Assembly: GCA_021795395.1 (NCBI GenBank)
Contig: JAJYPN010000008.1
Location: 1 to 64,000, forward strand
DNA from: Pseudomonadota bacterium
GTDB lineage: Bacteria > Pseudomonadota > Gammaproteobacteria > Burkholderiales > Sulfuriferulaceae
Reading direction: 5' to 3'
Length of the DNA: 64,000 nucleotides
The position numbers and the translations under genes are program-made. Position 1 is the stretch's first letter. Each line of letters starts with the position of its first letter. This document shows, piece by piece, positions 1 through 64,000 of this stretch. The notes beneath the pieces are model-generated. The model made no database searches. It had not been told where the DNA came from and saw only the letters and a list, made by a program, of their open reading frames with translations.

Positions 1-563
1 ACCAGCAAATCGGCAATGCGGTACATATTGGTCCGTGTCTGCTGTACGAAAAGCGACTCGATAGCAAACCCAGAGACCAGGATATAGGGTGTATTGGCAG
101 GAGCGCCGTTAAGCGTGCCGGGGTTGAACGTAACCGAACTGCATATCGAGTTTTGCCAGCTTTGGCATACCAGACCGGTACCGGTTGCGCCGGCCACGGG
201 AAACCAGATTGCAAAAACGTGATAACCGACGCCGTTGCTCTCGACCAAATCGCTCACGCCGGCAGTCGCGCCATCGAGCTGCACATCGGCCTCGCTTAAT
301 ATCGGATTCAGAGCCGGCTGACCCGGATTGCTGTCGAGGGCATAGGCATGAGCCGGATTCTGATACCAGGCCAATAAGCGTTGCTGGTCGGCGATCAGCT
401 CATTCTGTTGCGTAGTGTTTTCGCCCGGCGCAAACGAGCGATTCAATGCACCGGTTTTTTGCAGATGCGCGACCAGCGTGCCGATCGTCAACGCCAACCC
501 GAGCGACAGGAAGGCTGCGAACAGGATGGCTATATAACCGGACTGATGTTTTCGTATCATCAT
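1..563 (-). CDS. PilV-like minor prepilin / pilus-tip protein (C-terminus beyond left edge)
   Basis: Reverse translation from ATG at 563 or 560 gives M(M)IRKHQSGYIAILFAAFLSLGLALTIG..., a short leader ending in Gly followed by a hydrophobic segment; open through position 1; last gene visible in the pilus operon. Confidence 0.6.
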   Translation of the reverse strand, partial: MMIRKHQSGYIAILFAAFLSLGLALTIGTLVAHLQKTGALNRSFAPGENTTQQNELIADQQRLLAWYQNPAHAYALDSNPGQPALNPILSEADVQLDGATAGVSDLVESNGVGYHVFAIWFPVAGATGTGLVCQSWQNSICSSVTFNPGTLNGAPANTPYILVSGFAIESLFVQQTRTNMYRIADLL

Positions 564-568
564 GATTA

Positions 569-1171
569 TCAATATTTATTAATCAGCATCACAAGATCGG
601 TGCCACTTTGAACGCACGGCATGGTGGCAATTGCAGCCCCTGTCGGCATGGCCGTACCGTTGGTGTAATCGACGCCGTCGCATTTGCTCATTAACGCTTC
701 CTGGTCGTTCACCGGTAGCCCACTGATTACCAGGTCATAACTTTGTACGCCGTAATTTTGAGTAATCCACATATACGCATTGGCAAATCCTGTCTTGGTC
801 AAATCCAGTGCGCCTGTGGCGCCATTCCCTGTACCGACAGCAGAAATAGGCAATGCCGAAATGTAATCCTCGTTGCCATATAATGCGGTCGTGTCCTGCC
901 CGCAAAAGTTACCCGTGGTAGTAGCCAGCGCTTTATTGAACAGCACATCCAGCCTGCTCGGCGCGCAGCCGGTTTTGGCCTCGTACAGCGAGACCGCCTT
1001 GGCGATGTCCTGCGCCTTGGCGAACAGTGCGGTGACTTTGGAATCGTTGCCGCTGGACAAAGCGGTCATTAACCCTGCCGTCAAGATGCCGATGATGGCT
1101 ATCGTAATGATCACTTCGACCAGACTGAAACCGCCTTGCCGGATTTTGCTGCCCAGGTGATACGCATGCAT
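569..1171 (-). CDS. Type IVb prepilin (PilS-like), paralog 1
   Basis: RQGGFSLVEVIITIAIIGILTAGLM: prepilin peptidase site G^F with Glu5 and hydrophobic helix; ends ...DLVMLINKY. Confidence 0.85.
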   Translation of the reverse strand: MHAYHLGSKIRQGGFSLVEVIITIAIIGILTAGLMTALSSGNDSKVTALFAKAQDIAKAVSLYEAKTGCAPSRLDVLFNKALATTTGNFCGQDTTALYGNEDYISALPISAVGTGNGATGALDLTKTGFANAYMWITQNYGVQSYDLVISGLPVNDQEALMSKCDGVDYTNGTAMPTGAAIATMPCVQSGTDLVMLINKY

Positions 1172-1212
1172 TTTTTTCCCCTTTTCGATTAACGGTCACG
1201 TAGTGTTTGAGC

Positions 1213-1806
1213 TCAATATTTGTTGATCAGCATCACCGCAGTGCCCGATCCGTTGTCCACGCAAGGCATGGTGACGATGGCGTTACCCGGCGGTAGCGGC
1301 GTGCCATTGGTATAATCGACACCGTTGCATTTGCTTATCAAGAGCTGTTCATCCTTCAAGGGAAGACCGCCGATGGCCAGGATGTAATCGTTGATGCCGC
1401 CATAATTGGTATCGATCCAGATAGCCGCTCCGGGAAATCCGACCTTGGTCAAATCCAGCTGATTGGGGTTAGCTGCTATTACAGGCATGGCGGATATATA
1501 ATCTTCGTGACCGTATAAGGCCGTCGTGTCCTGGCCGCAATAGTTATTCGCGGCAGTCGCCAGCGCCTTATTGAACAGCACAGGCAACTGATTGGGCGTG
1601 CAGCCGGTTTTGGCTTCGTACAGCGAGACTGCTTTGGCGATGTCCTGCGCCTTGGCGAACAGCGCGGTGACCTTGGAATCGTTGCCGCTGGACAATGCCG
1701 TCATCAATCCCGCTGTTAATATGCCGATGATGGCGATGGTGATGATCACTTCGACCAGGCTGAAACCGTCTTGCCGGGTTTTGCTGCTTTGCTTGTACGC
1801 ATTCAT
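1213..1806 (-). CDS. Type IVb prepilin (PilS-like), paralog 2
   Basis: RQDGFSLVEVIITIAIIGILTAGLM; N-terminal half almost identical to the adjacent gene at 569-1171, C-terminal half divergent. Confidence 0.85.
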   Translation of the reverse strand: MNAYKQSSKTRQDGFSLVEVIITIAIIGILTAGLMTALSSGNDSKVTALFAKAQDIAKAVSLYEAKTGCTPNQLPVLFNKALATAANNYCGQDTTALYGHEDYISAMPVIAANPNQLDLTKVGFPGAAIWIDTNYGGINDYILAIGGLPLKDEQLLISKCNGVDYTNGTPLPPGNAIVTMPCVDNGSGTAVMLINKY

Positions 1807-1848
1807 ACTGGCTCCCCCCTTTTCAATTAAAAAATTTCAATTCAAAAA

Positions 1849-2457
1849 TCAATATCGGCTGATCAACATCCCTACGCTGTTACCGGCGGTCACATAAACG
1901 CAGGCGTTACCATTGTTAAAATCGTGAGGCAGTGCGCTGACGGGCACATTGGTGTAATCGACTCCGTTGCATTTGCCTATTACGGAATTGATGGCGTTGC
2001 CCAGGCCGTAAACTTCCAGTGCATAGTTATTGGAGCTGGTGCCCGACAGATTTTGCCGGATCAGCAGGTCGGCGCCGGAGATGCCGATCTGGCTCAAATA
2101 CACTCCGCTACCGCCGTCGCCGGGCATCGGCGCCATATAATCCTGGTTGCCGTAACTCGCCGTGGTATCCGCGCCGCAAAAGTTGTTCGCCGCTGTCGCC
2201 AGGGTTTTGTCAAACAGCACGGACACATTGTTCGGCACGCAGCCGGTGTTCTTCTTGTACATGGCTACGGCATTGGCGATTTCTTCCATTTTGCTGATGA
2301 CCGCGGCCGTTTTCGTTTCCTCGCTGCCACTGAAAGACGACATGGCCGCCGCCGTAATGATGCCGATGAGGGCTACGGCGATGATCAGTTCGACCAGGCT
2401 GAATCCGGTCTGCAATCCGGGTGGTCGCAATGGGCAAATAGGAATAGGCCGGGTCAT
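1849..2457 (-). CDS. Type IVb prepilin (PilS-like), paralog 3
   Basis: LQTGFSLVELIIAVALIGIITAAAM; shares YKKNTGCVPN..., CNGVDYTN and C-terminal ML-I--Y with the other two. Confidence 0.85.
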   Translation of the reverse strand: MTRPIPICPLRPPGLQTGFSLVELIIAVALIGIITAAAMSSFSGSEETKTAAVISKMEEIANAVAMYKKNTGCVPNNVSVLFDKTLATAANNFCGADTTASYGNQDYMAPMPGDGGSGVYLSQIGISGADLLIRQNLSGTSSNNYALEVYGLGNAINSVIGKCNGVDYTNVPVSALPHDFNNGNACVYVTAGNSVGMLISRY

Positions 2458-3653
2458 AGTTTCTGTCCGATCTGGATATACATCGGATACAGTGTTACGT
2501 AGAAAAACCCGCTGACTATCAAGCCGCCGAATATTTGCGATAAATAGGTGATCTTGATTTTGAGTATGCCGGTCATGACCTCGACGTCCTGTTCCAGATC
2601 CGAGACCATGCTCAACAAACCTTCCGCCAGGCTGGCGCCTCCTTCCTCCGCGGATTTGACGCCGTTGATCACGTACAAGGGGAAGCCGGCTCGGGTTACC
2701 GCCACGGAAATGGGCACGCCCAGACGCAGGATCTTGTCCATGCGGTTGAACATGTCCTGCGAATCCTGGCGGACGCAGCTTTTCCTGACTACGGCAGCCG
2801 ATTCGTACGCCGATATGCCGCCGGCGTCGTAGAGCAGACCAAAGGAAGTCCAGGCGGAAGAATGATCGGATTTTTCCGAAATCATCCGCCAGTTGTTCCA
2901 GTAGTCGGCCGATTGCTTGACCAACCGGCTGTTCAGCAGTGCGTTACCGGCAAATACCAATAACATCAACATTGCTGCGCCTGCAATTTTGTGTGCCGCC
3001 ACCCATACCGCTACCGCGTTATAAAGAACAATGGCAGGCGGCAGATGCGGGGCATTGCCATTGGACCATTGCGCGAAAAACCGGATCATCGTCGGCGATA
3101 ACCAGCCCATCGCCACGTAAACGCCGATCAATCCGACGATAGCCAATACTTTCATGGGCAGGAATGTCGAACTGATCGCCGAGCGCAAACGCTCGGTACG
3201 CTCGACATCTTCGGATAACCGGATAAACGCCTGGCCTTGCTTGCCGGACGCATCGGCGGCGCGTATCACATTCAGATCGCGTTCCGGGAAGCCGGCGGAA
3301 TGCATCGCGTCGGCGACCTTCGCGCCATCCATCAGGCGCTGTTGCATGAGCCGCAAGGCATTGATCAGCAAGGGGTCGGTAGTAAACGAAATGGCGGCTT
3401 CCATCCCGCTGATCATCGGTTTTCCGGCCTCGAGCCGCTTGCCCATGGTGCGATAAAATCGCACCAGTTCCCGGATATCGAATTTACCCGACAAGCCGTT
3501 GAGCGTGCCCAGTATATCGAAGCGCAACGATGCCACGCGCAAACCGGCACGCTTCAATTTGGCATAAGCGGAATCCGATGTTTCGGCGTAAACCAGACCA
3601 GTGACCGCTTTGGACGACTGGTTATGCGCGTTGTAACGATAGGCGAAATTCAT
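2454..3653 (-). CDS. pilR: Pilus inner-membrane platform protein (PilR / GspF-PilC family)
   Basis: GspF-like layout (LVRFYRTMGKRLEAGKPMISGM..., repeated domain, TM segments); overlaps the prepilin gene start by 4 bp. Confidence 0.8.
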   Translation of the reverse strand: MNFAYRYNAHNQSSKAVTGLVYAETSDSAYAKLKRAGLRVASLRFDILGTLNGLSGKFDIRELVRFYRTMGKRLEAGKPMISGMEAAISFTTDPLLINALRLMQQRLMDGAKVADAMHSAGFPERDLNVIRAADASGKQGQAFIRLSEDVERTERLRSAISSTFLPMKVLAIVGLIGVYVAMGWLSPTMIRFFAQWSNGNAPHLPPAIVLYNAVAVWVAAHKIAGAAMLMLLVFAGNALLNSRLVKQSADYWNNWRMISEKSDHSSAWTSFGLLYDAGGISAYESAAVVRKSCVRQDSQDMFNRMDKILRLGVPISVAVTRAGFPLYVINGVKSAEEGGASLAEGLLSMVSDLEQDVEVMTGILKIKITYLSQIFGGLIVSGFFYVTLYPMYIQIGQKL

Positions 3654-3654
3654 G

Positions 3655-5670
3655 TCATCCCCTTTCCGCCCTGATCATCAACTCGTCCATGGACGTGACG
3701 CCTTCGGCGACGAGGTTCAGACCGCGATACCAGATCGTATCGGTCTTGGGCACCCCTTCCTGTTCGATTTTGGATATCGATGCGCCTTCTTCTATGAGCT
3801 GGCGCACATTATTGGCCGGCATGATTTCATAAATCATTTGCCGCCCGCGGTAGCCAAAATCGCCGCAATGCGGACACCCGACAGCGACAAACGGCTTGAA
3901 TTGATGTATGTGCTGTTCCTTGAAGGTTCGTGCCGTTTCCGCCCGGGTATCGGGTATCTTGCAGTAGTCGCATAATTTGGCTACCAGTCGCTGGGCGATC
4001 ACCAGTCGCAGTACCGAGGCGAGCGCATCGCGGTTTGCGCCCAATTCCAGCAGGCGCAATACGGCCTTGGGCGCCGAATTGGTATGCAGGGAAGTAAATA
4101 CCAGATGGCCGGTATTGGCTGCGGCCAGCAAGGTTTTGACCAGTTCCTGATCGTCGCGCACTTCGCCCCACAGGATGACGTCGGGCGCTTCGCGCAACAA
4201 GGCTTTCAAATATTCGCGCCCGACATCGCCTTCGGTCTGGCGCTTGTTGCCGTCCATTTTCGGCCTCGGCAATTCGTGCTGTATCCACATGCCGTTATGG
4301 TATTCGACAGGATTTTCCACCGTGAACACACGGCGCTGTATCGGATTGATTTCACGAAGTATCGAATACATCGTAGTGGTTTTACCCGAGCCGGTAGGGC
4401 CGGTGATCAACACGAGACCGGTCGGCGCGTGGACATTTTTCAATATGATTTCGCGCGATGACGCATCGAACGGCAAGGATGAAAAATCGGTTTCGGTGGA
4501 TTGCCCGTCATTGATACGGATAACCACATTCTTTTTGCCGGTAGGGCTCATGACGGCTTCCATGCGAAAATGAAAGCGTCCGAATATGTCATCGAATTCC
4601 GCCCGGATATCGGGAGGAGAACCGCTGAATTCGATTTTGGCTTCCTGAGGCCCCAGCTTGATCGTTTCGGTCAGCCCGCAAGAGCTGATCAATAATTCCA
4701 TGGTGGAATCGAAGGTTTCGTTTTTCAATACGGTAAAGATCGAACCTTTACCGTCGATCTTGAGACCGATCTGTCCAACCTTGCGCGTAGCCCAAATGAA
4801 GATATCCGATGCGCCCGCATAACAGGCATGGCGCAACAGCGTGCCGATGACGCGGAACACCAGGCCCGGTTCGTCGGTGAGCGTGCCTCTTTGCAAAGCC
4901 TGATGGTAAGCGGTAACCGCTGCCTTGAACGCGGATTCCGTATTAGCGAAATGTTTACGATAGATTTTCAGTATCGTCTGCCCCGAAGCGATCACGATGG
5001 AGGGCTGGTAATCGAAAAACAGATTGCGCGCTTCATTGACGCGCTCTTGCGTATCCACTGCAATCTGTACGCCGCCCTTATTGTTGAAACCTACCAATAT
5101 GTAACCGCTGTAATGAAATTTTGAAATATTATCAATAACGTGCTGTAATTTTTTGACGTCCGCCAAATCCATCGCGTCGGCATCGGCCAAGCTGAAATAT
5201 TCATATCCGGTATGGTAGGCAATGGCCTTTGCAACCATTTCCTGGGACACCAGACCCATATCGCGCACTATGACAGGCAAAGGTTCATGCGTTTCGTTTT
5301 TGCGTTTAAGCGCTTCGCGTACATATTCGCGTTTTGCGCCCAAAGCGATCAGGATGCTTTCCAGCGGTTCACCGGCATATCTTTGCAACTCCTCGTTTTG
5401 TACGTCGAGGGCGGTACGCAGCGATTCGGTCGGTATGGCGGGTTCTGTTGGCGTAATGTCTGGCAGCACGGCACTCGTATCGAACCGCATTTCCTCCGGA
5501 AAAACCGGTATTGTTCCAGCGTTTACGGAGTCGTCGTGCGACAAGGAACTTCGCGCTTCCTGCCCGGTGGCCAATGCGCTCAACGCAGCCTCGGAAAATG
5601 GCGGAATAGGAGTCGCCCTGGATAACGGCTCTTCCTGAACGGTATTTTTTTTCCCCAGATAAATAGCCAT
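3655..5670 (-). CDS. pilQ: Pilus assembly ATPase (PilQ / GspE-PilB superfamily)
   Basis: Walker A GPTGSGKTTTMYSIL, Asp box VILWGEVRDDQE, His box HLVFTSLHTNSA, CDYC...CPHCG zinc cluster. Confidence 0.9.
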   Translation of the reverse strand: MAIYLGKKNTVQEEPLSRATPIPPFSEAALSALATGQEARSSLSHDDSVNAGTIPVFPEEMRFDTSAVLPDITPTEPAIPTESLRTALDVQNEELQRYAGEPLESILIALGAKREYVREALKRKNETHEPLPVIVRDMGLVSQEMVAKAIAYHTGYEYFSLADADAMDLADVKKLQHVIDNISKFHYSGYILVGFNNKGGVQIAVDTQERVNEARNLFFDYQPSIVIASGQTILKIYRKHFANTESAFKAAVTAYHQALQRGTLTDEPGLVFRVIGTLLRHACYAGASDIFIWATRKVGQIGLKIDGKGSIFTVLKNETFDSTMELLISSCGLTETIKLGPQEAKIEFSGSPPDIRAEFDDIFGRFHFRMEAVMSPTGKKNVVIRINDGQSTETDFSSLPFDASSREIILKNVHAPTGLVLITGPTGSGKTTTMYSILREINPIQRRVFTVENPVEYHNGMWIQHELPRPKMDGNKRQTEGDVGREYLKALLREAPDVILWGEVRDDQELVKTLLAAANTGHLVFTSLHTNSAPKAVLRLLELGANRDALASVLRLVIAQRLVAKLCDYCKIPDTRAETARTFKEQHIHQFKPFVAVGCPHCGDFGYRGRQMIYEIMPANNVRQLIEEGASISKIEQEGVPKTDTIWYRGLNLVAEGVTSMDELMIRAERG

Positions 5671-5678
5671 GATTTATC

Positions 5679-6206
5679 TCATACCCCTATAAACTTTACG
5701 GTTAACGCAACTTCGCCATCCCTGATTTTTATGTTGCTCAGGTAGCCCCCTGTCGCTGGAATTCTCCCAATAAAATCAGACAGGTCATTTAAATTTTGGA
5801 AATTCGCCTTGAGCAGGAAACCGATACGGCTGATCGTCTCGTTGGTCAAGGGAAGCGATTTTTTGACTGTAGCCAAATTAATATCGCCTTGAGCCGCGCT
5901 CTTGATCGTCAGGAGACCCACTGTCAAATGGCTGTCCACAGCCAACTGATACAGCGCCAAACCGCCTCGCGCCAATTCAAGCTTCAAATCTTCCAGACGC
6001 CCATTGCCGACCGGAATAGTCGCAAATACCATTTTCCGGACGATGCGCGCGTTATCCATACGGGCTTGAGCTGCGGACAGGTTCCGCTGCGCATCAGCGA
6101 GTCGGTGTTGCCAGTTCTGACTGAGCAAAGCGATCTTGATCGCAGCGCCGAAGGCTATGGCAGCCACCAATAACAGCCAGGTATTTTTATTTGGTTGCAT
6201 CGTCAT
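5679..6206 (-). CDS. PilP-like pilus assembly protein
   Basis: Small protein with one N-terminal TM helix, in the pilP position between the pilO-like and pilQ-like genes. Confidence 0.5.
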   Translation of the reverse strand: MTMQPNKNTWLLLVAAIAFGAAIKIALLSQNWQHRLADAQRNLSAAQARMDNARIVRKMVFATIPVGNGRLEDLKLELARGGLALYQLAVDSHLTVGLLTIKSAAQGDINLATVKKSLPLTNETISRIGFLLKANFQNLNDLSDFIGRIPATGGYLSNIKIRDGEVALTVKFIGV

Positions 6207-7395
6207 CCCCGAATACTTGCAAAGGGCTATTTGCCGAAGTGCAGTCGTAAGTCGCCTTGATCGAATTCATGGCCGCGGCGATCGTAAATCCGGTAAAACT
6301 ACAGGGTTTCGGAATATTGCTTTTTTGTATCAGCTGGCTGATTTGTGCAGCGGACACTGCGGCATTCTTTTCGCGCAGCGGCAGAATAACGGTGTGATGC
6401 TCACGATCTCGAACCCCGTTGCTTTCAACTGTCGCTCCCTTTTCCCATAATTCGGCAGCATGCCGGATGAGCGATGAGTAATTCACCGATAATGCCGACG
6501 TTAAGGCGGATGGATTGGAGCGTATCCTGGCCAGCATTTCCGCCTGGGCGGATTGGCTTTCGCGGATCAACGATTGCGTTGTCAAATGAATTGCCTGCGT
6601 TTGTCGATACAGATACAGATACATAGCCGACGAGGCCAGCAATGCCATCGCGGATGCCGCCACCGTGCCTTTGATTACTGTCGAAAGCGGCAACCCCATC
6701 ACATCCGCATCGTAGGGATACGCTGGAATGCTTGCCAGCGCAGCAATGAATTCGGTCCCCGTATACAAAGGGACGGCTTCGATATCGACATTGATGCTGT
6801 TTGCGGCAGCGAACGAGGTAATGATTTCGGCAAGGTTGTCAGGCGAAACCGAGGTTTGTACAAACGTACGCCCATTACCGGGATAAGCCATCAGGATCAG
6901 CAAATCGGAGGCGCCGAACAGCACCCCCGTTACGCAGGGCGGAATCAGCTTATCGCCGGCCATGAGGGATTCCAGCGGTAAGGAAAACGGCAATATCCTG
7001 TCTTTGGATGGGACTTTTTCTTCGATTACCGAATAGGCGACGTAACCGGAAGAATGAACGACTACGGAACGCAATTTGTGAAACAGGCCCAGTTCTCTTT
7101 GTACATGGCGGGACGCCTGCGAAGCAGTCATTTTTTTGGGTAAATTGAAACGGTAATCGTCCGCCGTGTCGTCGTCGGGCTTACCCGGCGGCGCATACGC
7201 TGCCGATACCAGCGGCACCCCCTTGATCGGCTCGGCGATATGCTCGACCTTGCCGTCAAGATGAATTTCATAATAAAGATGCACACCCGATTCGATCCGG
7301 CAGTCGAGCACATACCTGTTCGATATCGTATTCGACGAAAGCGGAACGGTGGCGGCCCGTGAACTTCGGCGCAGGAATTCAGGCATCCGCATCAC
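6187..7395 (-). CDS. PilO-like pilus accessory protein
   Basis: Membrane protein with mid-sequence TM (GTVAASAMALLASSAMYLYLY); position between secretin and pilP-like gene as in R64-type pil operons. Confidence 0.6.
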   Translation of the reverse strand: MMRMPEFLRRSSRAATVPLSSNTISNRYVLDCRIESGVHLYYEIHLDGKVEHIAEPIKGVPLVSAAYAPPGKPDDDTADDYRFNLPKKMTASQASRHVQRELGLFHKLRSVVVHSSGYVAYSVIEEKVPSKDRILPFSLPLESLMAGDKLIPPCVTGVLFGASDLLILMAYPGNGRTFVQTSVSPDNLAEIITSFAAANSINVDIEAVPLYTGTEFIAALASIPAYPYDADVMGLPLSTVIKGTVAASAMALLASSAMYLYLYRQTQAIHLTTQSLIRESQSAQAEMLARIRSNPSALTSALSVNYSSLIRHAAELWEKGATVESNGVRDREHHTVILPLREKNAAVSAAQISQLIQKSNIPKPCSFTGFTIAAAMNSIKATYDCTSANSPLQVFGDDDATK

Positions 7396-9032
7396 AGGCT
7401 CTCCGCCACCAGAGTATCGGTGTGCTGCGGTACGATAACCGTACTCTGCAATAACAGCACGAGTTCCGATGCCGATTTATCGGCGTTTTCGCCCAACGGC
7501 AAACCCAATACAGGCAGGGCGGTTTTGGCGTTGTTATTGGTGTTTATCCGGATACCGCCCAGAATCACGGTTTCGCCGTTATGTACGATGGTTTGCATGA
7601 GGATGCGTTTTTCGGCGGTTTCGGGTGCCGTGACGGTACCGACGCCGCTGATATTAAAGGTTTGCATGGAAGTGATATCGGTAATGATGGGCGCGAGCGT
7701 AATCTGCGCTTCCTCGTCGCTCAAAATATCCGGCATGACCGACAAGCTCACGCCGCTTGCCGCAAAGCTCGCCATGGCCCCGGCAGTGGCTACGCCCAGG
7801 CCGGCCGACTGGCTGGTAACACTGCCTACATAAGGAACGCTGTTACCGTCGAAAATCGCCACCGGCGAGCGGTTCATGGCAGTAATGGAAGGTTGCGTGA
7901 TCACGGCGACATCCGTGTAGGTCTGGAGCGCATTGATCACGCTGGTGATGGAGGCGGTAGTGAAATTGAGCGTCAACGAAGGATTGACCACATTGGCGGC
8001 ACCCCCGCTCAGGCCTAGCGTCGCCGAAGAGTTTTGCAGGGGGCTCAATACCCGCGACCAGTCGATGCCGTAGCTCATACTGTTGTCGAGCGAAACTTCG
8101 ATGACCGATACCTTTATTTCGACTCGCCGGTCGTTATCGTAGACGAATTGGTTCATGAACCGGTGCATGCGGTTCAATGCGGCACCGTTACCGCGCACCG
8201 TGATGTAACCGGTGTCTTTCGAGACGGAAACCACCGCATTCTGACCGGCTATGGACCGAAAAAACTCGTCTATGCCGCCTTTGATGGCGATATTGCTGAC
8301 GGCCGCCAGCTTGGAAGTCGCATCAAACGTGGCGGAAACGCCGCTGGAGGCGCTGCCCGGCACGCTACCCGGGCCTGTGCTCATGCCGCCGCCGGGCGCT
8401 CCCGCTACCCCTCCCTGCGCTCCGCCGGGCGCTCCCGACGCGGCTCCCGGTGCGCCGCCGGAGCCGCCCGCACCGCTGGAACCACCCACGGAATAATCGG
8501 AATTCAATTGCTCCATCAAGCGGATGGGGATTCTGAAAGTCCAGGCGGCTTGCTCTGCTATCGTAATGCTATGGACCTGATCATCGGTAATGGCGACATA
8601 ACCCGCATTCGCAGCCACTTGCCGAATAGCGGCGGCTATGCTCATATTGCGTACCGAGACCGAAGCTATCCTGTTCTTATCGACGCCGTCGACGAACGAG
8701 ACGGCGTATTTGTTATCGGCGATGGCATCGATTATGCCCAACATCTTACCACTCGCCGTAATCGATACATCGCCCCGGCCGCTGCCGGGAGCGGCTTTCT
8801 CCACAAACCCTCCAGGCAAATCGGCGACCGATTCGACCCTTTTCAAACCGTATACCGGTTTGGTTGCGGCAAATGCGGTGATCGCTGATTGCGTCTTGTC
8901 GTGTACCTGCCTGGACTGCGATGCAGTTGCGCATCCCGTCAGATCGATAATCAGCAGGCATGCCGCGCTTGCCGTCGCGATTCTTATCGGAAGATGCATC
9001 ATTGCCATATGTTTCCTACTGAACGAATACAT
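7392..9032 (-). CDS. pilN: Secretin PilN-family outer-membrane lipoprotein
   Basis: Lipobox LIDLTGC; secretin core (VAVITQPSITAMNRSPVAIFDGNSVPYVG..., ETVILGGIR). Confidence 0.85.
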   Translation of the reverse strand: MYSFSRKHMAMMHLPIRIATASAACLLIIDLTGCATASQSRQVHDKTQSAITAFAATKPVYGLKRVESVADLPGGFVEKAAPGSGRGDVSITASGKMLGIIDAIADNKYAVSFVDGVDKNRIASVSVRNMSIAAAIRQVAANAGYVAITDDQVHSITIAEQAAWTFRIPIRLMEQLNSDYSVGGSSGAGGSGGAPGAASGAPGGAQGGVAGAPGGGMSTGPGSVPGSASSGVSATFDATSKLAAVSNIAIKGGIDEFFRSIAGQNAVVSVSKDTGYITVRGNGAALNRMHRFMNQFVYDNDRRVEIKVSVIEVSLDNSMSYGIDWSRVLSPLQNSSATLGLSGGAANVVNPSLTLNFTTASITSVINALQTYTDVAVITQPSITAMNRSPVAIFDGNSVPYVGSVTSQSAGLGVATAGAMASFAASGVSLSVMPDILSDEEAQITLAPIITDITSMQTFNISGVGTVTAPETAEKRILMQTIVHNGETVILGGIRINTNNNAKTALPVLGLPLGENADKSASELVLLLQSTVIVPQHTDTLVAESL

Positions 9033-9663
9033 TCAGCATCCTTCCTTCGTCTTTGGTGATGTAACCGGTAATTTTTGTAGCGATAAACAATTTATTGATC
9101 ACATCCTCGAAGTTATCGCCAGTAAAATCGGCGTCTTTTTTGGCGAACAAATCGTCACCGCTCCAACTGATCCGGTATTGGTTCTCTTTGGCAAACTGCG
9201 TCAATCTGGCGCGGATACTGTCGCCCGCACTGATTTTGATCGATGCATGGGCGGGCGTGGGCTGCGGTAACGGCAGCTTGGCCGGGGGCTGCGGTGCGGT
9301 TTCGGCAGCTGTAGGCGCCGCAGGAGAGTGAAGCGCCACATTTACCGGATGGGGCTTTTGCGATACGCGCATGACTCCGTTATTACAGGTGTAATTCAAA
9401 TTCGTGCCTTCAGCGAGACGCCGCACCGCTTCGCCCACCGTGCCGGAAACGTTCCGTGCGGAAATCGTACCGGCGTCAAATTCGCCGGTCTCCACCAATG
9501 AAATTCCTGTCCCTTTCAATATTTTTCTCAAAGCGGCAACGGGCCGTTCGTTATCGAACGATACCGGGCCGAAATGGGCTCCCAATTGGCATTCTTCCGC
9601 ATACACGACCTGCGGCACCTGAATCGCTGCGGCCAAAAACAGATAAATGATTAAATTACGCAC
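9016..9663 (-). CDS. PilL / TcpQ-domain secreted protein with N-terminal STN-like region
   Basis: Signal peptide, FDNERPVAALRKILKGTGISL...AVRRLAEGTNLNYT, then GDSIRARLTQFAKENQYRISWSGDDLFAKKDADFTG (TcpQ-like). Confidence 0.6.
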   Translation of the reverse strand: MRNLIIYLFLAAAIQVPQVVYAEECQLGAHFGPVSFDNERPVAALRKILKGTGISLVETGEFDAGTISARNVSGTVGEAVRRLAEGTNLNYTCNNGVMRVSQKPHPVNVALHSPAAPTAAETAPQPPAKLPLPQPTPAHASIKISAGDSIRARLTQFAKENQYRISWSGDDLFAKKDADFTGDNFEDVINKLFIATKITGYITKDEGRMLNVFVQ

Positions 9664-9665
9664 GC

Positions 9666-10775
9666 TTAGTCCTTATCGGAAAAGACGATATCGACGATTC
9701 CATTATCAGAGCCGCCATCGTATGAACGTTTGATTACATGAATCCTGGACGGGCTTATGCCGTACTTCGCCAATGCCCCTCGACGCGTATCGATATCCGC
9801 CTCGGTGCCGCGCAGATACACCGCATGATAAAGTTTGGCCATGGCTCCGATTTCCGCCAGGGAACGGATTTTCCTGACGACGACATCGCCATTGGCCGTT
9901 TTTTCATAAAGACGGAATTGCGTGCGGTCACACGAGTGGTTTGCAGGCATGTTTCGGCCGGCGGGTTCCGTTATCTTCTTATAGCCGGAATCCTGTCTTC
10001 GAATCGACCGAGCGGCAGTTTCGATCATGCGGGTTTCAGTTTTTATTTCGGCAGGCAACACCAGTTTTTGCCCTGCGTAAATCAAGTTGGCATTGTGCAG
10101 ATTATTCAAGAGGATGATCTGGCGAACTGAAACGTGGTATTTTTGTGCAATGAGCGATATCGACTCACCTGCGCTGACGATATGGCTATCGGATTTTTTT
10201 ATTGCAGCCGGAATTAGGGCGGAAATAGGCGAATTTGCAGGCAAATATCGGGTGGTAGCAGCAGAACGGGGCTCGGTCAGGGGTACCACAGGAGCTTGAT
10301 TGAATATCAATTCGCCCGCGAATTGATCCTTGTTTTCGGAGCGGGCAAAGGGTGTCGAAAGACCGGTATCGCGCTCTGGCGGGATACTTGCCGAGGCGGC
10401 CACTGTCAGCGGCCGGGAAGACCCTGTCATCGATCCGTTATCGGTCAGGGGTCGTCCTCCGTCATAGTGAACAAGAGCCTGTTGTTCGCCGACCTTAACG
10501 AGTATTTCGGGACTAAGCCTGTCGACGACAATATAAGGAAAATCCTGATGGACGGGCAGGCGCATTACACCGTTTTCGGTATTGACGAACAAGGCAGGAA
10601 TCAGGTCGGGGTCACGAAACTGCAAATAAAGACGACTGCCGTCGTCGAATATCTGTACCGGCCGTACGGCGGTATCTCCGGCCGAACTGTAATGAAAGTC
10701 GTATCCCGGCAATTCCGAGGCGTGCGAAATTGACAGGAACGCCGCCGACAACAGGGACAATAATGTTTTTTTCAA
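9666..10775 (-). CDS. Envelope protein: VirB9/CagX-like N-terminal region, LysM domain, OmpA-like C-terminal region
   Basis: Signal peptide; DFHYSSAGDTAVRPVQIFDDGSRLYLQFRD...; LysM SHIVSAGESISLIAQKYHVSVRQIILLNNLHNANLIYAGQKLVLP; C-terminal TRRGALAKYGISPSRIHVIKRSY. Confidence 0.6.
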   Translation of the reverse strand: MKKTLLSLLSAAFLSISHASELPGYDFHYSSAGDTAVRPVQIFDDGSRLYLQFRDPDLIPALFVNTENGVMRLPVHQDFPYIVVDRLSPEILVKVGEQQALVHYDGGRPLTDNGSMTGSSRPLTVAASASIPPERDTGLSTPFARSENKDQFAGELIFNQAPVVPLTEPRSAATTRYLPANSPISALIPAAIKKSDSHIVSAGESISLIAQKYHVSVRQIILLNNLHNANLIYAGQKLVLPAEIKTETRMIETAARSIRRQDSGYKKITEPAGRNMPANHSCDRTQFRLYEKTANGDVVVRKIRSLAEIGAMAKLYHAVYLRGTEADIDTRRGALAKYGISPSRIHVIKRSYDGGSDNGIVDIVFSDKD

Positions 10776-12100
10776 TTCACGCTCCTTTCCGCGTTGGCCA
10801 CATCGGGAATTTCTATATCGTGCAAGACGATCAATGAAATTTTGGAACCGGCATCGATGGTCAACTGTGGTTTCATATTCAGATATTTACCCAAAATGCC
10901 GGTAGCGGTGGAATCGACGATCTGGCCAGCCGCATCGCCGATGGAGCCCGTGCTGCCAGGTGTGGCGTTCAGAATGAAATTTCCCGACGAATCGGGCGGC
11001 TGCAACGCCCAGGCCAGTACGGCGAGGAAAATTCCTGTGCCCAATTGGGGCAATATATGATTGTTGACGTTACCTTTGACGCCCGACCGCCCCAACGGAT
11101 CGGTGCCGTTCCACGCCGAAATCCGTATGGATGCGCCGGACGGCAATATGATGCGTTTGAAACCGAACATCATCCTGTCCTGGCCGAACAGCGTAGACTG
11201 GTTGTAGTCGCCTTCCAGGCGCGATCCGGCCGGAATGACCAGCTGGTCGCCATGGATGGAATCGTAAATATTTTCAGTTACCCGGGCGGATACGTGCCCG
11301 GGCAAGGTGTTATCGATCGCGGTCAATAGAACCAGCTGGATAACAGCGCCTTCCTGCAGGAGATTGCTCGACGGCGCCAAGTCCGGCAGCAAGCGTTTCG
11401 ATTGGTGCAATACGCTGGCCTTTTCCTGCCTTTCCTGCCAGACCTCATTAGGATCGCGGGCTTCCTTTTCCCTGACGGCTTGTTGCGCGGCAATCGCGAG
11501 CTGCGCTTGCGCATGCGCGCTTTCGTCTGCCGATTTGATCTGCTGCGCCACGCCGGCAGGCATAGCGGCTTGATCGAGCCTGGTTGCAGACGGGGCTACG
11601 GCTGTTCTTTCGTCGGGCTTGGCTTCATCGAAACTGGCAGGCAGATCGTTGCTCTTGAACAGGTTTTTTTTAAGATCGTCGAAATTAAAATTCAAGGCAT
11701 TCTTGGCAGCCTGATAGTTGTCGATCTGCTCGGGTGTGACCACGCCTGTCTCGAAAGGCAGCTTGCTGTCGGGATAGCGGATACCGTCAGCTTTTTTTGC
11801 CTTTTCCGCATTTTCTCTGGCAGCCTTGGCTTCGGCGGCGAGTTTCTCCTTTGCAAGTCTATCGCGTTCGGCTATATCCGCTTTTGCACTGGATTCCGAC
11901 TCAGGTTGATCGTTGCCGATCTGAGCGGCGATCGTTTCGGCACGTTTTTGCTCGGCCATGTGTTTTTGCGACTCATCGCCCGAAACGCTGAACTTGAGCA
12001 TGAAGGCGATAATCAATCCGCCCACCATGACGAAAGCGACTATGAGCACTATGTGCTTGCTGATTTTTCCTTTTCCCTGTGTGTTATCGGCGATCGCCAT
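10772..12100 (-). CDS. VirB10/TrbI-family conjugal transfer-like protein
   Basis: Probable start MAIADNTQGKGKISKHIVLIVAFVMVGGLIIAF (codon 75 of the listed ORF, RC start at 12100); C-terminal VIPAGSRLEGDYNQSTLFGQDRMMFGFKRIILPSGASIRI typical of VirB10/TrbI. Confidence 0.85.
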   Translation of the reverse strand: MAIADNTQGKGKISKHIVLIVAFVMVGGLIIAFMLKFSVSGDESQKHMAEQKRAETIAAQIGNDQPESESSAKADIAERDRLAKEKLAAEAKAARENAEKAKKADGIRYPDSKLPFETGVVTPEQIDNYQAAKNALNFNFDDLKKNLFKSNDLPASFDEAKPDERTAVAPSATRLDQAAMPAGVAQQIKSADESAHAQAQLAIAAQQAVREKEARDPNEVWQERQEKASVLHQSKRLLPDLAPSSNLLQEGAVIQLVLLTAIDNTLPGHVSARVTENIYDSIHGDQLVIPAGSRLEGDYNQSTLFGQDRMMFGFKRIILPSGASIRISAWNGTDPLGRSGVKGNVNNHILPQLGTGIFLAVLAWALQPPDSSGNFILNATPGSTGSIGDAAGQIVDSTATGILGKYLNMKPQLTIDAGSKISLIVLHDIEIPDVANAERSVN

Positions 12101-12918
12101 CAGTCGAACCATCCGAAAAAGGATTTGGAAACCGGTTTGCGGCCCTTGACCATGACCTTGACTTCCTGATCTCCGAGCTTGAGCAGCCAGGCATCGGCCA
12201 CACGCTGGGCCTTGAACATGCCGTCGGGTTCTATCGTATAATTGACGAGTTCCGGGCGATCCTTGTCGTCCAGAACGAAAAGGGCCGGTAATTCCTGCGC
12301 ATCGCGAGGGATTCTGAACCACGTAAACTTGCCGTTATCGGCGACCAGCGATGGGGCAAAATTCGCTGCGCCGCTAATCGTGTAGTTAACGAACATATCC
12401 GCCAACGATGGAGTAGCCGCCTCCTGTTTATCGTTATTGTCCGGCTCGGATTCTTCGTATTGAGCGGGCAATTCGTTCTGATCCGGCTCCGGCACCAGCC
12501 ATCGCACCCGCTGAAACCACACGCCGCTGTCTGCGGCTTCAAAAGTGAGCAGATAGGAACGCTGGTTGGTAATCAGCGTGGCGGTATTGACGCTGCCCGC
12601 GACCTTCGGCATCACGAATACGTGCCGCTTGTCTCCTGATATGGTATAAGGCCAGCCGCGTTTATCGTCCGCGGAAGGATAATAAGCCGTAATCCTTTCG
12701 TTTTCCGGTACGACGATTTCGGTATATACCTTGACGCGCGTCTTGATCGGGTAAGTGCGATTCGGATCGTATTCATACGACACCAGCTTCGTGTCCTTGA
12801 ATAAATCCGGCGCGACGATCGCATTGTCCTTATCCGCCGGCGGAGGAAAAATCGTTTCGGCGGAAGCGTTGCCAAACATCAGCAGCAAAACCGGAACAAA
12901 GGAATAAACCGGTTTCAT
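12100..12918 (-). CDS. VirB9/TrbG/CagX-family protein
   Basis: Signal peptide, SYEYDPNRTYPIKTRVKVYTEIVVPENERI..., YTISGAANFAPSLVADNGKFTWFRIPRDAQELPALFVLDD. Confidence 0.85.
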   Translation of the reverse strand: MKPVYSFVPVLLLMFGNASAETIFPPPADKDNAIVAPDLFKDTKLVSYEYDPNRTYPIKTRVKVYTEIVVPENERITAYYPSADDKRGWPYTISGDKRHVFVMPKVAGSVNTATLITNQRSYLLTFEAADSGVWFQRVRWLVPEPDQNELPAQYEESEPDNNDKQEAATPSLADMFVNYTISGAANFAPSLVADNGKFTWFRIPRDAQELPALFVLDDKDRPELVNYTIEPDGMFKAQRVADAWLLKLGDQEVKVMVKGRKPVSKSFFGWFD

Positions 12919-13565
12919 TGGCCCATTTCCTCGTCTATGGTGAATTGCGTCACATAAAAGCCGATGGGATTGTGCAAGGCTTCCTCGTCGCTCTTGACGG
13001 GCTCGAGCACATAATGAAGCGTGATCGCCCTGGTAACGGTAGTGGATTCGCTATTGCCGCTGAGCGTGGTCAATTTGACGATGGCGGTGATGACATTTTC
13101 TGCACTGGGCAATATCGTAATACGCTGCAAGCTCACATTACGGGCCAGCGAAGGGTCCTTATCCATACGCTCGAGCGTATTGTCGGCGGTCAGGAAATTT
13201 TCGACCTGGGTTTTTGCCTTGCTCAGCACCATCATTTTGGCGGAAGGCAAAAATTCGTTTCTGGTGCGATAAGGGTCGATAGTCAATAATTCCCTGACAA
13301 ATTTTGCCGCAAAATATTTGATATTCTGTTCGCCCGGTGTGAATTTTCTGGCCGCAAGCGCCGACACCTGCACCAAACCGGTATCCTTGTCGGAAGCAAC
13401 GAAATAAGGAATGCGCTCTTTTAGCGGCATCAACGACGCCAGGGCTACGGCCATCGCAATATTGACTGCCAGCGATCCTAACAAGAGCACTGTTACCCGA
13501 TTGGCTTCCAGCCTCGGGCGCAGGTTTCTTCGCAATTGTATTTCTATGGGATTATCCACGACCAT
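12915..13565 (-). CDS. VirB8/TrbF-family inner-membrane protein
   Basis: N-terminal TM plus RTRNEFLPSAKMMVLSKAK... and TTVTRAITLHYVLEPVKSDEEALHNPIGFYVTQFTIDEEM. Confidence 0.75.
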   Translation of the reverse strand: MVVDNPIEIQLRRNLRPRLEANRVTVLLLGSLAVNIAMAVALASLMPLKERIPYFVASDKDTGLVQVSALAARKFTPGEQNIKYFAAKFVRELLTIDPYRTRNEFLPSAKMMVLSKAKTQVENFLTADNTLERMDKDPSLARNVSLQRITILPSAENVITAIVKLTTLSGNSESTTVTRAITLHYVLEPVKSDEEALHNPIGFYVTQFTIDEEMGQ

Positions 13566-13667
13566 ATCTGCTTTTTTTAATTATTTACAATATCAATATA
13601 GCATTAGTTTATTACTAATAAATGAAATATAAATGGCAAAAAAAAGTAGGCGGAAAAGAGAGAAGAT

Positions 13668-15059
13668 TCAGGCTATTCCGGGGAAGCGCACGATGATCAG
13701 AGTACCCATTCCGGTATCGGGATCGGTAATCCGCAATTCCGCGTTGTGTTGGCGGACGATTTCCTGCACGATGGCAAGACCGAGACCGCAGCCGTTACCC
13801 GGGCTGCCGTCGACACGGTAGAAGCGTTCGAGCACTTTGTCGCGCTGTGCAACCGGAATGCCGATGCCGTTGTCCTCGACTTCGAGAACGGCGCCGTCGT
13901 CCTGATAGCAGCGTACGGTAATATAGCCGTTCTCGCCGGTATAGCGAATCGCGTTATCGATCAGGTTGGCGAGCAGTTCGCCGATCAACAGCCTGTCTCC
14001 GATGAACGGCGCGGACGTGATCTCGAAACCCAGATCGATTTTTTTAATGGCAGCCCGATGCAGCCAGAATGCGATGCTTTCTTCTATCAGTTCGGCCAGA
14101 TCGAGCCTTTGCTGGGTCACCAGATATTGCGATCCGGGCTCGGCGCGCGCCAGCGCCAATAACTGATTGGCGATGTGGGCAGCGCGCTGGGTGGCATCGA
14201 GCAATTGTTCGAGCATGCCGCGCAATTCGCTGGCCATGTCGTTGCGCAATGCGATTTCCAGTTGTGTTTGCAAACCCGCCAGCGGCGTTCGCAACTGATG
14301 CGCGGCATTTGCCAGAAAACGCTGCTGCCCGTCGATCGAGGCGGATAATCCCACCAGCAGATTGTTTAGCGCGCCGATCACCTGTCTGACTTCTATCGGC
14401 GCGTGCTCTTCGGGGACGGGGCTCAAATCCAGCAGGGAGCGGGCAGCGATCTCCGCCTGCAAGTCGCGTAGCGGTGTCAGACCGCGGCTGATGCCGAACC
14501 ACACCAGTAAAATGGCTGCGAAAGCGATGATCAGCGCCGGGGTAATCATGACTGCCAGCAGCTCGTACAGATTTCGGTCCCGTCGTATCAGGGTCTCCGC
14601 GATCTGAATTACGACAAAATGCGGCACATTGTCAAACCGCATCCCATTGTCCAACGGTATGCGCAACACGCCTACCCGGACTTTGCGACCGCTATAGTAC
14701 GTCGTATAAAAGATCGGCTTGCTGCCCAGATAGGCAGGCAGGGGCAGACGCAGATCGCCGGCGAAGCTTTTCCCGTCCTCGTTGACGATCTGGAAATACA
14801 CGCTGTCGTAGGCGTGAGTAAAGAGCGAACGCAAGGATTCGGGCGACATGACCAGAACCGGGTGATCGTTCCTGATCTCGATGTGCTGACTCAATGCCTG
14901 TATCGGATCAAGCAGAGCTTTATCATAGGCATCGGTAACCGATACCCTGGCAATATAAAACGCGCCCCCTGTCGCTATCGCCAGCAAAAAAAGCAATGGA
15001 ATCAGAACCCATGCCAGCAATAAACTGCGCAGGCTGTGATTTCGGATATTAGGCGCCAT
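13668..15059 (-). CDS. Sensor histidine kinase, TctE-like (two TM, HAMP, HisKA, HATPase)
   Basis: Probable start MAPNIRNHSLRSLLLAW (codon 41 of listed ORF); H-box FLANAAHQLRTPLAGLQTQLE, N-box NLIDNAIRYT, G-boxes. Confidence 0.88.
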   Translation of the reverse strand: MAPNIRNHSLRSLLLAWVLIPLLFLLAIATGGAFYIARVSVTDAYDKALLDPIQALSQHIEIRNDHPVLVMSPESLRSLFTHAYDSVYFQIVNEDGKSFAGDLRLPLPAYLGSKPIFYTTYYSGRKVRVGVLRIPLDNGMRFDNVPHFVVIQIAETLIRRDRNLYELLAVMITPALIIAFAAILLVWFGISRGLTPLRDLQAEIAARSLLDLSPVPEEHAPIEVRQVIGALNNLLVGLSASIDGQQRFLANAAHQLRTPLAGLQTQLEIALRNDMASELRGMLEQLLDATQRAAHIANQLLALARAEPGSQYLVTQQRLDLAELIEESIAFWLHRAAIKKIDLGFEITSAPFIGDRLLIGELLANLIDNAIRYTGENGYITVRCYQDDGAVLEVEDNGIGIPVAQRDKVLERFYRVDGSPGNGCGLGLAIVQEIVRQHNAELRITDPDTGMGTLIIVRFPGIA

Positions 15060-15723
15060 CGCCGGCTTCGAGCAGGTAGCCAAAGCCGCGTATGGTACGG
15101 ATATTGACTCCGGCCGGCTCCAGCTTGCTGCGTAACCGCGACATATACACTTCGATGGCGTTGGGGCTGATGTTTTCATCCCAATTGCACACAGCCTGCA
15201 ATATCTTGTCCTTGCTCAGGATCTGCCCCTGCCGCATCAGCAAATATTCCAGCACGCCCCATTCCCTGGCGGTAAGATTGAGCGGCGACTGTTTGATCCA
15301 GGCGCGATGCGACAGCGTGTCGAGCAACAGATCCCCGCAACTCAGCTGCGAGCTGTTCATCTGCGTCCCGCGTCGCACCAAAGCGCGGATACGCGCTTCG
15401 AATTCGTTCAGTTCGAACGGCTTGACCAGATAATCGTCCGCTCCGGAATCCAAGCCCCGCACCTTGTCGGCCACGTCGTCGCGCGCCGTCAAGATCATCA
15501 CCGGACACGATTGGCCGCGGGATCTCAAACGTTTAAGCACGGTAAACCCATCGATTCCCGGCAAACCCAGATCAAGCACGACGAGATCGTACGATTCGGA
15601 ACTCAGTGCCAGATCCGCCCGCTCACCGCTATTGACCCGATCCACGGCATAGCCGGTCTGGTCCAGGATGCGAACGAGACCGGCGGCCAACAGCTCGTCG
15701 TCTTCAACTATCAAAACTCGCAT
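15049..15723 (-). CDS. OmpR-family response regulator (TctD/QseB-like)
   Basis: MRVLIVEDDELLAAGL...VVLDLGLPGIDG; winged-helix C-terminus; overlaps the kinase start by 11 bp. Confidence 0.9.
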   Translation of the reverse strand: MRVLIVEDDELLAAGLVRILDQTGYAVDRVNSGERADLALSSESYDLVVLDLGLPGIDGFTVLKRLRSRGQSCPVMILTARDDVADKVRGLDSGADDYLVKPFELNEFEARIRALVRRGTQMNSSQLSCGDLLLDTLSHRAWIKQSPLNLTAREWGVLEYLLMRQGQILSKDKILQAVCNWDENISPNAIEVYMSRLRSKLEPAGVNIRTIRGFGYLLEAGDGA

Positions 15724-15896
15724 TTAATCTTCTTTCGTCGGCGTTTTGCGGCATGACTTTCCAAAAGCAAACACCATTATAGCCAGAATGCAAAAACGCG
15801 ACATAAAAAATCGGGAGAGCGTATACCTGCCGATGGAGGTATCGGCAACGGTCGCGCAACGAAAAGGAACGGCGCCGAATCCCAGCAGAAATGGAA

Positions 15897-16190
15897 GTGA
15901 AGCTGATCGATAAGCCGGGTTTTGTCGTGGGCAATCATTCCTCTAGGCGATTGATTGCTCAATCGCTCAAGCAGCCTACCCGCAGACTCGGCGAGCCGCT
16001 TCATCGTCTGCCTATTTGGCCTTGCTCCGGATGGAGGTTACCGCGTTTCACGTCCGCCTTGCGGCATACTCGTCTCTGTGGCCCTGTTCCTCGCCTCGCG
16101 GCGGCCGGCCGTTAACCGGCATCCTGCCCTATGGAGCCCGGACTTTCCTCCCCCCTGATCGCTCAAGGCGGCGATTGCCTGACCAGCTTC
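15897..16190 (-). ncRNA. rnpB: RNase P RNA (bacterial type A)
   Basis: Reverse strand GAAGCTGGTCAGGCAATCGCCGC...GGGGGGAGGAAAGTCCGGGCTCCATAGGGCAGGATGCCGG...ACCCGGCTTATCGATCAGCTTC: conserved P4/CR-I and 3' motifs. Confidence 0.95.
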
Positions 16191-16219
16191 CCCCATAGTG
16201 TAACCTATAACGCATCGTT

Positions 16220-16341
16220 AACCTAGAAACGGCAGTTGACCGCTAGCCAGCCGGGTTAAGCCCATGATGATTCATGGTCGCGCCTGGCCCTGCACCGCGA
16301 TGAACGCACACTTCAACGCGTCCAACTGCCGTTTCCAGGTT
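16220..16341. repeat. MITE-like inverted-repeat element, 122 bp
   Basis: AACCTAGAAACGGCAGTTG (16220-16238) and CAACTGCCGTTTCCAGGTT (16323-16341): 19-bp TIRs with one mismatch; internal hairpin CCATGA-TGAT-TCATGG. Confidence 0.65.
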
Positions 16342-16400
16342 TAATGATCCTTACAGCGATCGCGTAACGGCTCGAACGGGAAACCATGATATCGGTGTCG

Positions 16401-17018
<618 letters not shown>

Positions 17019-17029
17019 AAACGACGGAA

Positions 17030-17413
17030 TTAATGCAGAGTGCGCGGCATTGCCAATACGAAAGCCGGAACTTCGGCGTCAAAATGCTCGCCGTCTTCGG
17101 CGATCATCTGATACGTGCCACGCATGGTGCCGACCGGCGTATTCAGAGCCGTACCGCTGGTATATTCGAACGCTTCGCCGGGCTTCAACAAGGGTTGTTC
17201 GCCGACGACGCCCAGGCCTCGCACTTCCTGCACCCGATCTTCGGCGTCGGTGATCAGCCAGTGACGCGATACCAATTGCGCCGCGACCGTACCGGTATTG
17301 GAAATGGTAATGGTGTACGCAAATACATAACGCTCCTCATCCGGATCGGACTGCTCGGGCAGATAAGCGGTTTGCACGTTGATCGTGATATGTTTCTTTC
17401 TGATATCGGCCAT
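17030..17413 (-). CDS. apaG: ApaG protein
   Basis: [25 protein letters not shown]...[38 protein letters not shown]. Confidence 0.95.
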
Positions 17414-17505
17414 GGTTCGCTTTCAATAAAACTCATATTGTTACTGAGAGGCAATTACAGGTAAAATTCCATGTTCTACTATTTAGCGGTCATTCAGGAG
17501 CCATC

Positions 17506-18195
17506 GTGTCCAGACAATTTCGTATCGCACCCAGCATTCTATCCGCAAACTTTGCCAAATTGGGACAAGAAGTGACCGACGTGGTCGCTTCCGGTGCCGA
17601 CATCATTCATTTCGACGTGATGGATAACCATTATGTCCCCAATCTGACTATCGGACCGCTGGTATGCGAATCCTTGCGTCCGGTCACTACAGCCATCATT
17701 GACGTGCATTTGATGGTCAAGCCGGTTGATCGCATTATCCCCGATTTTGCCAAGGCGGGGGCAAACATCATCACGTTCCACCCGGAAGCGTCCGAGCATA
17801 TCGATCGCACCCTGTCACTGATCCGGGAATCGGGCTGCAAGGCCGGGCTGGTATTCAATCCCGCTACCTCACTGAACTATCTCGACCATGTCATGGATAA
17901 AATCGACATGATACTGCTGATGTCGGTCAATCCCGGTTTCGGCGGGCAAAAGTTCATCCCCGAGACCCTGAATAAGATCCGTGCGGCGCGCCAGCGCATC
18001 GATGCGTCCGGACGCGACATCTGGTTGGAAGTCGACGGCGGTGTCAAAGTGGATAACATTGCCGACGTCGCACGCGCCGGTGCCGACGTGTTCGTTGCCG
18101 GCTCGGCGATATTCGGTGCAGCCAGGGATACCGACCCGCATCGGTACGATACTGTCGTCGCCGCGCTGCGCGCAGAACTGGACAAGGTGGCGTAA
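17506..18195 (+). CDS. rpe: Ribulose-phosphate 3-epimerase
   Basis: [14 protein letters not shown]...[18 protein letters not shown]...[11 protein letters not shown]. Confidence 0.97.
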
Positions 18196-18878
18196 TGGAT
18201 TTTCCCATCGCAATCAAGACGGTCGTCATCGATCTGGACGGAACCTTGCTCGATACCGCGCCCGATCTCGCTTACGCGGCCGAATTGATGATGCGGGATC
18301 TGGGTTTGCCGGTTCCGGAATTAAATACGATCAAATCCTATATCGGCAATGGCGTATCGCGCCTGGTCAAGCGGGTATTGACCGGCGATCTCGACGCAGA
18401 TCCCGATCCCGAACTGTTCGCCCGTGCCTACGCCATTTATCAGAAGCATTACAGTGAAAACGTCTCGCGCCATTCGCGTCCTTTCGACGGCGTAGTCGAA
18501 GGCCTGCAGCGCCTGCAGGCCGAGGGATTGCATTTGGCCTGCGTCACCAATAAGGCCGAAATCTTCACCATTCCGCTGTTGCGTGATACCGGATTACTGA
18601 AATATTTCGAACTGGTGCTGTCCGGAGACACCTTGCCGCGGCGCAAACCCGATCCGTTGCCATTGCTGCATGCCGGTCATCATTTCGGTACAGAACCATC
18701 CCAGTTGCTGTTGATCGGCGATTCGCTGAACGATACTCAAGCGGCGCGCGCCGCGCGCTGTGCGATTTTTTGCGTGCCTTACGGCTACAATCGCGGGGTT
18801 CCGGTACATGAATTGCAGCCGGATGCGGTCGTTCCCTCTTTGCTCGAGGCGGCAAAACTGGTTACGCGAGCCCACTGA
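18195..18878 (+). CDS. gph: Phosphoglycolate phosphatase (HAD family)
   Basis: VVIDLDGTLLDTAPDLAYAAELMM...; LLIGDSLNDTQAARAA. Confidence 0.93.
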   Translation: MDFPIAIKTVVIDLDGTLLDTAPDLAYAAELMMRDLGLPVPELNTIKSYIGNGVSRLVKRVLTGDLDADPDPELFARAYAIYQKHYSENVSRHSRPFDGVVEGLQRLQAEGLHLACVTNKAEIFTIPLLRDTGLLKYFELVLSGDTLPRRKPDPLPLLHAGHHFGTEPSQLLLIGDSLNDTQAARAARCAIFCVPYGYNRGVPVHELQPDAVVPSLLEAAKLVTRAH

Positions 18879-18980
18879 TCATGCTCTGCACATTTACCCG
18901 CCGCAGAATCGCCCTCGGACGCAGGCGCAACCCGCCGTGCCGCGCTGCGGCGCCCTATAATTCAGGTAAATGGGGACCGC

Positions 18981-20462
18981 ATGACTGAAGACGAATTCAA
19001 TGGACTGGCGCGCGCGGGCTATAACCGCATTCCGATCACGCGCGTGCTGCCTGCGGATCTGGATACGCCGCTGGCCGTCTATCTCAAACTCGCCAACGCG
19101 CCTTATTCCTGCCTGCTCGAATCAGTCCTCGGCGGCGAACGCTTCGGCCGCTATTCGATTATCGGGTTGCCCGCCCGCACGGTATTGCGCGTGCATGGGC
19201 ATATCGTCACGCTGGAAACCGACGGCGAAAAAACCGAACAGCACACCAGCGACGATCCGCTGGAATTTATCGAATCGGTGCTCAAACGCTACCGAGTGGC
19301 GAAACTCTCCGGGTTACCGCGTTTTTCCGGCGGCCTCGCCGGATACTTCGGTTACGACACGGTGCGTTACATGGAAAAACGCCTGGCGCATTGCCACAAA
19401 CCCGATTTGCTCAATACACCGGATATCCTACTCCTGCTCACCGAAGAACTGGCGGTAGTAGATAATCTCACCGGCAAACTGACCCTGATCGTCTATGCCG
19501 ACCCCGAGCACCACGATGCGTATGCCCGGGCGAATTTGCGGCTCAATCAATTGCGCGCCGCATTGCGCAAACCTTTGGTCATTCCGCAGTCGCTGCCGAC
19601 GGTGGATACCGAAACCGAACGCGAAACGTCCAAAGCCGATTACCTGAAGGCCGTTGCGCTCGCCAAACAATACATCGCCGACGGCGACATGATGCAGGTC
19701 CAGATCGGCCAGCGGCTGATCAAACCCTTTGCCGCGTCTGCGCTGTCGCTGTACCGCGCGCTACGTTCGATCAACCCTTCGCCTTACATGTATTATTACG
19801 ACATGGGCAATTTCCATGTGGTCGGCGCTTCCCCGGAGATCCTGGTGCGGCAGGAGCAACGCGCCGACGGCAATTTCGTGACCATACGCCCCCTCGCGGG
19901 TACCCGGCCGCGAGGCGATACCCCGCAGCGCGACGAAGAACTGGCTGCGGAATTGCTGGCCGACCCGAAGGAGCTTGCCGAACACCTGATGCTGATCGAT
20001 CTCGCCCGCAACGATATCGGCCGCATCGCGCAAACGGGGACGGTCGCAGTGACCGACAAGATGATCGTCGAGCGCTATTCGCATGTCATGCACATCGTCA
20101 GCTCGGTCGAAGGCAAACTCAAACCCGGCACCAGCAATCTCGACGTATTGCGCGCCACTTTCCCCGCCGGCACCCTGACCGGAGCACCGAAAATCCGCGC
20201 CATGGAAATCATCGACGAACTCGAACCGAGCAAGCGCGGGCTATACGGCGGCGCGGTAGGCTATCTGGGATTTAACGGCGAAATGGATCTGGCGATCGCG
20301 ATCCGCACCGGCATCGTTAAAAACGGCAAGCTTTACGTGCAGGCAGCGGCAGGCATCGTCGCCGATTCGGTCGCCGAATCCGAATGGCAGGAAACGGAAA
20401 ACAAGGCGCGGGCAGTATTACGCGCTGCCGAAATGGTGTTGTCCGAACTGGAAGAAATGTAA
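18981..20462 (+). CDS. trpE: Anthranilate synthase component I
   Basis: Chorismate-binding motifs IRPLAGTRPRGDTPQRDEELAAELLADPKELAEHLMLIDLARNDIGR, FPAGTLTGAPKIRAMEIIDELEP. Confidence 0.97.
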   Translation: MTEDEFNGLARAGYNRIPITRVLPADLDTPLAVYLKLANAPYSCLLESVLGGERFGRYSIIGLPARTVLRVHGHIVTLETDGEKTEQHTSDDPLEFIESVLKRYRVAKLSGLPRFSGGLAGYFGYDTVRYMEKRLAHCHKPDLLNTPDILLLLTEELAVVDNLTGKLTLIVYADPEHHDAYARANLRLNQLRAALRKPLVIPQSLPTVDTETERETSKADYLKAVALAKQYIADGDMMQVQIGQRLIKPFAASALSLYRALRSINPSPYMYYYDMGNFHVVGASPEILVRQEQRADGNFVTIRPLAGTRPRGDTPQRDEELAAELLADPKELAEHLMLIDLARNDIGRIAQTGTVAVTDKMIVERYSHVMHIVSSVEGKLKPGTSNLDVLRATFPAGTLTGAPKIRAMEIIDELEPSKRGLYGGAVGYLGFNGEMDLAIAIRTGIVKNGKLYVQAAAGIVADSVAESEWQETENKARAVLRAAEMVLSELEEM

Positions 20463-20490
20463 GCGCTCGCTGCCTGGCAGAACACCGAAC

Positions 20491-21729
20491 TCAGCCGAGC
20501 GCCGGCGGCCATGCCAGATAGTCGGGAAATGCGGCGGCCCGGACATCCGCGTTGGCAAAACGGATGAACTCGGCCATGTTCGCGATCTGTTCGTAAAAAT
20601 GGGAAATATGAAATTTTTCCTTATATATTGCAGCCCGCTCCATCCCCAGCGTTACGACCTCTTCCTTATTCGCCAGTATCCATTCAATTCTGTCGCGCAA
20701 ACTATCCCTGGCGAAATCATAAATGATGTCGTCGGCTAAATTGTACCCCTCCGAAACCAACACCTGCCGATTGGACAAACAGGCCGTGCCGTGCGCTATC
20801 GCCCGTATTTGCCGGTCGTGTATGCCGTGCGATGTATTGGGCGAAGCGTGCACGACCGCCAGCGAAGCGGCAATCAGCTCATCGGTATAGGCATAATCCG
20901 AAACCGGGATATAAGCGCCTGTCCTGTTTACGCTATTCAAATGCTCCCATCGGCTCCCGCAAACGATGGCGGGATAATCCATCAACACATCGGCCACCAT
21001 CTCGCTCTCCAGCCGGCGCGCATAATCGTCCAGCAGCGCGATCAGCAGCAGTTTGACCTTGGCAAGGAAGCGTCCTTCCAGGGATAATGCCGGGATATGC
21101 TCGTCTACCAGAGTACAAATCGACCCATGGGTCACGGTGTTCAAATGCGTATCGATGACATCGGCGACCGACCCCCACACCGCAAAAACCGCTTTAGGTA
21201 AAGCTGCCCGAAGATCATTGCGCAATTTCACCGAGGAATTGCCGGTTTTGGGAAAGACCAGTTTGCCCGAAAGTTTTTTCTCGATATCGACGGGTTTTTC
21301 GATTAACGGTGGCAACATGAAAGGTGTCTCGATCCTCCCCACGAATCCATGGCTCAAAGGCAAGCACTTCCTTAGTTCGGCGTGTTCGGGAAACCCGTAC
21401 AAACCCGATTGCCAGTTCGATCCCATGAAATGTAAATCGAAATAATACGCCGGACTGTCTCCAAAAATCGAAATGAACGGTACTTTCGATAATTCCCAGA
21501 AATTCTTGCCGTCGATATTAAACATGCCGCCGATACCGGCAAAACTCAGCACTGCGAGGGGAGCTTCCTGAATCAGCGATAACAGCCGCTGCTGAAAATC
21601 CTGCGCCTGCAAATCCAGCGTAACCGCCGTAACGCCGATGGCTGCGAATTGCGTTTTTAGCGATTGCGAAAAATGTTGAAACACATTGGATCCCGAGCTC
21701 GGTCCAAATACGATTATTTTCTTGTTCAT
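20491..21729 (-). CDS. Hypothetical protein, possibly CgeB/glycosyltransferase-like
   Basis: Long ORF opposite to the trp genes; C-terminal pattern SLAVVHASPNTSHGIHDRQIRAIAHGTACLSNRQVLVSEGYNLADDIIYDF resembles CgeB/GT-B type proteins. Confidence 0.45.
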   Translation of the reverse strand: MNKKIIVFGPSSGSNVFQHFSQSLKTQFAAIGVTAVTLDLQAQDFQQRLLSLIQEAPLAVLSFAGIGGMFNIDGKNFWELSKVPFISIFGDSPAYYFDLHFMGSNWQSGLYGFPEHAELRKCLPLSHGFVGRIETPFMLPPLIEKPVDIEKKLSGKLVFPKTGNSSVKLRNDLRAALPKAVFAVWGSVADVIDTHLNTVTHGSICTLVDEHIPALSLEGRFLAKVKLLLIALLDDYARRLESEMVADVLMDYPAIVCGSRWEHLNSVNRTGAYIPVSDYAYTDELIAASLAVVHASPNTSHGIHDRQIRAIAHGTACLSNRQVLVSEGYNLADDIIYDFARDSLRDRIEWILANKEEVVTLGMERAAIYKEKFHISHFYEQIANMAEFIRFANADVRAAAFPDYLAWPPALG

Positions 21730-21794
21730 GCTATTTTCTCATCGGGCCGGTTAGGGCTGACGCCTCTATCCGTGTTGTTAACGAAGCAGGATAC

Positions 21795-21822
21795 GTTACT
21801 GCGTATTCGCAATCGATGCAAG
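21795..21822. repeat. Isolated fragment related to the internal module of the 52.5-kb repeat
   Basis: GTTACTGCGTATTCGCAATCGATGCAAG differs at 4 of 28 positions from the reverse complement GTTACTGCGTAGGCGCGATGGATGCAAG of the module near 52.7 kb. Confidence 0.5.
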
Positions 21823-21974
21823 AAACCAATGAACGGAACGCCTGCTGGATTTCGGGAACGGCGTACGCGCTTCTGTCGTTTTACCGGACGCTGACGCATT
21901 TAGCGGGTAAAATAGCGGGTAGCCGTCCATCACACAATGACTGATAGCCGTGAAATCAACAGGATAATTGAACC

Positions 21975-22558
21975 ATGCTGCTCATGATCGATAATTACGA
22001 CAGTTTTACCTATAATCTGGTGCAATATTTTGGAGAGCTAGGGGAAGATGTGCGGGTATTTCGCAATGACGAAATAGCGCTCGACGACATCTCTGCGCTC
22101 AAACCCGAGCGCATCGTTATTTCGCCGGGGCCGTGTACGCCCAACGAAGCCGGCGTATCGGTACCCCTGATCCGTGCTTATGGCGGCAAGGTGCCGATAC
22201 TCGGAGTGTGCCTCGGGCATCAAAGCATAGGGCAGGCTTTCGGCGGCGAAATTGTCCACGCGCAGCAGCTCATGCACGGCAAAACCTCGATGATCCGGCA
22301 TCTCGACAGCGGCGTCTTTGCCGGTTTGCCCAATCCCCTGCGCGCGACCCGTTATCATTCTCTGGTCATCAAACGGCAAACGCTGCCCGATTGCCTGGAG
22401 ATCACGGCTTGGACCGATGACGGCGAAATCATGGGCGTCAGGCATAAAACACTAGCCATCGAAGGCGTGCAGTTTCATCCGGAATCGATACTGACCGAAT
22501 ACGGGCACGAGATGCTGGCCAACTTCCTCAGGCCGATACAAACTACTCCTATTACAGC

Positions 22559-22562
<4 letters not shown>
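21975..22562 (+). CDS. trpG: Anthranilate synthase component II (glutamine amidotransferase)
   Basis: [26 protein letters not shown]..., [27 protein letters not shown]. Confidence 0.97.
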
Positions 22563-23573
<1,011 letters not shown>

Positions 23574-23581
<8 letters not shown>

Positions 23582-24362
23582 TATCCTCGACAACATTCTC
23601 GCCACCAAACGCACAGAAATCGAGCAGTCGAAACGGCAGATGCCGCTTTCCGCAATCGAAGCCGCTGCCAGGGCAATGCCGCCGCCCCGCGATTTCGCCG
23701 CTGCGATCAGTCAGCGTGTGCGACAAAGGCGGCCTGCCGTCATTGCCGAAATCAAACGCGCCAGCCCTTCCAGAGGCTTGCTGCGCGCCGATTTTCAACC
23801 CGCCGCGATTGCGCGGAGTTACGCCGCAAACGGCGCTGCGTGTTTGTCGGTGCTGACGGATGCAACGTATTTCCAGGGCAGCGCGGAATATTTACGCGAA
23901 GCTCGGACTGCGTGTCCGCTCCCCATCTTGCGCAAGGATTTCATGATCGAACCGTACCAGGTTTACGAAGCGAGGGCGATGGGCGCCGATTGCATATTGC
24001 TGATCTCAGCGGCGCTGAGCCTCGCGCAAATGCAGGAAATGGAAAGCGTGGCCGAACAGCTCGGGATGTCGGTACTGGTCGAATCGCATGACAGCGAGGA
24101 ACTCGCCGTCGCGCTGCAATTGCGCACACCGCTGCAAGGCATCAATAACCGCGACCTGCGCACTTTCGACACCCGTTTGCAGACAACGCTCGATTTGTTG
24201 AGCCAGGTCGACGGCGAACGCATCGTCGTTACCGAAAGCGGTATCCATAAGCGCGACGATGTGGCGCTGATGCAAGCGCACGGCGTTCACGCCTTTCTGG
24301 TCGGAGAAACGCCGATGCGAGCGGAAGATCCGGGACGCGCGCTAGCAGAACTATTCGGTTAA
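23574..24362 (+). CDS. trpC: Indole-3-glycerol phosphate synthase
   Basis: Start MPDILDNILATKRTEIEQ (codon 44 of the listed ORF, overlapping the trpD stop); AEIKRASPSRGLLR, LRKDFMIEPYQVYEARAMGADCILLI. Confidence 0.96.
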
Positions 24363-24410
24363 AACGTGCTGACCGAGCTATGCAACAGTTCGGCTCACCG
24401 ATTGCCGGTA

Positions 24411-25013
24411 TCAACCGGCTTTACGGGCAACCATATCGATCAATGCCGACATGCCGTGATGGTGCGTGCCTTCACTGATATGTTCGTCGTGTTCGCTCAA
24501 ATGCAGGATCTCCCAGTCGCCGAACTGCTCTTTCAACAGCGCCTGCGTGTACATGTTTTCAGCTGCGGGAGGCCCGCCGGTCTTGTATTCGAGCTGGCGC
24601 GGCGTATAGCCCTGCAACAACAGCAGACCGCCGGGTTTGAGCGCTTTTTTAATACCGTCGAACATGATCTGTCTGCCCGCCGGGCCGACAAATTGGAAAA
24701 AAATACCGGCAACGGCATCGAATTCGCTCTCAGGCCAACGCCAATTCAATAAATCCGCACATTCAAAATCCAGCTCGACCCCGTTTTCCTGAGCAAAACG
24801 CCGGGCTTTGGCCTGAGCGACATCCGAGCTGTCTATCGACAATACCGACAGTCCTTGGCGGGCCAGCCAGACGCCGTTGCGGCCTTCGCCGTCGGCGACC
24901 GCCAGTACGCGCTGTCCGGGGTGCAGCCGATAAGCCTGCTGCTGCAAAAAAATATTGGGTTCCGTGCCGAAAACGAACTCAGGCACGTTATATCGTTCAT
25001 TCCACATGCTCAT
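24411..25013 (-). CDS. SAM-dependent class I methyltransferase (TehB-like)
   Basis: MSMWNERYNVPEFVFGTEPNIFL..., VLAVADGEGRNGVWLARQGLSVLSIDSS. Confidence 0.85.
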   Translation of the reverse strand: MSMWNERYNVPEFVFGTEPNIFLQQQAYRLHPGQRVLAVADGEGRNGVWLARQGLSVLSIDSSDVAQAKARRFAQENGVELDFECADLLNWRWPESEFDAVAGIFFQFVGPAGRQIMFDGIKKALKPGGLLLLQGYTPRQLEYKTGGPPAAENMYTQALLKEQFGDWEILHLSEHDEHISEGTHHHGMSALIDMVARKAG

Positions 25014-25018
25014 GGCTT

Positions 25019-25199
25019 AGGACTCGCTAATAAATAACATGGACATACGCTGGGGTTGTTTTGGGTGCAGACCAAGGCGCAGGACGCGCGGTTATGTCAT
25101 TCACAACAAGCGGCGTGCAACACCGGTATGCGCCCAAAACAGCACCAGCCCGGCGGGTTACTGCGTAATGTTTGTTCAGGTTATTCATTAACGAGCCCT
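25019..25199 (-). repeat. TIR-bounded dispersed repeat, short copy
   Basis: Ends GGACTCGCTAATAAATAAC ... GTTATTCATTAACGAGCCC (imperfect inverted repeats); interior nearly identical to 52508-52777; carries small ORF MNNLNKHYAVTRRAGAVLGAYRCC...YVHVIY. Confidence 0.8.
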
Positions 25200-25217
25200 T
25201 AATCCTCATCGATGGCG

Positions 25218-25931
25218 CTATTTCGCCGCATTGAGCATCTGATCCAGCTTGTCGGCCGGCACCGCACCGGGCACGCGCTGTCCGTTGCTAAAAAACAAGG
25301 TCGGCGTTCCGGTTACATGCAGCTTGTCTCCCAGTGCAATATTGGCGTCGACCGGATTGTCGCATTTGCCGTCGTTGTTGGGATAGACGTTTTTCAGCAA
25401 GGCATTTTGCCACGCCGCATTTCTGTCCCTGGAGCACCAGATGGCCTTGGAGACGGCCGTGGTACCAGGATGCAAGCTTTCGATAGGGTAAGGAAAATCG
25501 TAGATCGTGACATTATTCATCTTGGCCAATTCCTGTTCCAGCCGTTTGCAGTACGGGCATTCCGGATCGGAAAATACAATCAGTTTACGGCTGCCGTCGC
25601 CTTTGACGAATTTGATCGCATGATCGAGCGGAAAACTGTCTGGGTTGACGGCATTGAGTTTGGCCAGCCGCTCGTTGGTGATATTTTTATGTGTTCTGGT
25701 ATCGACGACGCTGCCGAGAAACAAATAATTGGCGTTTTCATCCGAATAGACGATCTGGCCGTCGATTACTACCTCGTATAAACCCGCGTACGGCGTTTTG
25801 GTCACACTGGTGATGTCGGCTTTGGGAAATTTTGCCTCCAGATTTTTTTTGATCGATGCGGTATCGGCTTTTGCAGTACACGCCAGCAGTCCGGCCAGCA
25901 TCAGCAAGGACAACAAAATACGTTTAAACAT
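25218..25931 (-). CDS. dsbC: Thiol:disulfide interchange protein DsbC
   Basis: Signal peptide; IVFSDPECPYCKRLEQEL (CPYC active site); C-terminal VTGTPTLFFSNGQRVPG. Confidence 0.9.
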   Translation of the reverse strand: MFKRILLSLLMLAGLLACTAKADTASIKKNLEAKFPKADITSVTKTPYAGLYEVVIDGQIVYSDENANYLFLGSVVDTRTHKNITNERLAKLNAVNPDSFPLDHAIKFVKGDGSRKLIVFSDPECPYCKRLEQELAKMNNVTIYDFPYPIESLHPGTTAVSKAIWCSRDRNAAWQNALLKNVYPNNDGKCDNPVDANIALGDKLHVTGTPTLFFSNGQRVPGAVPADKLDQMLNAAK

Positions 25932-25971
25932 GATAATCCTTTAATTGAAAGCGTTGCACAACGATTGCATA

Positions 25972-27132
25972 CTAACCCAATGCTTGCCGTACCAACAAGG
26001 ATTTCAACGGATCAATACGGTTGGCCAGAGCCAGGCCGGTATTGCGCAGCTTCGCGACCCAGGGGTTACGGTGGCGAAACAAATGATGCAATCCGTCGGT
26101 AACCGTTTGTATCGCCGCAATATCGCCGGCGCGCGAGCGCTCGTAACGTCGCAACAGCGCGAAGTCGCCGCAATCCGCCGCGCCGCGCGCCAGCAGTACC
26201 CCGGACAGGCTTTGGGCGTCGCGCAAACCCAGATTGACGCCCTGACCGGCCAGCGGATGGACGCTGTGCGCTGCATCGCCGATCAAAGCCAAACGAGGTT
26301 TGACCAGCGCGTCCACGCGCTTGAAGTTGAGCGGAAACGCCGCAGCCGCGCCGGTCTGACGCAATTCGCCGAGCACCCTATTGCCAGCCCGCGCCACTTC
26401 GTCGGCAAAATCCTGAGGATTCGCCGCGAGCAGCGTCTGCGTATGCGCATCGTCGGTGCCCCAGACGATGGAAATATGCCGATCCGGTAAAGGCAGCCAC
26501 GCCAGCACTCCATCTTCGCGAAACCATTGCCGCGCAATGCCGTCATGCGTGCGTTCCACGGCGAAATTGGCGACTATGCCGAACTGCCGATACGTCTCGG
26601 AGCGCGAACCGATACCGGCCTGACTGCGCACCCATGATTGCCCACCGTCGGCGGCAACGATCAATTTCGCTGACAGCTCGGAGGCGTCGTCGAGCAGCAA
26701 ATACCCTGCCTCAGCCGACCACGATAATTGCCGGGTACGCGCCGAAAAGATCGTCAAATTGGATTGCTGTTGCAATGCTGTCCACAAGCCATGCTGGATA
26801 CGGTTGCTTTCCATGATCCACGCCAATTGCGGCAGGCCTTCGCGATACGCATCGAAATTCAGCAACGCCCCGTTGTCACCACGGATTTCCATGCCGTAAA
26901 CCGGCGCGATACGGGAAACGTCGAATTTTTGCCAGATCCCCATGCTCTGCAAAAATGCCGCGCTGCCGGGGCTGATCGCATAAATCCGGCTGTCCCAGTC
27001 CGTTTCCGGCACGACCGGCGTCTGCGGTTCGACCAGCGCCAGGCTCAAGCCGCTGTCGCGCAACGCCAGCGCCAGCGCCGCGCCGACTATGCCGGCCCCC
27101 ACTATTACTGTATCGTAGACGTGTCTCGTCAT
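25972..27132 (-). CDS. UbiH/UbiF/VisC-family FAD-dependent hydroxylase (ubiquinone biosynthesis)
   Basis: VIVGAGIVGAALALAL; ALIGDAAHSVHPLAGQGVNLGLRDAQSL. Confidence 0.9.
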   Translation of the reverse strand: MTRHVYDTVIVGAGIVGAALALALRDSGLSLALVEPQTPVVPETDWDSRIYAISPGSAAFLQSMGIWQKFDVSRIAPVYGMEIRGDNGALLNFDAYREGLPQLAWIMESNRIQHGLWTALQQQSNLTIFSARTRQLSWSAEAGYLLLDDASELSAKLIVAADGGQSWVRSQAGIGSRSETYRQFGIVANFAVERTHDGIARQWFREDGVLAWLPLPDRHISIVWGTDDAHTQTLLAANPQDFADEVARAGNRVLGELRQTGAAAAFPLNFKRVDALVKPRLALIGDAAHSVHPLAGQGVNLGLRDAQSLSGVLLARGAADCGDFALLRRYERSRAGDIAAIQTVTDGLHHLFRHRNPWVAKLRNTGLALANRIDPLKSLLVRQALG

Positions 27133-28280
27133 CCCTGCGCTCCGAATATCATGCGCCGCGCCACGAAACGTTTCAGCGGGCGGATCTGCTGCAACGCCAG
27201 CAAACCGAGACTGCGGCCATGCCGCAATACGGGAATGTCGTTGGAAAACAGGTTCACCAGCAAATCGGTGAAAAACATGCTGCCTGCCGTATCGAGACGA
27301 CGCCCTCCCTGAAAATTCTTTAACATGCGCAGACTGCCCAATTCTTCATGGCGGCTGTCGCGGATGCCGGCCGCCAGTTCCCAGGCGTCGCGCAGACCCA
27401 GATTAAACCCCTGTCCCGCCACCGGATGCAGGATATGAGCCGCGTTGCCGATAATCACCCGATGCGGAGCGATCGTCTCGCGCACATAACTCAAATTGAC
27501 CGGAAAACTGTTGCGGCTCGATACGCTCAGAAAACGCCCGACCCGATCGCCGAAATGCGCGTGCAAATCTCTTAAAAAGACATCGTCTGGCAGTTCCAGC
27601 AAGGCTTTCACGCGTTCTGGCGTGGCAGTCCAGACCAACGCGTAACCGTCGTCTTGCGGCAGCAGCGCTACCGGACCTTCAGCAGTAAAGCGTTCGTAAG
27701 CCCAGCCGTGCGGCCCGACTTCCGCACTTACCAATGCCAGCAACGCATGCTGCGCATAATCTTTCGTCTGTCGCGGCATGCTGCTGCCGGTTCCGCCGTC
27801 GGCAACCACCGCCAGCCTGGAGGTAACATGCCGCGTCACTCCTGCGATCTCAACCCTGGCCCGGGCATAGCCGGCATAGGAAGCGACGTCCTTGACGTGC
27901 GCAGCGGTGACCACCGCCACTTCAGTACGTCGCAAGGCCGCATGCAGACCGCTGTCGAGCTCGGCGTAATCGACCACGTAACCCAAGGCCGGCAAGCTCT
28001 CTTCTGCGGCGTGCAGGCGCGCCATGCCCAGACTTCCCGCCTGCGAAATATGTATGTCCCGAATCTCGGTTACCGTGCGCAACGCCGCCCAGACGTTCAG
28101 GCGTTCCAGGATCAAACGGCTGCCGTAAGACAAGGCCAGCGTACGTTTATGCGCGGGACGGTCCAGGTCGGCCCGCGCTTCCAGCACTTGCACGTCCGTC
28201 TCGCTATCGGCCAGCGCCAGCGCCAGCGCTGCGCCGACAGGACCGCCTCCGATAATCACCACATCGCTGTGTTCACGCAT
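27129..28280 (-). CDS. ubiH: UbiH-family FAD-dependent hydroxylase
   Basis: VIIGGGPVGAALALALADS; VIIGNAAHILHPVAGQGFNLGLRDAWEL. Confidence 0.88.
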   Translation of the reverse strand: MREHSDVVIIGGGPVGAALALALADSETDVQVLEARADLDRPAHKRTLALSYGSRLILERLNVWAALRTVTEIRDIHISQAGSLGMARLHAAEESLPALGYVVDYAELDSGLHAALRRTEVAVVTAAHVKDVASYAGYARARVEIAGVTRHVTSRLAVVADGGTGSSMPRQTKDYAQHALLALVSAEVGPHGWAYERFTAEGPVALLPQDDGYALVWTATPERVKALLELPDDVFLRDLHAHFGDRVGRFLSVSSRNSFPVNLSYVRETIAPHRVIIGNAAHILHPVAGQGFNLGLRDAWELAAGIRDSRHEELGSLRMLKNFQGGRRLDTAGSMFFTDLLVNLFSNDIPVLRHGRSLGLLALQQIRPLKRFVARRMIFGAQG

Positions 28281-28311
28281 CCTTGATCCTCTCGATCCAC
28301 CGGGGAACCTC

Positions 28312-29634
28312 CTATCGACGCGCCGCCATCAGCGCCTCGATGTCGGTGACGGTTTTCGGTGTCGCGGCACTAAGCACTTCCTTGCCTTGCGCCGTGACCA
28401 GCACATCGTCTTCAATCCGGACTCCGATATTCCAGAACTCGGGCGGCACGTCGTCAGCCGGCCGGATATAGCAACCCGGCTCTACCGTCAGCGTCATTCC
28501 CGGCTCCAGCTGCCGCCACTCGCCATCAATTTTATAGTCGCCGACATCGTGAACGTCCAGGCCCAGCCAATGGCCGGTGCGATGCATGTAAAACCGCCGG
28601 TAATCGCCCGATTCGATCACGCCGTCGACGCTGCCGCGACATAAGCCGAAATCCACCATACCTTGCGCCAGCACGCACACCGCCGCATCGTGCGGCGCCT
28701 GCCACGACACGCCGGGCCGTATCGCTTCCAGCGCCGCGCTCTGCGCGCTCAATACCATTTCGTAAACGTCGCGCTGTACGGCGCTGAATTTACCGCCGAC
28801 CGGAAAGGTACGGGTAATATCGGAAGCATAGCCGTCAAGTTCGCAGCCGGCGTCGATCAATAACAACTCGCCATCGCGTAATAATGCATTATTTTCGACG
28901 TAATGCAAAACGCAGGCGTGCGCGCCGCCGGCCACGATAGACGTATAAGCGGGGGCCTGCGCCCCCCGGGAACGGAATTCGTGCAGAATCTCCGCTTCGA
29001 TCTGATACTCGTAACTGCCCGGCCGTACCGCCTGCATCGCCCGGCGATGCGCCGCGCCGGCGATGTCCGCGGAACGGCGCATGAGATTCTGTTCGGATTC
29101 GTCCTTGACGAGACGCATGGCATCGACAGCCAGACGCATGTCGCGCACTTCGCCGGGCGCGGTCACGCCATTGCGCGCCTGCGCCCGCACGGCATTGAGC
29201 CAGCCCATCACGCGCGCGTCCCAGATGACATCGGCGCCGAGCGCAAAGTGCAACGCCGCCTGATCGGCGAGCAAGGCCGGCATGCGCTCGTCGAGTTGCG
29301 CAATGGAATACGCCTCGTCGAACCCGAACAATTCTGCGGCGGCATCAGGGCCGTAACGGAAGCCGTCCCATATTTCGCGCTCGGGATCCTTGTCGCGGCA
29401 GAATAGAATCGAACGACCCGATGCAGCATGCAGCACCAGTACCGCTTCCGGTTCCTCGAATCCGGTCAGATAATAAAAATGGCTGTCGTAGCGATAGGGA
29501 TAATGCGAATCGCGGTTGCGTTGCCGCTCGGGCGCAGTCGCCAGCACGGCCACCGCATTGCCCATCTGTTGCAGCAGCCGCGCTCGGCGCTGCCTGAAAA
29601 TCGTGCAATCATTCATCCGCTTCTTCTTCCTCAT
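28312..29634 (-). CDS. pepP: Xaa-Pro aminopeptidase (M24)
   Basis: YPYRYDSHFYYLTGFEEPEAVLVL; LLIDAGCELDGYASDITRTFPV; HRTGHWLGLDVHDVG; TVEPGCYI. Confidence 0.92.
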   Translation of the reverse strand: MRKKKRMNDCTIFRQRRARLLQQMGNAVAVLATAPERQRNRDSHYPYRYDSHFYYLTGFEEPEAVLVLHAASGRSILFCRDKDPEREIWDGFRYGPDAAAELFGFDEAYSIAQLDERMPALLADQAALHFALGADVIWDARVMGWLNAVRAQARNGVTAPGEVRDMRLAVDAMRLVKDESEQNLMRRSADIAGAAHRRAMQAVRPGSYEYQIEAEILHEFRSRGAQAPAYTSIVAGGAHACVLHYVENNALLRDGELLLIDAGCELDGYASDITRTFPVGGKFSAVQRDVYEMVLSAQSAALEAIRPGVSWQAPHDAAVCVLAQGMVDFGLCRGSVDGVIESGDYRRFYMHRTGHWLGLDVHDVGDYKIDGEWRQLEPGMTLTVEPGCYIRPADDVPPEFWNIGVRIEDDVLVTAQGKEVLSAATPKTVTDIEALMAARR

Positions 29635-30049
29635 CGTATTGCGAATCCAGCAGCATCGCCCAACGGTTTTCCAGAGCCGGCAAACGCTCGGTCAGGCATT
29701 GATGCAAAGCGATCGCCGCCGCAGAAAATTCGGCAAGATCGGCCCCGCCATCCAGATCCTGCGATGCCCGTTCGAACTGCAATAACGCATCTTTCAGACT
29801 ATACGCCGAACCCAGCGCGTTTTTAACCTGCTCGCGCGGATGCGGGATCCAGGCGCGATCGGCAAACAGCGAGCAGAGCTTTTCCCCCAGTTCGAGCAAT
29901 CGCCTGCGAACTTTTGCCGTAGCGCCCATTCGGCCGGACTTGACTTCGCCCCATACCGCGAGCTCCATCAAGCGCAGCCAATAAGCACGCAATTCATCGC
30001 GCCAGTCGGAAGCCAGGCTCACCGCCTGACGTACTGCTTCAGCATCCAT
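29609..30049 (-). CDS. Conserved hypothetical protein
   Basis: 146-aa ORF between pepP and the nucleotidyltransferase gene, overlapping both neighbours slightly. Confidence 0.6.
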
Positions 30050-30740
30050 GTTTTATCCTCAGCAAGGCATCAAGCTCGGCCAGACGGTCCGGAGTGCCGA
30101 TGTCGAACCATAAACCGTCATGCCACTCGCCGCCCACTTTGCCCAGCCGCATCGCGTTGCGCAATAGCGGCGCCAGCGGTGCGGGTTCGTTATCGGCGAC
30201 ACCGGCAAACAAATCGGGATGATAGCAGCCGATACCGCTGAATGTCAGCCGCGGTTCGCCATCGTGCGACACGCGCTGCGCGTCCAGGACGAAATCGCCA
30301 GCTGGATGGTGTGCGGGATTGTCGACCAGCACCAGATGCGCCAGCTGGCCCGCCAGATCGACATTGCGCATGCGCCGGTAATCGTAATCCGTCCAGATAT
30401 CGCCGTTGACCACCAGAAACGGTGTATTGCCGAGCAAGCGCAAGGCATGAGCAATGCCGCCGGCCGTTTCCAGCGCACGCGTTTCGGGCGAATAAACGAT
30501 TTCCACGCCCCAGTTCGTGCCGTTGCCGAGATAGGCTTCCAGCTGCGCCCCCAGATAGGCGTGATTGACGATTACCCGGGTAAAGCCGGCTGCCGCCAGC
30601 GCCTGCACCTGCCATGCGATCAGCGGTTTGCCGCCTGCGGGCAATAAGGGTTTGGGCGTATGGTCGGTAAGCGGACGCATACGCTCGCCGCGGCCTGCCG
30701 CCAGTATCATGGCGCTATTCAAAAAGGCGTCCGTATTCAA
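30039..30740 (-). CDS. murU: N-acetylmuramate-1-P uridylyltransferase / NTP transferase (MurU-like)
   Basis: [44 protein letters not shown]; adjacent to amgK-like gene. Confidence 0.88.
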
Positions 30741-31732
30741 AAAGTATAACGGCTATCGGCAATGCTGCCGTGCCATTCATCGAGCAAACGCAGCAGCGGT
30801 CCGAATTCGGCATACCGCGCCGCGGTGCGCCGCACATGATCCAGCACCAGCGGCATGTCCTGGACATAAGCCGCCTTACCGTCGCGATGGCACAAACGCG
30901 CAAAGATCCCCAGCACCTTGAGATGACGCTGCATTCCCATCCATTCGAAATCGCGGTAAAAATCCGCAAAATCGGGCGGCACCGGCAATTGGGCATGACG
31001 CGCCTTTTCCCAGTAGCGTATCGCCCAGTCGAGCACTCGTTCTTCGTCCCAATAAATATACGCATCCTTGAGCAAGGACACCAGATCGTAGGTGATCGGG
31101 CCGTAGACGGCGTCCTGAAAATCCAGTATTCCCGGATTCGGACTAGTCACCATCAAATTACGGCTATGATAATCCCGATGGACGAAAACACGGCGCTGGG
31201 CGAGATTATTATCCAGCAGCCGGGCAAATACGGTCTGCAAGCGCTCGTTCTGTTGGGGGTTTGCGATAATGCCCAGATGCTTCGTCACATACCAGTCCGG
31301 AAACAATCGCAGCTCGCGCGCCAGCAAAGCCCTGTCGTAATCCGGCAGTTTTCCCGATTCGCTGGCCGATTGAAGACGTATCAGCGCATCCGTTGCATCG
31401 CTGTACAAGGCTGAAGCTGTGGCCGGATTCAATCGCCTTAGATAAGTGTCGTCGCCGAGATCGGTCAACAGCAGAAACCCTTGTTGCAGATTCTGTTGCA
31501 GGACTCGCGGTACATTCAAGCCAGCGGCGGCGAATAATTCTGCAACAAAAACAAACGGTCCGCAATCTTCCTGCTGCGGTGGCGCGTCCATCACGATATA
31601 ATGTTCGCCATTGGATAAATTCGTACGAAAGTACCGCCGGAAACTGGCATCTGCCGAAGCAGGAGTGAGAACGGGGGACAAATCGGGAAATAATGTTTCT
31701 AACCACGATTGGATAAGATGTTGACGCTGCAT
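30737..31732 (-). CDS. amgK: Anomeric sugar kinase / aminoglycoside phosphotransferase-like (AmgK)
   Basis: Likely start [61 protein letters not shown]. Confidence 0.88.
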
Positions 31733-31795
31733 GAAAGTCCTTGCCGACACAATATTACGGCACATTTTAGCACCATTCGTTCGACCGCCTGAATA

Positions 31796-34111
31796 ATGCC
31801 TACACATAGTTTTATCCGCTATATCACAGCGCCCTTATTGCTACTCGGAGGAATCGCCGCAGCCGACGACTCTGCGCTGCTGCAAAATTCCACGGTGCTC
31901 GCGCCGCCTGCCAAAAACGATCAGAATCCGCCGGTTTTCATACGCGCCGATACCATGAGCGGGACGCAGAATCAACAGACCAACGCTATCGGCAATGTCG
32001 AATTGCGGCGCGGCGGCACCGTGGTGACGGCCGACCAGCTCCACTATATCCAGGCTACCGATACGGTAAAGGCGGACGGCAAGGTTTGTCTCAAACAGCA
32101 GGGCCTGACCTTGAATGGCCCGAAAATCGACCTGCAGATGAACACTCAGATCGGTTACATGGATCAGCCCATTTTTTCGCTCATGGGCATCGCCGCACCG
32201 ACGCAGAATAGCCATGTCGTCATAAATTCCCGTGGCGACGCGTCAATTATCAATTTCGAGGGCGAAAATCATTACCGCCTGATGCATGCCATTTATACGA
32301 CTTGCCCCATAGGCGACAACGACTGGTATTTACGCGTCAAGGAGCTCGAAATCGACAACGCCCAGCAGGTAGGCACCGCGCACGGGGCGGAAATCGATTT
32401 CAAGGGCACACCCATTCTGTATACGCCCTGGATCAGCTTTCCGCTGAACGATCAGCGCAAAAGCGGCTTTCTCGCTCCGATCGAAGGCACCACCGGGACC
32501 AGCGGCGCCGAGCTGTCGATCCCTTGGTACTGGAATATTGCGCCCAATTACGACGCCACACTGACGCCTACCGTCATCAGCAAGCGTGGTTTGCAAATGG
32601 GCGGAGAGTTTCGTTACCTGACCGATACCTCGCATGGTTCGCTGGATACCAATTATTTGCAGGATCATCTTACCAATACCGCGCGCTGGGATATATTCGC
32701 CCAGCACGACCAGACTTTCGTTCCGGGACTGACCGGGCACTTCGTCTATCAGGCGGTATCCGACAATAACTATTTCCAGGATCTGACCAACCAGTTAAGC
32801 ACGACATCGCTGACCGACCTGGATCAGGAAGCGACCCTCAATTATCAGGGCAGCTGGTGGCAGGCGAGCGCTTCCGTTCAGCAGTTCCAGGTATTGCAGA
32901 ATCCTTTCGCACCGGTGATTCCTCCATATAGCCGGATGCCGGATCTGCACTGGTCGGGTTTGCTCACCAATGACTACGGTTTGAATTTCAATTTCACCAG
33001 CGAACTGACGCGTTTCGTACACCCCACTCTGGTCAACGGCACCCGTTTCATCGCTTATCCCAGCCTCGATCTGCCGCTGAAAAACGATTACGGCTATATT
33101 ACGCCCAAGGTAGGCTTCAATTTCACCGGGTATGAGTTGAGCCCGACATCCACCACTCCGGCTTTCAACCCCACCCGGTCGCTGCCTATAATCAGTCTGG
33201 ACAGCGGCATGTATTTCGATCGCAGCATCACCGCATTCGGTCATAACTATCTGCAAACGCTGGAGCCGCGTTTGTATTACGTCTACATCCCCTATCAGAA
33301 TCAAAGCATGCTGCCCAACTTTGACAGCGCGCCGATGGATCAGATCAACTATGCCACGCTGTTTACCGAAAACCGCTATGTCGGCGGCGACCGCATCAAT
33401 AATGCCAATCAGTTGACGATGGGCATGTCGACGCGCTTTCTCGACCAGGAGAGCGGTCTGGAACGCTTGAGCTTATCGGTGGGACAGCGCCTGTATTTCA
33501 CCCCGCAACTGGTCACGCTGCCTGGCGAAGTCCCCAGCACCAGCCAGTCGAGCGACGTATTGGCCGACGTAGGCGGACAGATCAACGATCAATGGCGCGC
33601 CGATGCGGCGGTGCAGTACAACATGCAACTCAATCAGGCGGTCAGCGACAGCTTTACCGTCAATTACCATCCCGCGCCGGGCAAAGCCATCAACTTCGGC
33701 TATCGTTCGATCAGCAATAATTTCAATCCGGCCGCGATGGTCAACGTTCCGGGTATGCCGCTGTATGCGCAGGCGCTCTACGGACAAGCTTATTATAACG
33801 GCAATATCAACCAGATCGATATTTCCGGACAATGGCCGCTCACCAGACGCTTGTACGGTATGATGCGTTATAACTATTCCCTGCTGGATAAAAGCATCGT
33901 GGAAGGGCTGGCGGGACTTGAATACAATGGCGGATGCTGGGCATTGCGCGGCGTTTTCCAGACGATCGCCATTGCGGCGAACACCACCAGCACGTCCTTT
34001 TTCTTCCAATTGGAGTTGAACGGTTTGGGCAGTTTAGGCTCTAACCCGCTCGACGTTCTTAAACTTAGCGTACCTGGATACACCAATACCGATGAGCTCA
34101 ACAATCCTTAA
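31796..34111 (+). CDS. lptD: LPS-assembly protein LptD
   Basis: OstA-like N-terminus (IRADTMSGTQNQQTNAIGNVELRRGGTVVTADQLHY), beta-barrel repeats, divergent from amgK. Confidence 0.95.
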   Translation: MPTHSFIRYITAPLLLLGGIAAADDSALLQNSTVLAPPAKNDQNPPVFIRADTMSGTQNQQTNAIGNVELRRGGTVVTADQLHYIQATDTVKADGKVCLKQQGLTLNGPKIDLQMNTQIGYMDQPIFSLMGIAAPTQNSHVVINSRGDASIINFEGENHYRLMHAIYTTCPIGDNDWYLRVKELEIDNAQQVGTAHGAEIDFKGTPILYTPWISFPLNDQRKSGFLAPIEGTTGTSGAELSIPWYWNIAPNYDATLTPTVISKRGLQMGGEFRYLTDTSHGSLDTNYLQDHLTNTARWDIFAQHDQTFVPGLTGHFVYQAVSDNNYFQDLTNQLSTTSLTDLDQEATLNYQGSWWQASASVQQFQVLQNPFAPVIPPYSRMPDLHWSGLLTNDYGLNFNFTSELTRFVHPTLVNGTRFIAYPSLDLPLKNDYGYITPKVGFNFTGYELSPTSTTPAFNPTRSLPIISLDSGMYFDRSITAFGHNYLQTLEPRLYYVYIPYQNQSMLPNFDSAPMDQINYATLFTENRYVGGDRINNANQLTMGMSTRFLDQESGLERLSLSVGQRLYFTPQLVTLPGEVPSTSQSSDVLADVGGQINDQWRADAAVQYNMQLNQAVSDSFTVNYHPAPGKAINFGYRSISNNFNPAAMVNVPGMPLYAQALYGQAYYNGNINQIDISGQWPLTRRLYGMMRYNYSLLDKSIVEGLAGLEYNGGCWALRGVFQTIAIAANTTSTSFFFQLELNGLGSLGSNPLDVLKLSVPGYTNTDELNNP

Positions 34112-35522
34112 ATTCCTGCTGCTTTGCGTTGCCCTGCAGCCCGGTCTGCTGCTGGCCGCCGATGCGTCGCCCACCGCGCCCGCCGTTTCCGCTCCGCCCC
34201 CAACGTCCTCCGCCGCTACCCCCTCGGCCGGCCCATCGCCTGCCGCCAGCGCACCGGCAAGTGCAACCGTTTCCGACGGCAAGGATAGCGCATCGCAACC
34301 GGTAGAACTCGATCACATTATCGCCGTGGTCAACGACGACGTGATTACCCGCCACGATCTCGACGAACGATATAACCGTGCGGTACAGCAACTGGAAAGT
34401 CGGAAAATTCCGTTGCCACCGCGCGCCGTGCTGGAAAAACAGATCCTCGAACGCATGATCAACGATCGTATCCAGCTGCAATTCGCCGACCAGACGGGCA
34501 TTCGCGTCGACGATCCTACACTGGATCGCGCCATAGACAGAATTGCCGCGCAGAATCAGCTGACCCCGGCCCAGTTTCGCGAAGCCGTCGCCAAGGAAGG
34601 CATACCTTACGACAAGTTTCGCTCCGATATCCGCGACCAGATTATCCTGACCCATCTGCGCGAACGCGAAGTCGACAACAAGATCAATGTTACCGAAGCC
34701 GAAGTCGATGCCTATCTCAATGCCTTGGCCAAACAAGGTTCCGACGACGAATACAATACCGCGCACATACTGATCAGCATTCCCGAAAACGCCACCACCG
34801 AACAGATACAGTTCGCCCATGCCAAAGCGGAAGAAGCACTGAATAAAATCCGGGCGGGAGCGGATTTCGCCCAGATTTCAGCGAGTTACTCCAACGCCCC
34901 CAACGCACTGGAAGGCGGCGAGATGGGCTGGCGCCGGGCGGCTCAAATTCCTGCGCTGTTCAGCCGCGTGCTGATTGCCATGAAACCGGGCGAAACCAGC
35001 GACCTATTACGCAGCAATAGCGGATTCCATATCATCAAGCTGATAGACAAGCGCAGCGCCGACAAGACTACCATCATCAACCAGACGCATGCCCGGCATA
35101 TCCTCATCAAAACCAGCGAAGTGGTTTCCGCCGACGACGCCCGAAAGCGGCTGGAGGAGATTCGCGCCAGGATAGAGAACGGCAGCGCCAAATTTTCCGA
35201 CATGGCGCGGCAATACTCCAATGACGCCAGCGCCTCCAAAGGCGGCGATCTGGGCTGGCTGTCGCCGGGCGAAACCGTACCGGATTTCGAACACGCGATG
35301 GATGCGCTCAAACCGGGTGAGATCAGCGAACCGGTGCAATCGCCGTTCGGGTTTCACTTGATCCAGGTATTGGAACGGCGACAGGAAGACGTCACCAAGG
35401 AACGCCAACGCATTCTCGCACGACAGGCGATACGCCAGCGTAAAATCGAAGAAGCTCAGGAAGAATGGCTGCGACAGCTGCGCGACGGCGCTTACGTCGA
35501 GTACCGCAATGAAACGCAATAA
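34092..35522 (+). CDS. surA: Periplasmic chaperone / peptidyl-prolyl isomerase SurA
   Basis: LDHIIAVVNDDVITRHDLDERYNRAVQQL; two parvulin domains. Confidence 0.95.
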   Translation: MSSTILKFLLLCVALQPGLLLAADASPTAPAVSAPPPTSSAATPSAGPSPAASAPASATVSDGKDSASQPVELDHIIAVVNDDVITRHDLDERYNRAVQQLESRKIPLPPRAVLEKQILERMINDRIQLQFADQTGIRVDDPTLDRAIDRIAAQNQLTPAQFREAVAKEGIPYDKFRSDIRDQIILTHLREREVDNKINVTEAEVDAYLNALAKQGSDDEYNTAHILISIPENATTEQIQFAHAKAEEALNKIRAGADFAQISASYSNAPNALEGGEMGWRRAAQIPALFSRVLIAMKPGETSDLLRSNSGFHIIKLIDKRSADKTTIINQTHARHILIKTSEVVSADDARKRLEEIRARIENGSAKFSDMARQYSNDASASKGGDLGWLSPGETVPDFEHAMDALKPGEISEPVQSPFGFHLIQVLERRQEDVTKERQRILARQAIRQRKIEEAQEEWLRQLRDGAYVEYRNETQ

Positions 35523-35528
35523 ATCGCC

Positions 35529-36518
35529 ATGACCTCTCCCAGCGAGCTCATTGCGCTCACGGCCGGCGAGCCCGCAGGAATCGGGCCGGATTTATGCGTC
35601 ATGCTCGCTCAGCAGCAACGCGAACATGCGATCGTCGTGCTCGCCGACCGCGACGTCCTCCGCGAACGCGCGCAACAATTAAACTTACCGCTAATTTTAC
35701 AGCAATACGAAGGGGGTAAAGCGGCAACGGCAGCCGGCGCGCTGAGCGTATTGCATATGCCGGTGGCCGACCCGGTCCGCGCCGGACAACTCAATGCCGC
35801 CAATGCCGCGTCGGTACTTGCCCTGCTGCGCCGTGCGGCAGGCGGATGCGCAGCCGGAGAATTCGCCGCGATGGTCACCGCTCCCGTGCATAAGGCGACG
35901 ATCAACGAAGCGGGGATAGCGTTTACCGGTCATACCGAATTTCTCGCCGAGCTCACGGGTACACCGCATGTCGTCATGATGCTGGTCGGCGGCGGCATGC
36001 GCGTCGCGCTCGCGACTACGCATCTGCCCTTGCGCGACGTCGCGGCAGCGATTGACGCCGCATCGCTGACCGCCACCCTGAAAATTTTGCAGCATGAACT
36101 GATCCATCGCTTCCGCATCGCCGAACCGCGCATCCTGGTTGCCGGTCTCAATCCGCATGCCGGAGAATCCGGACACCTGGGCGACGAAGAAATCCGCATC
36201 ATCGAACCCGTGCTGGCCCGATTGCGCGCGCATGGAATGCGCCTGACCGGACCCTTGCCTGCCGATACCCTGTTCAATCCAGACCGGCTGGGCGAGGCCG
36301 ACTGCGTACTGGCAATGTACCACGATCAAGGCTTGCCGGTCCTGAAATATGCCAGTTTCGGCGCCGGCGTCAATGTCACGCTGGGTTTGCCCATCGTCCG
36401 CACTTCCGTCGACCACGGCACCGCGCTCGACCTCGCCGGCAGCGGGCGAGCCCACAGCGGCAGCCTGCTCGCCGCCATCGATGTCGCGGCACAAATGAGC
36501 CGCCGCCCAACGCCATGA
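35529..36518 (+). CDS. pdxA: 4-hydroxythreonine-4-phosphate dehydrogenase
   Basis: ALTAGEPAGIGPDLCV; AMVTAPVHKATINEAGIAFTGHTEFLAE; MYHDQGLPVLKYASFGAGVNVTLGLPIVRTSVDHGTA. Confidence 0.96.
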   Translation: MTSPSELIALTAGEPAGIGPDLCVMLAQQQREHAIVVLADRDVLRERAQQLNLPLILQQYEGGKAATAAGALSVLHMPVADPVRAGQLNAANAASVLALLRRAAGGCAAGEFAAMVTAPVHKATINEAGIAFTGHTEFLAELTGTPHVVMMLVGGGMRVALATTHLPLRDVAAAIDAASLTATLKILQHELIHRFRIAEPRILVAGLNPHAGESGHLGDEEIRIIEPVLARLRAHGMRLTGPLPADTLFNPDRLGEADCVLAMYHDQGLPVLKYASFGAGVNVTLGLPIVRTSVDHGTALDLAGSGRAHSGSLLAAIDVAAQMSRRPTP

Positions 36519-37294
36519 GCAAACACATTCCGCGCAAACGCTTCGGCCAGCATTTTTTATCCGACCAGGACGTGATCACAGCCATCGTCCATGCCATCCG
36601 CCCACTCGATACCGACAATCTGGTCGAAATCGGTCCCGGGCTAGGCGCGCTTACCCGGCCGCTGCTTCAATATATGCCGCATTTTCATGTGGTCGAGCTC
36701 GACCGCGATATCGTCGCGCGATTGCAGCGTACCTATCCCCCGGAACGGCTTACCATTCATGCCGCCGACGCCCTCAGCTTCGATTTCGCCACGCCCGGCG
36801 AAGCGTTACGCATTGTCGGCAATCTGCCGTATAATATTTCCACCCCCTTGCTTTTTCATCTCGCCGAATTTGCCGAACGCATCATCGATATCCATGTCAT
36901 GCTGCAAAAAGAAGTCGTCGATCGCATGACGGCCTGTCCTGGGACGCACGATTACGGCCGACTGTCGGTCATGCTGCAATACCGTTTCGACATGGAAGCG
37001 CTGTTCGATGTACCGCCTGCCGCCTTCGAGCCGCCGCCCAAAGTCGATTCGACGGTGGTGCGCATGATTCCGCGCCGCACCCTTGAAATGCCGGCCGATG
37101 ATGCGGCCCAACTGGCGCGCATCGTTGCCTGCGCTTTCTCGCAGCGGCGTAAAACCCTGCGTAATACGCTGGCTGGAATATTGACTGCAGCGGACTTTGC
37201 ACATCTGGACATCGACCCGCAAAGACGCGCGGAAACCGTCTCCGTGGCCGAGTTTATCCGTATCGCCAATTTTGTTACCAAGGAAAAACCATGA
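36515..37294 (+). CDS. rsmA: 16S rRNA dimethyladenosine transferase
   Basis: KRFGQHFLSDQDVITAIV; VEIGPGLGALTRPLL; IVGNLPYNISTPLLFHL. Confidence 0.97.
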   Translation: MSKHIPRKRFGQHFLSDQDVITAIVHAIRPLDTDNLVEIGPGLGALTRPLLQYMPHFHVVELDRDIVARLQRTYPPERLTIHAADALSFDFATPGEALRIVGNLPYNISTPLLFHLAEFAERIIDIHVMLQKEVVDRMTACPGTHDYGRLSVMLQYRFDMEALFDVPPAAFEPPPKVDSTVVRMIPRRTLEMPADDAAQLARIVACAFSQRRKTLRNTLAGILTAADFAHLDIDPQRRAETVSVAEFIRIANFVTKEKP

Positions 37295-37761
37295 ATTTAA
37301 TCGATATCGCTCAGACCTGTTTGGATGAAATGGCTCTGCCCGCGACGCGCGTTCCCAATCTCCCCGTCATCAATCTGCCGCTGGACAGCGAGCACGGCAA
37401 GCTGAACATGTTTATCCACAGCCATGAAGACGCCCGCCGCCTATTCGTCTATACGCGACCACAGGATATGCGTGTACCCATCCCGCGCATCGTCGCCCTG
37501 AGCGAGTTTCTCAGCCGCGCCAATTACGGATTGCCGCTGGGAAATTTCGAAATCGACATGAACGACGGTGAAATCAATTTCAAAAACAGCCTGGACATTA
37601 GCGACGGTCAACTGACCAGCAAAATGGTACAGACGCTCATCGTGTTTTCGCTGGAATGCATCAATCGCTATTTGCCCGGCATCCGCGAAGTGATTGCGGG
37701 CGCCGACCCGAAAACGGCCATAGAAGCCATAGACGGACCGACTAAAGTAGTGATCAAGTAA
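37291..37761 (+). CDS. YbjN-domain-like protein
   Basis: 156 aa, acidic; layout resembles the YbjN/type III chaperone-like fold; judged by eye. Confidence 0.45.
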   Translation: MNLIDIAQTCLDEMALPATRVPNLPVINLPLDSEHGKLNMFIHSHEDARRLFVYTRPQDMRVPIPRIVALSEFLSRANYGLPLGNFEIDMNDGEINFKNSLDISDGQLTSKMVQTLIVFSLECINRYLPGIREVIAGADPKTAIEAIDGPTKVVIK

Positions 37762-37789
37762 ACCCGACGCCGGAACACGCCGCACGATT

Positions 37790-40700
37790 TTGGAAACGCA
37801 AACGGCCGGACAATTCAACCGCATTGCGCTCGACCCGGCAACCTCGGTCGTCGTCGAAGCCTGCGCCGGCAGCGGCAAAACCTGGCTGCTCGTATCACGC
37901 ATTTTTCGCCTGTTGCTGGCGGGCGTCGCACCCGCTGAAATCCTGGCAATCACCTTCACCCGCAAAGCCGCGGGAGAAATGCGTACCCGGCTCGACGATT
38001 GGCTGCGTTACTGCGCCGGAGCAAGCGACACGGAACTTCGTGGATTCCTGCGCGAACGCGCCGTTGCCGATGCCGATGCCGAACTGGACACACATCTGCT
38101 GGCGGCACGCAACCTGTTTGAAATAGTCCTGACCGCACAGCCCCGACTGAATATTCATACCTTTCATGGCTGGTTTTTCGATATCATACGCCGCGCGCCG
38201 CTGGAAACGGGTTTGGTCGGCCATACGCTGTCCGAACAGACCGAATTGCTGAGGCAGCGCGCCTGGACGCGCTTTACCCGGCAACTCGCCAAATCCGTGG
38301 ATGAACCATTAACGGTAGCGATGCAAACCATGCTGGCGGAAATCGGTTTGTCGAATACGCGCCGGCTATTGCAGAATTTCGTCTACCGCCGCGCCGAATG
38401 GTGGGCTTATACCGAAGGGCAGCCCGATCCAGCCGCCTACGCAATCGCGCAATTACGGGAACAAATCGATTTCGGCATAGACAGCGACATTGCCCAACAG
38501 CTGTTCGAGGAACCGGATTTTATTCCGGCGTTGCTCGATTACGCACGCTTGCTGGGCGCAAGCACCGAAACGCGGCAAAAAAAGGGCCGGGACATTCTGG
38601 CGATTCTCGATGCCGCGCTTACGCCCGTATTGCGGCTGCAGCAACTGATTGCCCTGATCCTGACGCAAAAGGGTGAAATCAACGCGACCTTCACCGCCGG
38701 AAAAACCGCGTCATCGCAAGCACTTTATACGGCGCATCTGCGGATCGGCGAATATTTGATGGTGGCGCGGCAACGCCTGCAGACCCAGGCCAATTTCCGC
38801 TACAATGAGCGCGGCATATACCTGGGCGCAAGGCTGCTGGAACATTACCAGAACGTCAAACATGAAGCACGGGTACTGGATTTTAGCGATATCGAATGGC
38901 AGGTGGCGCGACTATTGACGCATTCCAGTCACGCCGAATACCTGCAGTTCAAGCTGGACGCCCGTTATAGGCATATCCTGCTCGATGAATTCCAGGATAC
39001 CAATCCGGTGCAATGGCGCATCCTGCAAAATTGGTTCGAAGCGGCGCATCAATCGCGCGAACTGCCAAAAATATTCCTGGTCGGCGACCCAAAACAATCG
39101 ATTTATCGCTTTCGCGGCGCACAAGCCGGGCTATTCAAACTGGCCAGCGATTACCTGACGCGACACGGGGCGACCTATCTTACGCAAAATTGCACGCGGC
39201 GTAACGCAGCGCCTGTAATCGGCGCCATCAATACCGTTTTTGCGCAAACCGCCAATCCGTTGTTTCAACCGCATAGCGGTTACGATAGTGATCGCCCCGG
39301 TCGCGTCGAAGTGCTGCCGCTGGGAGCGACGCAAGCAGCGGAAAACGCTTTAGCGAATCGCGATGAATGGCGCAATCCCTTGCTCGACCCGCGCCCTGCC
39401 GATAATTCCACCAGCGATCGCCATGAGGAAGCAAACGTATTGGGATGCCGCATAAAGGCGATTATCGCTACCTGGATGATAGACGATGGCAATGGCGGCA
39501 AGCGCCATCCCGAGTACAGTGACATCATGGTGCTGGTGCGGACTCGCACTCATCTGAAAATTTATGAAACCGCGCTGAAAACCGCTGGGATACCGTTTGT
39601 CAGCAATCGCCGCGGCGGTTTGCTCGACAGCATGGAAATTGGTGATTTGTTGAGTCTGTTGCAATTTCTCGGCAGTCCGCACAACGATCTCGCTCTGGCG
39701 CGTATCCTGCGCTCGCCGCTGTTTTCCTGCACCGACGACGAATTGATGGTGCTGCGCAATGCGCAGATTCAAGACTTATGTCACGCGGCCTGGTGGCCGG
39801 CGATGCTATCGCTGCCGCAACCGGGCCCCGCATTGCGACGCGCCATCGATTTATTGCAGGGATGGATACGGCTCGCCACGCGCATTCCGCTGCACGATCT
39901 GCTCGATCGTATCTATTTCGAAGCGAATGTGGCGGCACGCTACCATGCTGCCGTTCCCAGCCCGTTGCAAAGCGGCGTTACCGCCAATCTGACCGCATTC
40001 ATGGAACTGACACTGACACTGGGCGGCGGCCGTTACCCCAGCCTGCACCGTTTTTTGACCGATATCGCCACTCTGCGGCGCGATGCGGAGGAAAATCCTG
40101 ACGAAGGCGATCTACAGGAAAACGGCAACGCCGTACGTCTCTATACCGTTCATGGCGCCAAAGGGCTGGAAGCGCCCATCGTCTGGCTGCTCGATGCCGG
40201 CGCACGCAATCTGCAACATGACAGTTACCGGGTATTGTTCGAGTGGAAAGCCGGCGCGGCCCGACCAACGCACTTTTCCCTGCTGTCTACCCGAGAAAAC
40301 GCCGCACCATATCAGCAGCATTACCTGCAAGGCGAGGCAGAACACGCCAGCCAGGAAAACCTGAACCTGCTGTATGTCGCCATGACCCGTTCGCGCCAGG
40401 CGCTGCTGGTTTCCGGTGTAGCCGGCAAGGGCGGCCAGAACTGGCATCAAACGATCCGGTCGGCGCTGGCTGCCGATGGCAAGGAACTGGTACTGGGCGA
40501 CGATCTGACCGCTGACTGCGCCCGCCGGATCGACGCAGCGGTCGCCCCGATCCGCGACCATTCCGTAGCAACCGATATCAAGCTGCCGATGAGGGTCGGC
40601 GTACGCAACAGCGCCAGCGCCAGTACGGCATCGGAATTCGGCACGCTGGTGCATAAATTGCTGGAGCTCATGATACCGCCCGCTGCGATCACCGACGCGA

Positions 40701-41098
40701 GCCGGTTACACGCTCATGTCGATGGTCATTCTCAGTTCGAGGATGCGTTGAGCTTGAGCAAATCGATCGTCGCGCAAGCGCATCTGCAACGTTTCTTCGA
40801 TCCCGCCTTGTATTTACGCGCCCGTAACGAGGTCTCCTATCTGCGCAGCAACGGCGGCACGTATCGCATCGACCGCGTCGTCGAGTTCGAGAAGGAAATA
40901 TGGCTGCTCGATTACAAAACCGGCCATGCCGGCGATGACGAGCAACTGATAGCGATGCATGGCGCTCAATTACAGGAATACCAGGACGCCCTGCGCGTAT
41001 GCTATCCGCAAAAAACCGTGCATTGCGCGTTGATCGATCGTACCGGCAAGCTCATCGTGTTGCAGGCGGATCAGCTGAAAACGGCGGCCGACCGATAA
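37790..41098 (+). CDS. UvrD/AddA-family helicase with RecB-like nuclease domain
   Basis: TTG start; VVEACAGSGKTWLLVSRIFRLLLAG, LLDEFQDTNPVQWRIL, FLVGDPKQSIYRFRGAQ, VHGAKGLEAPIVWLLDA, YVAMTRSRQALLVSG; C-terminal WLLDYKTG nuclease motif. Confidence 0.88.
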   Translation: METQTAGQFNRIALDPATSVVVEACAGSGKTWLLVSRIFRLLLAGVAPAEILAITFTRKAAGEMRTRLDDWLRYCAGASDTELRGFLRERAVADADAELDTHLLAARNLFEIVLTAQPRLNIHTFHGWFFDIIRRAPLETGLVGHTLSEQTELLRQRAWTRFTRQLAKSVDEPLTVAMQTMLAEIGLSNTRRLLQNFVYRRAEWWAYTEGQPDPAAYAIAQLREQIDFGIDSDIAQQLFEEPDFIPALLDYARLLGASTETRQKKGRDILAILDAALTPVLRLQQLIALILTQKGEINATFTAGKTASSQALYTAHLRIGEYLMVARQRLQTQANFRYNERGIYLGARLLEHYQNVKHEARVLDFSDIEWQVARLLTHSSHAEYLQFKLDARYRHILLDEFQDTNPVQWRILQNWFEAAHQSRELPKIFLVGDPKQSIYRFRGAQAGLFKLASDYLTRHGATYLTQNCTRRNAAPVIGAINTVFAQTANPLFQPHSGYDSDRPGRVEVLPLGATQAAENALANRDEWRNPLLDPRPADNSTSDRHEEANVLGCRIKAIIATWMIDDGNGGKRHPEYSDIMVLVRTRTHLKIYETALKTAGIPFVSNRRGGLLDSMEIGDLLSLLQFLGSPHNDLALARILRSPLFSCTDDELMVLRNAQIQDLCHAAWWPAMLSLPQPGPALRRAIDLLQGWIRLATRIPLHDLLDRIYFEANVAARYHAAVPSPLQSGVTANLTAFMELTLTLGGGRYPSLHRFLTDIATLRRDAEENPDEGDLQENGNAVRLYTVHGAKGLEAPIVWLLDAGARNLQHDSYRVLFEWKAGAARPTHFSLLSTRENAAPYQQHYLQGEAEHASQENLNLLYVAMTRSRQALLVSGVAGKGGQNWHQTIRSALAADGKELVLGDDLTADCARRIDAAVAPIRDHSVATDIKLPMRVGVRNSASASTASEFGTLVHKLLELMIPPAAITDASRLHAHVDGHSQFEDALSLSKSIVAQAHLQRFFDPALYLRARNEVSYLRSNGGTYRIDRVVEFEKEIWLLDYKTGHAGDDEQLIAMHGAQLQEYQDALRVCYPQKTVHCALIDRTGKLIVLQADQLKTAADR

Positions 41099-41179
41099 CC
41101 ACTGCATCGATCGGGCAACCCCAAAGCGTCCAATGCCGGTATCATTCGCCGGGGTGGACGCAATGGCCGATCCAGGCGC

Positions 41180-43243
41180 CTACTGGGACAACACGGAAAT
41201 ATCCGCCACCTGATTCATCAATTCCCCCAATGCATGCAGCAGCGCCAGCCGATTTTGACGCACGAAACTATTCTCGTCCATGACCATGACGGAATCGAAA
41301 AATCCGTCGACTTCCTGGCGCACGGCCGCCATCGCGGTCAGCGCCTCGGCATAGAGTCCGGCTTCGACCATGTCCGATACGCGAGGCGTCAGTTGAACTA
41401 CGCGCTCGAACAGCAAACGCTCGGCTTCGAGGACGAATAATTCCGGATTCACTATGGTCAAGGGTTCAGTGTTTTTTTTCAGGATATTTTGTACGCGCTT
41501 GTTGGCTGCCGACAAGGCTGCGGCATCGGGTAATTGTCGGAATTGATGCACGGCGCGAATACGTGCGAGTACCAGATCCATCCGTTCCGGTCGGCCGGCG
41601 AGTACCGACTCGATTTCCAGCGCGTCGTATCCCTGCTCTTTCAGATAGGATCGCAATCGTTCCAGCAAAAACGCGTAGACTTCATTGCCGGTGCCAGCGG
41701 CCACGACCGTCTCCGGAAAATTCGCCTGAGCCTGCGCCAGCAATCCCGGTAATGACAGCGCCAGCGGCGTTTCGATCAAAATCCGTAACATCCCGAGCGC
41801 AGCGCGGCGCAAGGCATACGGGTCCTTGTCGCCAGTCGGAATGGCACCGATGCCGAATATGCCGATCAGGGTGTCGAGTTTGTCGGCCAGCGCGACGCTG
41901 ATCGCAATCGCGCCTTGCGGCAGCGCATCGCCGGCAAAACGCGGCCGGTAATGCGCAGCAATGGCTGCCGCTACGTCAGGGGTTTCGCCGTCCAGGATCG
42001 CATAGCGTTCGCCCATCAGACCTTGCAGTTCGGGAAATTCGCCTACCATATCGGTGAGCAGATCGGCTTTGGCCAGATACGCGGCGCGCTCCGCCAGCGT
42101 GCTGTCGGCCTGGAGCAAGCCGGCGATGGTCGCCGCCGTTCGACGCAAGCGTTCGACGCGTTCAAGCTGGCTGCCTAGCTTGTTGTGATAAACGACGTGA
42201 GCCAGTTTGCCTACCCGGTCTTCGAGAGCAATTTTTCTGTCCTGCTCGAAGAAAAAACGGGCATCGGACAAACGTGCGCGCAACACGCGCTCGTTGCCAT
42301 GAATGATAGGAGCGGGATCGTCAGTCTGCAGGTTGGACACGAGCAGGAAGCGCGGCAGCAAATTACCTGCCGCATCCGCCAGCGGAAAATATTTCTGGTG
42401 CTGTTTCATCGACAATATCAGACATTCCGCGGGCACCTGCAAAAAATCCGCGCTGAACGTTCCTGCATAGACGCTGGGAAATTCGACCAGTGCGGTGACT
42501 TCGTCGAGCAGCGCTTCGTCCCACAGCACTTTCGCGCCGCCCGCCGCAGCGGTCAGCTGATCGCGAATGGCGGCGCGCCGCAGCGCGTAATCGGGCATGA
42601 TACGGCCTGCTTGCCGCATCGTCGCCGCATATTCCTCGGCATGGTGAATGGCAATTGCGCCCGAACTTAAAAAGCGGTGGCCTTGAGTCGTGTTGCCGCT
42701 TGCCAGACCGAATACCGTACCGGGAACGATGTCGTCGCCATGCAGCATCACGAGACCGTGCAGCGGCCGCACAAATTCGACTTCGCCGTCACCCCAGCGC
42801 ATCCGTTTCGGCGTCGGCAGCTTGATCAGCGCTTCGGTCACGATAGCGGGCAATTGCTGCGCCAGCGATACACCTGGCTGTACGCTGCGGAATACGTAAC
42901 AATCCTGTTTGCCGTCGTGCATGATTTCGAGCCGGTCGATCGTCACGCCGCAAGAGCGCGCGAATCCTGTCAGCGCAGCGGTCGGCTCGCCGTTTATCCT
43001 TGCTGCGGCTACCGCCGGTCCTTTGCGCTCGATACGACGCGGCGCCTGCACCGCATCCACCTCGGCGACAGCGACAGCGAACCGGCGCGGCGTGGCGTAC
43101 GACGATATTGCCGAAGTCGCGTTGCGGTAAGCTTGCTGTTCGAGCGCGTCAGCGATGTTACGGGTAAATGCGGTGGATAATTTTTCCAGCGATTTGGGCG
43201 GTAATTCTTCGGTCAGAATTTCTATCAATAAGGTAGCACTCAT
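41180..43243 (-). CDS. glyS: Glycyl-tRNA synthetase beta subunit
   Basis: LLIEILTEELPPKSL; VEFPSVYAGTFSADFLQVPAECLILSMKQHQKYFPL. Confidence 0.97.
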   Translation of the reverse strand: MSATLLIEILTEELPPKSLEKLSTAFTRNIADALEQQAYRNATSAISSYATPRRFAVAVAEVDAVQAPRRIERKGPAVAAARINGEPTAALTGFARSCGVTIDRLEIMHDGKQDCYVFRSVQPGVSLAQQLPAIVTEALIKLPTPKRMRWGDGEVEFVRPLHGLVMLHGDDIVPGTVFGLASGNTTQGHRFLSSGAIAIHHAEEYAATMRQAGRIMPDYALRRAAIRDQLTAAAGGAKVLWDEALLDEVTALVEFPSVYAGTFSADFLQVPAECLILSMKQHQKYFPLADAAGNLLPRFLLVSNLQTDDPAPIIHGNERVLRARLSDARFFFEQDRKIALEDRVGKLAHVVYHNKLGSQLERVERLRRTAATIAGLLQADSTLAERAAYLAKADLLTDMVGEFPELQGLMGERYAILDGETPDVAAAIAAHYRPRFAGDALPQGAIAISVALADKLDTLIGIFGIGAIPTGDKDPYALRRAALGMLRILIETPLALSLPGLLAQAQANFPETVVAAGTGNEVYAFLLERLRSYLKEQGYDALEIESVLAGRPERMDLVLARIRAVHQFRQLPDAAALSAANKRVQNILKKNTEPLTIVNPELFVLEAERLLFERVVQLTPRVSDMVEAGLYAEALTAMAAVRQEVDGFFDSVMVMDENSFVRQNRLALLHALGELMNQVADISVLSQ

Positions 43244-43244
43244 T

Positions 43245-44126
43245 TCAAGATCCCCCTTTATTCAACATGGGAAATCCCAATGTTTCGCGCGCGTCGAAAT
43301 ACGCCCGCGCCACCTTGCGCGACAGGAAGCGTATGCGTCCGATATACGCGGCGCGCTCGGTGACCGAAATGGCGCCTCGCGCATCGAGCAGATTGAAGGT
43401 ATGCGAACATTTCATCACCATTTCGAATCCTGGCAGCGCCAGACCGGCGTCCATCAGGCGGCTCGCCTCACTCTCGAAATCGTTGAATTGCCGCAACAGC
43501 CATTCAGCATTGGCGTATTCGAAATTGTAGCGGGATTGCTCGACTTCGTTCTGATGATAGACATCACCGTAACTCACGCCTTCGGTCCAAACCAGATCGT
43601 AGACATTTTCCACGCCTTGCAGATACATTGCCAGCCGTTCCAGTCCGTAAGTGATTTCGCCGAGTACCGGTTTGCAGGGCAGGCCGCCGACTTCCTGAAA
43701 ATAGGTGAATTGCGTCACTTCCATGCCGTTGAGCCAGACTTCCCATCCCAGTCCCCAGGCGCCTAGACTGGGCGATTCCCAGTCGTCTTCGACAAAGCGG
43801 ATATCGTGTATTGTCGGATCGACGCCCACTGCACTCAGGCTATCCAGATAGAGTTCCTGGATATTGCCGGGGCTGGGTTTCAACACGACCTGAAACTGAT
43901 AATAATGCTGCAGCCGGTTGGGGTTTTCGCCGTAACGGCCGTCTTTCGGCCGTCGCGAAGGCTGTACGAACGCCGCGTTCCACGGCTCTGGGCCGAGAGC
44001 GCGCAAAAAAGTGGCGGTATGGAATGTGCCGGCACCCATTTCCATATCGTAAGGTTGCAATACTACGCAACCGTGTCGCGCCCAGAATTGTTGCAGCGTT
44101 AAGATAATTTCCTGAAATGTCGGCAT
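43245..44126 (-). CDS. glyQ: Glycyl-tRNA synthetase alpha subunit
   Basis: [69 protein letters not shown]. Confidence 0.98.
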
Positions 44127-44222
44127 GTGACGTCTTAAACGATAAAATCGCGATTTTACCTCAGAACTGCCGATTTGAAAGGGGGAAGGTTACAAATAGG
44201 AAAAAACCTGTCGTCTGAGAGA

Positions 44223-45548
44223 TCATTGATTATTTTTTGCCGGCGAAAGCCGCAGGCCCGCTACCAGCCCGCCTCCCGTTCTCGCTGACAGAGTCAATTC
44301 CCAGCCGTTGACTTCCGCCAGTTGCCGGGCGATGGCCAGACCCAGCCCGCTGCCGCCGGTGGCCTGGTTGCGCGACGATTCCAACCGATAGAACGGCCGG
44401 AATACAGCTTCCATCCGATCGGCAGGAATACCGGGGCCGTGATCCATTATTCTGATCAATATCCCCTCATCATCGTGTTCGCAGGTCACGGTTACGTCAC
44501 CGGCACCGGCCTCCGGCTTGCCGTAACGCAAGGCATTTTCGATCAGGTTGACCACAATGCGCTGGAAACCGTGTACCGCGATTTCGGCTACGCAAGCGTC
44601 GGGCAAGGTGCAATTCACCTTGCCACCAGCCCGTTTTGTGTCTTCCACGAGTTCATGCAAGATCTCTCGCAGATCGACTTTTTGCCTGGGCTCGCTTTGC
44701 AAGCCTCGCGCCATTTCCAGAAAACTTCCTATCAACCTGTTCATTTGTTCCAGATCGCGCTCGATCTGATCGAGCAAGGCCGGATTGGTCGTTTCCGGCA
44801 GCATGGCGACGGCCAGGCGCATCCGGGCAATCGGAGTACGTAAATCGTGCGAAATGCCTGCCAGCAGCGTCGTCCGGTTGGCGAGCAAGGCTTGCACTTC
44901 GTTCGCCATGTGATTGAAAGCGCGAGCCAGCGTCGCCAGTTCGGCTGGCCCTGTCTCCGGTAACGGCCGTGGCATCCGGCCTTGTCCGACCTGACCTGCC
45001 GCTGTGCCGAGTTGCGCCAGGGTGCGGGTAATCCGGCGTACGGTAATGATACCGGTGAACCAGGTCAATAATGCGCCCAGACTGAGCAGACCGACCGCCG
45101 TCAGCGGCGACCGTATATTATAGCGGCTGCGCACGAATCCGACGCGGATTAGATGGCCGCCCATATGCAAGCTCACCCAGGTCCAGCCTCCGCTTCCGGC
45201 CTGCAGGCGGATATCCTGCCCGGTACGGCGCGAGAGAGCCCGTTCGATATTGTTACTGTTCAGGAAACGATCGGGAGGATCGTTGCTTACGCGGTCGATT
45301 TTACCGATACGCAGATGATGATGCGCGATCAGTTCCTGTTCGAATGCCGGTCGCGTGTCGGGCGGCAACTCCGCCCAGGTTTGCGCCGACAGGACGATCA
45401 GTGCCGCCAGGTCGTCGGCCGATCGTTCGGCCATCGGTTCGAGCACGGTGAACGCCACCACCGCCAGAACTACGGTTTGAAACAGCAGGAACGCCACCCC
45501 CAGCGTCGCCGCTGTGCGGCCGAACAGCGTGTTCGGCCACCCCTTCAC
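44223..45548 (-). CDS. envZ: EnvZ-like sensor histidine kinase
   Basis: LLAGISHDLRTPIARMRLAVAML, NLIENALRYG, GGSGLGLAIARQL; overlaps ompR-like gene. Confidence 0.88.
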   Translation of the reverse strand: MKGWPNTLFGRTAATLGVAFLLFQTVVLAVVAFTVLEPMAERSADDLAALIVLSAQTWAELPPDTRPAFEQELIAHHHLRIGKIDRVSNDPPDRFLNSNNIERALSRRTGQDIRLQAGSGGWTWVSLHMGGHLIRVGFVRSRYNIRSPLTAVGLLSLGALLTWFTGIITVRRITRTLAQLGTAAGQVGQGRMPRPLPETGPAELATLARAFNHMANEVQALLANRTTLLAGISHDLRTPIARMRLAVAMLPETTNPALLDQIERDLEQMNRLIGSFLEMARGLQSEPRQKVDLREILHELVEDTKRAGGKVNCTLPDACVAEIAVHGFQRIVVNLIENALRYGKPEAGAGDVTVTCEHDDEGILIRIMDHGPGIPADRMEAVFRPFYRLESSRNQATGGSGLGLAIARQLAEVNGWELTLSARTGGGLVAGLRLSPAKNNQ

Positions 45549-46309
45549 TGATCAGCGCCTTTGGGAACGAACAGATAGCCTTGTCCCCACACCGTTTTAA
45601 TGTAGACCGGTTCCGCCGGGTCGGGTTCTATCTTGCGGCGCAAGCGGGTGACGCGCACATCGATGCTGCGATCGAACGGATCCCTGTCATACCCTTTGAG
45701 CATGTCCATCAACTGATCGCGCGACAGGACGCGATTGGGATGCTGGGTGAATATCTGAAGGATGCCGAATTCGGCAGTAGTCAGGCCGATAGGCATGCCG
45801 TTCCGAGCCAGCGTCTGGGCATTGAGATTGAGCTCGAAACCTGCTCCGAAGCGCACGATATTACCGCCTTCGCTTGCCGGCGCAGCGGTCTGTTGCTGCC
45901 TGCGGCGCAGTACGGAGCGAATGCGCGCCAGCAGTTCGCGCGGATTGAACGGCTTGGCCAGATAATCGTCGGCACCTACTTCAAGCCCGACTATGCGGTC
46001 TATGTCTTCGCCTCGGGCTGACAGCATGATGATAGGCAGATTGACGCCGGCACGCAAACGCCGGGCAATCGACAGCCCGTCTTCGCCCGGCAGCATCAGA
46101 TCGAGAATGATCAGGTCGTACTTGCCTGCCGCCAGCCGGCCATCCATTGCGGCACCATTTTCGGCGAGGCTGACTTCATAGCCGTTGGTAACGAGGTATT
46201 GTTCCAGCAAACTGCGCAATCCGTCGTCATCGTCGACGATCAGTACATGCGCCTTGAGCGTTTCTTCCATAGTCGTCCCTGCCGAAATTACGATACTCGA
46301 GTCTAACAT
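45545..46309 (-). CDS. ompR: OmpR-like response regulator
   Basis: HVLIVDDDDGLRSLLEQYL...LIILDLMLPGEDGLSIARRLR; RVLSRDQLMDMLKGYDRDPFDRSIDVRVTRLRRKIE. Confidence 0.92.
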   Translation of the reverse strand: MLDSSIVISAGTTMEETLKAHVLIVDDDDGLRSLLEQYLVTNGYEVSLAENGAAMDGRLAAGKYDLIILDLMLPGEDGLSIARRLRAGVNLPIIMLSARGEDIDRIVGLEVGADDYLAKPFNPRELLARIRSVLRRRQQQTAAPASEGGNIVRFGAGFELNLNAQTLARNGMPIGLTTAEFGILQIFTQHPNRVLSRDQLMDMLKGYDRDPFDRSIDVRVTRLRRKIEPDPAEPVYIKTVWGQGYLFVPKGADQ

Positions 46310-46329
46310 TGCCTGTCCATGCGCGCATA

Positions 46330-46358
46330 AAAAAACCGAGGGATAAACCCTCGGCTTT
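46330..46358 (-). terminator. Rho-independent terminator for the fadL-like gene
   Basis: Minus strand AAAAGCCGAGGGTTTATCCCTCGGTTTTTTT: 7-bp GC-rich stem followed by a T run, just downstream of the stop at 46416. Confidence 0.85.
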
Positions 46359-46415
46359 TAATCGCGCAATGTTACTGCACGCAACCTACTATTTTATGCT
46401 ACAACCACTTTGGTA

Positions 46416-47630
46416 TTACATCTTCCATGCGTAGGAAAGACCTACGATATCCTGATGCATGCTGATGCTTGTAGGGCCGAAAGCTGAATTACCGCTAAGC
46501 GAATTGTTGAAACCGTGAATGTACGACGCGTTCCATTCGCCGTTGCCGGTCAGATAGCTCGCACCCATGGTGAAGTGGTCGGTGATGACTCCGGGAGCAA
46601 TGACGTTAATGCCGATATTGGTCGCGGTGATCGGATCGTCGCCATGGTTCCAGCCGGCGCGCAGCAGCCAGTGTTCGTTATACTGATATTCGCCGCCGAG
46701 TTTCCAGACATTGACATCCTGCCAGCCGAAACCGGGGCCATAGGAGGAACCGAATTGAGTCTGTACATTGCTTTGATCGCCGATGGCGGATACACCGCTG
46801 TAATTGATACGTTCGTAATCCAGTGCGAGAGTCAGAGCGGGCTGGATTTTATAAGCCAGACCGACGCTGAAGTTCTCCGGCAGATCAAGACCGCCCTGAC
46901 CGGCGAACAGGCCGGAATACTTGCCCATTTTGGCAAAACTGACCTTGGTCGAATAATCGGCACCGAAGGTCAGATCCTGGGTGATTTTACTCATGTAACC
47001 GATGCGTACGCCGCCGCCGAACGCGCTGTCGTTACCCGTATTGGTCATACGCGTCGGGTTGGCAGACATCCCAGGCTGATCAAACGCTTGCAGACCTTGA
47101 GCCGAAAAACGCTCGTATCCGATCAGCGGCGAAATACCGATAGAATTTCTCTCATTGATCTTGTAGGCAAGAGTTGGCGCAATGATCATTTGCTCCAGAT
47201 TGACGCCCAGATTACCAGCTCCATGGAACAAATTCGAACCGCCAGCCAAAGGAGCATAGTCCGTATTCATACCGCCGTTGCCGTAGACGCTGACGCCCAG
47301 AGACAGATTGGAGGAAATCAGTTTGTTGTAACCGAATTCAGGGATCACAAAATAATTGGCGTCACTGTTCTCTTGCGTACCGCCGACACTTGCCTGACGT
47401 TGCGGGCTGAACAGATAAGCGCCCAGATCCATACGGTTGCCGACGAATACCATGCTGGCAGGGTTATTCGCGCCGCCCATCGTATCTTCGGCCATCGCTG
47501 CGGACGCGCCGCCCATACCGTTGGCAGCCATACCGTAACCGGATGCGAACATGCCGTTAGTTGCCATTGCTGCACCTGGCGCCGCCAGACCTGCAACCGC
47601 CATCACAGCGAATAATTTTTTCAATTTCAT
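46416..47630 (-). CDS. FadL/OmpP1/TodX-family outer-membrane porin
   Basis: Likely start MKLKKLFAVMAVAGLAAPGAAMATNGMFASGYGMAANGMGGASAAMAEDTMGGANNPA; C-terminal aromatic-containing beta strand VGLSYAWKM. Confidence 0.88.
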   Translation of the reverse strand: MKLKKLFAVMAVAGLAAPGAAMATNGMFASGYGMAANGMGGASAAMAEDTMGGANNPASMVFVGNRMDLGAYLFSPQRQASVGGTQENSDANYFVIPEFGYNKLISSNLSLGVSVYGNGGMNTDYAPLAGGSNLFHGAGNLGVNLEQMIIAPTLAYKINERNSIGISPLIGYERFSAQGLQAFDQPGMSANPTRMTNTGNDSAFGGGVRIGYMSKITQDLTFGADYSTKVSFAKMGKYSGLFAGQGGLDLPENFSVGLAYKIQPALTLALDYERINYSGVSAIGDQSNVQTQFGSSYGPGFGWQDVNVWKLGGEYQYNEHWLLRAGWNHGDDPITATNIGINVIAPGVITDHFTMGASYLTGNGEWNASYIHGFNNSLSGNSAFGPTSISMHQDIVGLSYAWKM

Positions 47631-47680
47631 TGTGTCATCTCCAAAAAAGTGTGAATCTTTGCACATAACCAAAATAACAA

Positions 47681-47812
47681 GGAACCTCTGAGCAAGCCTG
47701 CCATTTCCTCCCGGCTACTGTTCTCCGGTATCTGCGGCAGAACGTTTCCGTCGCGACTGCCCTGTCCTGTATTAGCCAACGCCAGCATTTACGCGGCTTG
47801 TTCAGAGGTTCC
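47681..47812. repeat. MITE-like inverted-repeat element, 132 bp
   Basis: GGAACCTCTGAGCAAGCC at 47681 and GGCTTGTTCAGAGGTTCC ending at 47812: 18-bp TIRs with one mismatch. Confidence 0.75.
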
Positions 47813-47960
47813 TCAGTAATACCTTGCCGAGCTATAGTACATCGTTAAACGGACACGGAACAAGTCAAAAGTGTTCGTCCCGACGTATTCTTGAATCTTT
47901 GTTACATTTTCGCAACAGTCGGGGGAGATGGCTTGATTTCGAAGAATTACATAAAGATAA

Positions 47961-47991
47961 AACCCCCTGAACGCGTAACATTCAGGGGGTT
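47961..47991 (-). terminator. Rho-independent terminator downstream of lipS2
   Basis: 11-bp perfect stem AACCCCCTGAA / TTCAGGGGGTT; minus-strand 3' side followed by TTTTATCTTTAT. Confidence 0.75.
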
Positions 47992-48014
47992 AGCGGAAGA
48001 GGCGCTAATTCCGG

Positions 48015-49151
48015 TTACAGCAAACCTGCGCCGATATTCTCACCGGCCATCTGCCGTTTTACGTTTTCCACGTCCTTGCGGGCGAGTGCGAACGGGAAGG
48101 AAAAGATGTCGGTAGGACTGGAATCTCCGTAAGGCCGATTGCAGGCCGATACTTCTTCATCGTCTTTGCCCGGGCAACCGGAGGTCTGGAACGGCTTGCC
48201 CGAATTGACCAGACCCGCCAGTTCGTCTTCCACCAGACCGAAATCGATTACAGCGCCGTTTTCGTCGAACAGCATCTTGCTGACATGGCCGCCGGCGTAG
48301 TCGATGATGAAACGGGCCAGTTGCACGCGCCGCCATTGGCCGCGATCGCAGGCCGGCCAGTCTTCCATCATCGAGCCTTGTTCGGGGAAGAAGGCGAACA
48401 TGTGATTGTGGCCGCCCATGTCCTTGATTTTTTGACAGACTTCCAGTATTTCCTGTTCGGTTTCGCCCATCCCGCAAATCAGGTGCGCGCCGAATTTTTC
48501 CGGGCCGAAAATCTCGGCTGCCCATTCGATGGCCTGCCAGTATTTTTCAAAGCGGTGCGGGCTGTCTACCGATTTGCCGCGGGTGCGCTCGAAAATGGCC
48601 GGCGTGACCGCGTCCAGCGCGACGGTAAAGATATCTGCGCCCATTTCTTTCAGATGCTGCAAATCTTTCTTTTCCATGGTCGTCGGGTTGGAGAGGATGG
48701 AAACCGGAATGTGCGGCAATTCCTTCATCCACTTGTCCAATAGCACGAAGGTATCGGAATCGGAATTCGGATGCGTGATCATCGAAATGCACATGCGCTG
48801 GAACTGGCCTTTGTCGTTACCCAGCTTGACGCGCTCGATCACGTCGTCATAGCGCGCAGTCGGCCATTCCACACGGATAAAGTTGCGGTCCGCATAATCG
48901 CGCGTCTCTTCCCTATGCCGCGCCAGTCCGCAATAGGTGCAATTGGCGCGGCAGCCTTCGGGATAGGTGACCAGCAGGTTCAGGCAATTGGTACAGGCGG
49001 TGCGATGCATGTTGCCCGGTACGAGGCCCAGAGTGATCGCTGCCGCCGTACTCATCTGCACATATTCGGGCGAACGCATTTCGGGCGTTTTGACGTGATA
49101 ATCAGGCCGATAGAATTGCACTACCTGGGGTTGATCTAAAACTGCGCTCAT
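48015..49151 (-). CDS. lipS2: Radical SAM lipoate synthase component LipS2-like
   Basis: GCRANCTYCGLARHREETRDYADRNFIRVEWP (CxxxCxxC radical SAM motif); last gene of the lipoate-assembly part of the sHdr locus. Confidence 0.8.
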   Translation of the reverse strand: MSAVLDQPQVVQFYRPDYHVKTPEMRSPEYVQMSTAAAITLGLVPGNMHRTACTNCLNLLVTYPEGCRANCTYCGLARHREETRDYADRNFIRVEWPTARYDDVIERVKLGNDKGQFQRMCISMITHPNSDSDTFVLLDKWMKELPHIPVSILSNPTTMEKKDLQHLKEMGADIFTVALDAVTPAIFERTRGKSVDSPHRFEKYWQAIEWAAEIFGPEKFGAHLICGMGETEQEILEVCQKIKDMGGHNHMFAFFPEQGSMMEDWPACDRGQWRRVQLARFIIDYAGGHVSKMLFDENGAVIDFGLVEDELAGLVNSGKPFQTSGCPGKDDEEVSACNRPYGDSSPTDIFSFPFALARKDVENVKRQMAGENIGAGLL

Positions 49152-49185
49152 GCGGTTCTCCTTACAAGATAGAGTTATGAATACG

Positions 49186-50253
49186 TTATGCTACAAAATA
49201 GTCGGGAAAGGCGATCCACGCCTTGCGGTGCAGTTCGTCGTTTTGCGCCGCTTCGGTCTGCCAATACTGATTCAGCCAGCGACGCCGCTCTACCGCCCGA
49301 TTGAGCGTGACTTCGAATTGATCGCGTATGTCTTCTTCAAAATCGGCCAGCGCGCCAACTTGTGCGCCCTGCAAATACGCTGCCGCAGCCTGCCCGGCTC
49401 GTTCGCCGGAGAGGACGGCGGCCGAAATCCCGGCGCCGGTAATCGGATGCGTCAATCCGGCGGCATCGCCGGTAAACAATACGTTATCGACAACCAGATG
49501 CTCGCGCATTCCGCCGACAGGAATCGCGCCGCCGGTGCGATAAACGATCTGCTCGCCGACGAGGTCTTGCGCCACCAGTTGTTTGTGCAATGCATCCAGC
49601 GGCGCCTTCATATCGTCCGCGTAACGTTTGTCCAGGCCCAGACCCAGATTCGCCCACTTGCCTTTGGGAAACAGCCAGGCATAGCCGCCGGGATAGTCGG
49701 CCGACAGCCAGATATCCGTGTCGGCGTATTCGTGCGTAAGCGGCACGGTATATTGCCGCGTGCTGACGAGTTCCAGTTCAGGCAGATGCAGCGCCGCAGC
49801 GACCGCCGAATGAGGGCCGTCGGCGGCGACGAGCAGTCGGTAATCCACTGTCGCATCGCCATCGGCCGTCTTGATCCGTGCACGATGGCAACTGTGGTCG
49901 AGTCCGTTCAAACGGCTGTTCATCCACAACTCCGCGCCGTATCGGCGGGCCTGCTGCGCGAGCGCCTGGTCGAACGCGGCGCGATCTATCATCAAACCCG
50001 GGAATGCCGTATCTTCCATCGAACCCGACGGCAAGTAGCTTTTCATACCGCGTATCGCCTGATAGATGACGCCGTCGCATTGGGCGTACGTGCCCAGCGG
50101 CAGGGGAATGAATTCCGCACATTGCACGGGTACGCCTATTTCGTGGCGCCGGTCTATTGCGATGACTGACAACCCCTTTGCTGCTGCCGCTGCCGCTGCC
50201 GCAGCACCGGCGGGTCCGAGTCCGATAATCAGAACGTCCGCCTTGCTGTTCAT
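49186..50253 (-). CDS. lipT: FAD-dependent oxidoreductase LipT-like (geranylgeranyl reductase family)
   Basis: VLIIGLGPAGAAAAAAAAAKGLSVIAIDRR; VLFTGDAAGLTHPITGAGISAAVLSGERAG; between sLpl and lipS2. Confidence 0.78.
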   Translation of the reverse strand: MNSKADVLIIGLGPAGAAAAAAAAAKGLSVIAIDRRHEIGVPVQCAEFIPLPLGTYAQCDGVIYQAIRGMKSYLPSGSMEDTAFPGLMIDRAAFDQALAQQARRYGAELWMNSRLNGLDHSCHRARIKTADGDATVDYRLLVAADGPHSAVAAALHLPELELVSTRQYTVPLTHEYADTDIWLSADYPGGYAWLFPKGKWANLGLGLDKRYADDMKAPLDALHKQLVAQDLVGEQIVYRTGGAIPVGGMREHLVVDNVLFTGDAAGLTHPITGAGISAAVLSGERAGQAAAAYLQGAQVGALADFEEDIRDQFEVTLNRAVERRRWLNQYWQTEAAQNDELHRKAWIAFPDYFVA

Positions 50254-51329
50254 GCTATCACTCCCGATGTCGCCAGCGCTTCGCCTAACAGGCTGACCAC
50301 ATCCTCAGGCGCCAATGTCAGCATATCGACGGTACGTTCCTGGAAAAACTCAAGTACGATCGTTTCCATTCGTTCGGCGGCGCTATCCCGCAATGCCGCT
50401 TCCAGATCGATCAGGGTGCGGCGCGGACTGATAAATACATCGCCGCTGAACCAAACCTGTTTAAGGCGCTGATGTGTCTGGTCGTAAGCGATATTCACGC
50501 GCAACATGCCGCCGCCGAATTTACGCACTGCGGTCAAGACGGGTCTGTCTGCGGCCGGTTGCGTCAGCATATCCACCCAATCGGGGTGATCGATCTGCGT
50601 CAGCGCTTCGGCATATAGTTCCTGTTCCTGCGGATTGAGCTCGCCCGGATTCATTTCGACATCGAATTCCTCCGCCAGCGCGTCCGCAATCAACGCGATC
50701 ACAGTATTTCTTGCCGGCACACTGCCCGTTAATTCGGCAAGGCTGGTCACACGCTCGCGCGCCGACGCTATCGCCTTGTCCGATAATTTTTCCGCCGGAA
50801 TATTCAATACGCGCAACATTAATTCGACATCGAAATCGATGAGCAACGTACCCTGATACATCAAGGCGTCGCCGTCGAAAGCGCCGCCGGTGCCGCCTAT
50901 TTTCCTTCCATGAACTTCCAGATCGTTGCGTGGGCGGAATTGGGCGGCAATACCCAGTCGCGAAATGCCGCCGGCAACGGCAACGCAAATGCGCCGGGCA
51001 ATCGCGGTCATATCGGCGGTACCGAGTTCGTGCTTGTGCAAATACAGCTCCCAGCCTAATTGACGGTCATCGCAATAGAGCGCTCCGCCGCCGGTAATGC
51101 GCCTTTGCACTGTAATCGCATGGTTGCGGCAATAGTCCAGATCGAGTTCCTGGGCAGCGCTCTGATGAAAACCGAGCAATGCCGACGGCTGAAATCCCAG
51201 AAAACGCAAGGTGCTGGGGGTAATACCCTGCTGGCGTCCCGTCAACAGGGACTGATTTAATGCTATGTTCTCTGCCGCCGGGCGTATTCCGGTATCCAGC
51301 AAGCGCCAGACGGGTCGATTTGACGCCAT
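50250..51329 (-). CDS. Lipoate:protein ligase-like, sLpl(AB)
   Basis: LplA-like core WRLLDTGIRPAAENIALNQSLL, RRITGGGALYCDDRQLGWELYLHK, RNDLEVHGRKIGGTGGAFDGDALMYQGTLLID, plus C-terminal accessory region. Confidence 0.85.
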   Translation of the reverse strand: MASNRPVWRLLDTGIRPAAENIALNQSLLTGRQQGITPSTLRFLGFQPSALLGFHQSAAQELDLDYCRNHAITVQRRITGGGALYCDDRQLGWELYLHKHELGTADMTAIARRICVAVAGGISRLGIAAQFRPRNDLEVHGRKIGGTGGAFDGDALMYQGTLLIDFDVELMLRVLNIPAEKLSDKAIASARERVTSLAELTGSVPARNTVIALIADALAEEFDVEMNPGELNPQEQELYAEALTQIDHPDWVDMLTQPAADRPVLTAVRKFGGGMLRVNIAYDQTHQRLKQVWFSGDVFISPRRTLIDLEAALRDSAAERMETIVLEFFQERTVDMLTLAPEDVVSLLGEALATSGVIA

Positions 51330-51330
51330 G

Positions 51331-52503
51331 TCAGCTGCAACATCCGCCGACTGCTTCCGGCATTCCGCTGGTCACCACCTTTATCCCCGCCAGCGCGCCG
51401 CCGAAGCCTGGGCGTTTCGCGCGCTCGTGCGCGATGACACGTTCGATATCGACTTGCAAGCCCGATTCGCTGGTTTCTATCGCCATGACTTCGTCGCCGA
51501 TAGCGATGGAACAGCAGGCTGGCGTTACGCGCACATTGCGTTCCAGCCGCACCGCCAGTTCGACCATGCCGTCTGAGGGATGAGCGATACCGTTCAGCCC
51601 CGCCATCACCGCATAGCTGTCGATTTCCATTTTGGCGCGGCCGGGCGGACGCGCGCAGCCCAGCAGTAATGGCACATCAGGCAGAGCCTTGCGCGCATCC
51701 ATGAAGAACCGGCCCACTTCGCTGCTCTGCGGCGTGACGAACGGGCGATTTTCCGGTGCGTAAAACGGCATGACCACTACCAGCACGACGGCTTGCGGCG
51801 TATGCCTTCTGATCATTTCCAGCGCATTCCATTCGCCGAGCAAATTGCCGTAATGCAAGCCTATGACTATGTGCGGCACCACCTTGAGCGTCGTCGAGAC
51901 CAGGTATTCCAGCGTTTTTTCAAAATCGTCCACCGTACGGCGCAGATGATAGACCTGCGTGATGGTATCCTGCGAGCCGATAACATCCATCATGGCCGCA
52001 TCGATTCCGCAATCCTCCATGCGACGCGCAATATCCATATCGACCAGTGCGGTATGCATGGCTATTTTAAAATTCGGAAACGTATCCTTGATACGGCGTA
52101 TGGTCGAATAATAATCGCCATATTCAACTTCATTGCGATGGTTCGATCCGCCCGTCAGCAACATCCCCTGTGCTCCGCCGTTGATCTGCTCATTGACGGT
52201 GCGCCATAAATCTTCCGGTGTTCTTGCCGCGATCATCGGTTCCAGAATTTTGGCTTTGCAGTGATCGCACTGTAACTTGCAGTCGCCGCCGGTAATCGAG
52301 ATCGCCGGCCACGCACTTTTTCCGCAACCGCTAATTTCGGAGCTGGCATAGGCTTTAAAGGTGGGCGTATAAAAGTTGACGCGGCCGATGTGATCGCCCG
52401 CCATGCCTGCAAACTGTTTCTGCATGCCGCTTACCAGACCGGCATCCAGATCGATACCTTCCAGCGGTTCTACCCGCTCGATAACTTCCAGCCAATTACT
52501 CAT
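51331..52503 (-). CDS. lipS1: Radical SAM lipoate synthase component LipS1-like
   Basis: ISITGGDCKLQCDHCKAKILEPM (CxxxCxxC); 1-bp gap to the sLpl gene. Confidence 0.8.
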   Translation of the reverse strand: MSNWLEVIERVEPLEGIDLDAGLVSGMQKQFAGMAGDHIGRVNFYTPTFKAYASSEISGCGKSAWPAISITGGDCKLQCDHCKAKILEPMIAARTPEDLWRTVNEQINGGAQGMLLTGGSNHRNEVEYGDYYSTIRRIKDTFPNFKIAMHTALVDMDIARRMEDCGIDAAMMDVIGSQDTITQVYHLRRTVDDFEKTLEYLVSTTLKVVPHIVIGLHYGNLLGEWNALEMIRRHTPQAVVLVVVMPFYAPENRPFVTPQSSEVGRFFMDARKALPDVPLLLGCARPPGRAKMEIDSYAVMAGLNGIAHPSDGMVELAVRLERNVRVTPACCSIAIGDEVMAIETSESGLQVDIERVIAHERAKRPGFGGALAGIKVVTSGMPEAVGGCCS

Positions 52504-52507
52504 GCTT

Positions 52508-52777
52508 AGGGCTCGCTAATAAATAACATGGACATACGCTGGGGTTGTTTTGGGCGCAGACCAAGGCGCAGGACGCGCGGTTGTGTCATTCACAACAAGC
52601 GGCTTGCAACACCGGTATGCGCCCAAAACAACTCCAGCCCGGAGGGTTACTGCGTATTCGCGCGTCTGCGGCGTTGCAAAGCTTGCTAATGGAATAACCA
52701 TACGCTGCGCTTCGCGCCTTGCATCCATCGCGCCTACGCAGTAACGTTTGTTCAAGTTATTCATTAACGAGCCCATA
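52508..52777 (-). repeat. TIR-bounded dispersed repeat, long copy with nested 84-bp module
   Basis: GGGCTCGCTAATAAATAAC at 52508 and GTTATTCATTAACGAGCCC near 52777 are imperfect inverted repeats; interior matches 25019-25199 apart from an extra block bounded by GTTACTGCGTA ... TACGCAGTAAC. Confidence 0.85.
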
Positions 52778-52918
52778 GCCTTAATCCCTGATTACAACAG
52801 GGTCTTGCGCCTCAAGAAAACAATAGGGGCGATAAATCACCCCTATTATCCTTATTTTCCAACCGATTTTGCCTGGTTGGAATCGTTCGCGTGACCGAAG
52901 CATACGGCCTGCGGACAG

Positions 52919-53356
52919 TTAGCAGCCGCCGAATCCGTCCGCATTCATTTTTGCTTCAAAGCCACTTGCGACAGCAGCGCCAGTTACCAGAGAGCCGGAT
53001 TCGCCTTCCCAGTTGGTGGGTTTCATTTTAACCAGCCAGCCGCTACCGTAAGGATCGTGGTTAATGGTGCCGGGTTTTGCCGCCACATCAGCGTTAGTCG
53101 CAATTATTTCGCCCGTAACCGGGGCCTTGACTGGTCCGACCCATTTACCGGATTCTACGGTACATACCGATTTGTTCTGCTCGATTTCCTTACCTGCCTT
53201 TTTGGGGGTGTAGGAAACGATTTCGCCGGCCAGCGAGCAGGCATATCCGGTCATCCCTATGGTCAAAGTGCCGTCCGCTTCTCGCCGCGCCCATACGTTA
53301 TTGTCAACGTTATAGTAAAGATCGTCCGGAAGGTTGCAACCACGTACTGTCGCCAT
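52919..53356 (-). CDS. lbpA2: Lipoate-binding protein LbpA2 (GcvH-like)
   Basis: LYYNVDNNVWARREADGTLTIGMTGYACSLAGEIVSY...CTVESGKWVGPVKAPVTGEI: lipoyl domain with ESGKW lysine. Confidence 0.88.
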   Translation of the reverse strand: MATVRGCNLPDDLYYNVDNNVWARREADGTLTIGMTGYACSLAGEIVSYTPKKAGKEIEQNKSVCTVESGKWVGPVKAPVTGEIIATNADVAAKPGTINHDPYGSGWLVKMKPTNWEGESGSLVTGAAVASGFEAKMNADGFGGC

Positions 53357-53419
53357 ACTTATTTCTCCTCAAATTTAAATACAAAAAATTACCCGTAAAA
53401 TTTTGCTGATTACCTAATT

Positions 53420-53815
53420 TCAAAAAAACATGGATTTGTCACAAGCCAATATCAGATCGGCCATTTTGCCCGCGTTCGCAATTTCATCCACTTCGTCGAT
53501 GATATCGGTATCGCTAAGCTTATAACCCGGCATGGCCGGCTTGCACAGGTATAATCTTACCCCAGCTGATTTTGCATCACGAATAAATTCTATAATTGTT
53601 TTACCGCCTTCCATGGCAGCCAGGTTTTCGGCGATACCGTTCTGCCCCAGTTTAACGCCTTCCATGGTAAGGAATACGCTCACCTCGGCGTCCATGGAGG
53701 CCAATATCGCGCTGATATAAAAGGGCGTAGCGCAACGGTGCGGGGTAGAAGGCCCGCTGCTCATCACGATTACCACCGATTTTTCTTCGTTGTCCAGGTA
53801 ATGTTCGTCTGACAT
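53420..53815 (-). CDS. DsrE-family sulfur-transfer protein
   Basis: VVIVMSSGPSTPHRCATPFYISAILASMDAEVSVFLTMEGVKL...LILACDKSMFF; lies between the two lbpA genes. Confidence 0.8.
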   Translation of the reverse strand: MSDEHYLDNEEKSVVIVMSSGPSTPHRCATPFYISAILASMDAEVSVFLTMEGVKLGQNGIAENLAAMEGGKTIIEFIRDAKSAGVRLYLCKPAMPGYKLSDTDIIDEVDEIANAGKMADLILACDKSMFF

Positions 53816-54262
53816 TTATCGCGCGCCTCGTTCGCAGTGTATATCTTCCTTACGCGCGCGTTCGCAATATCCGGACTGCGCTTCATTTCCCGTAATCATG
53901 CCGGCCAGCGCTTCTTCCGGAGTGCCGGTAGGGCGGACCCGAGCTATCCAGGCTTCGTAAGGTTCGATGTTGAGCAGATTCGGGTCTTCGAGCACATTTT
54001 GATTGGCTTCTTCGATGGTGCAATCGAAGACATTGGGGACCGGGCCGGCCCATTTACCGCTTTCTATGGTTGCTACGGGCTTTCCTATCGGTCTCAAGGT
54101 TCCTGGTCTGCGTACACGGACATGCAGTATCTTACCTGCGACCGTCTGGGAAATATCCGTCATGCCGACCGTCAGGCTGCCATCTTCTTCCCGACGCGCC
54201 CAAATCTGATATTGATCATCGTAGTATAATTCTGATCTAAACTCGCAGCCGTTACAATCCAT
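53816..54262 (-). CDS. lbpA1: Lipoate-binding protein LbpA1 (GcvH-like)
   Basis: Likely start MDCNGCEFRSELYYDDQYQIWARREEDGSLTVGMTDISQTVAGKILHV...VATIESGKWAGPVPN. Confidence 0.88.
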   Translation of the reverse strand: MDCNGCEFRSELYYDDQYQIWARREEDGSLTVGMTDISQTVAGKILHVRVRRPGTLRPIGKPVATIESGKWAGPVPNVFDCTIEEANQNVLEDPNLLNIEPYEAWIARVRPTGTPEEALAGMITGNEAQSGYCERARKEDIHCERGAR

Positions 54263-54351
54263 AGCTTCATGCACTCGGGCAAATTGATTAATATGGTTCA
54301 AGCAAACGGACAGCAAGCGCCCAAGCGCTCGCTTTAACCGTTTTCAATGTT

Positions 54352-55263
54352 TTAAACCACGCCCTTATCGTGCAGAAAGTCCAGGGAATCACTTACGTTC
54401 TCATGTACGCCCAGTTTACGTGCAGACAATCCCATGGCCAGACCGAGCAATTGCGTAAAATACAGAATCTTGACTTGAGTTTTGATACCGAATTCCGTTT
54501 CGGCGCGCACCTGGTGCATTTCCAGCCCGGAATGGCAGGTCGGGCATTCGGTGGCGATCACTTCGGCGCCAGCATCTTCAGCCGCCTGAATGATATTCAA
54601 TACCAATTGGGTCGAGGTATCGGCATCGGAAAGCGTATGCGCGCCGCCACAACACGCCGTTTTCAACGGGAAATCGACATTGACTGCGCCTGCGGCAGCC
54701 AGCAGGTCGTCCATGAAATGTGGCTTGTAGCTGGATTCACTACCGTGACCCTGATCCTTTTCAGGAAATATCTGGCGCGGACGCGTATACATACACCCGT
54801 AGTAATTGGCTATCTTGATGCCGTTCAAACTTTTGGAAATCTTTTGTTTGATCCCGTCCGTGCCCAAATCTTCCATCAGCCATTCCAGCAAATGGATAGT
54901 GCGCACGTCGCCCTTATAGACCGGATCGTCGGATTTTTTTGCCAGATCCTGCAAGGTATTCAGCGTATCCTTGGACGTCGCCAATTCGTATTCGGCTTTT
55001 TTGAGGTTGTTATAGCAACCATTGCAAGGCGCCATCACCGTATCGTATCCCATTTGCTCACCGGTTATCGCCATGACGCGTGCGGACATATAGGTTTGCA
55101 GCATGGGATGGATATTTTTGACTTCCATGGCGCCGCAACAGTTCCAGTCATGCACGGTTTCCATTTCCAGGCCCAGGCTTTTTACCAATGCACGGGTAGA
55201 CCGGTCATACGGGCCGCCGGAGCCTTCCAGCGCGCATCCGGGATAATAGGCTACTTTAGCCAT
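54352..55263 (-). CDS. hdrB2: sHdrB2 (heterodisulfide reductase subunit B-like)
   Basis: VAYYPGCALEGSGGPYDRSTRAL...DWNCCGAMEV...TACCGGAHTL: CCG domains. Confidence 0.9.
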   Translation of the reverse strand: MAKVAYYPGCALEGSGGPYDRSTRALVKSLGLEMETVHDWNCCGAMEVKNIHPMLQTYMSARVMAITGEQMGYDTVMAPCNGCYNNLKKAEYELATSKDTLNTLQDLAKKSDDPVYKGDVRTIHLLEWLMEDLGTDGIKQKISKSLNGIKIANYYGCMYTRPRQIFPEKDQGHGSESSYKPHFMDDLLAAAGAVNVDFPLKTACCGGAHTLSDADTSTQLVLNIIQAAEDAGAEVIATECPTCHSGLEMHQVRAETEFGIKTQVKILYFTQLLGLAMGLSARKLGVHENVSDSLDFLHDKGVV

Positions 55264-56059
55264 GAGTGAACTCCTTTTGTTCTTTCACATATTGGCTTAG
55301 CACTTCACCAGTGCGGCCCCACGATTTTGTTTTGGGCTTGAATATCATCGACAAGCCCATATGCATCGAATGCATAAGCGGTGTGCGCGTCAGAAACCTG
55401 AACACATTACCTTTGCGCAAATCGGTCCATTTGTTCATCCGCGCAACGAATATGCCCAACCAGCCGTGCAGCGCCATTTCTTTCAAATTCTGATTCGTAT
55501 TCTTGAAAAAATTCGTCATCACCTCAGAATCTTCAATTCGACCACGCACCAGGCATTGACGCGAAAATTCCTCATCGAATATAGTTGAGTTGGATTTTGC
55601 GCCAAATCCTTCAGCTTCTATCCAATGCGCCAGAGCTTTCATGACACCTTCAGGCTTGACGTCTTTAGGACAGATATTGGTGCATTTGTTGCACGATACG
55701 CACTGCCAGATGATATCTTTATCCTTAAGGATTTCATCTTTCAAGCCTAGCCGGGTCAGATAGATCCAGTACCGGGGATTGAAATCGGTGTTCTGCGCAT
55801 ACATCGTGCACGAGTTGGTGCATGAACCGCATTGCCAGCACCGGTGTACGTTTTCGGCTCCGGCATAGCTTTTTATGTGATCCTCGAATCCGTCATCATA
55901 CTCTTTGAGCGTACGCGGCAGGATCATGGTATTCCAGTGCCCCGAGACATCTACGCCATCGACCACCAGAGTGTCGCTGGTAACCAATCGGTTGGGATCA
56001 ATCAGCGTTTTTTCATGAATTGCCATCAAGCTTCTCCTAAATTCTTCAATATCCGTCAA
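55256..56059 (-). CDS. hdrC2: sHdrC2 (heterodisulfide reductase subunit C-like, 4Fe-4S)
   Basis: VHRCWQCGSCTNSCTMY and WQCVSCNKCTNICPKDVKPEGVM. Confidence 0.9.
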   Translation of the reverse strand: MTDIEEFRRSLMAIHEKTLIDPNRLVTSDTLVVDGVDVSGHWNTMILPRTLKEYDDGFEDHIKSYAGAENVHRCWQCGSCTNSCTMYAQNTDFNPRYWIYLTRLGLKDEILKDKDIIWQCVSCNKCTNICPKDVKPEGVMKALAHWIEAEGFGAKSNSTIFDEEFSRQCLVRGRIEDSEVMTNFFKNTNQNLKEMALHGWLGIFVARMNKWTDLRKGNVFRFLTRTPLMHSMHMGLSMIFKPKTKSWGRTGEVLSQYVKEQKEFTHG

Positions 56060-56095
56060 GCGGTCCCGGTTTTTAAAACGCCCGCATCGCTTTAC

Positions 56096-56968
56096 TCATG
56101 ATGCGAAATCTCGTTTTACTCTCGACAGACCTACCTTGGCGGGAGCATCAATCCCCAAAAATTTCTTTACATAATCGGCGGGTCCGCTTGCTCGACCGAA
56201 ATCCGCACTGAGCATGCCCTCAGCCATCGATCGGAAATACTCCGAGTAGGCCTGCGCCAGCATAAGATCGACCCAATAATGGACGTCCTTATACAAACCC
56301 TGCTCCGCCAGTTGTTCAGCCAACCAGACGCGTGCGCCTTCATAAGTTTCCGGACTGCTGCCCAAAGGTACTGTGGACATGGAATCATTACCGCGTATAA
56401 ATTCCCTGAGCGCGCCGCTTACGGTATTCTGATCCCATACCCATCGCGTCATCAGAGGATATTTCAGCGGATCATTAAAATGCAGCAGTTCCGCACCAAA
56501 ATCAAACATTGCACGCCGATTTTTAGCTGCGGCCTTACGCGCTTCCTTGTCCGATGCTTCATCTATGGCAACCAGTTCCGAAAAGCGCGACATACGGTCT
56601 TGCAAGGGGTTCTGACCATAGAGCAACTCTCTGATTGCAGCGACGGCGGATTGCGAACCCATCGTTGTAAAAACGAAATATACCCGGCGTCTTGCGGAAA
56701 ATACCGTTTCCAGCAGCGCTTCAACACCTTCCAGCGTCAATTGATCGATAGCGTCCTGTTTGAGCAGCAGGGAGAACAATTGGTGCTTCGCCTCCAGGCT
56801 GTTCAAAAAACCTTCTATGCCGCCATCCTCATCGGTATTATGCCTGAGTGCCGTATAGCGCTGCTGAAACTGTGCGGCATCGAGCGGCACTGACAGGCTC
56901 GCCGGAACGATCAAGTCAGTTTCACTTGCTGCCGCCGCGAGATCAGGCTGCTTTTTGAACCACAGCAT
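56096..56968 (-). CDS. Conserved hypothetical protein of sHdr clusters (Hyp)
   Basis: 290-aa ORF positioned between hdrA and hdrC2; no recognisable catalytic motif by eye. Confidence 0.8.
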   Translation of the reverse strand: MLWFKKQPDLAAAASETDLIVPASLSVPLDAAQFQQRYTALRHNTDEDGGIEGFLNSLEAKHQLFSLLLKQDAIDQLTLEGVEALLETVFSARRRVYFVFTTMGSQSAVAAIRELLYGQNPLQDRMSRFSELVAIDEASDKEARKAAAKNRRAMFDFGAELLHFNDPLKYPLMTRWVWDQNTVSGALREFIRGNDSMSTVPLGSSPETYEGARVWLAEQLAEQGLYKDVHYWVDLMLAQAYSEYFRSMAEGMLSADFGRASGPADYVKKFLGIDAPAKVGLSRVKRDFAS

Positions 56969-57998
56969 TCATATCACCCACCGCGCGCATGGCCATGGCC
57001 AACCCGTGCGAAATACTGGTATCAATGTCTTCCGGGCCCAATGCTGCGCCACCGACATAAATACCGCGCCTGGTGCTGCTAAAGCTGCTGGTATATTGTT
57101 CGCCTTTATCCACGAATCCGTGTTTTTCGAGACCGATTCCGAATACCTTGGAAAGCTCGGGGTTTTCTTCATTGGGGTCCATGCCGATTGCATGCACGAC
57201 GATATCCATCGGTATGACGATAGGGCGCTTCACCAGCGTATCTTCGCCCTTAACCAGCAAACGGCCGTCTGCCGACTGGGTTACTTCTGCAATTCGGGCC
57301 TTGACAAACTTGGTCTTGAATTCTTCCTGCGATTTCCAGTAGAACTTGTCTTCATAAAGACCGAAAGTACGTATGTCCATGTAATATATAAAGACTTCCG
57401 TAGCAGGAGAAATCTCCTTGATTTCCATGGCAAGATTGGTGGAGACGGTGCAGCAGATTTTTGAACACCATTCACGGCCGATCTGCCGATCGCGCGACCC
57501 AACGCACAACAGGATTGCCACACGTTCAGGCACGCGCCCATTCGATGGGCACGCAATTTTCCCGCTACCGACCATTTGCTCCATTTGAGTCGTGGTCAAT
57601 ACGTCTTCGTACGTTCCAAATCCCCATTCCGGTTTGTTGATGGAATCGAAATGGGTGAATCCCGTACCCAAAATGATACTGCCGACATTAGCGGTTTGCC
57701 CATTGGAGAATTTCACCGTGAAATTGCCCGCCTCGCCGTCCACTTTTACCACCTTGGTGGATTTGTGTATCGTCACATTGGCATTTTCTTCCACGCGCTT
57801 GATCATACGGCCTATCGCGTCCTTTGCCCATTCGCCGGATGGAACCAGCTTTGCATAGCCCGACAAAATCGGCGCGCCACCAAGCACAGCTTCCTTTTCG
57901 ACTAAAATGACTTTTTTGCCGATAGAAGCCACACCTGCCGCAGCAGATAAACCGGTCGGGCCTGCCCCCACTACTAAAACGGTATCAGACATCTTCAA
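56943..57998 (-). CDS. hdrA: sHdrA (FAD-dependent HdrA-like flavoprotein)
   Basis: VLVVGAGPTGLSAAAGVASIGKKVILVEKEAVLGG; LLCVGSRDRQIGREWCSKICCTVS; GIYVGGAALGPEDIDTSISHGLAMAMRA. Confidence 0.92.
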   Translation of the reverse strand: MKMSDTVLVVGAGPTGLSAAAGVASIGKKVILVEKEAVLGGAPILSGYAKLVPSGEWAKDAIGRMIKRVEENANVTIHKSTKVVKVDGEAGNFTVKFSNGQTANVGSIILGTGFTHFDSINKPEWGFGTYEDVLTTTQMEQMVGSGKIACPSNGRVPERVAILLCVGSRDRQIGREWCSKICCTVSTNLAMEIKEISPATEVFIYYMDIRTFGLYEDKFYWKSQEEFKTKFVKARIAEVTQSADGRLLVKGEDTLVKRPIVIPMDIVVHAIGMDPNEENPELSKVFGIGLEKHGFVDKGEQYTSSFSSTRRGIYVGGAALGPEDIDTSISHGLAMAMRAVGDMNAVVQKAA

Positions 57999-59338
57999 TG
58001 GCCTCCTAATGCCAGCTCTGGGTTATATAAATACTCAATATTGCCTGCTTCAACTTCTTTCAGATACGATTCAAAGGTTTTCTTGGCATCGGTCCAGGAT
58101 ATGCCCATTTTTTCGACCAGGTCTTCACATGGAGAAGCATGCCATTGCAGCTGAACGATCTTGAACGGGTCTGCACCGCATGCCAGGGCAGCGAATTGTA
58201 CGTCCGCCATGATAGGCACCGCGAAATCGTTGTCGTGCGCCTTACCGATCCACTGGTTTTTATCCATGGTAGTGATACAGCCGGTATCGATGCCGAGCAG
58301 CACGTCGGCATTGGCTTCTTCGCGAGCAACGCGAATCTTGCGGTCCATCGTAAACGAACGCGTAAATTCTCGCTCGGAAATGATATGACGGAAGCCGAAA
58401 CCGCAGCAGTCGTACCAGGTCGAGTAATCGATGAGTTGCGCGCCCAGAGCCAGCGCCACCGAGCTTCCTACCGCCGTGCGGTTGCCGCCCAGAATTTCCG
58501 GGTCGTAAATGGCATCTTCGTGTACCATTTTATAGTAATGGCAGGCTGCATGCATGGTGACACGGATATTGGAGACGTCGATGGTCTGCAGTTCGGATGC
58601 AATGCGGTTGCGCATTACGTGCACCCATTCGGAATAATGAATGATCTCTTCGGGTATGACGAGTTTGCCGTCCACCAGACGACCGAGCTTGCCCAGTATC
58701 TTGGTGACACGCTCGCGCAGTTCGGCGGATTCAACCAGATACTTGCGGATTTCCTTGTAATTGCCGAACGAAGTGCCGCAATGAACCAGCGGGTAAAAAT
58801 GGCCGGCTTCGAATCCGTGTTGCTGACCGGATATATAGGCCTGATGGAAATTACGCATGAATACGGCCGCCAGCGATTCGACATTACCGATACCGGAACC
58901 GTGATAGTTCCAGGCAGTGCAGGAAGTCTGGTCGGTCTCGTCCAGATAATCCTTGCCCGGAACATAATTGAATTTATTCATGAACCACATCAACGATGTG
59001 GGATAGCCGGGAATATTGCCGCACTGACCGCAGGATTTATGATGCCACAATTGCTTGGTAGGGACTCTTTTGTTCCAGCCGAACAAGGTCTGCACGTCAA
59101 CCGGCTCATGCGCGTCGGTAATACGGTGAACGATGATCTGGCCGTCCTTTTCCAACTCCCACATATGGTCGCGTATGTCGTCCATACGCTCGCCCAGGTC
59201 GACGGTACGTTTGTCTACATGCTTGCGCACCCATTCGGTGGCTTTTGCGGCTTCCGCTCCGGAAAGGTTGGTTTGCTGGAAGAATGAACCGTGTCCTGCA
59301 ATTCCCTGGCTTTCACTGCTGTTAGCTATGTCGCTCAT
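57995..59338 (-). CDS. hdrB1: sHdrB1 (heterodisulfide reductase subunit B-like)
   Basis: LWHHKSCGQCGNIPGYPTSLMWFMNKFNYVPG; HAACHYYK; WYDCCGFGFRH. Confidence 0.9.
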   Translation of the reverse strand: MSDIANSSESQGIAGHGSFFQQTNLSGAEAAKATEWVRKHVDKRTVDLGERMDDIRDHMWELEKDGQIIVHRITDAHEPVDVQTLFGWNKRVPTKQLWHHKSCGQCGNIPGYPTSLMWFMNKFNYVPGKDYLDETDQTSCTAWNYHGSGIGNVESLAAVFMRNFHQAYISGQQHGFEAGHFYPLVHCGTSFGNYKEIRKYLVESAELRERVTKILGKLGRLVDGKLVIPEEIIHYSEWVHVMRNRIASELQTIDVSNIRVTMHAACHYYKMVHEDAIYDPEILGGNRTAVGSSVALALGAQLIDYSTWYDCCGFGFRHIISEREFTRSFTMDRKIRVAREEANADVLLGIDTGCITTMDKNQWIGKAHDNDFAVPIMADVQFAALACGADPFKIVQLQWHASPCEDLVEKMGISWTDAKKTFESYLKEVEAGNIEYLYNPELALGGH

Positions 59339-59380
59339 GGTGAACCTCCTGATAAATTAATTAAAGAATTGATGGAACGA

Positions 59381-60061
59381 TCAGCCTTCCTGCTCTTCCA
59401 GCCACTCATCGTATTCTTCACGCTTTTCGTCGATAAAATCTTCGATCACGTCGAACAGATTTTCGTCCATTGCCTCCAGGGAAGAGAGCACGCCGGTCAT
59501 TTCCCAAATGGTATACATTTCAACCGAAGTCTTCAGGGAAACTTCCCAAGCGGTATCCGTAGTCTGCAACGTACGTACCGGAATCGCTTTTCGCAGGGTT
59601 TTCAGGTCGCCCTCAACCTTCTGGATGTTGGGGCCCCAGTCAGGAAAATGATCGGGCTGGATCATGTCGGGTGAAAGCTGGTTACCCGTCGTAATCAGCT
59701 TCAACATGACGCGACCGAAAGGGCGCAACACATCTTTTGCCGATTGCATGCCGTGCTTGATGGAAACTTCGCGCATGATCATGACCAGGCCGCCCGGCGA
59801 ATTTTTGAACGGGCAGCGTGCGGCGCAAGTCATGCATTGCGCGCAGGCCCAGATTTTTTCCTGCATTGCATCATAAATCTGCTCTATGTTTTCCGTCCAA
59901 AGCAACTGGACGATTTCACGCGGACTGTAATCATAAAACTGTGCGGACGGACAGGTAGCCGTACATATGCCACAATTCAGACATCCGTTCAATTCATGAT
60001 CGTAGCGAAAATCACCACGAATATCATCGTAGATCTCGCGCATTTCAGCGTAAGTTGCCAT
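59381..60061 (-). CDS. hdrC1: sHdrC1 (heterodisulfide reductase subunit C-like, 4Fe-4S)
   Basis: ELNGCLNCGICTATCPSAQFYDYSPREIVQL; WACAQCMTCAARCPFKNSP. Confidence 0.92.
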   Translation of the reverse strand: MATYAEMREIYDDIRGDFRYDHELNGCLNCGICTATCPSAQFYDYSPREIVQLLWTENIEQIYDAMQEKIWACAQCMTCAARCPFKNSPGGLVMIMREVSIKHGMQSAKDVLRPFGRVMLKLITTGNQLSPDMIQPDHFPDWGPNIQKVEGDLKTLRKAIPVRTLQTTDTAWEVSLKTSVEMYTIWEMTGVLSSLEAMDENLFDVIEDFIDEKREEYDEWLEEQEG

Positions 60062-60314
60062 TATGCACCTCTCAGTTATATGCCGTATTCATTAAACTGG
60101 TAGCTACTAAGCGCAGTAGTCCAGACTTAAAAATATCAAGACGAGAACAATACCATTTCCATCAAGAAATAGCCAGATTTTGAAACTATCCGCTTACAGC
60201 GTCCAGTTAGTGACAGTTCGGCTGATCGCCTTACTGCTTTGGGCAACGCGAGGGGAATTTTGTTCCCCACTTTATTACCTGAGTGTGCTTAATTTCGATT
60301 TCGCACTCTATCTT

Positions 60315-60824
60315 TCATGTATATAAACAAATATCGGAATCGCCCGCAAATTCGAAAAACGCGGCCGCGCCGGCATATTCCATCCCGTCAATGAAATTGC
60401 TATGATCAAAACCAAAAAGCTCTACCGTCATTTGGCATGCAATGAACTTCACATCCGCTTCCTGGCACATTGCACGCAGATCATGAACGGTAGCAACGCC
60501 ATTATTGGAGATGGTTCGTTTCATCAGCACGGTCGCCAGAGATTCGTAACCCGGAATAATCGCCTGGATCGCATTGGGCATATTCCAGTTGATTCCGCGG
60601 AACCATTTTGGCCCGAAAGGCATCTTCATGGGCATGCCCGGATTTCCCAGCGGACTTACCTTGAGCACGGAAAGATCCTTGCGTACCAGTTGCAGGCCGT
60701 AGAATGTGAAAAAAATCTCAACCGAATAATCCAGTGCAGCCGCCGTCGACGCCAAAATAAACGGAGGATAAGCCCAATCCAGAGTTCCCTTGGTGGCGAT
60801 GATCGCAAGTTTCTTTTGATCCAT
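60315..60824 (-). CDS. DsrE2-like sulfurtransferase family protein
   Basis: KLAIIATKGTLDWAYPPFILASTAAALDYSVEIFFTFYGLQLVRKD...VKFIACQMTVELFGF. Confidence 0.85.
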   Translation of the reverse strand: MDQKKLAIIATKGTLDWAYPPFILASTAAALDYSVEIFFTFYGLQLVRKDLSVLKVSPLGNPGMPMKMPFGPKWFRGINWNMPNAIQAIIPGYESLATVLMKRTISNNGVATVHDLRAMCQEADVKFIACQMTVELFGFDHSNFIDGMEYAGAAAFFEFAGDSDICLYT

Positions 60825-60893
60825 GTCAGCTCCTTTTCTTTCTTATAATATTCACCGTTTACGCACTCGTGTCCGGCAATACCGTATCCGGCC

Positions 60894-61121
60894 TTACTTC
60901 TTTTTCATGAAAAAGGTAAATTCGCCACCGGCTTGCGCAGAAGACAACAACTCGTTACCCGTTTGCTTTGCAAAAGCCTCGAAATCCTTGATCGCGCCCG
61001 GGTCCGTTGCAACAATTTTCAATACTTGGCCAGCCCCCAGTTCTCCCAGGCTTTTTTTGCAACGCAAAATAGGCAAAGGACAGTTCAAACCACGCGCATC
61101 GAGTTCTTTATCAAAGTTCAT
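60894..61121 (-). CDS. tusA: Sulfur carrier protein TusA
   Basis: LDARGLNCPLPILRCKKSL...ATDPGAIKDFEAFAKQTGNEL. Confidence 0.95.
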   Translation of the reverse strand: MNFDKELDARGLNCPLPILRCKKSLGELGAGQVLKIVATDPGAIKDFEAFAKQTGNELLSSAQAGGEFTFFMKKK

Positions 61122-61194
61122 TTCTTGTCTCCATCAAATTGAAAATAAAACGCAAATTACGCCCATAATATAATTATTGGGCGCTCCCATCGAT

Positions 61195-61515
61195 TCAAAT
61201 CGAAGAAAGTTGCTTGCCAGAGCGTATCCACCCCATGATTCCGCCCTGCAAATTATATACTTCGGTCAAACCTTTCGAGGTGGCGAATGCACAGGCCTGG
61301 GCCGAACGGCCTCCGGACTGGCAATAAAATACGACAGGGCGGTCTTCGGGCAAGTCCTGTATTTTCATGGGCAGCAAATGCAGAGGAATATGTACTGCCC
61401 CCTCAATTCCCCCTCTCGATACTTCCGCATCCGTACGCACATCGATCAACATGCAACCGGAAGCGGCTTTAAGTTGCTCCAGACCTTGCACATCGACTTC
61501 TTTGAAACCGTACAT
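61195..61515 (-). CDS. Single-domain rhodanese
   Basis: MLIDVRTDAEVSRGGIEGAVHIPL; VVFYCQSGGRSAQACAFA (active-site CQSGGR). Confidence 0.92.
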   Translation of the reverse strand: MYGFKEVDVQGLEQLKAASGCMLIDVRTDAEVSRGGIEGAVHIPLHLLPMKIQDLPEDRPVVFYCQSGGRSAQACAFATSKGLTEVYNLQGGIMGWIRSGKQLSSI

Positions 61516-61824
61516 AACCGCCCCAAGTTAATTAAAGCTTATTAATATACCAAAATACGCCAGCGATGCAAATAATTTCATGAAATATTTTCGTCAGCCT
61601 CTCCACGCCGGCGCTGCCTAGCCGTGGCTGTCATGTCCAAAAAAGAAAACGCATACTTGCACATATCCATATTATAACGCCAGCCATGGTTGCAGTTTAC
61701 GTTCCGCGGTTTCCATGCTACAGTCATATCCGTTTGCATTACCGTGCTGCAAGCCCTATTCGGCATCAATTTTCGTAGCAGCGTATCGAGCATCGCGCTC
61801 AGCAATAGACAGGAGCCTGACCCC

Positions 61825-62130
61825 GTGGATAAAAGCAATTTCAAGGAAAATACCCGTTATACCATTACCTGGCGAACTGCAGACGGCAAATTACGTCCTG
61901 CCAACATCTATATTTACAAATTGTTCGACAACGCAATGATTGCGCGCATGACCGACAAAAGCGGGTTTCTGTATAAAATAAATTATTCGGACATCACCAA
62001 AATTGTCGCCGAAATTCCCGTGACCAAAGAAAACCAGTTTACGATTCCCGCAGCGGTCCTGGACGAAAAAATCTGGAAGGATCGCACCATCATGGAACGG
62101 TATTCCACTTCGCCGCACATGGGAAAATAA
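61825..62130 (+). CDS. Small conserved hypothetical protein
   Basis: GTG start at 61825 preceded by AGGAG; VDKSNFKENTRYTITWRTADGKLRPANIYIYKLFDNAMIARMTDKSGFLYKINYSDITKIV. Confidence 0.65.
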   Translation: MDKSNFKENTRYTITWRTADGKLRPANIYIYKLFDNAMIARMTDKSGFLYKINYSDITKIVAEIPVTKENQFTIPAAVLDEKIWKDRTIMERYSTSPHMGK

Positions 62131-62279
62131 TTGAATACTTGAGTGCCGCCCCTCGCAGGGCGCCTCCGAAAATGAGTTCGCGATTTTCGAACTCGCGGGA
62201 TCGGCCTGTTGGCATCGACTTGACAATGCATAACCAAGCCATACACTAGAGACATCTATTTAAACGGATAACCTCTGGT

Positions 62280-63554
62280 TTGAACGAAATCCCTATTAGC
62301 GCGTTACTGCTGACATTGCTTGTGCTGTTGCTGCTTTCGGCTTTTTTTTCGGTTTCCGAAACGAGCATGATGGCGATCAACCGTTACCGTCTTCGCCATC
62401 TTGCGAAACAAGGGCATCGAGGGGCAATCCGAACCGCGGATCTGCTTGCCAATACCGACAAGTTGCTGGGCGTGATCCTGCTCGGCAACAATCTTATCAA
62501 TGCCGCATCGGCGACACTGGTCACCATTATTTCGATCCGGCTGTTCGGCAACAGCGAATGGGTGCTGGGCGAGGCGACGCTGGCCGTAACCTTTGCGATC
62601 CTCGTTTTCAGCGAAATCACACCCAAGGTTATCGGTGCCGCTTACCCCGACAAAATCGCCTACCCGGTCAGCTTTATTCTGCGACCCCTGCTTTCGTTTG
62701 CCTCCCCCATTGTATGGTTCGTCAATTTGTTCGTGCAGGGCTTGCTGAGATTGATGCGATTGAGGCCGAACGCCAACAACGATGAAAACATATTGGGCAT
62801 AGGCGAACTGCGCACGCTGGTAATGGAATCCGGCAAATTGTTGCCTGCCACTCACAAAAGCGTGTTGCTCAATCTTCTCGAACTGGAAAATATCACCGTC
62901 AACGATGTCATGACGCCGCGCCACCTGATCGAAGCCATCGCCATCAACGAATCGAGCGAGGTGATAACGCGACAGCTCACCAGCAGCCGGCATACGCGCT
63001 TACCGGTATACCGCGACCAGTTGAATGAAATCATAGGAATAGTTCATCTGCGCGCGTTGGCCAGGGATTTGCGTAACGACGATATCAATGCGCAAACCAT
63101 CACTGCCCATGCCCAGGCGCCGTACTTCATTCCATCCGGGACATTATTGTTTACCCAATTGCGACAATTCCAGGAGAACCAGCTCAGTCTTGGCCTGGTT
63201 GTCGATGAATACGGCGAATTGCTGGGACTGGTTACGCTGGGCGATATTCTGGAAGAAATGGTGGGTGAACTCGACATTAGCGCGCATGCCAGATTTTCCG
63301 GGTACATTCCGCAAACCGATGGCAGCTGGCTGGTCGAGGGGACCAGCACTATCCGCCAGATCAATCGTAGATTGAAGTTCGATCTTCCCGATCATGGCCC
63401 AAAAACCATCAACGGTTTGATCCTGGAGCATCTGGAAGCCATTCCCGAGCCAGGCACTACGCTCAAGATCGCGGAATATCCCATAGAAATTATCCAGGTG
63501 CAGGAACGACTCGTAAAAACGGCACGGATTTTCCCGAGACTAAATACGCCCTGA
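62280..63554 (+). CDS. HlyC/CorC-family transporter (CNNM/DUF21 + CBS + CorC_HlyC)
   Basis: TTG start; N-terminal TM DUF21 region; VNDVMTPRHLIEAI, LSLGLVVDEYGELLGLVTLGDILEEMVGEL. Confidence 0.9.
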   Translation: MNEIPISALLLTLLVLLLLSAFFSVSETSMMAINRYRLRHLAKQGHRGAIRTADLLANTDKLLGVILLGNNLINAASATLVTIISIRLFGNSEWVLGEATLAVTFAILVFSEITPKVIGAAYPDKIAYPVSFILRPLLSFASPIVWFVNLFVQGLLRLMRLRPNANNDENILGIGELRTLVMESGKLLPATHKSVLLNLLELENITVNDVMTPRHLIEAIAINESSEVITRQLTSSRHTRLPVYRDQLNEIIGIVHLRALARDLRNDDINAQTITAHAQAPYFIPSGTLLFTQLRQFQENQLSLGLVVDEYGELLGLVTLGDILEEMVGELDISAHARFSGYIPQTDGSWLVEGTSTIRQINRRLKFDLPDHGPKTINGLILEHLEAIPEPGTTLKIAEYPIEIIQVQERLVKTARIFPRLNTP

Positions 63555-63646
63555 CGGGTTTACAAAGACGATTACTGGGAGCATCATTACTCCCGCATGC
63601 AAGGGGCGAAGCTCATCATCGGTCTAATTATTATATATATATCATC

Positions 63647-64000
63647 ATGGCAGCCATTTCACCTCCCATTATTCTAACCGGGCTTGCGCGAGCTTTGGTC
63701 AGTCAGCACTGGCTGACTGAAGAAGAAGCGGAGAGCATGATCAAGCAAGCCAAAAGCAATAACGAAAGCTTTGTTACGCAGGTAATCGACACAAAAAAAA
63801 TAAAAGCTGCCAAATTGGCCGAATTCGCTGCTACCCAATTCGGCTTCCCTTATTTCAATTTGAACGCCATCGATCCTGACGTCATACCTAAAAAAATACT
63901 CGATCCGAAACTCGTACTCAGCCGCCGGGTCGTCGCTTTATATCAGCGCGGTAATCGTCTGGCCGTGGCTGTCTCAGACCCGACCAATCTGCAGGCGATC
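63647..64000 (+). CDS. pilB: Type IV pilus assembly ATPase PilB, N-terminal part (truncated by window edge)
   Basis: MAAISPPIILTGLARALVSQHWLTEEEAESMIKQAKSNNESFVTQVIDTKKIKAAKLAEFAATQFGFPYFNLNAIDPDVIPKKILDPKLVLSRRVVALYQRGNRLAVAVSDPTNLQAI: GspE/PilB N-domain. Confidence 0.88.
   Translation, partial: MAAISPPIILTGLARALVSQHWLTEEEAESMIKQAKSNNESFVTQVIDTKKIKAAKLAEFAATQFGFPYFNLNAIDPDVIPKKILDPKLVLSRRVVALYQRGNRLAVAVSDPTNLQAI

Follow-up and report, generated by a model that had tools for sequence, protein, structure and literature searches.

The closest described systems are Group I shdr-lbpA clusters such as those of Thioalkalivibrio. The published operon reads hdrC1B1A-hyp-C2B2-lbpA1-dsrE-lbpA2, and all hdr-bearing Thioalkalivibrio genomes place dsrE between lbpA1 and lbpA2 (PMC6382920). 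The maturation block has been described as lipS1-slpl-lipT-lipS2-lipY, with lipY following lipS2 in K90mix (PMC10332631). In Hyphomicrobium denitrificans, shdr-lbpA2 is accompanied by lipS1-lipT-lipS2-slpl(AB)-lipX, and LbpA2 and sLpl have been shown experimentally to be needed (PMC10332631). Published Sulfuriferula genomes carry hdrABC, with a partial Sox system in three of four (PMC12285272).

The window, a stretch of 64,000 nucleotides, comes from a member of the genus of Sulfuriferula multivorans. It encodes, from 61515 down to 48015 on the minus strand, 16 genes in the order rhodanese-TusA-DsrE2-sHdrC1-B1-A-Hyp-C2-B2-LbpA1-DsrE3-LbpA2-LipS1-sLpl(AB)-LipT-LipS2. Gene content, order, span and the strong hairpin terminator after lipS2 are as read in the first-pass annotation, which had also called the locus apparently complete. 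All 16 genes are present, but that reading stopped one gene short of a FadL-type porin. The locus is almost certainly a Group I shdr-lbpA locus of standard type from a Sulfuriferula species and would oxidise sulfane sulfur. Its features are as follows.

61195..61515, minus: rhd, rhodanese-like sulfurtransferase (PF00581, 73 bits; active-site CQSGGR)
60894..61121, minus: tusA, sulfur carrier (PF01206, 81 bits; CPLP motif)
60315..60824, minus: dsrE2, sulfur carrier (passes NF047629, 252 bits against a cut-off of 210)
59381..60061, minus: shdrC1 (HdrC models; two [4Fe-4S] motifs, 2x CxxCxxCxxxCP)
57995..59338, minus: shdrB1, CCG-type catalytic subunit (PF02754; NF041780, 113 bits)
56943..57992, minus: shdrA, FAD subunit, start moved to ATG (best PDB match HdrA-like)
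56096..56968, minus: hyp, sHdr-specific protein (syntenic homologue in 24/24 loci)
55256..56026, minus: shdrC2 (two [4Fe-4S] motifs)
54352..55263, minus: shdrB2, CCG domains (PF02754 in two stretches; TIGR03288, 161 bits)
53816..54262, minus: lbpA1, lipoate-binding protein (PF01597; ESGKW lysine, N- and C-terminal Cys; clade LbpA1, 100/99)
53420..53815, minus: dsrE3-type sulfurtransferase (PF02635, 64 bits; between lbpA1 and lbpA2 in 23/24 loci)
52919..53356, minus: lbpA2, lipoate-binding protein (PF01597; ESGKW, N-terminal Cys, C-terminal GGC)
52520..52865, no strand: lbpA2-lipS1 intergenic insert, inverted repeats, possible terminator
51331..52503, minus: lipS1, radical SAM lipoyl synthase (CxxxCxxC; NF053742 best hit, 199 bits, cut-off 230)
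50250..51329, minus: slpl(AB), lipoate:protein ligase (PF21948, 151 bits; LplB match at residues 271-352)
49186..50253, minus: lipT, FAD oxidoreductase (GG-reductase superfamily TIGR02032, 198 bits; synteny)
48015..49151, minus: lipS2, radical SAM lipoyl synthase (CxxxCxxC; NF053743 best hit, 195 bits, cut-off 270)
47961..47991, minus: strong intrinsic terminator 3' of lipS2 (14-pair stem, 7 GC, 3-nt loop, T-rich tail)
46416..47630, minus: FadL/Toluene_X outer-membrane porin, probable lipY (PF03349, 96 bits)

Start codons were revised from relatives for lbpA1 (54262), hdrC2 (56026), hdrA (57992) and fadL/lipY (47630). The tight spacing noted earlier holds from hdrC1 to lbpA2 and from lipS1 to lipS2, where junctions are overlaps or at most ~90 bp, but not at dsrE2-hdrC1 (253 bp) or lbpA2-lipS1 (415 bp against ~68 bp in congener L054). 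Inverted repeats lie in the latter gap, as does a possible ATAGGGG/CCCCTAT stem with TGTTTTCTT after it. These two gaps and the terminator before fadL speak against taking one continuous transcript for granted.

The genes, their order, the LbpA1/LbpA2 pair with dsrE between, the maturation block and the porin are those of the Thioalkalivibrio clusters; the locus differs from these by its 415-bp lbpA2-lipS1 gap with an insert and by the terminator before the porin. Hyphomicrobium denitrificans uses the same pathway with one LbpA, another order of maturation genes and lipX. Identical order was found in each of the four congeneric loci that were retrieved in full. The soe genes that lie upstream in relatives are missing here, and an extra shdrB1 copy is present on another contig. 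The core order is common to 23 of 24 loci fetched from one bacterial class and to the published Thioalkalivibrio operon; thus the locus is not unusual, and nor are its two modules for sulfur delivery, which the first-pass annotation had considered less routine. The locus is ordinary for the genus and represents an already published pathway, of which it provides a complete, annotated and clean example.

The shdrC1B1A-hyp-C2B2 core comprises the FeS, CCG and FAD subunits of a Group I system. The shdrC1 protein is ~99% identical in four congeners, sHdrB1 occurs in 17 of 18 genomes of the genus, and sHdrB2, which in this locus has the full CX(n)CCX(n)CxxC motif, was found in 22 of 369 genomes of the bacterial class. 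The top PDB match of HdrA is 6TJR (E 3.6e-137), a structure from Hyphomicrobium denitrificans. Hyp has no family match among Pfam and NCBIfam models, and its structure prediction from the single sequence was unusable (pLDDT 42). The extra shdrB1 paralogue, on contig C13 outside the window, is intact and ~90% identical; it stands alone, without other hdr genes, which rejects a complete second sHdr system.

The maturation genes lie in the same cluster as the shdr core, as in Group I. LipS1 and LipS2 match their own NCBIfam models best by far, and these matches, the CxxxCxxC motifs and the lipS1-slpl-lipT-lipS2 synteny agree with the earlier naming, though both scores fall below the curated cut-offs, which are annotation thresholds and not biochemical criteria. 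A biotin synthase or LipA identity was rejected for both: LipS2 scores 24 bits (bioB) and 21 bits (lipA) against 195, and LipS1 has no bioB or lipA match. LipT is probably the electron donor to LipS1 and LipS2. Adjoining lipS2, the FadL/Toluene_X gene is syntenic in the four congeneric loci examined and several others. It agrees with lipY as published, and the locus thus runs past the limit first drawn; judged by family and position, the gene is probably lipY. The first-pass annotation had placed this dedicated pathway in lieu of LipA/LipB and proposed a genome check for lipA/lipB and soxCD. The dedicated LipS1/S2-sLpl-LipT pathway stands, but lipA and a LipB-type gene are also present and SoxC is absent. 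One LipA lies on C13 beside a LipB-sized gene of the LplA/B fold, and a second on C43 within a gcv operon, both outside the window. The sHdr-linked pathway is therefore additional to the canonical one, as in all sulfur oxidisers analysed (PMC6067878).

Gene identities, motifs, synteny and genomic background are direct observations, and they uphold the sHdr-LbpA function assigned earlier; for the order of reactions and the sulfite product we rely on what has been published for Hyphomicrobium, Thioalkalivibrio and Thermococcus. Thiosulfate would be attacked by a truncated Sox system (SoxB without SoxC), leaving sulfane sulfur. Once brought into the cytoplasm, this would go first to rhodanese, then to TusA, DsrE2 and DsrE3, and finally to LbpA1 and LbpA2. 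These would present it to the sHdrC1B1A-Hyp-C2B2 complex for oxidation to sulfite. sLpl would octanoylate or lipoylate LbpA from free acid, for which the FadL porin (LipY) may be the entry route; the sulfurs would be inserted by LipS2 first and LipS1 second, with electrons from LipT. We infer both the porin's part in uptake and the electron acceptor. Sitting less easily with this scheme are the sub-cut-off LipS1 and LipS2 scores, the pass of LbpA2 by a broad GcvH model, the missing soeC-like gene and the wide gaps.

Could the GcvH-like genes be duplicated glycine-cleavage H proteins, with the Hdr genes serving another redox process? LbpA2 does pass the broad GcvH subfamily model NF002270 (120.9 against 117), which shows how curated models of broad scope can label it 'GcvH', but it fails the GcvH equivalog TIGR00527 (89.5 against 115.85), as does LbpA1. 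The refuting outcome named in the first-pass annotation, HMMs calling these genes GcvH, must therefore be read with care. Both proteins have the conserved lysine and the N- and C-terminal cysteines that define LbpA (PMC6067878). GcvH forms a separate clade (100/99), and the lbpA2 product groups with proteobacterial LbpA2. Both genes are part of the sHdr operon; the real gcvH resides on C43 with gcvT- and gcvP-like genes and lipA. Taken together, the pattern of cysteines, the ESGKW site, synteny and the tree settle the LbpA assignment; position, tree and residues already refute the duplicated-H-protein reading, whose probability we consider negligible.

It is slightly less improbable, but still very unlikely, that the intact locus operates as a reductive pathway or stays silent in this organism. 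Homologous HdrABC of methanogens works reductively, and a search of this draft, which is 92.8% complete, revealed no soeC-like gene; soeC adjoins the sHdr locus in nine relatives. Against this, SoxB is present (as in 18 of 18 genus genomes, this one included) and SoxC was not found here, scoring above cut-off among genus genomes solely in G003. All motifs are intact, proteins are highly conserved across the genus, and sulfur-oxidising Sulfuriferula carry hdrABC (PMC12285272).

Beyond sulfane-sulfur oxidation by the locus, the comparison yielded a by-product that matters more than the locus itself: a third LbpA clade, LbpA3, present in many proteobacterial sHdr genomes including this one (C30:15206-15652, outside the window). 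It has been noted as unexplained that some sHdr oxidisers retain two types of LbpA, bacterial hdr clusters show no evident gene for dihydrolipoyl dehydrogenase, and a shared E3 subunit has been proposed just tentatively for the re-oxidation of bacterial dihydrolipoyl-LbpA (PMC6067878). LbpA3 is ~45-49% identical to its sister clade LbpA1 and occurs in 17 of 22 sHdr genomes against 1 of 347 others sampled; it was never seen beside shdr genes among the proteobacterial loci examined. LbpA3 is apparently undescribed: the literature searched contains neither a third LbpA nor an LbpA-thioredoxin pair, which is weak evidence given its sparse coverage of subscription papers. LbpA3 might be lipoylated by the sHdr-linked sLpl/LipS system and, via thioredoxin, pass electrons or sulfur to and from dihydrolipoyl-LbpA, which would couple the dihydrolipoyl pool to the membrane; we infer this tentative role. 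With its thioredoxin and membrane partners, this sHdr-correlated protein offers named, deletable genes for the two-LbpA and re-oxidation questions. A thioredoxin is almost always encoded close to LbpA3 and is often joined to a membrane segment of COX1/NnrS-like type; the LbpA3 of Acidithiobacillus and Rhodobacteraceae adjoins a small stand-alone thioredoxin. In Sulfuriferula and similar genomes, LbpA3 has on one side a COX1/NnrS-like membrane protein of four helices, its histidines invariant, and on the other a CxxC thioredoxin that is fused to another segment of this kind. Foldseek returned no convincing match for the membrane half of this fusion, and its N-domain matches thioredoxins.

The sHdr locus of the window, encoding a sulfur-oxidising Hdr-like complex, runs on the minus strand from 61515 to 48015 in the order rhd, tusA, dsrE2, shdrC1, shdrB1, shdrA, hyp, shdrC2, shdrB2, lbpA1, dsrE3, lbpA2, lipS1, slpl(AB), lipT and lipS2, a gene set and order that the first-pass annotation had claimed and with which the Pfam and NCBIfam identities are consistent. 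The rhodanese CQSGGR and TusA CPLP motifs are intact, each HdrC has paired CxxCxxCxxxC motifs, and HdrB2 has the full CX(n)CCX(n)CxxC. The lipoate-binding carriers LbpA1 and LbpA2 each retain the ESGKW lysine site and flanking cysteines, both radical SAM proteins (LipS1 and LipS2) carry CxxxCxxC, and the ligase carries RRITGG. Among PDB entries, 6TJR (E 3.6e-137), the HdrA-like protein of Hyphomicrobium denitrificans, matches HdrA best. LipS1 and LipS2 models are the best NCBIfam matches of the two proteins, but both score under the curated cut-offs. LbpA2, in turn, scores over the cut-off of one broad GcvH model. Model names alone would thus mislead at this locus.

The locus is ordinary and of an already published kind. 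HdrB1 is present in 17 of 18 genus genomes. Among 24 compared loci, three of them cut at the upstream end, dsrE lies between lbpA1 and lbpA2 in 23 and the order lipS1-slpl-lipT-lipS2 is kept in 22. The lbpA1-dsrE-lbpA2 arrangement is shared with the published Thioalkalivibrio operon, hdrC1B1A-hyp-hdrC2B2-lbpA1-dsrE-lbpA2 (PMC6382920), and the suggestion that two sulfur-delivery modules are less routine is thus not borne out. Group I clusters of the sHdr-LbpA kind were defined in 2018 (PMC6067878), and hdrABC, partial Sox and soeABC were reported earlier from Sulfuriferula (PMC12285272).

The hairpin terminator said to end the locus was recovered, and three features bear on its boundaries and transcription:

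47991-47961, terminator of 14 pairs
47630-46416, FadL-type porin gene beyond the terminator, syntenic in congeners; a probable lipY
52520-52865, insert in the lbpA2-lipS1 gap, containing inverted repeats and possibly a terminator

In Thioalkalivibrio sp. K90mix, lipY is a putative fatty-acid transporter gene adjoining lipS2 (PMC10332631). The lbpA2-lipS1 gap measures 415 bp in the window versus ~68 bp in one congener and, given its inverted repeats and possible terminator, the sHdr-lip block may form more than one transcript. Upstream of the FadL gene, 47680-47813 resembles a small mobile element, with 19-nt inverted repeats (AGGAACCTCTGAGCAAGCC) 96 nt apart.

Outside the window, contig C30 of this genome carries a gene (15206-15652; 6207-6653 of fetched locus L024) for another LbpA-like protein, the third, here called LbpA3 (148 aa), which is ~45-49% identical to genus LbpA1 proteins. 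It keeps ESGKW and the N-terminal cysteine and has CMRC at its C-terminal end. In the tree, LbpA3 (55 rows, 96/95) is sister to LbpA1 (99/92) and separate from GcvH. LbpA3 co-occurs strongly with sHdr, though unlinked to it. Among 369 sampled class genomes, 22 have HdrB2 and 18 have LbpA3, 17 of the latter falling within the 22 (12 families; p 5.5e-24 by Fisher's test, with no correction for phylogeny); the one LbpA3 genome outside the 22 is 75% complete. Across the named genomes scanned, 39 proteobacterial LbpA3 loci were found, including loci of Sulfuriferula, Acidithiobacillus, Thioalkalivibrio halophilus and Rhodobacteraceae; of 20 genomes behind named LbpA3 loci, HdrB2 is present in 19, and no sHdr core gene was found near any of the 39 in the fetched 4-16 kb. 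LbpA3 is present in 15 of 18 genus genomes, and it is not essential, since G002, G007 and G009 (genus genomes, each at least 98% complete) have sHdr and lack it.

A thioredoxin gene lies within a few kilobases of lbpA3 in ~37 of the 39 loci. The usual order in Sulfuriferula and similar genomes is crp (opposite strand), a 4-TM protein, lbpA3 and a thioredoxin fused to 4-TM; Acidithiobacillus and Rhodobacteraceae have a small stand-alone thioredoxin. In the window's genome, lbpA3 is flanked by a COX1/NnrS-like 4-TM protein and the thioredoxin-4TM fusion. H41, H43 and H60 are invariant in the former, whose 19 members all match COX1 weakly, the one match displayed in full lying under the Pfam cut-off. 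In the fusion, CxxC, H136 and H153 are invariant; its AlphaFold model bears out both the thioredoxin domain and the four helices, but for the membrane half Foldseek turned up nothing convincing. We hypothesise a membrane-redox role for LbpA3.

Besides the dedicated lipoate genes, the genome has canonical lipoate synthesis in parallel (LipA on contig C13, with a LipB-sized gene adjoining), so the dedicated pathway is additional. A second canonical lipA lies inside the glycine-cleavage (gcv) operon, adjoining gcvH (contig C43, 3680-6130; locus L023). According to published work, sulfite formation from thiosulfate requires LbpA2 and sLpl in Hyphomicrobium; the substrates of sLpl are free octanoate or lipoate, and the LipS2 step precedes that of LipS1 (PMC10332631, PMC6067878). 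SoxB was found in the window's genome and SoxC was not, apart from a 23-bit match. The gene set, motifs, synteny and this SoxB-without-SoxC background are established; sulfur would pass among Rhd, TusA, DsrE2 and DsrE3 in an order that we infer, octanoate may enter through the porin, LipT would be the electron donor, and electrons would reach a presumed final acceptor.

SoeC, encoded within a few kilobases of shdrB1 in nine congeners, was not found in the draft genome (92.8% complete; absence not proven). At 61516-62280 of the window, the soe genes that congeners carry upstream of rhd are missing. In other genomes of the class, four loci (L226, L227, L229 and L230) carry tusA-dsrE2 (or dsrE3)-lbpA2-lipS1-slpl-lipT-(lipS2) clusters that lack neighbouring hdr genes, and HdrB2 was not found in those genomes; the carrier and lipoate modules thus appear separable from sHdr. 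A second shdrB1, intact and 90% identical, stands isolated at 76062-77573 of contig C13 (10062-11573 of locus L050), with no other hdr genes beside it. SCO1, FGE-sulfatase-like and multicopper/cytochrome c genes lie near this copy. Two shdrB1 copies also occur in one congener.
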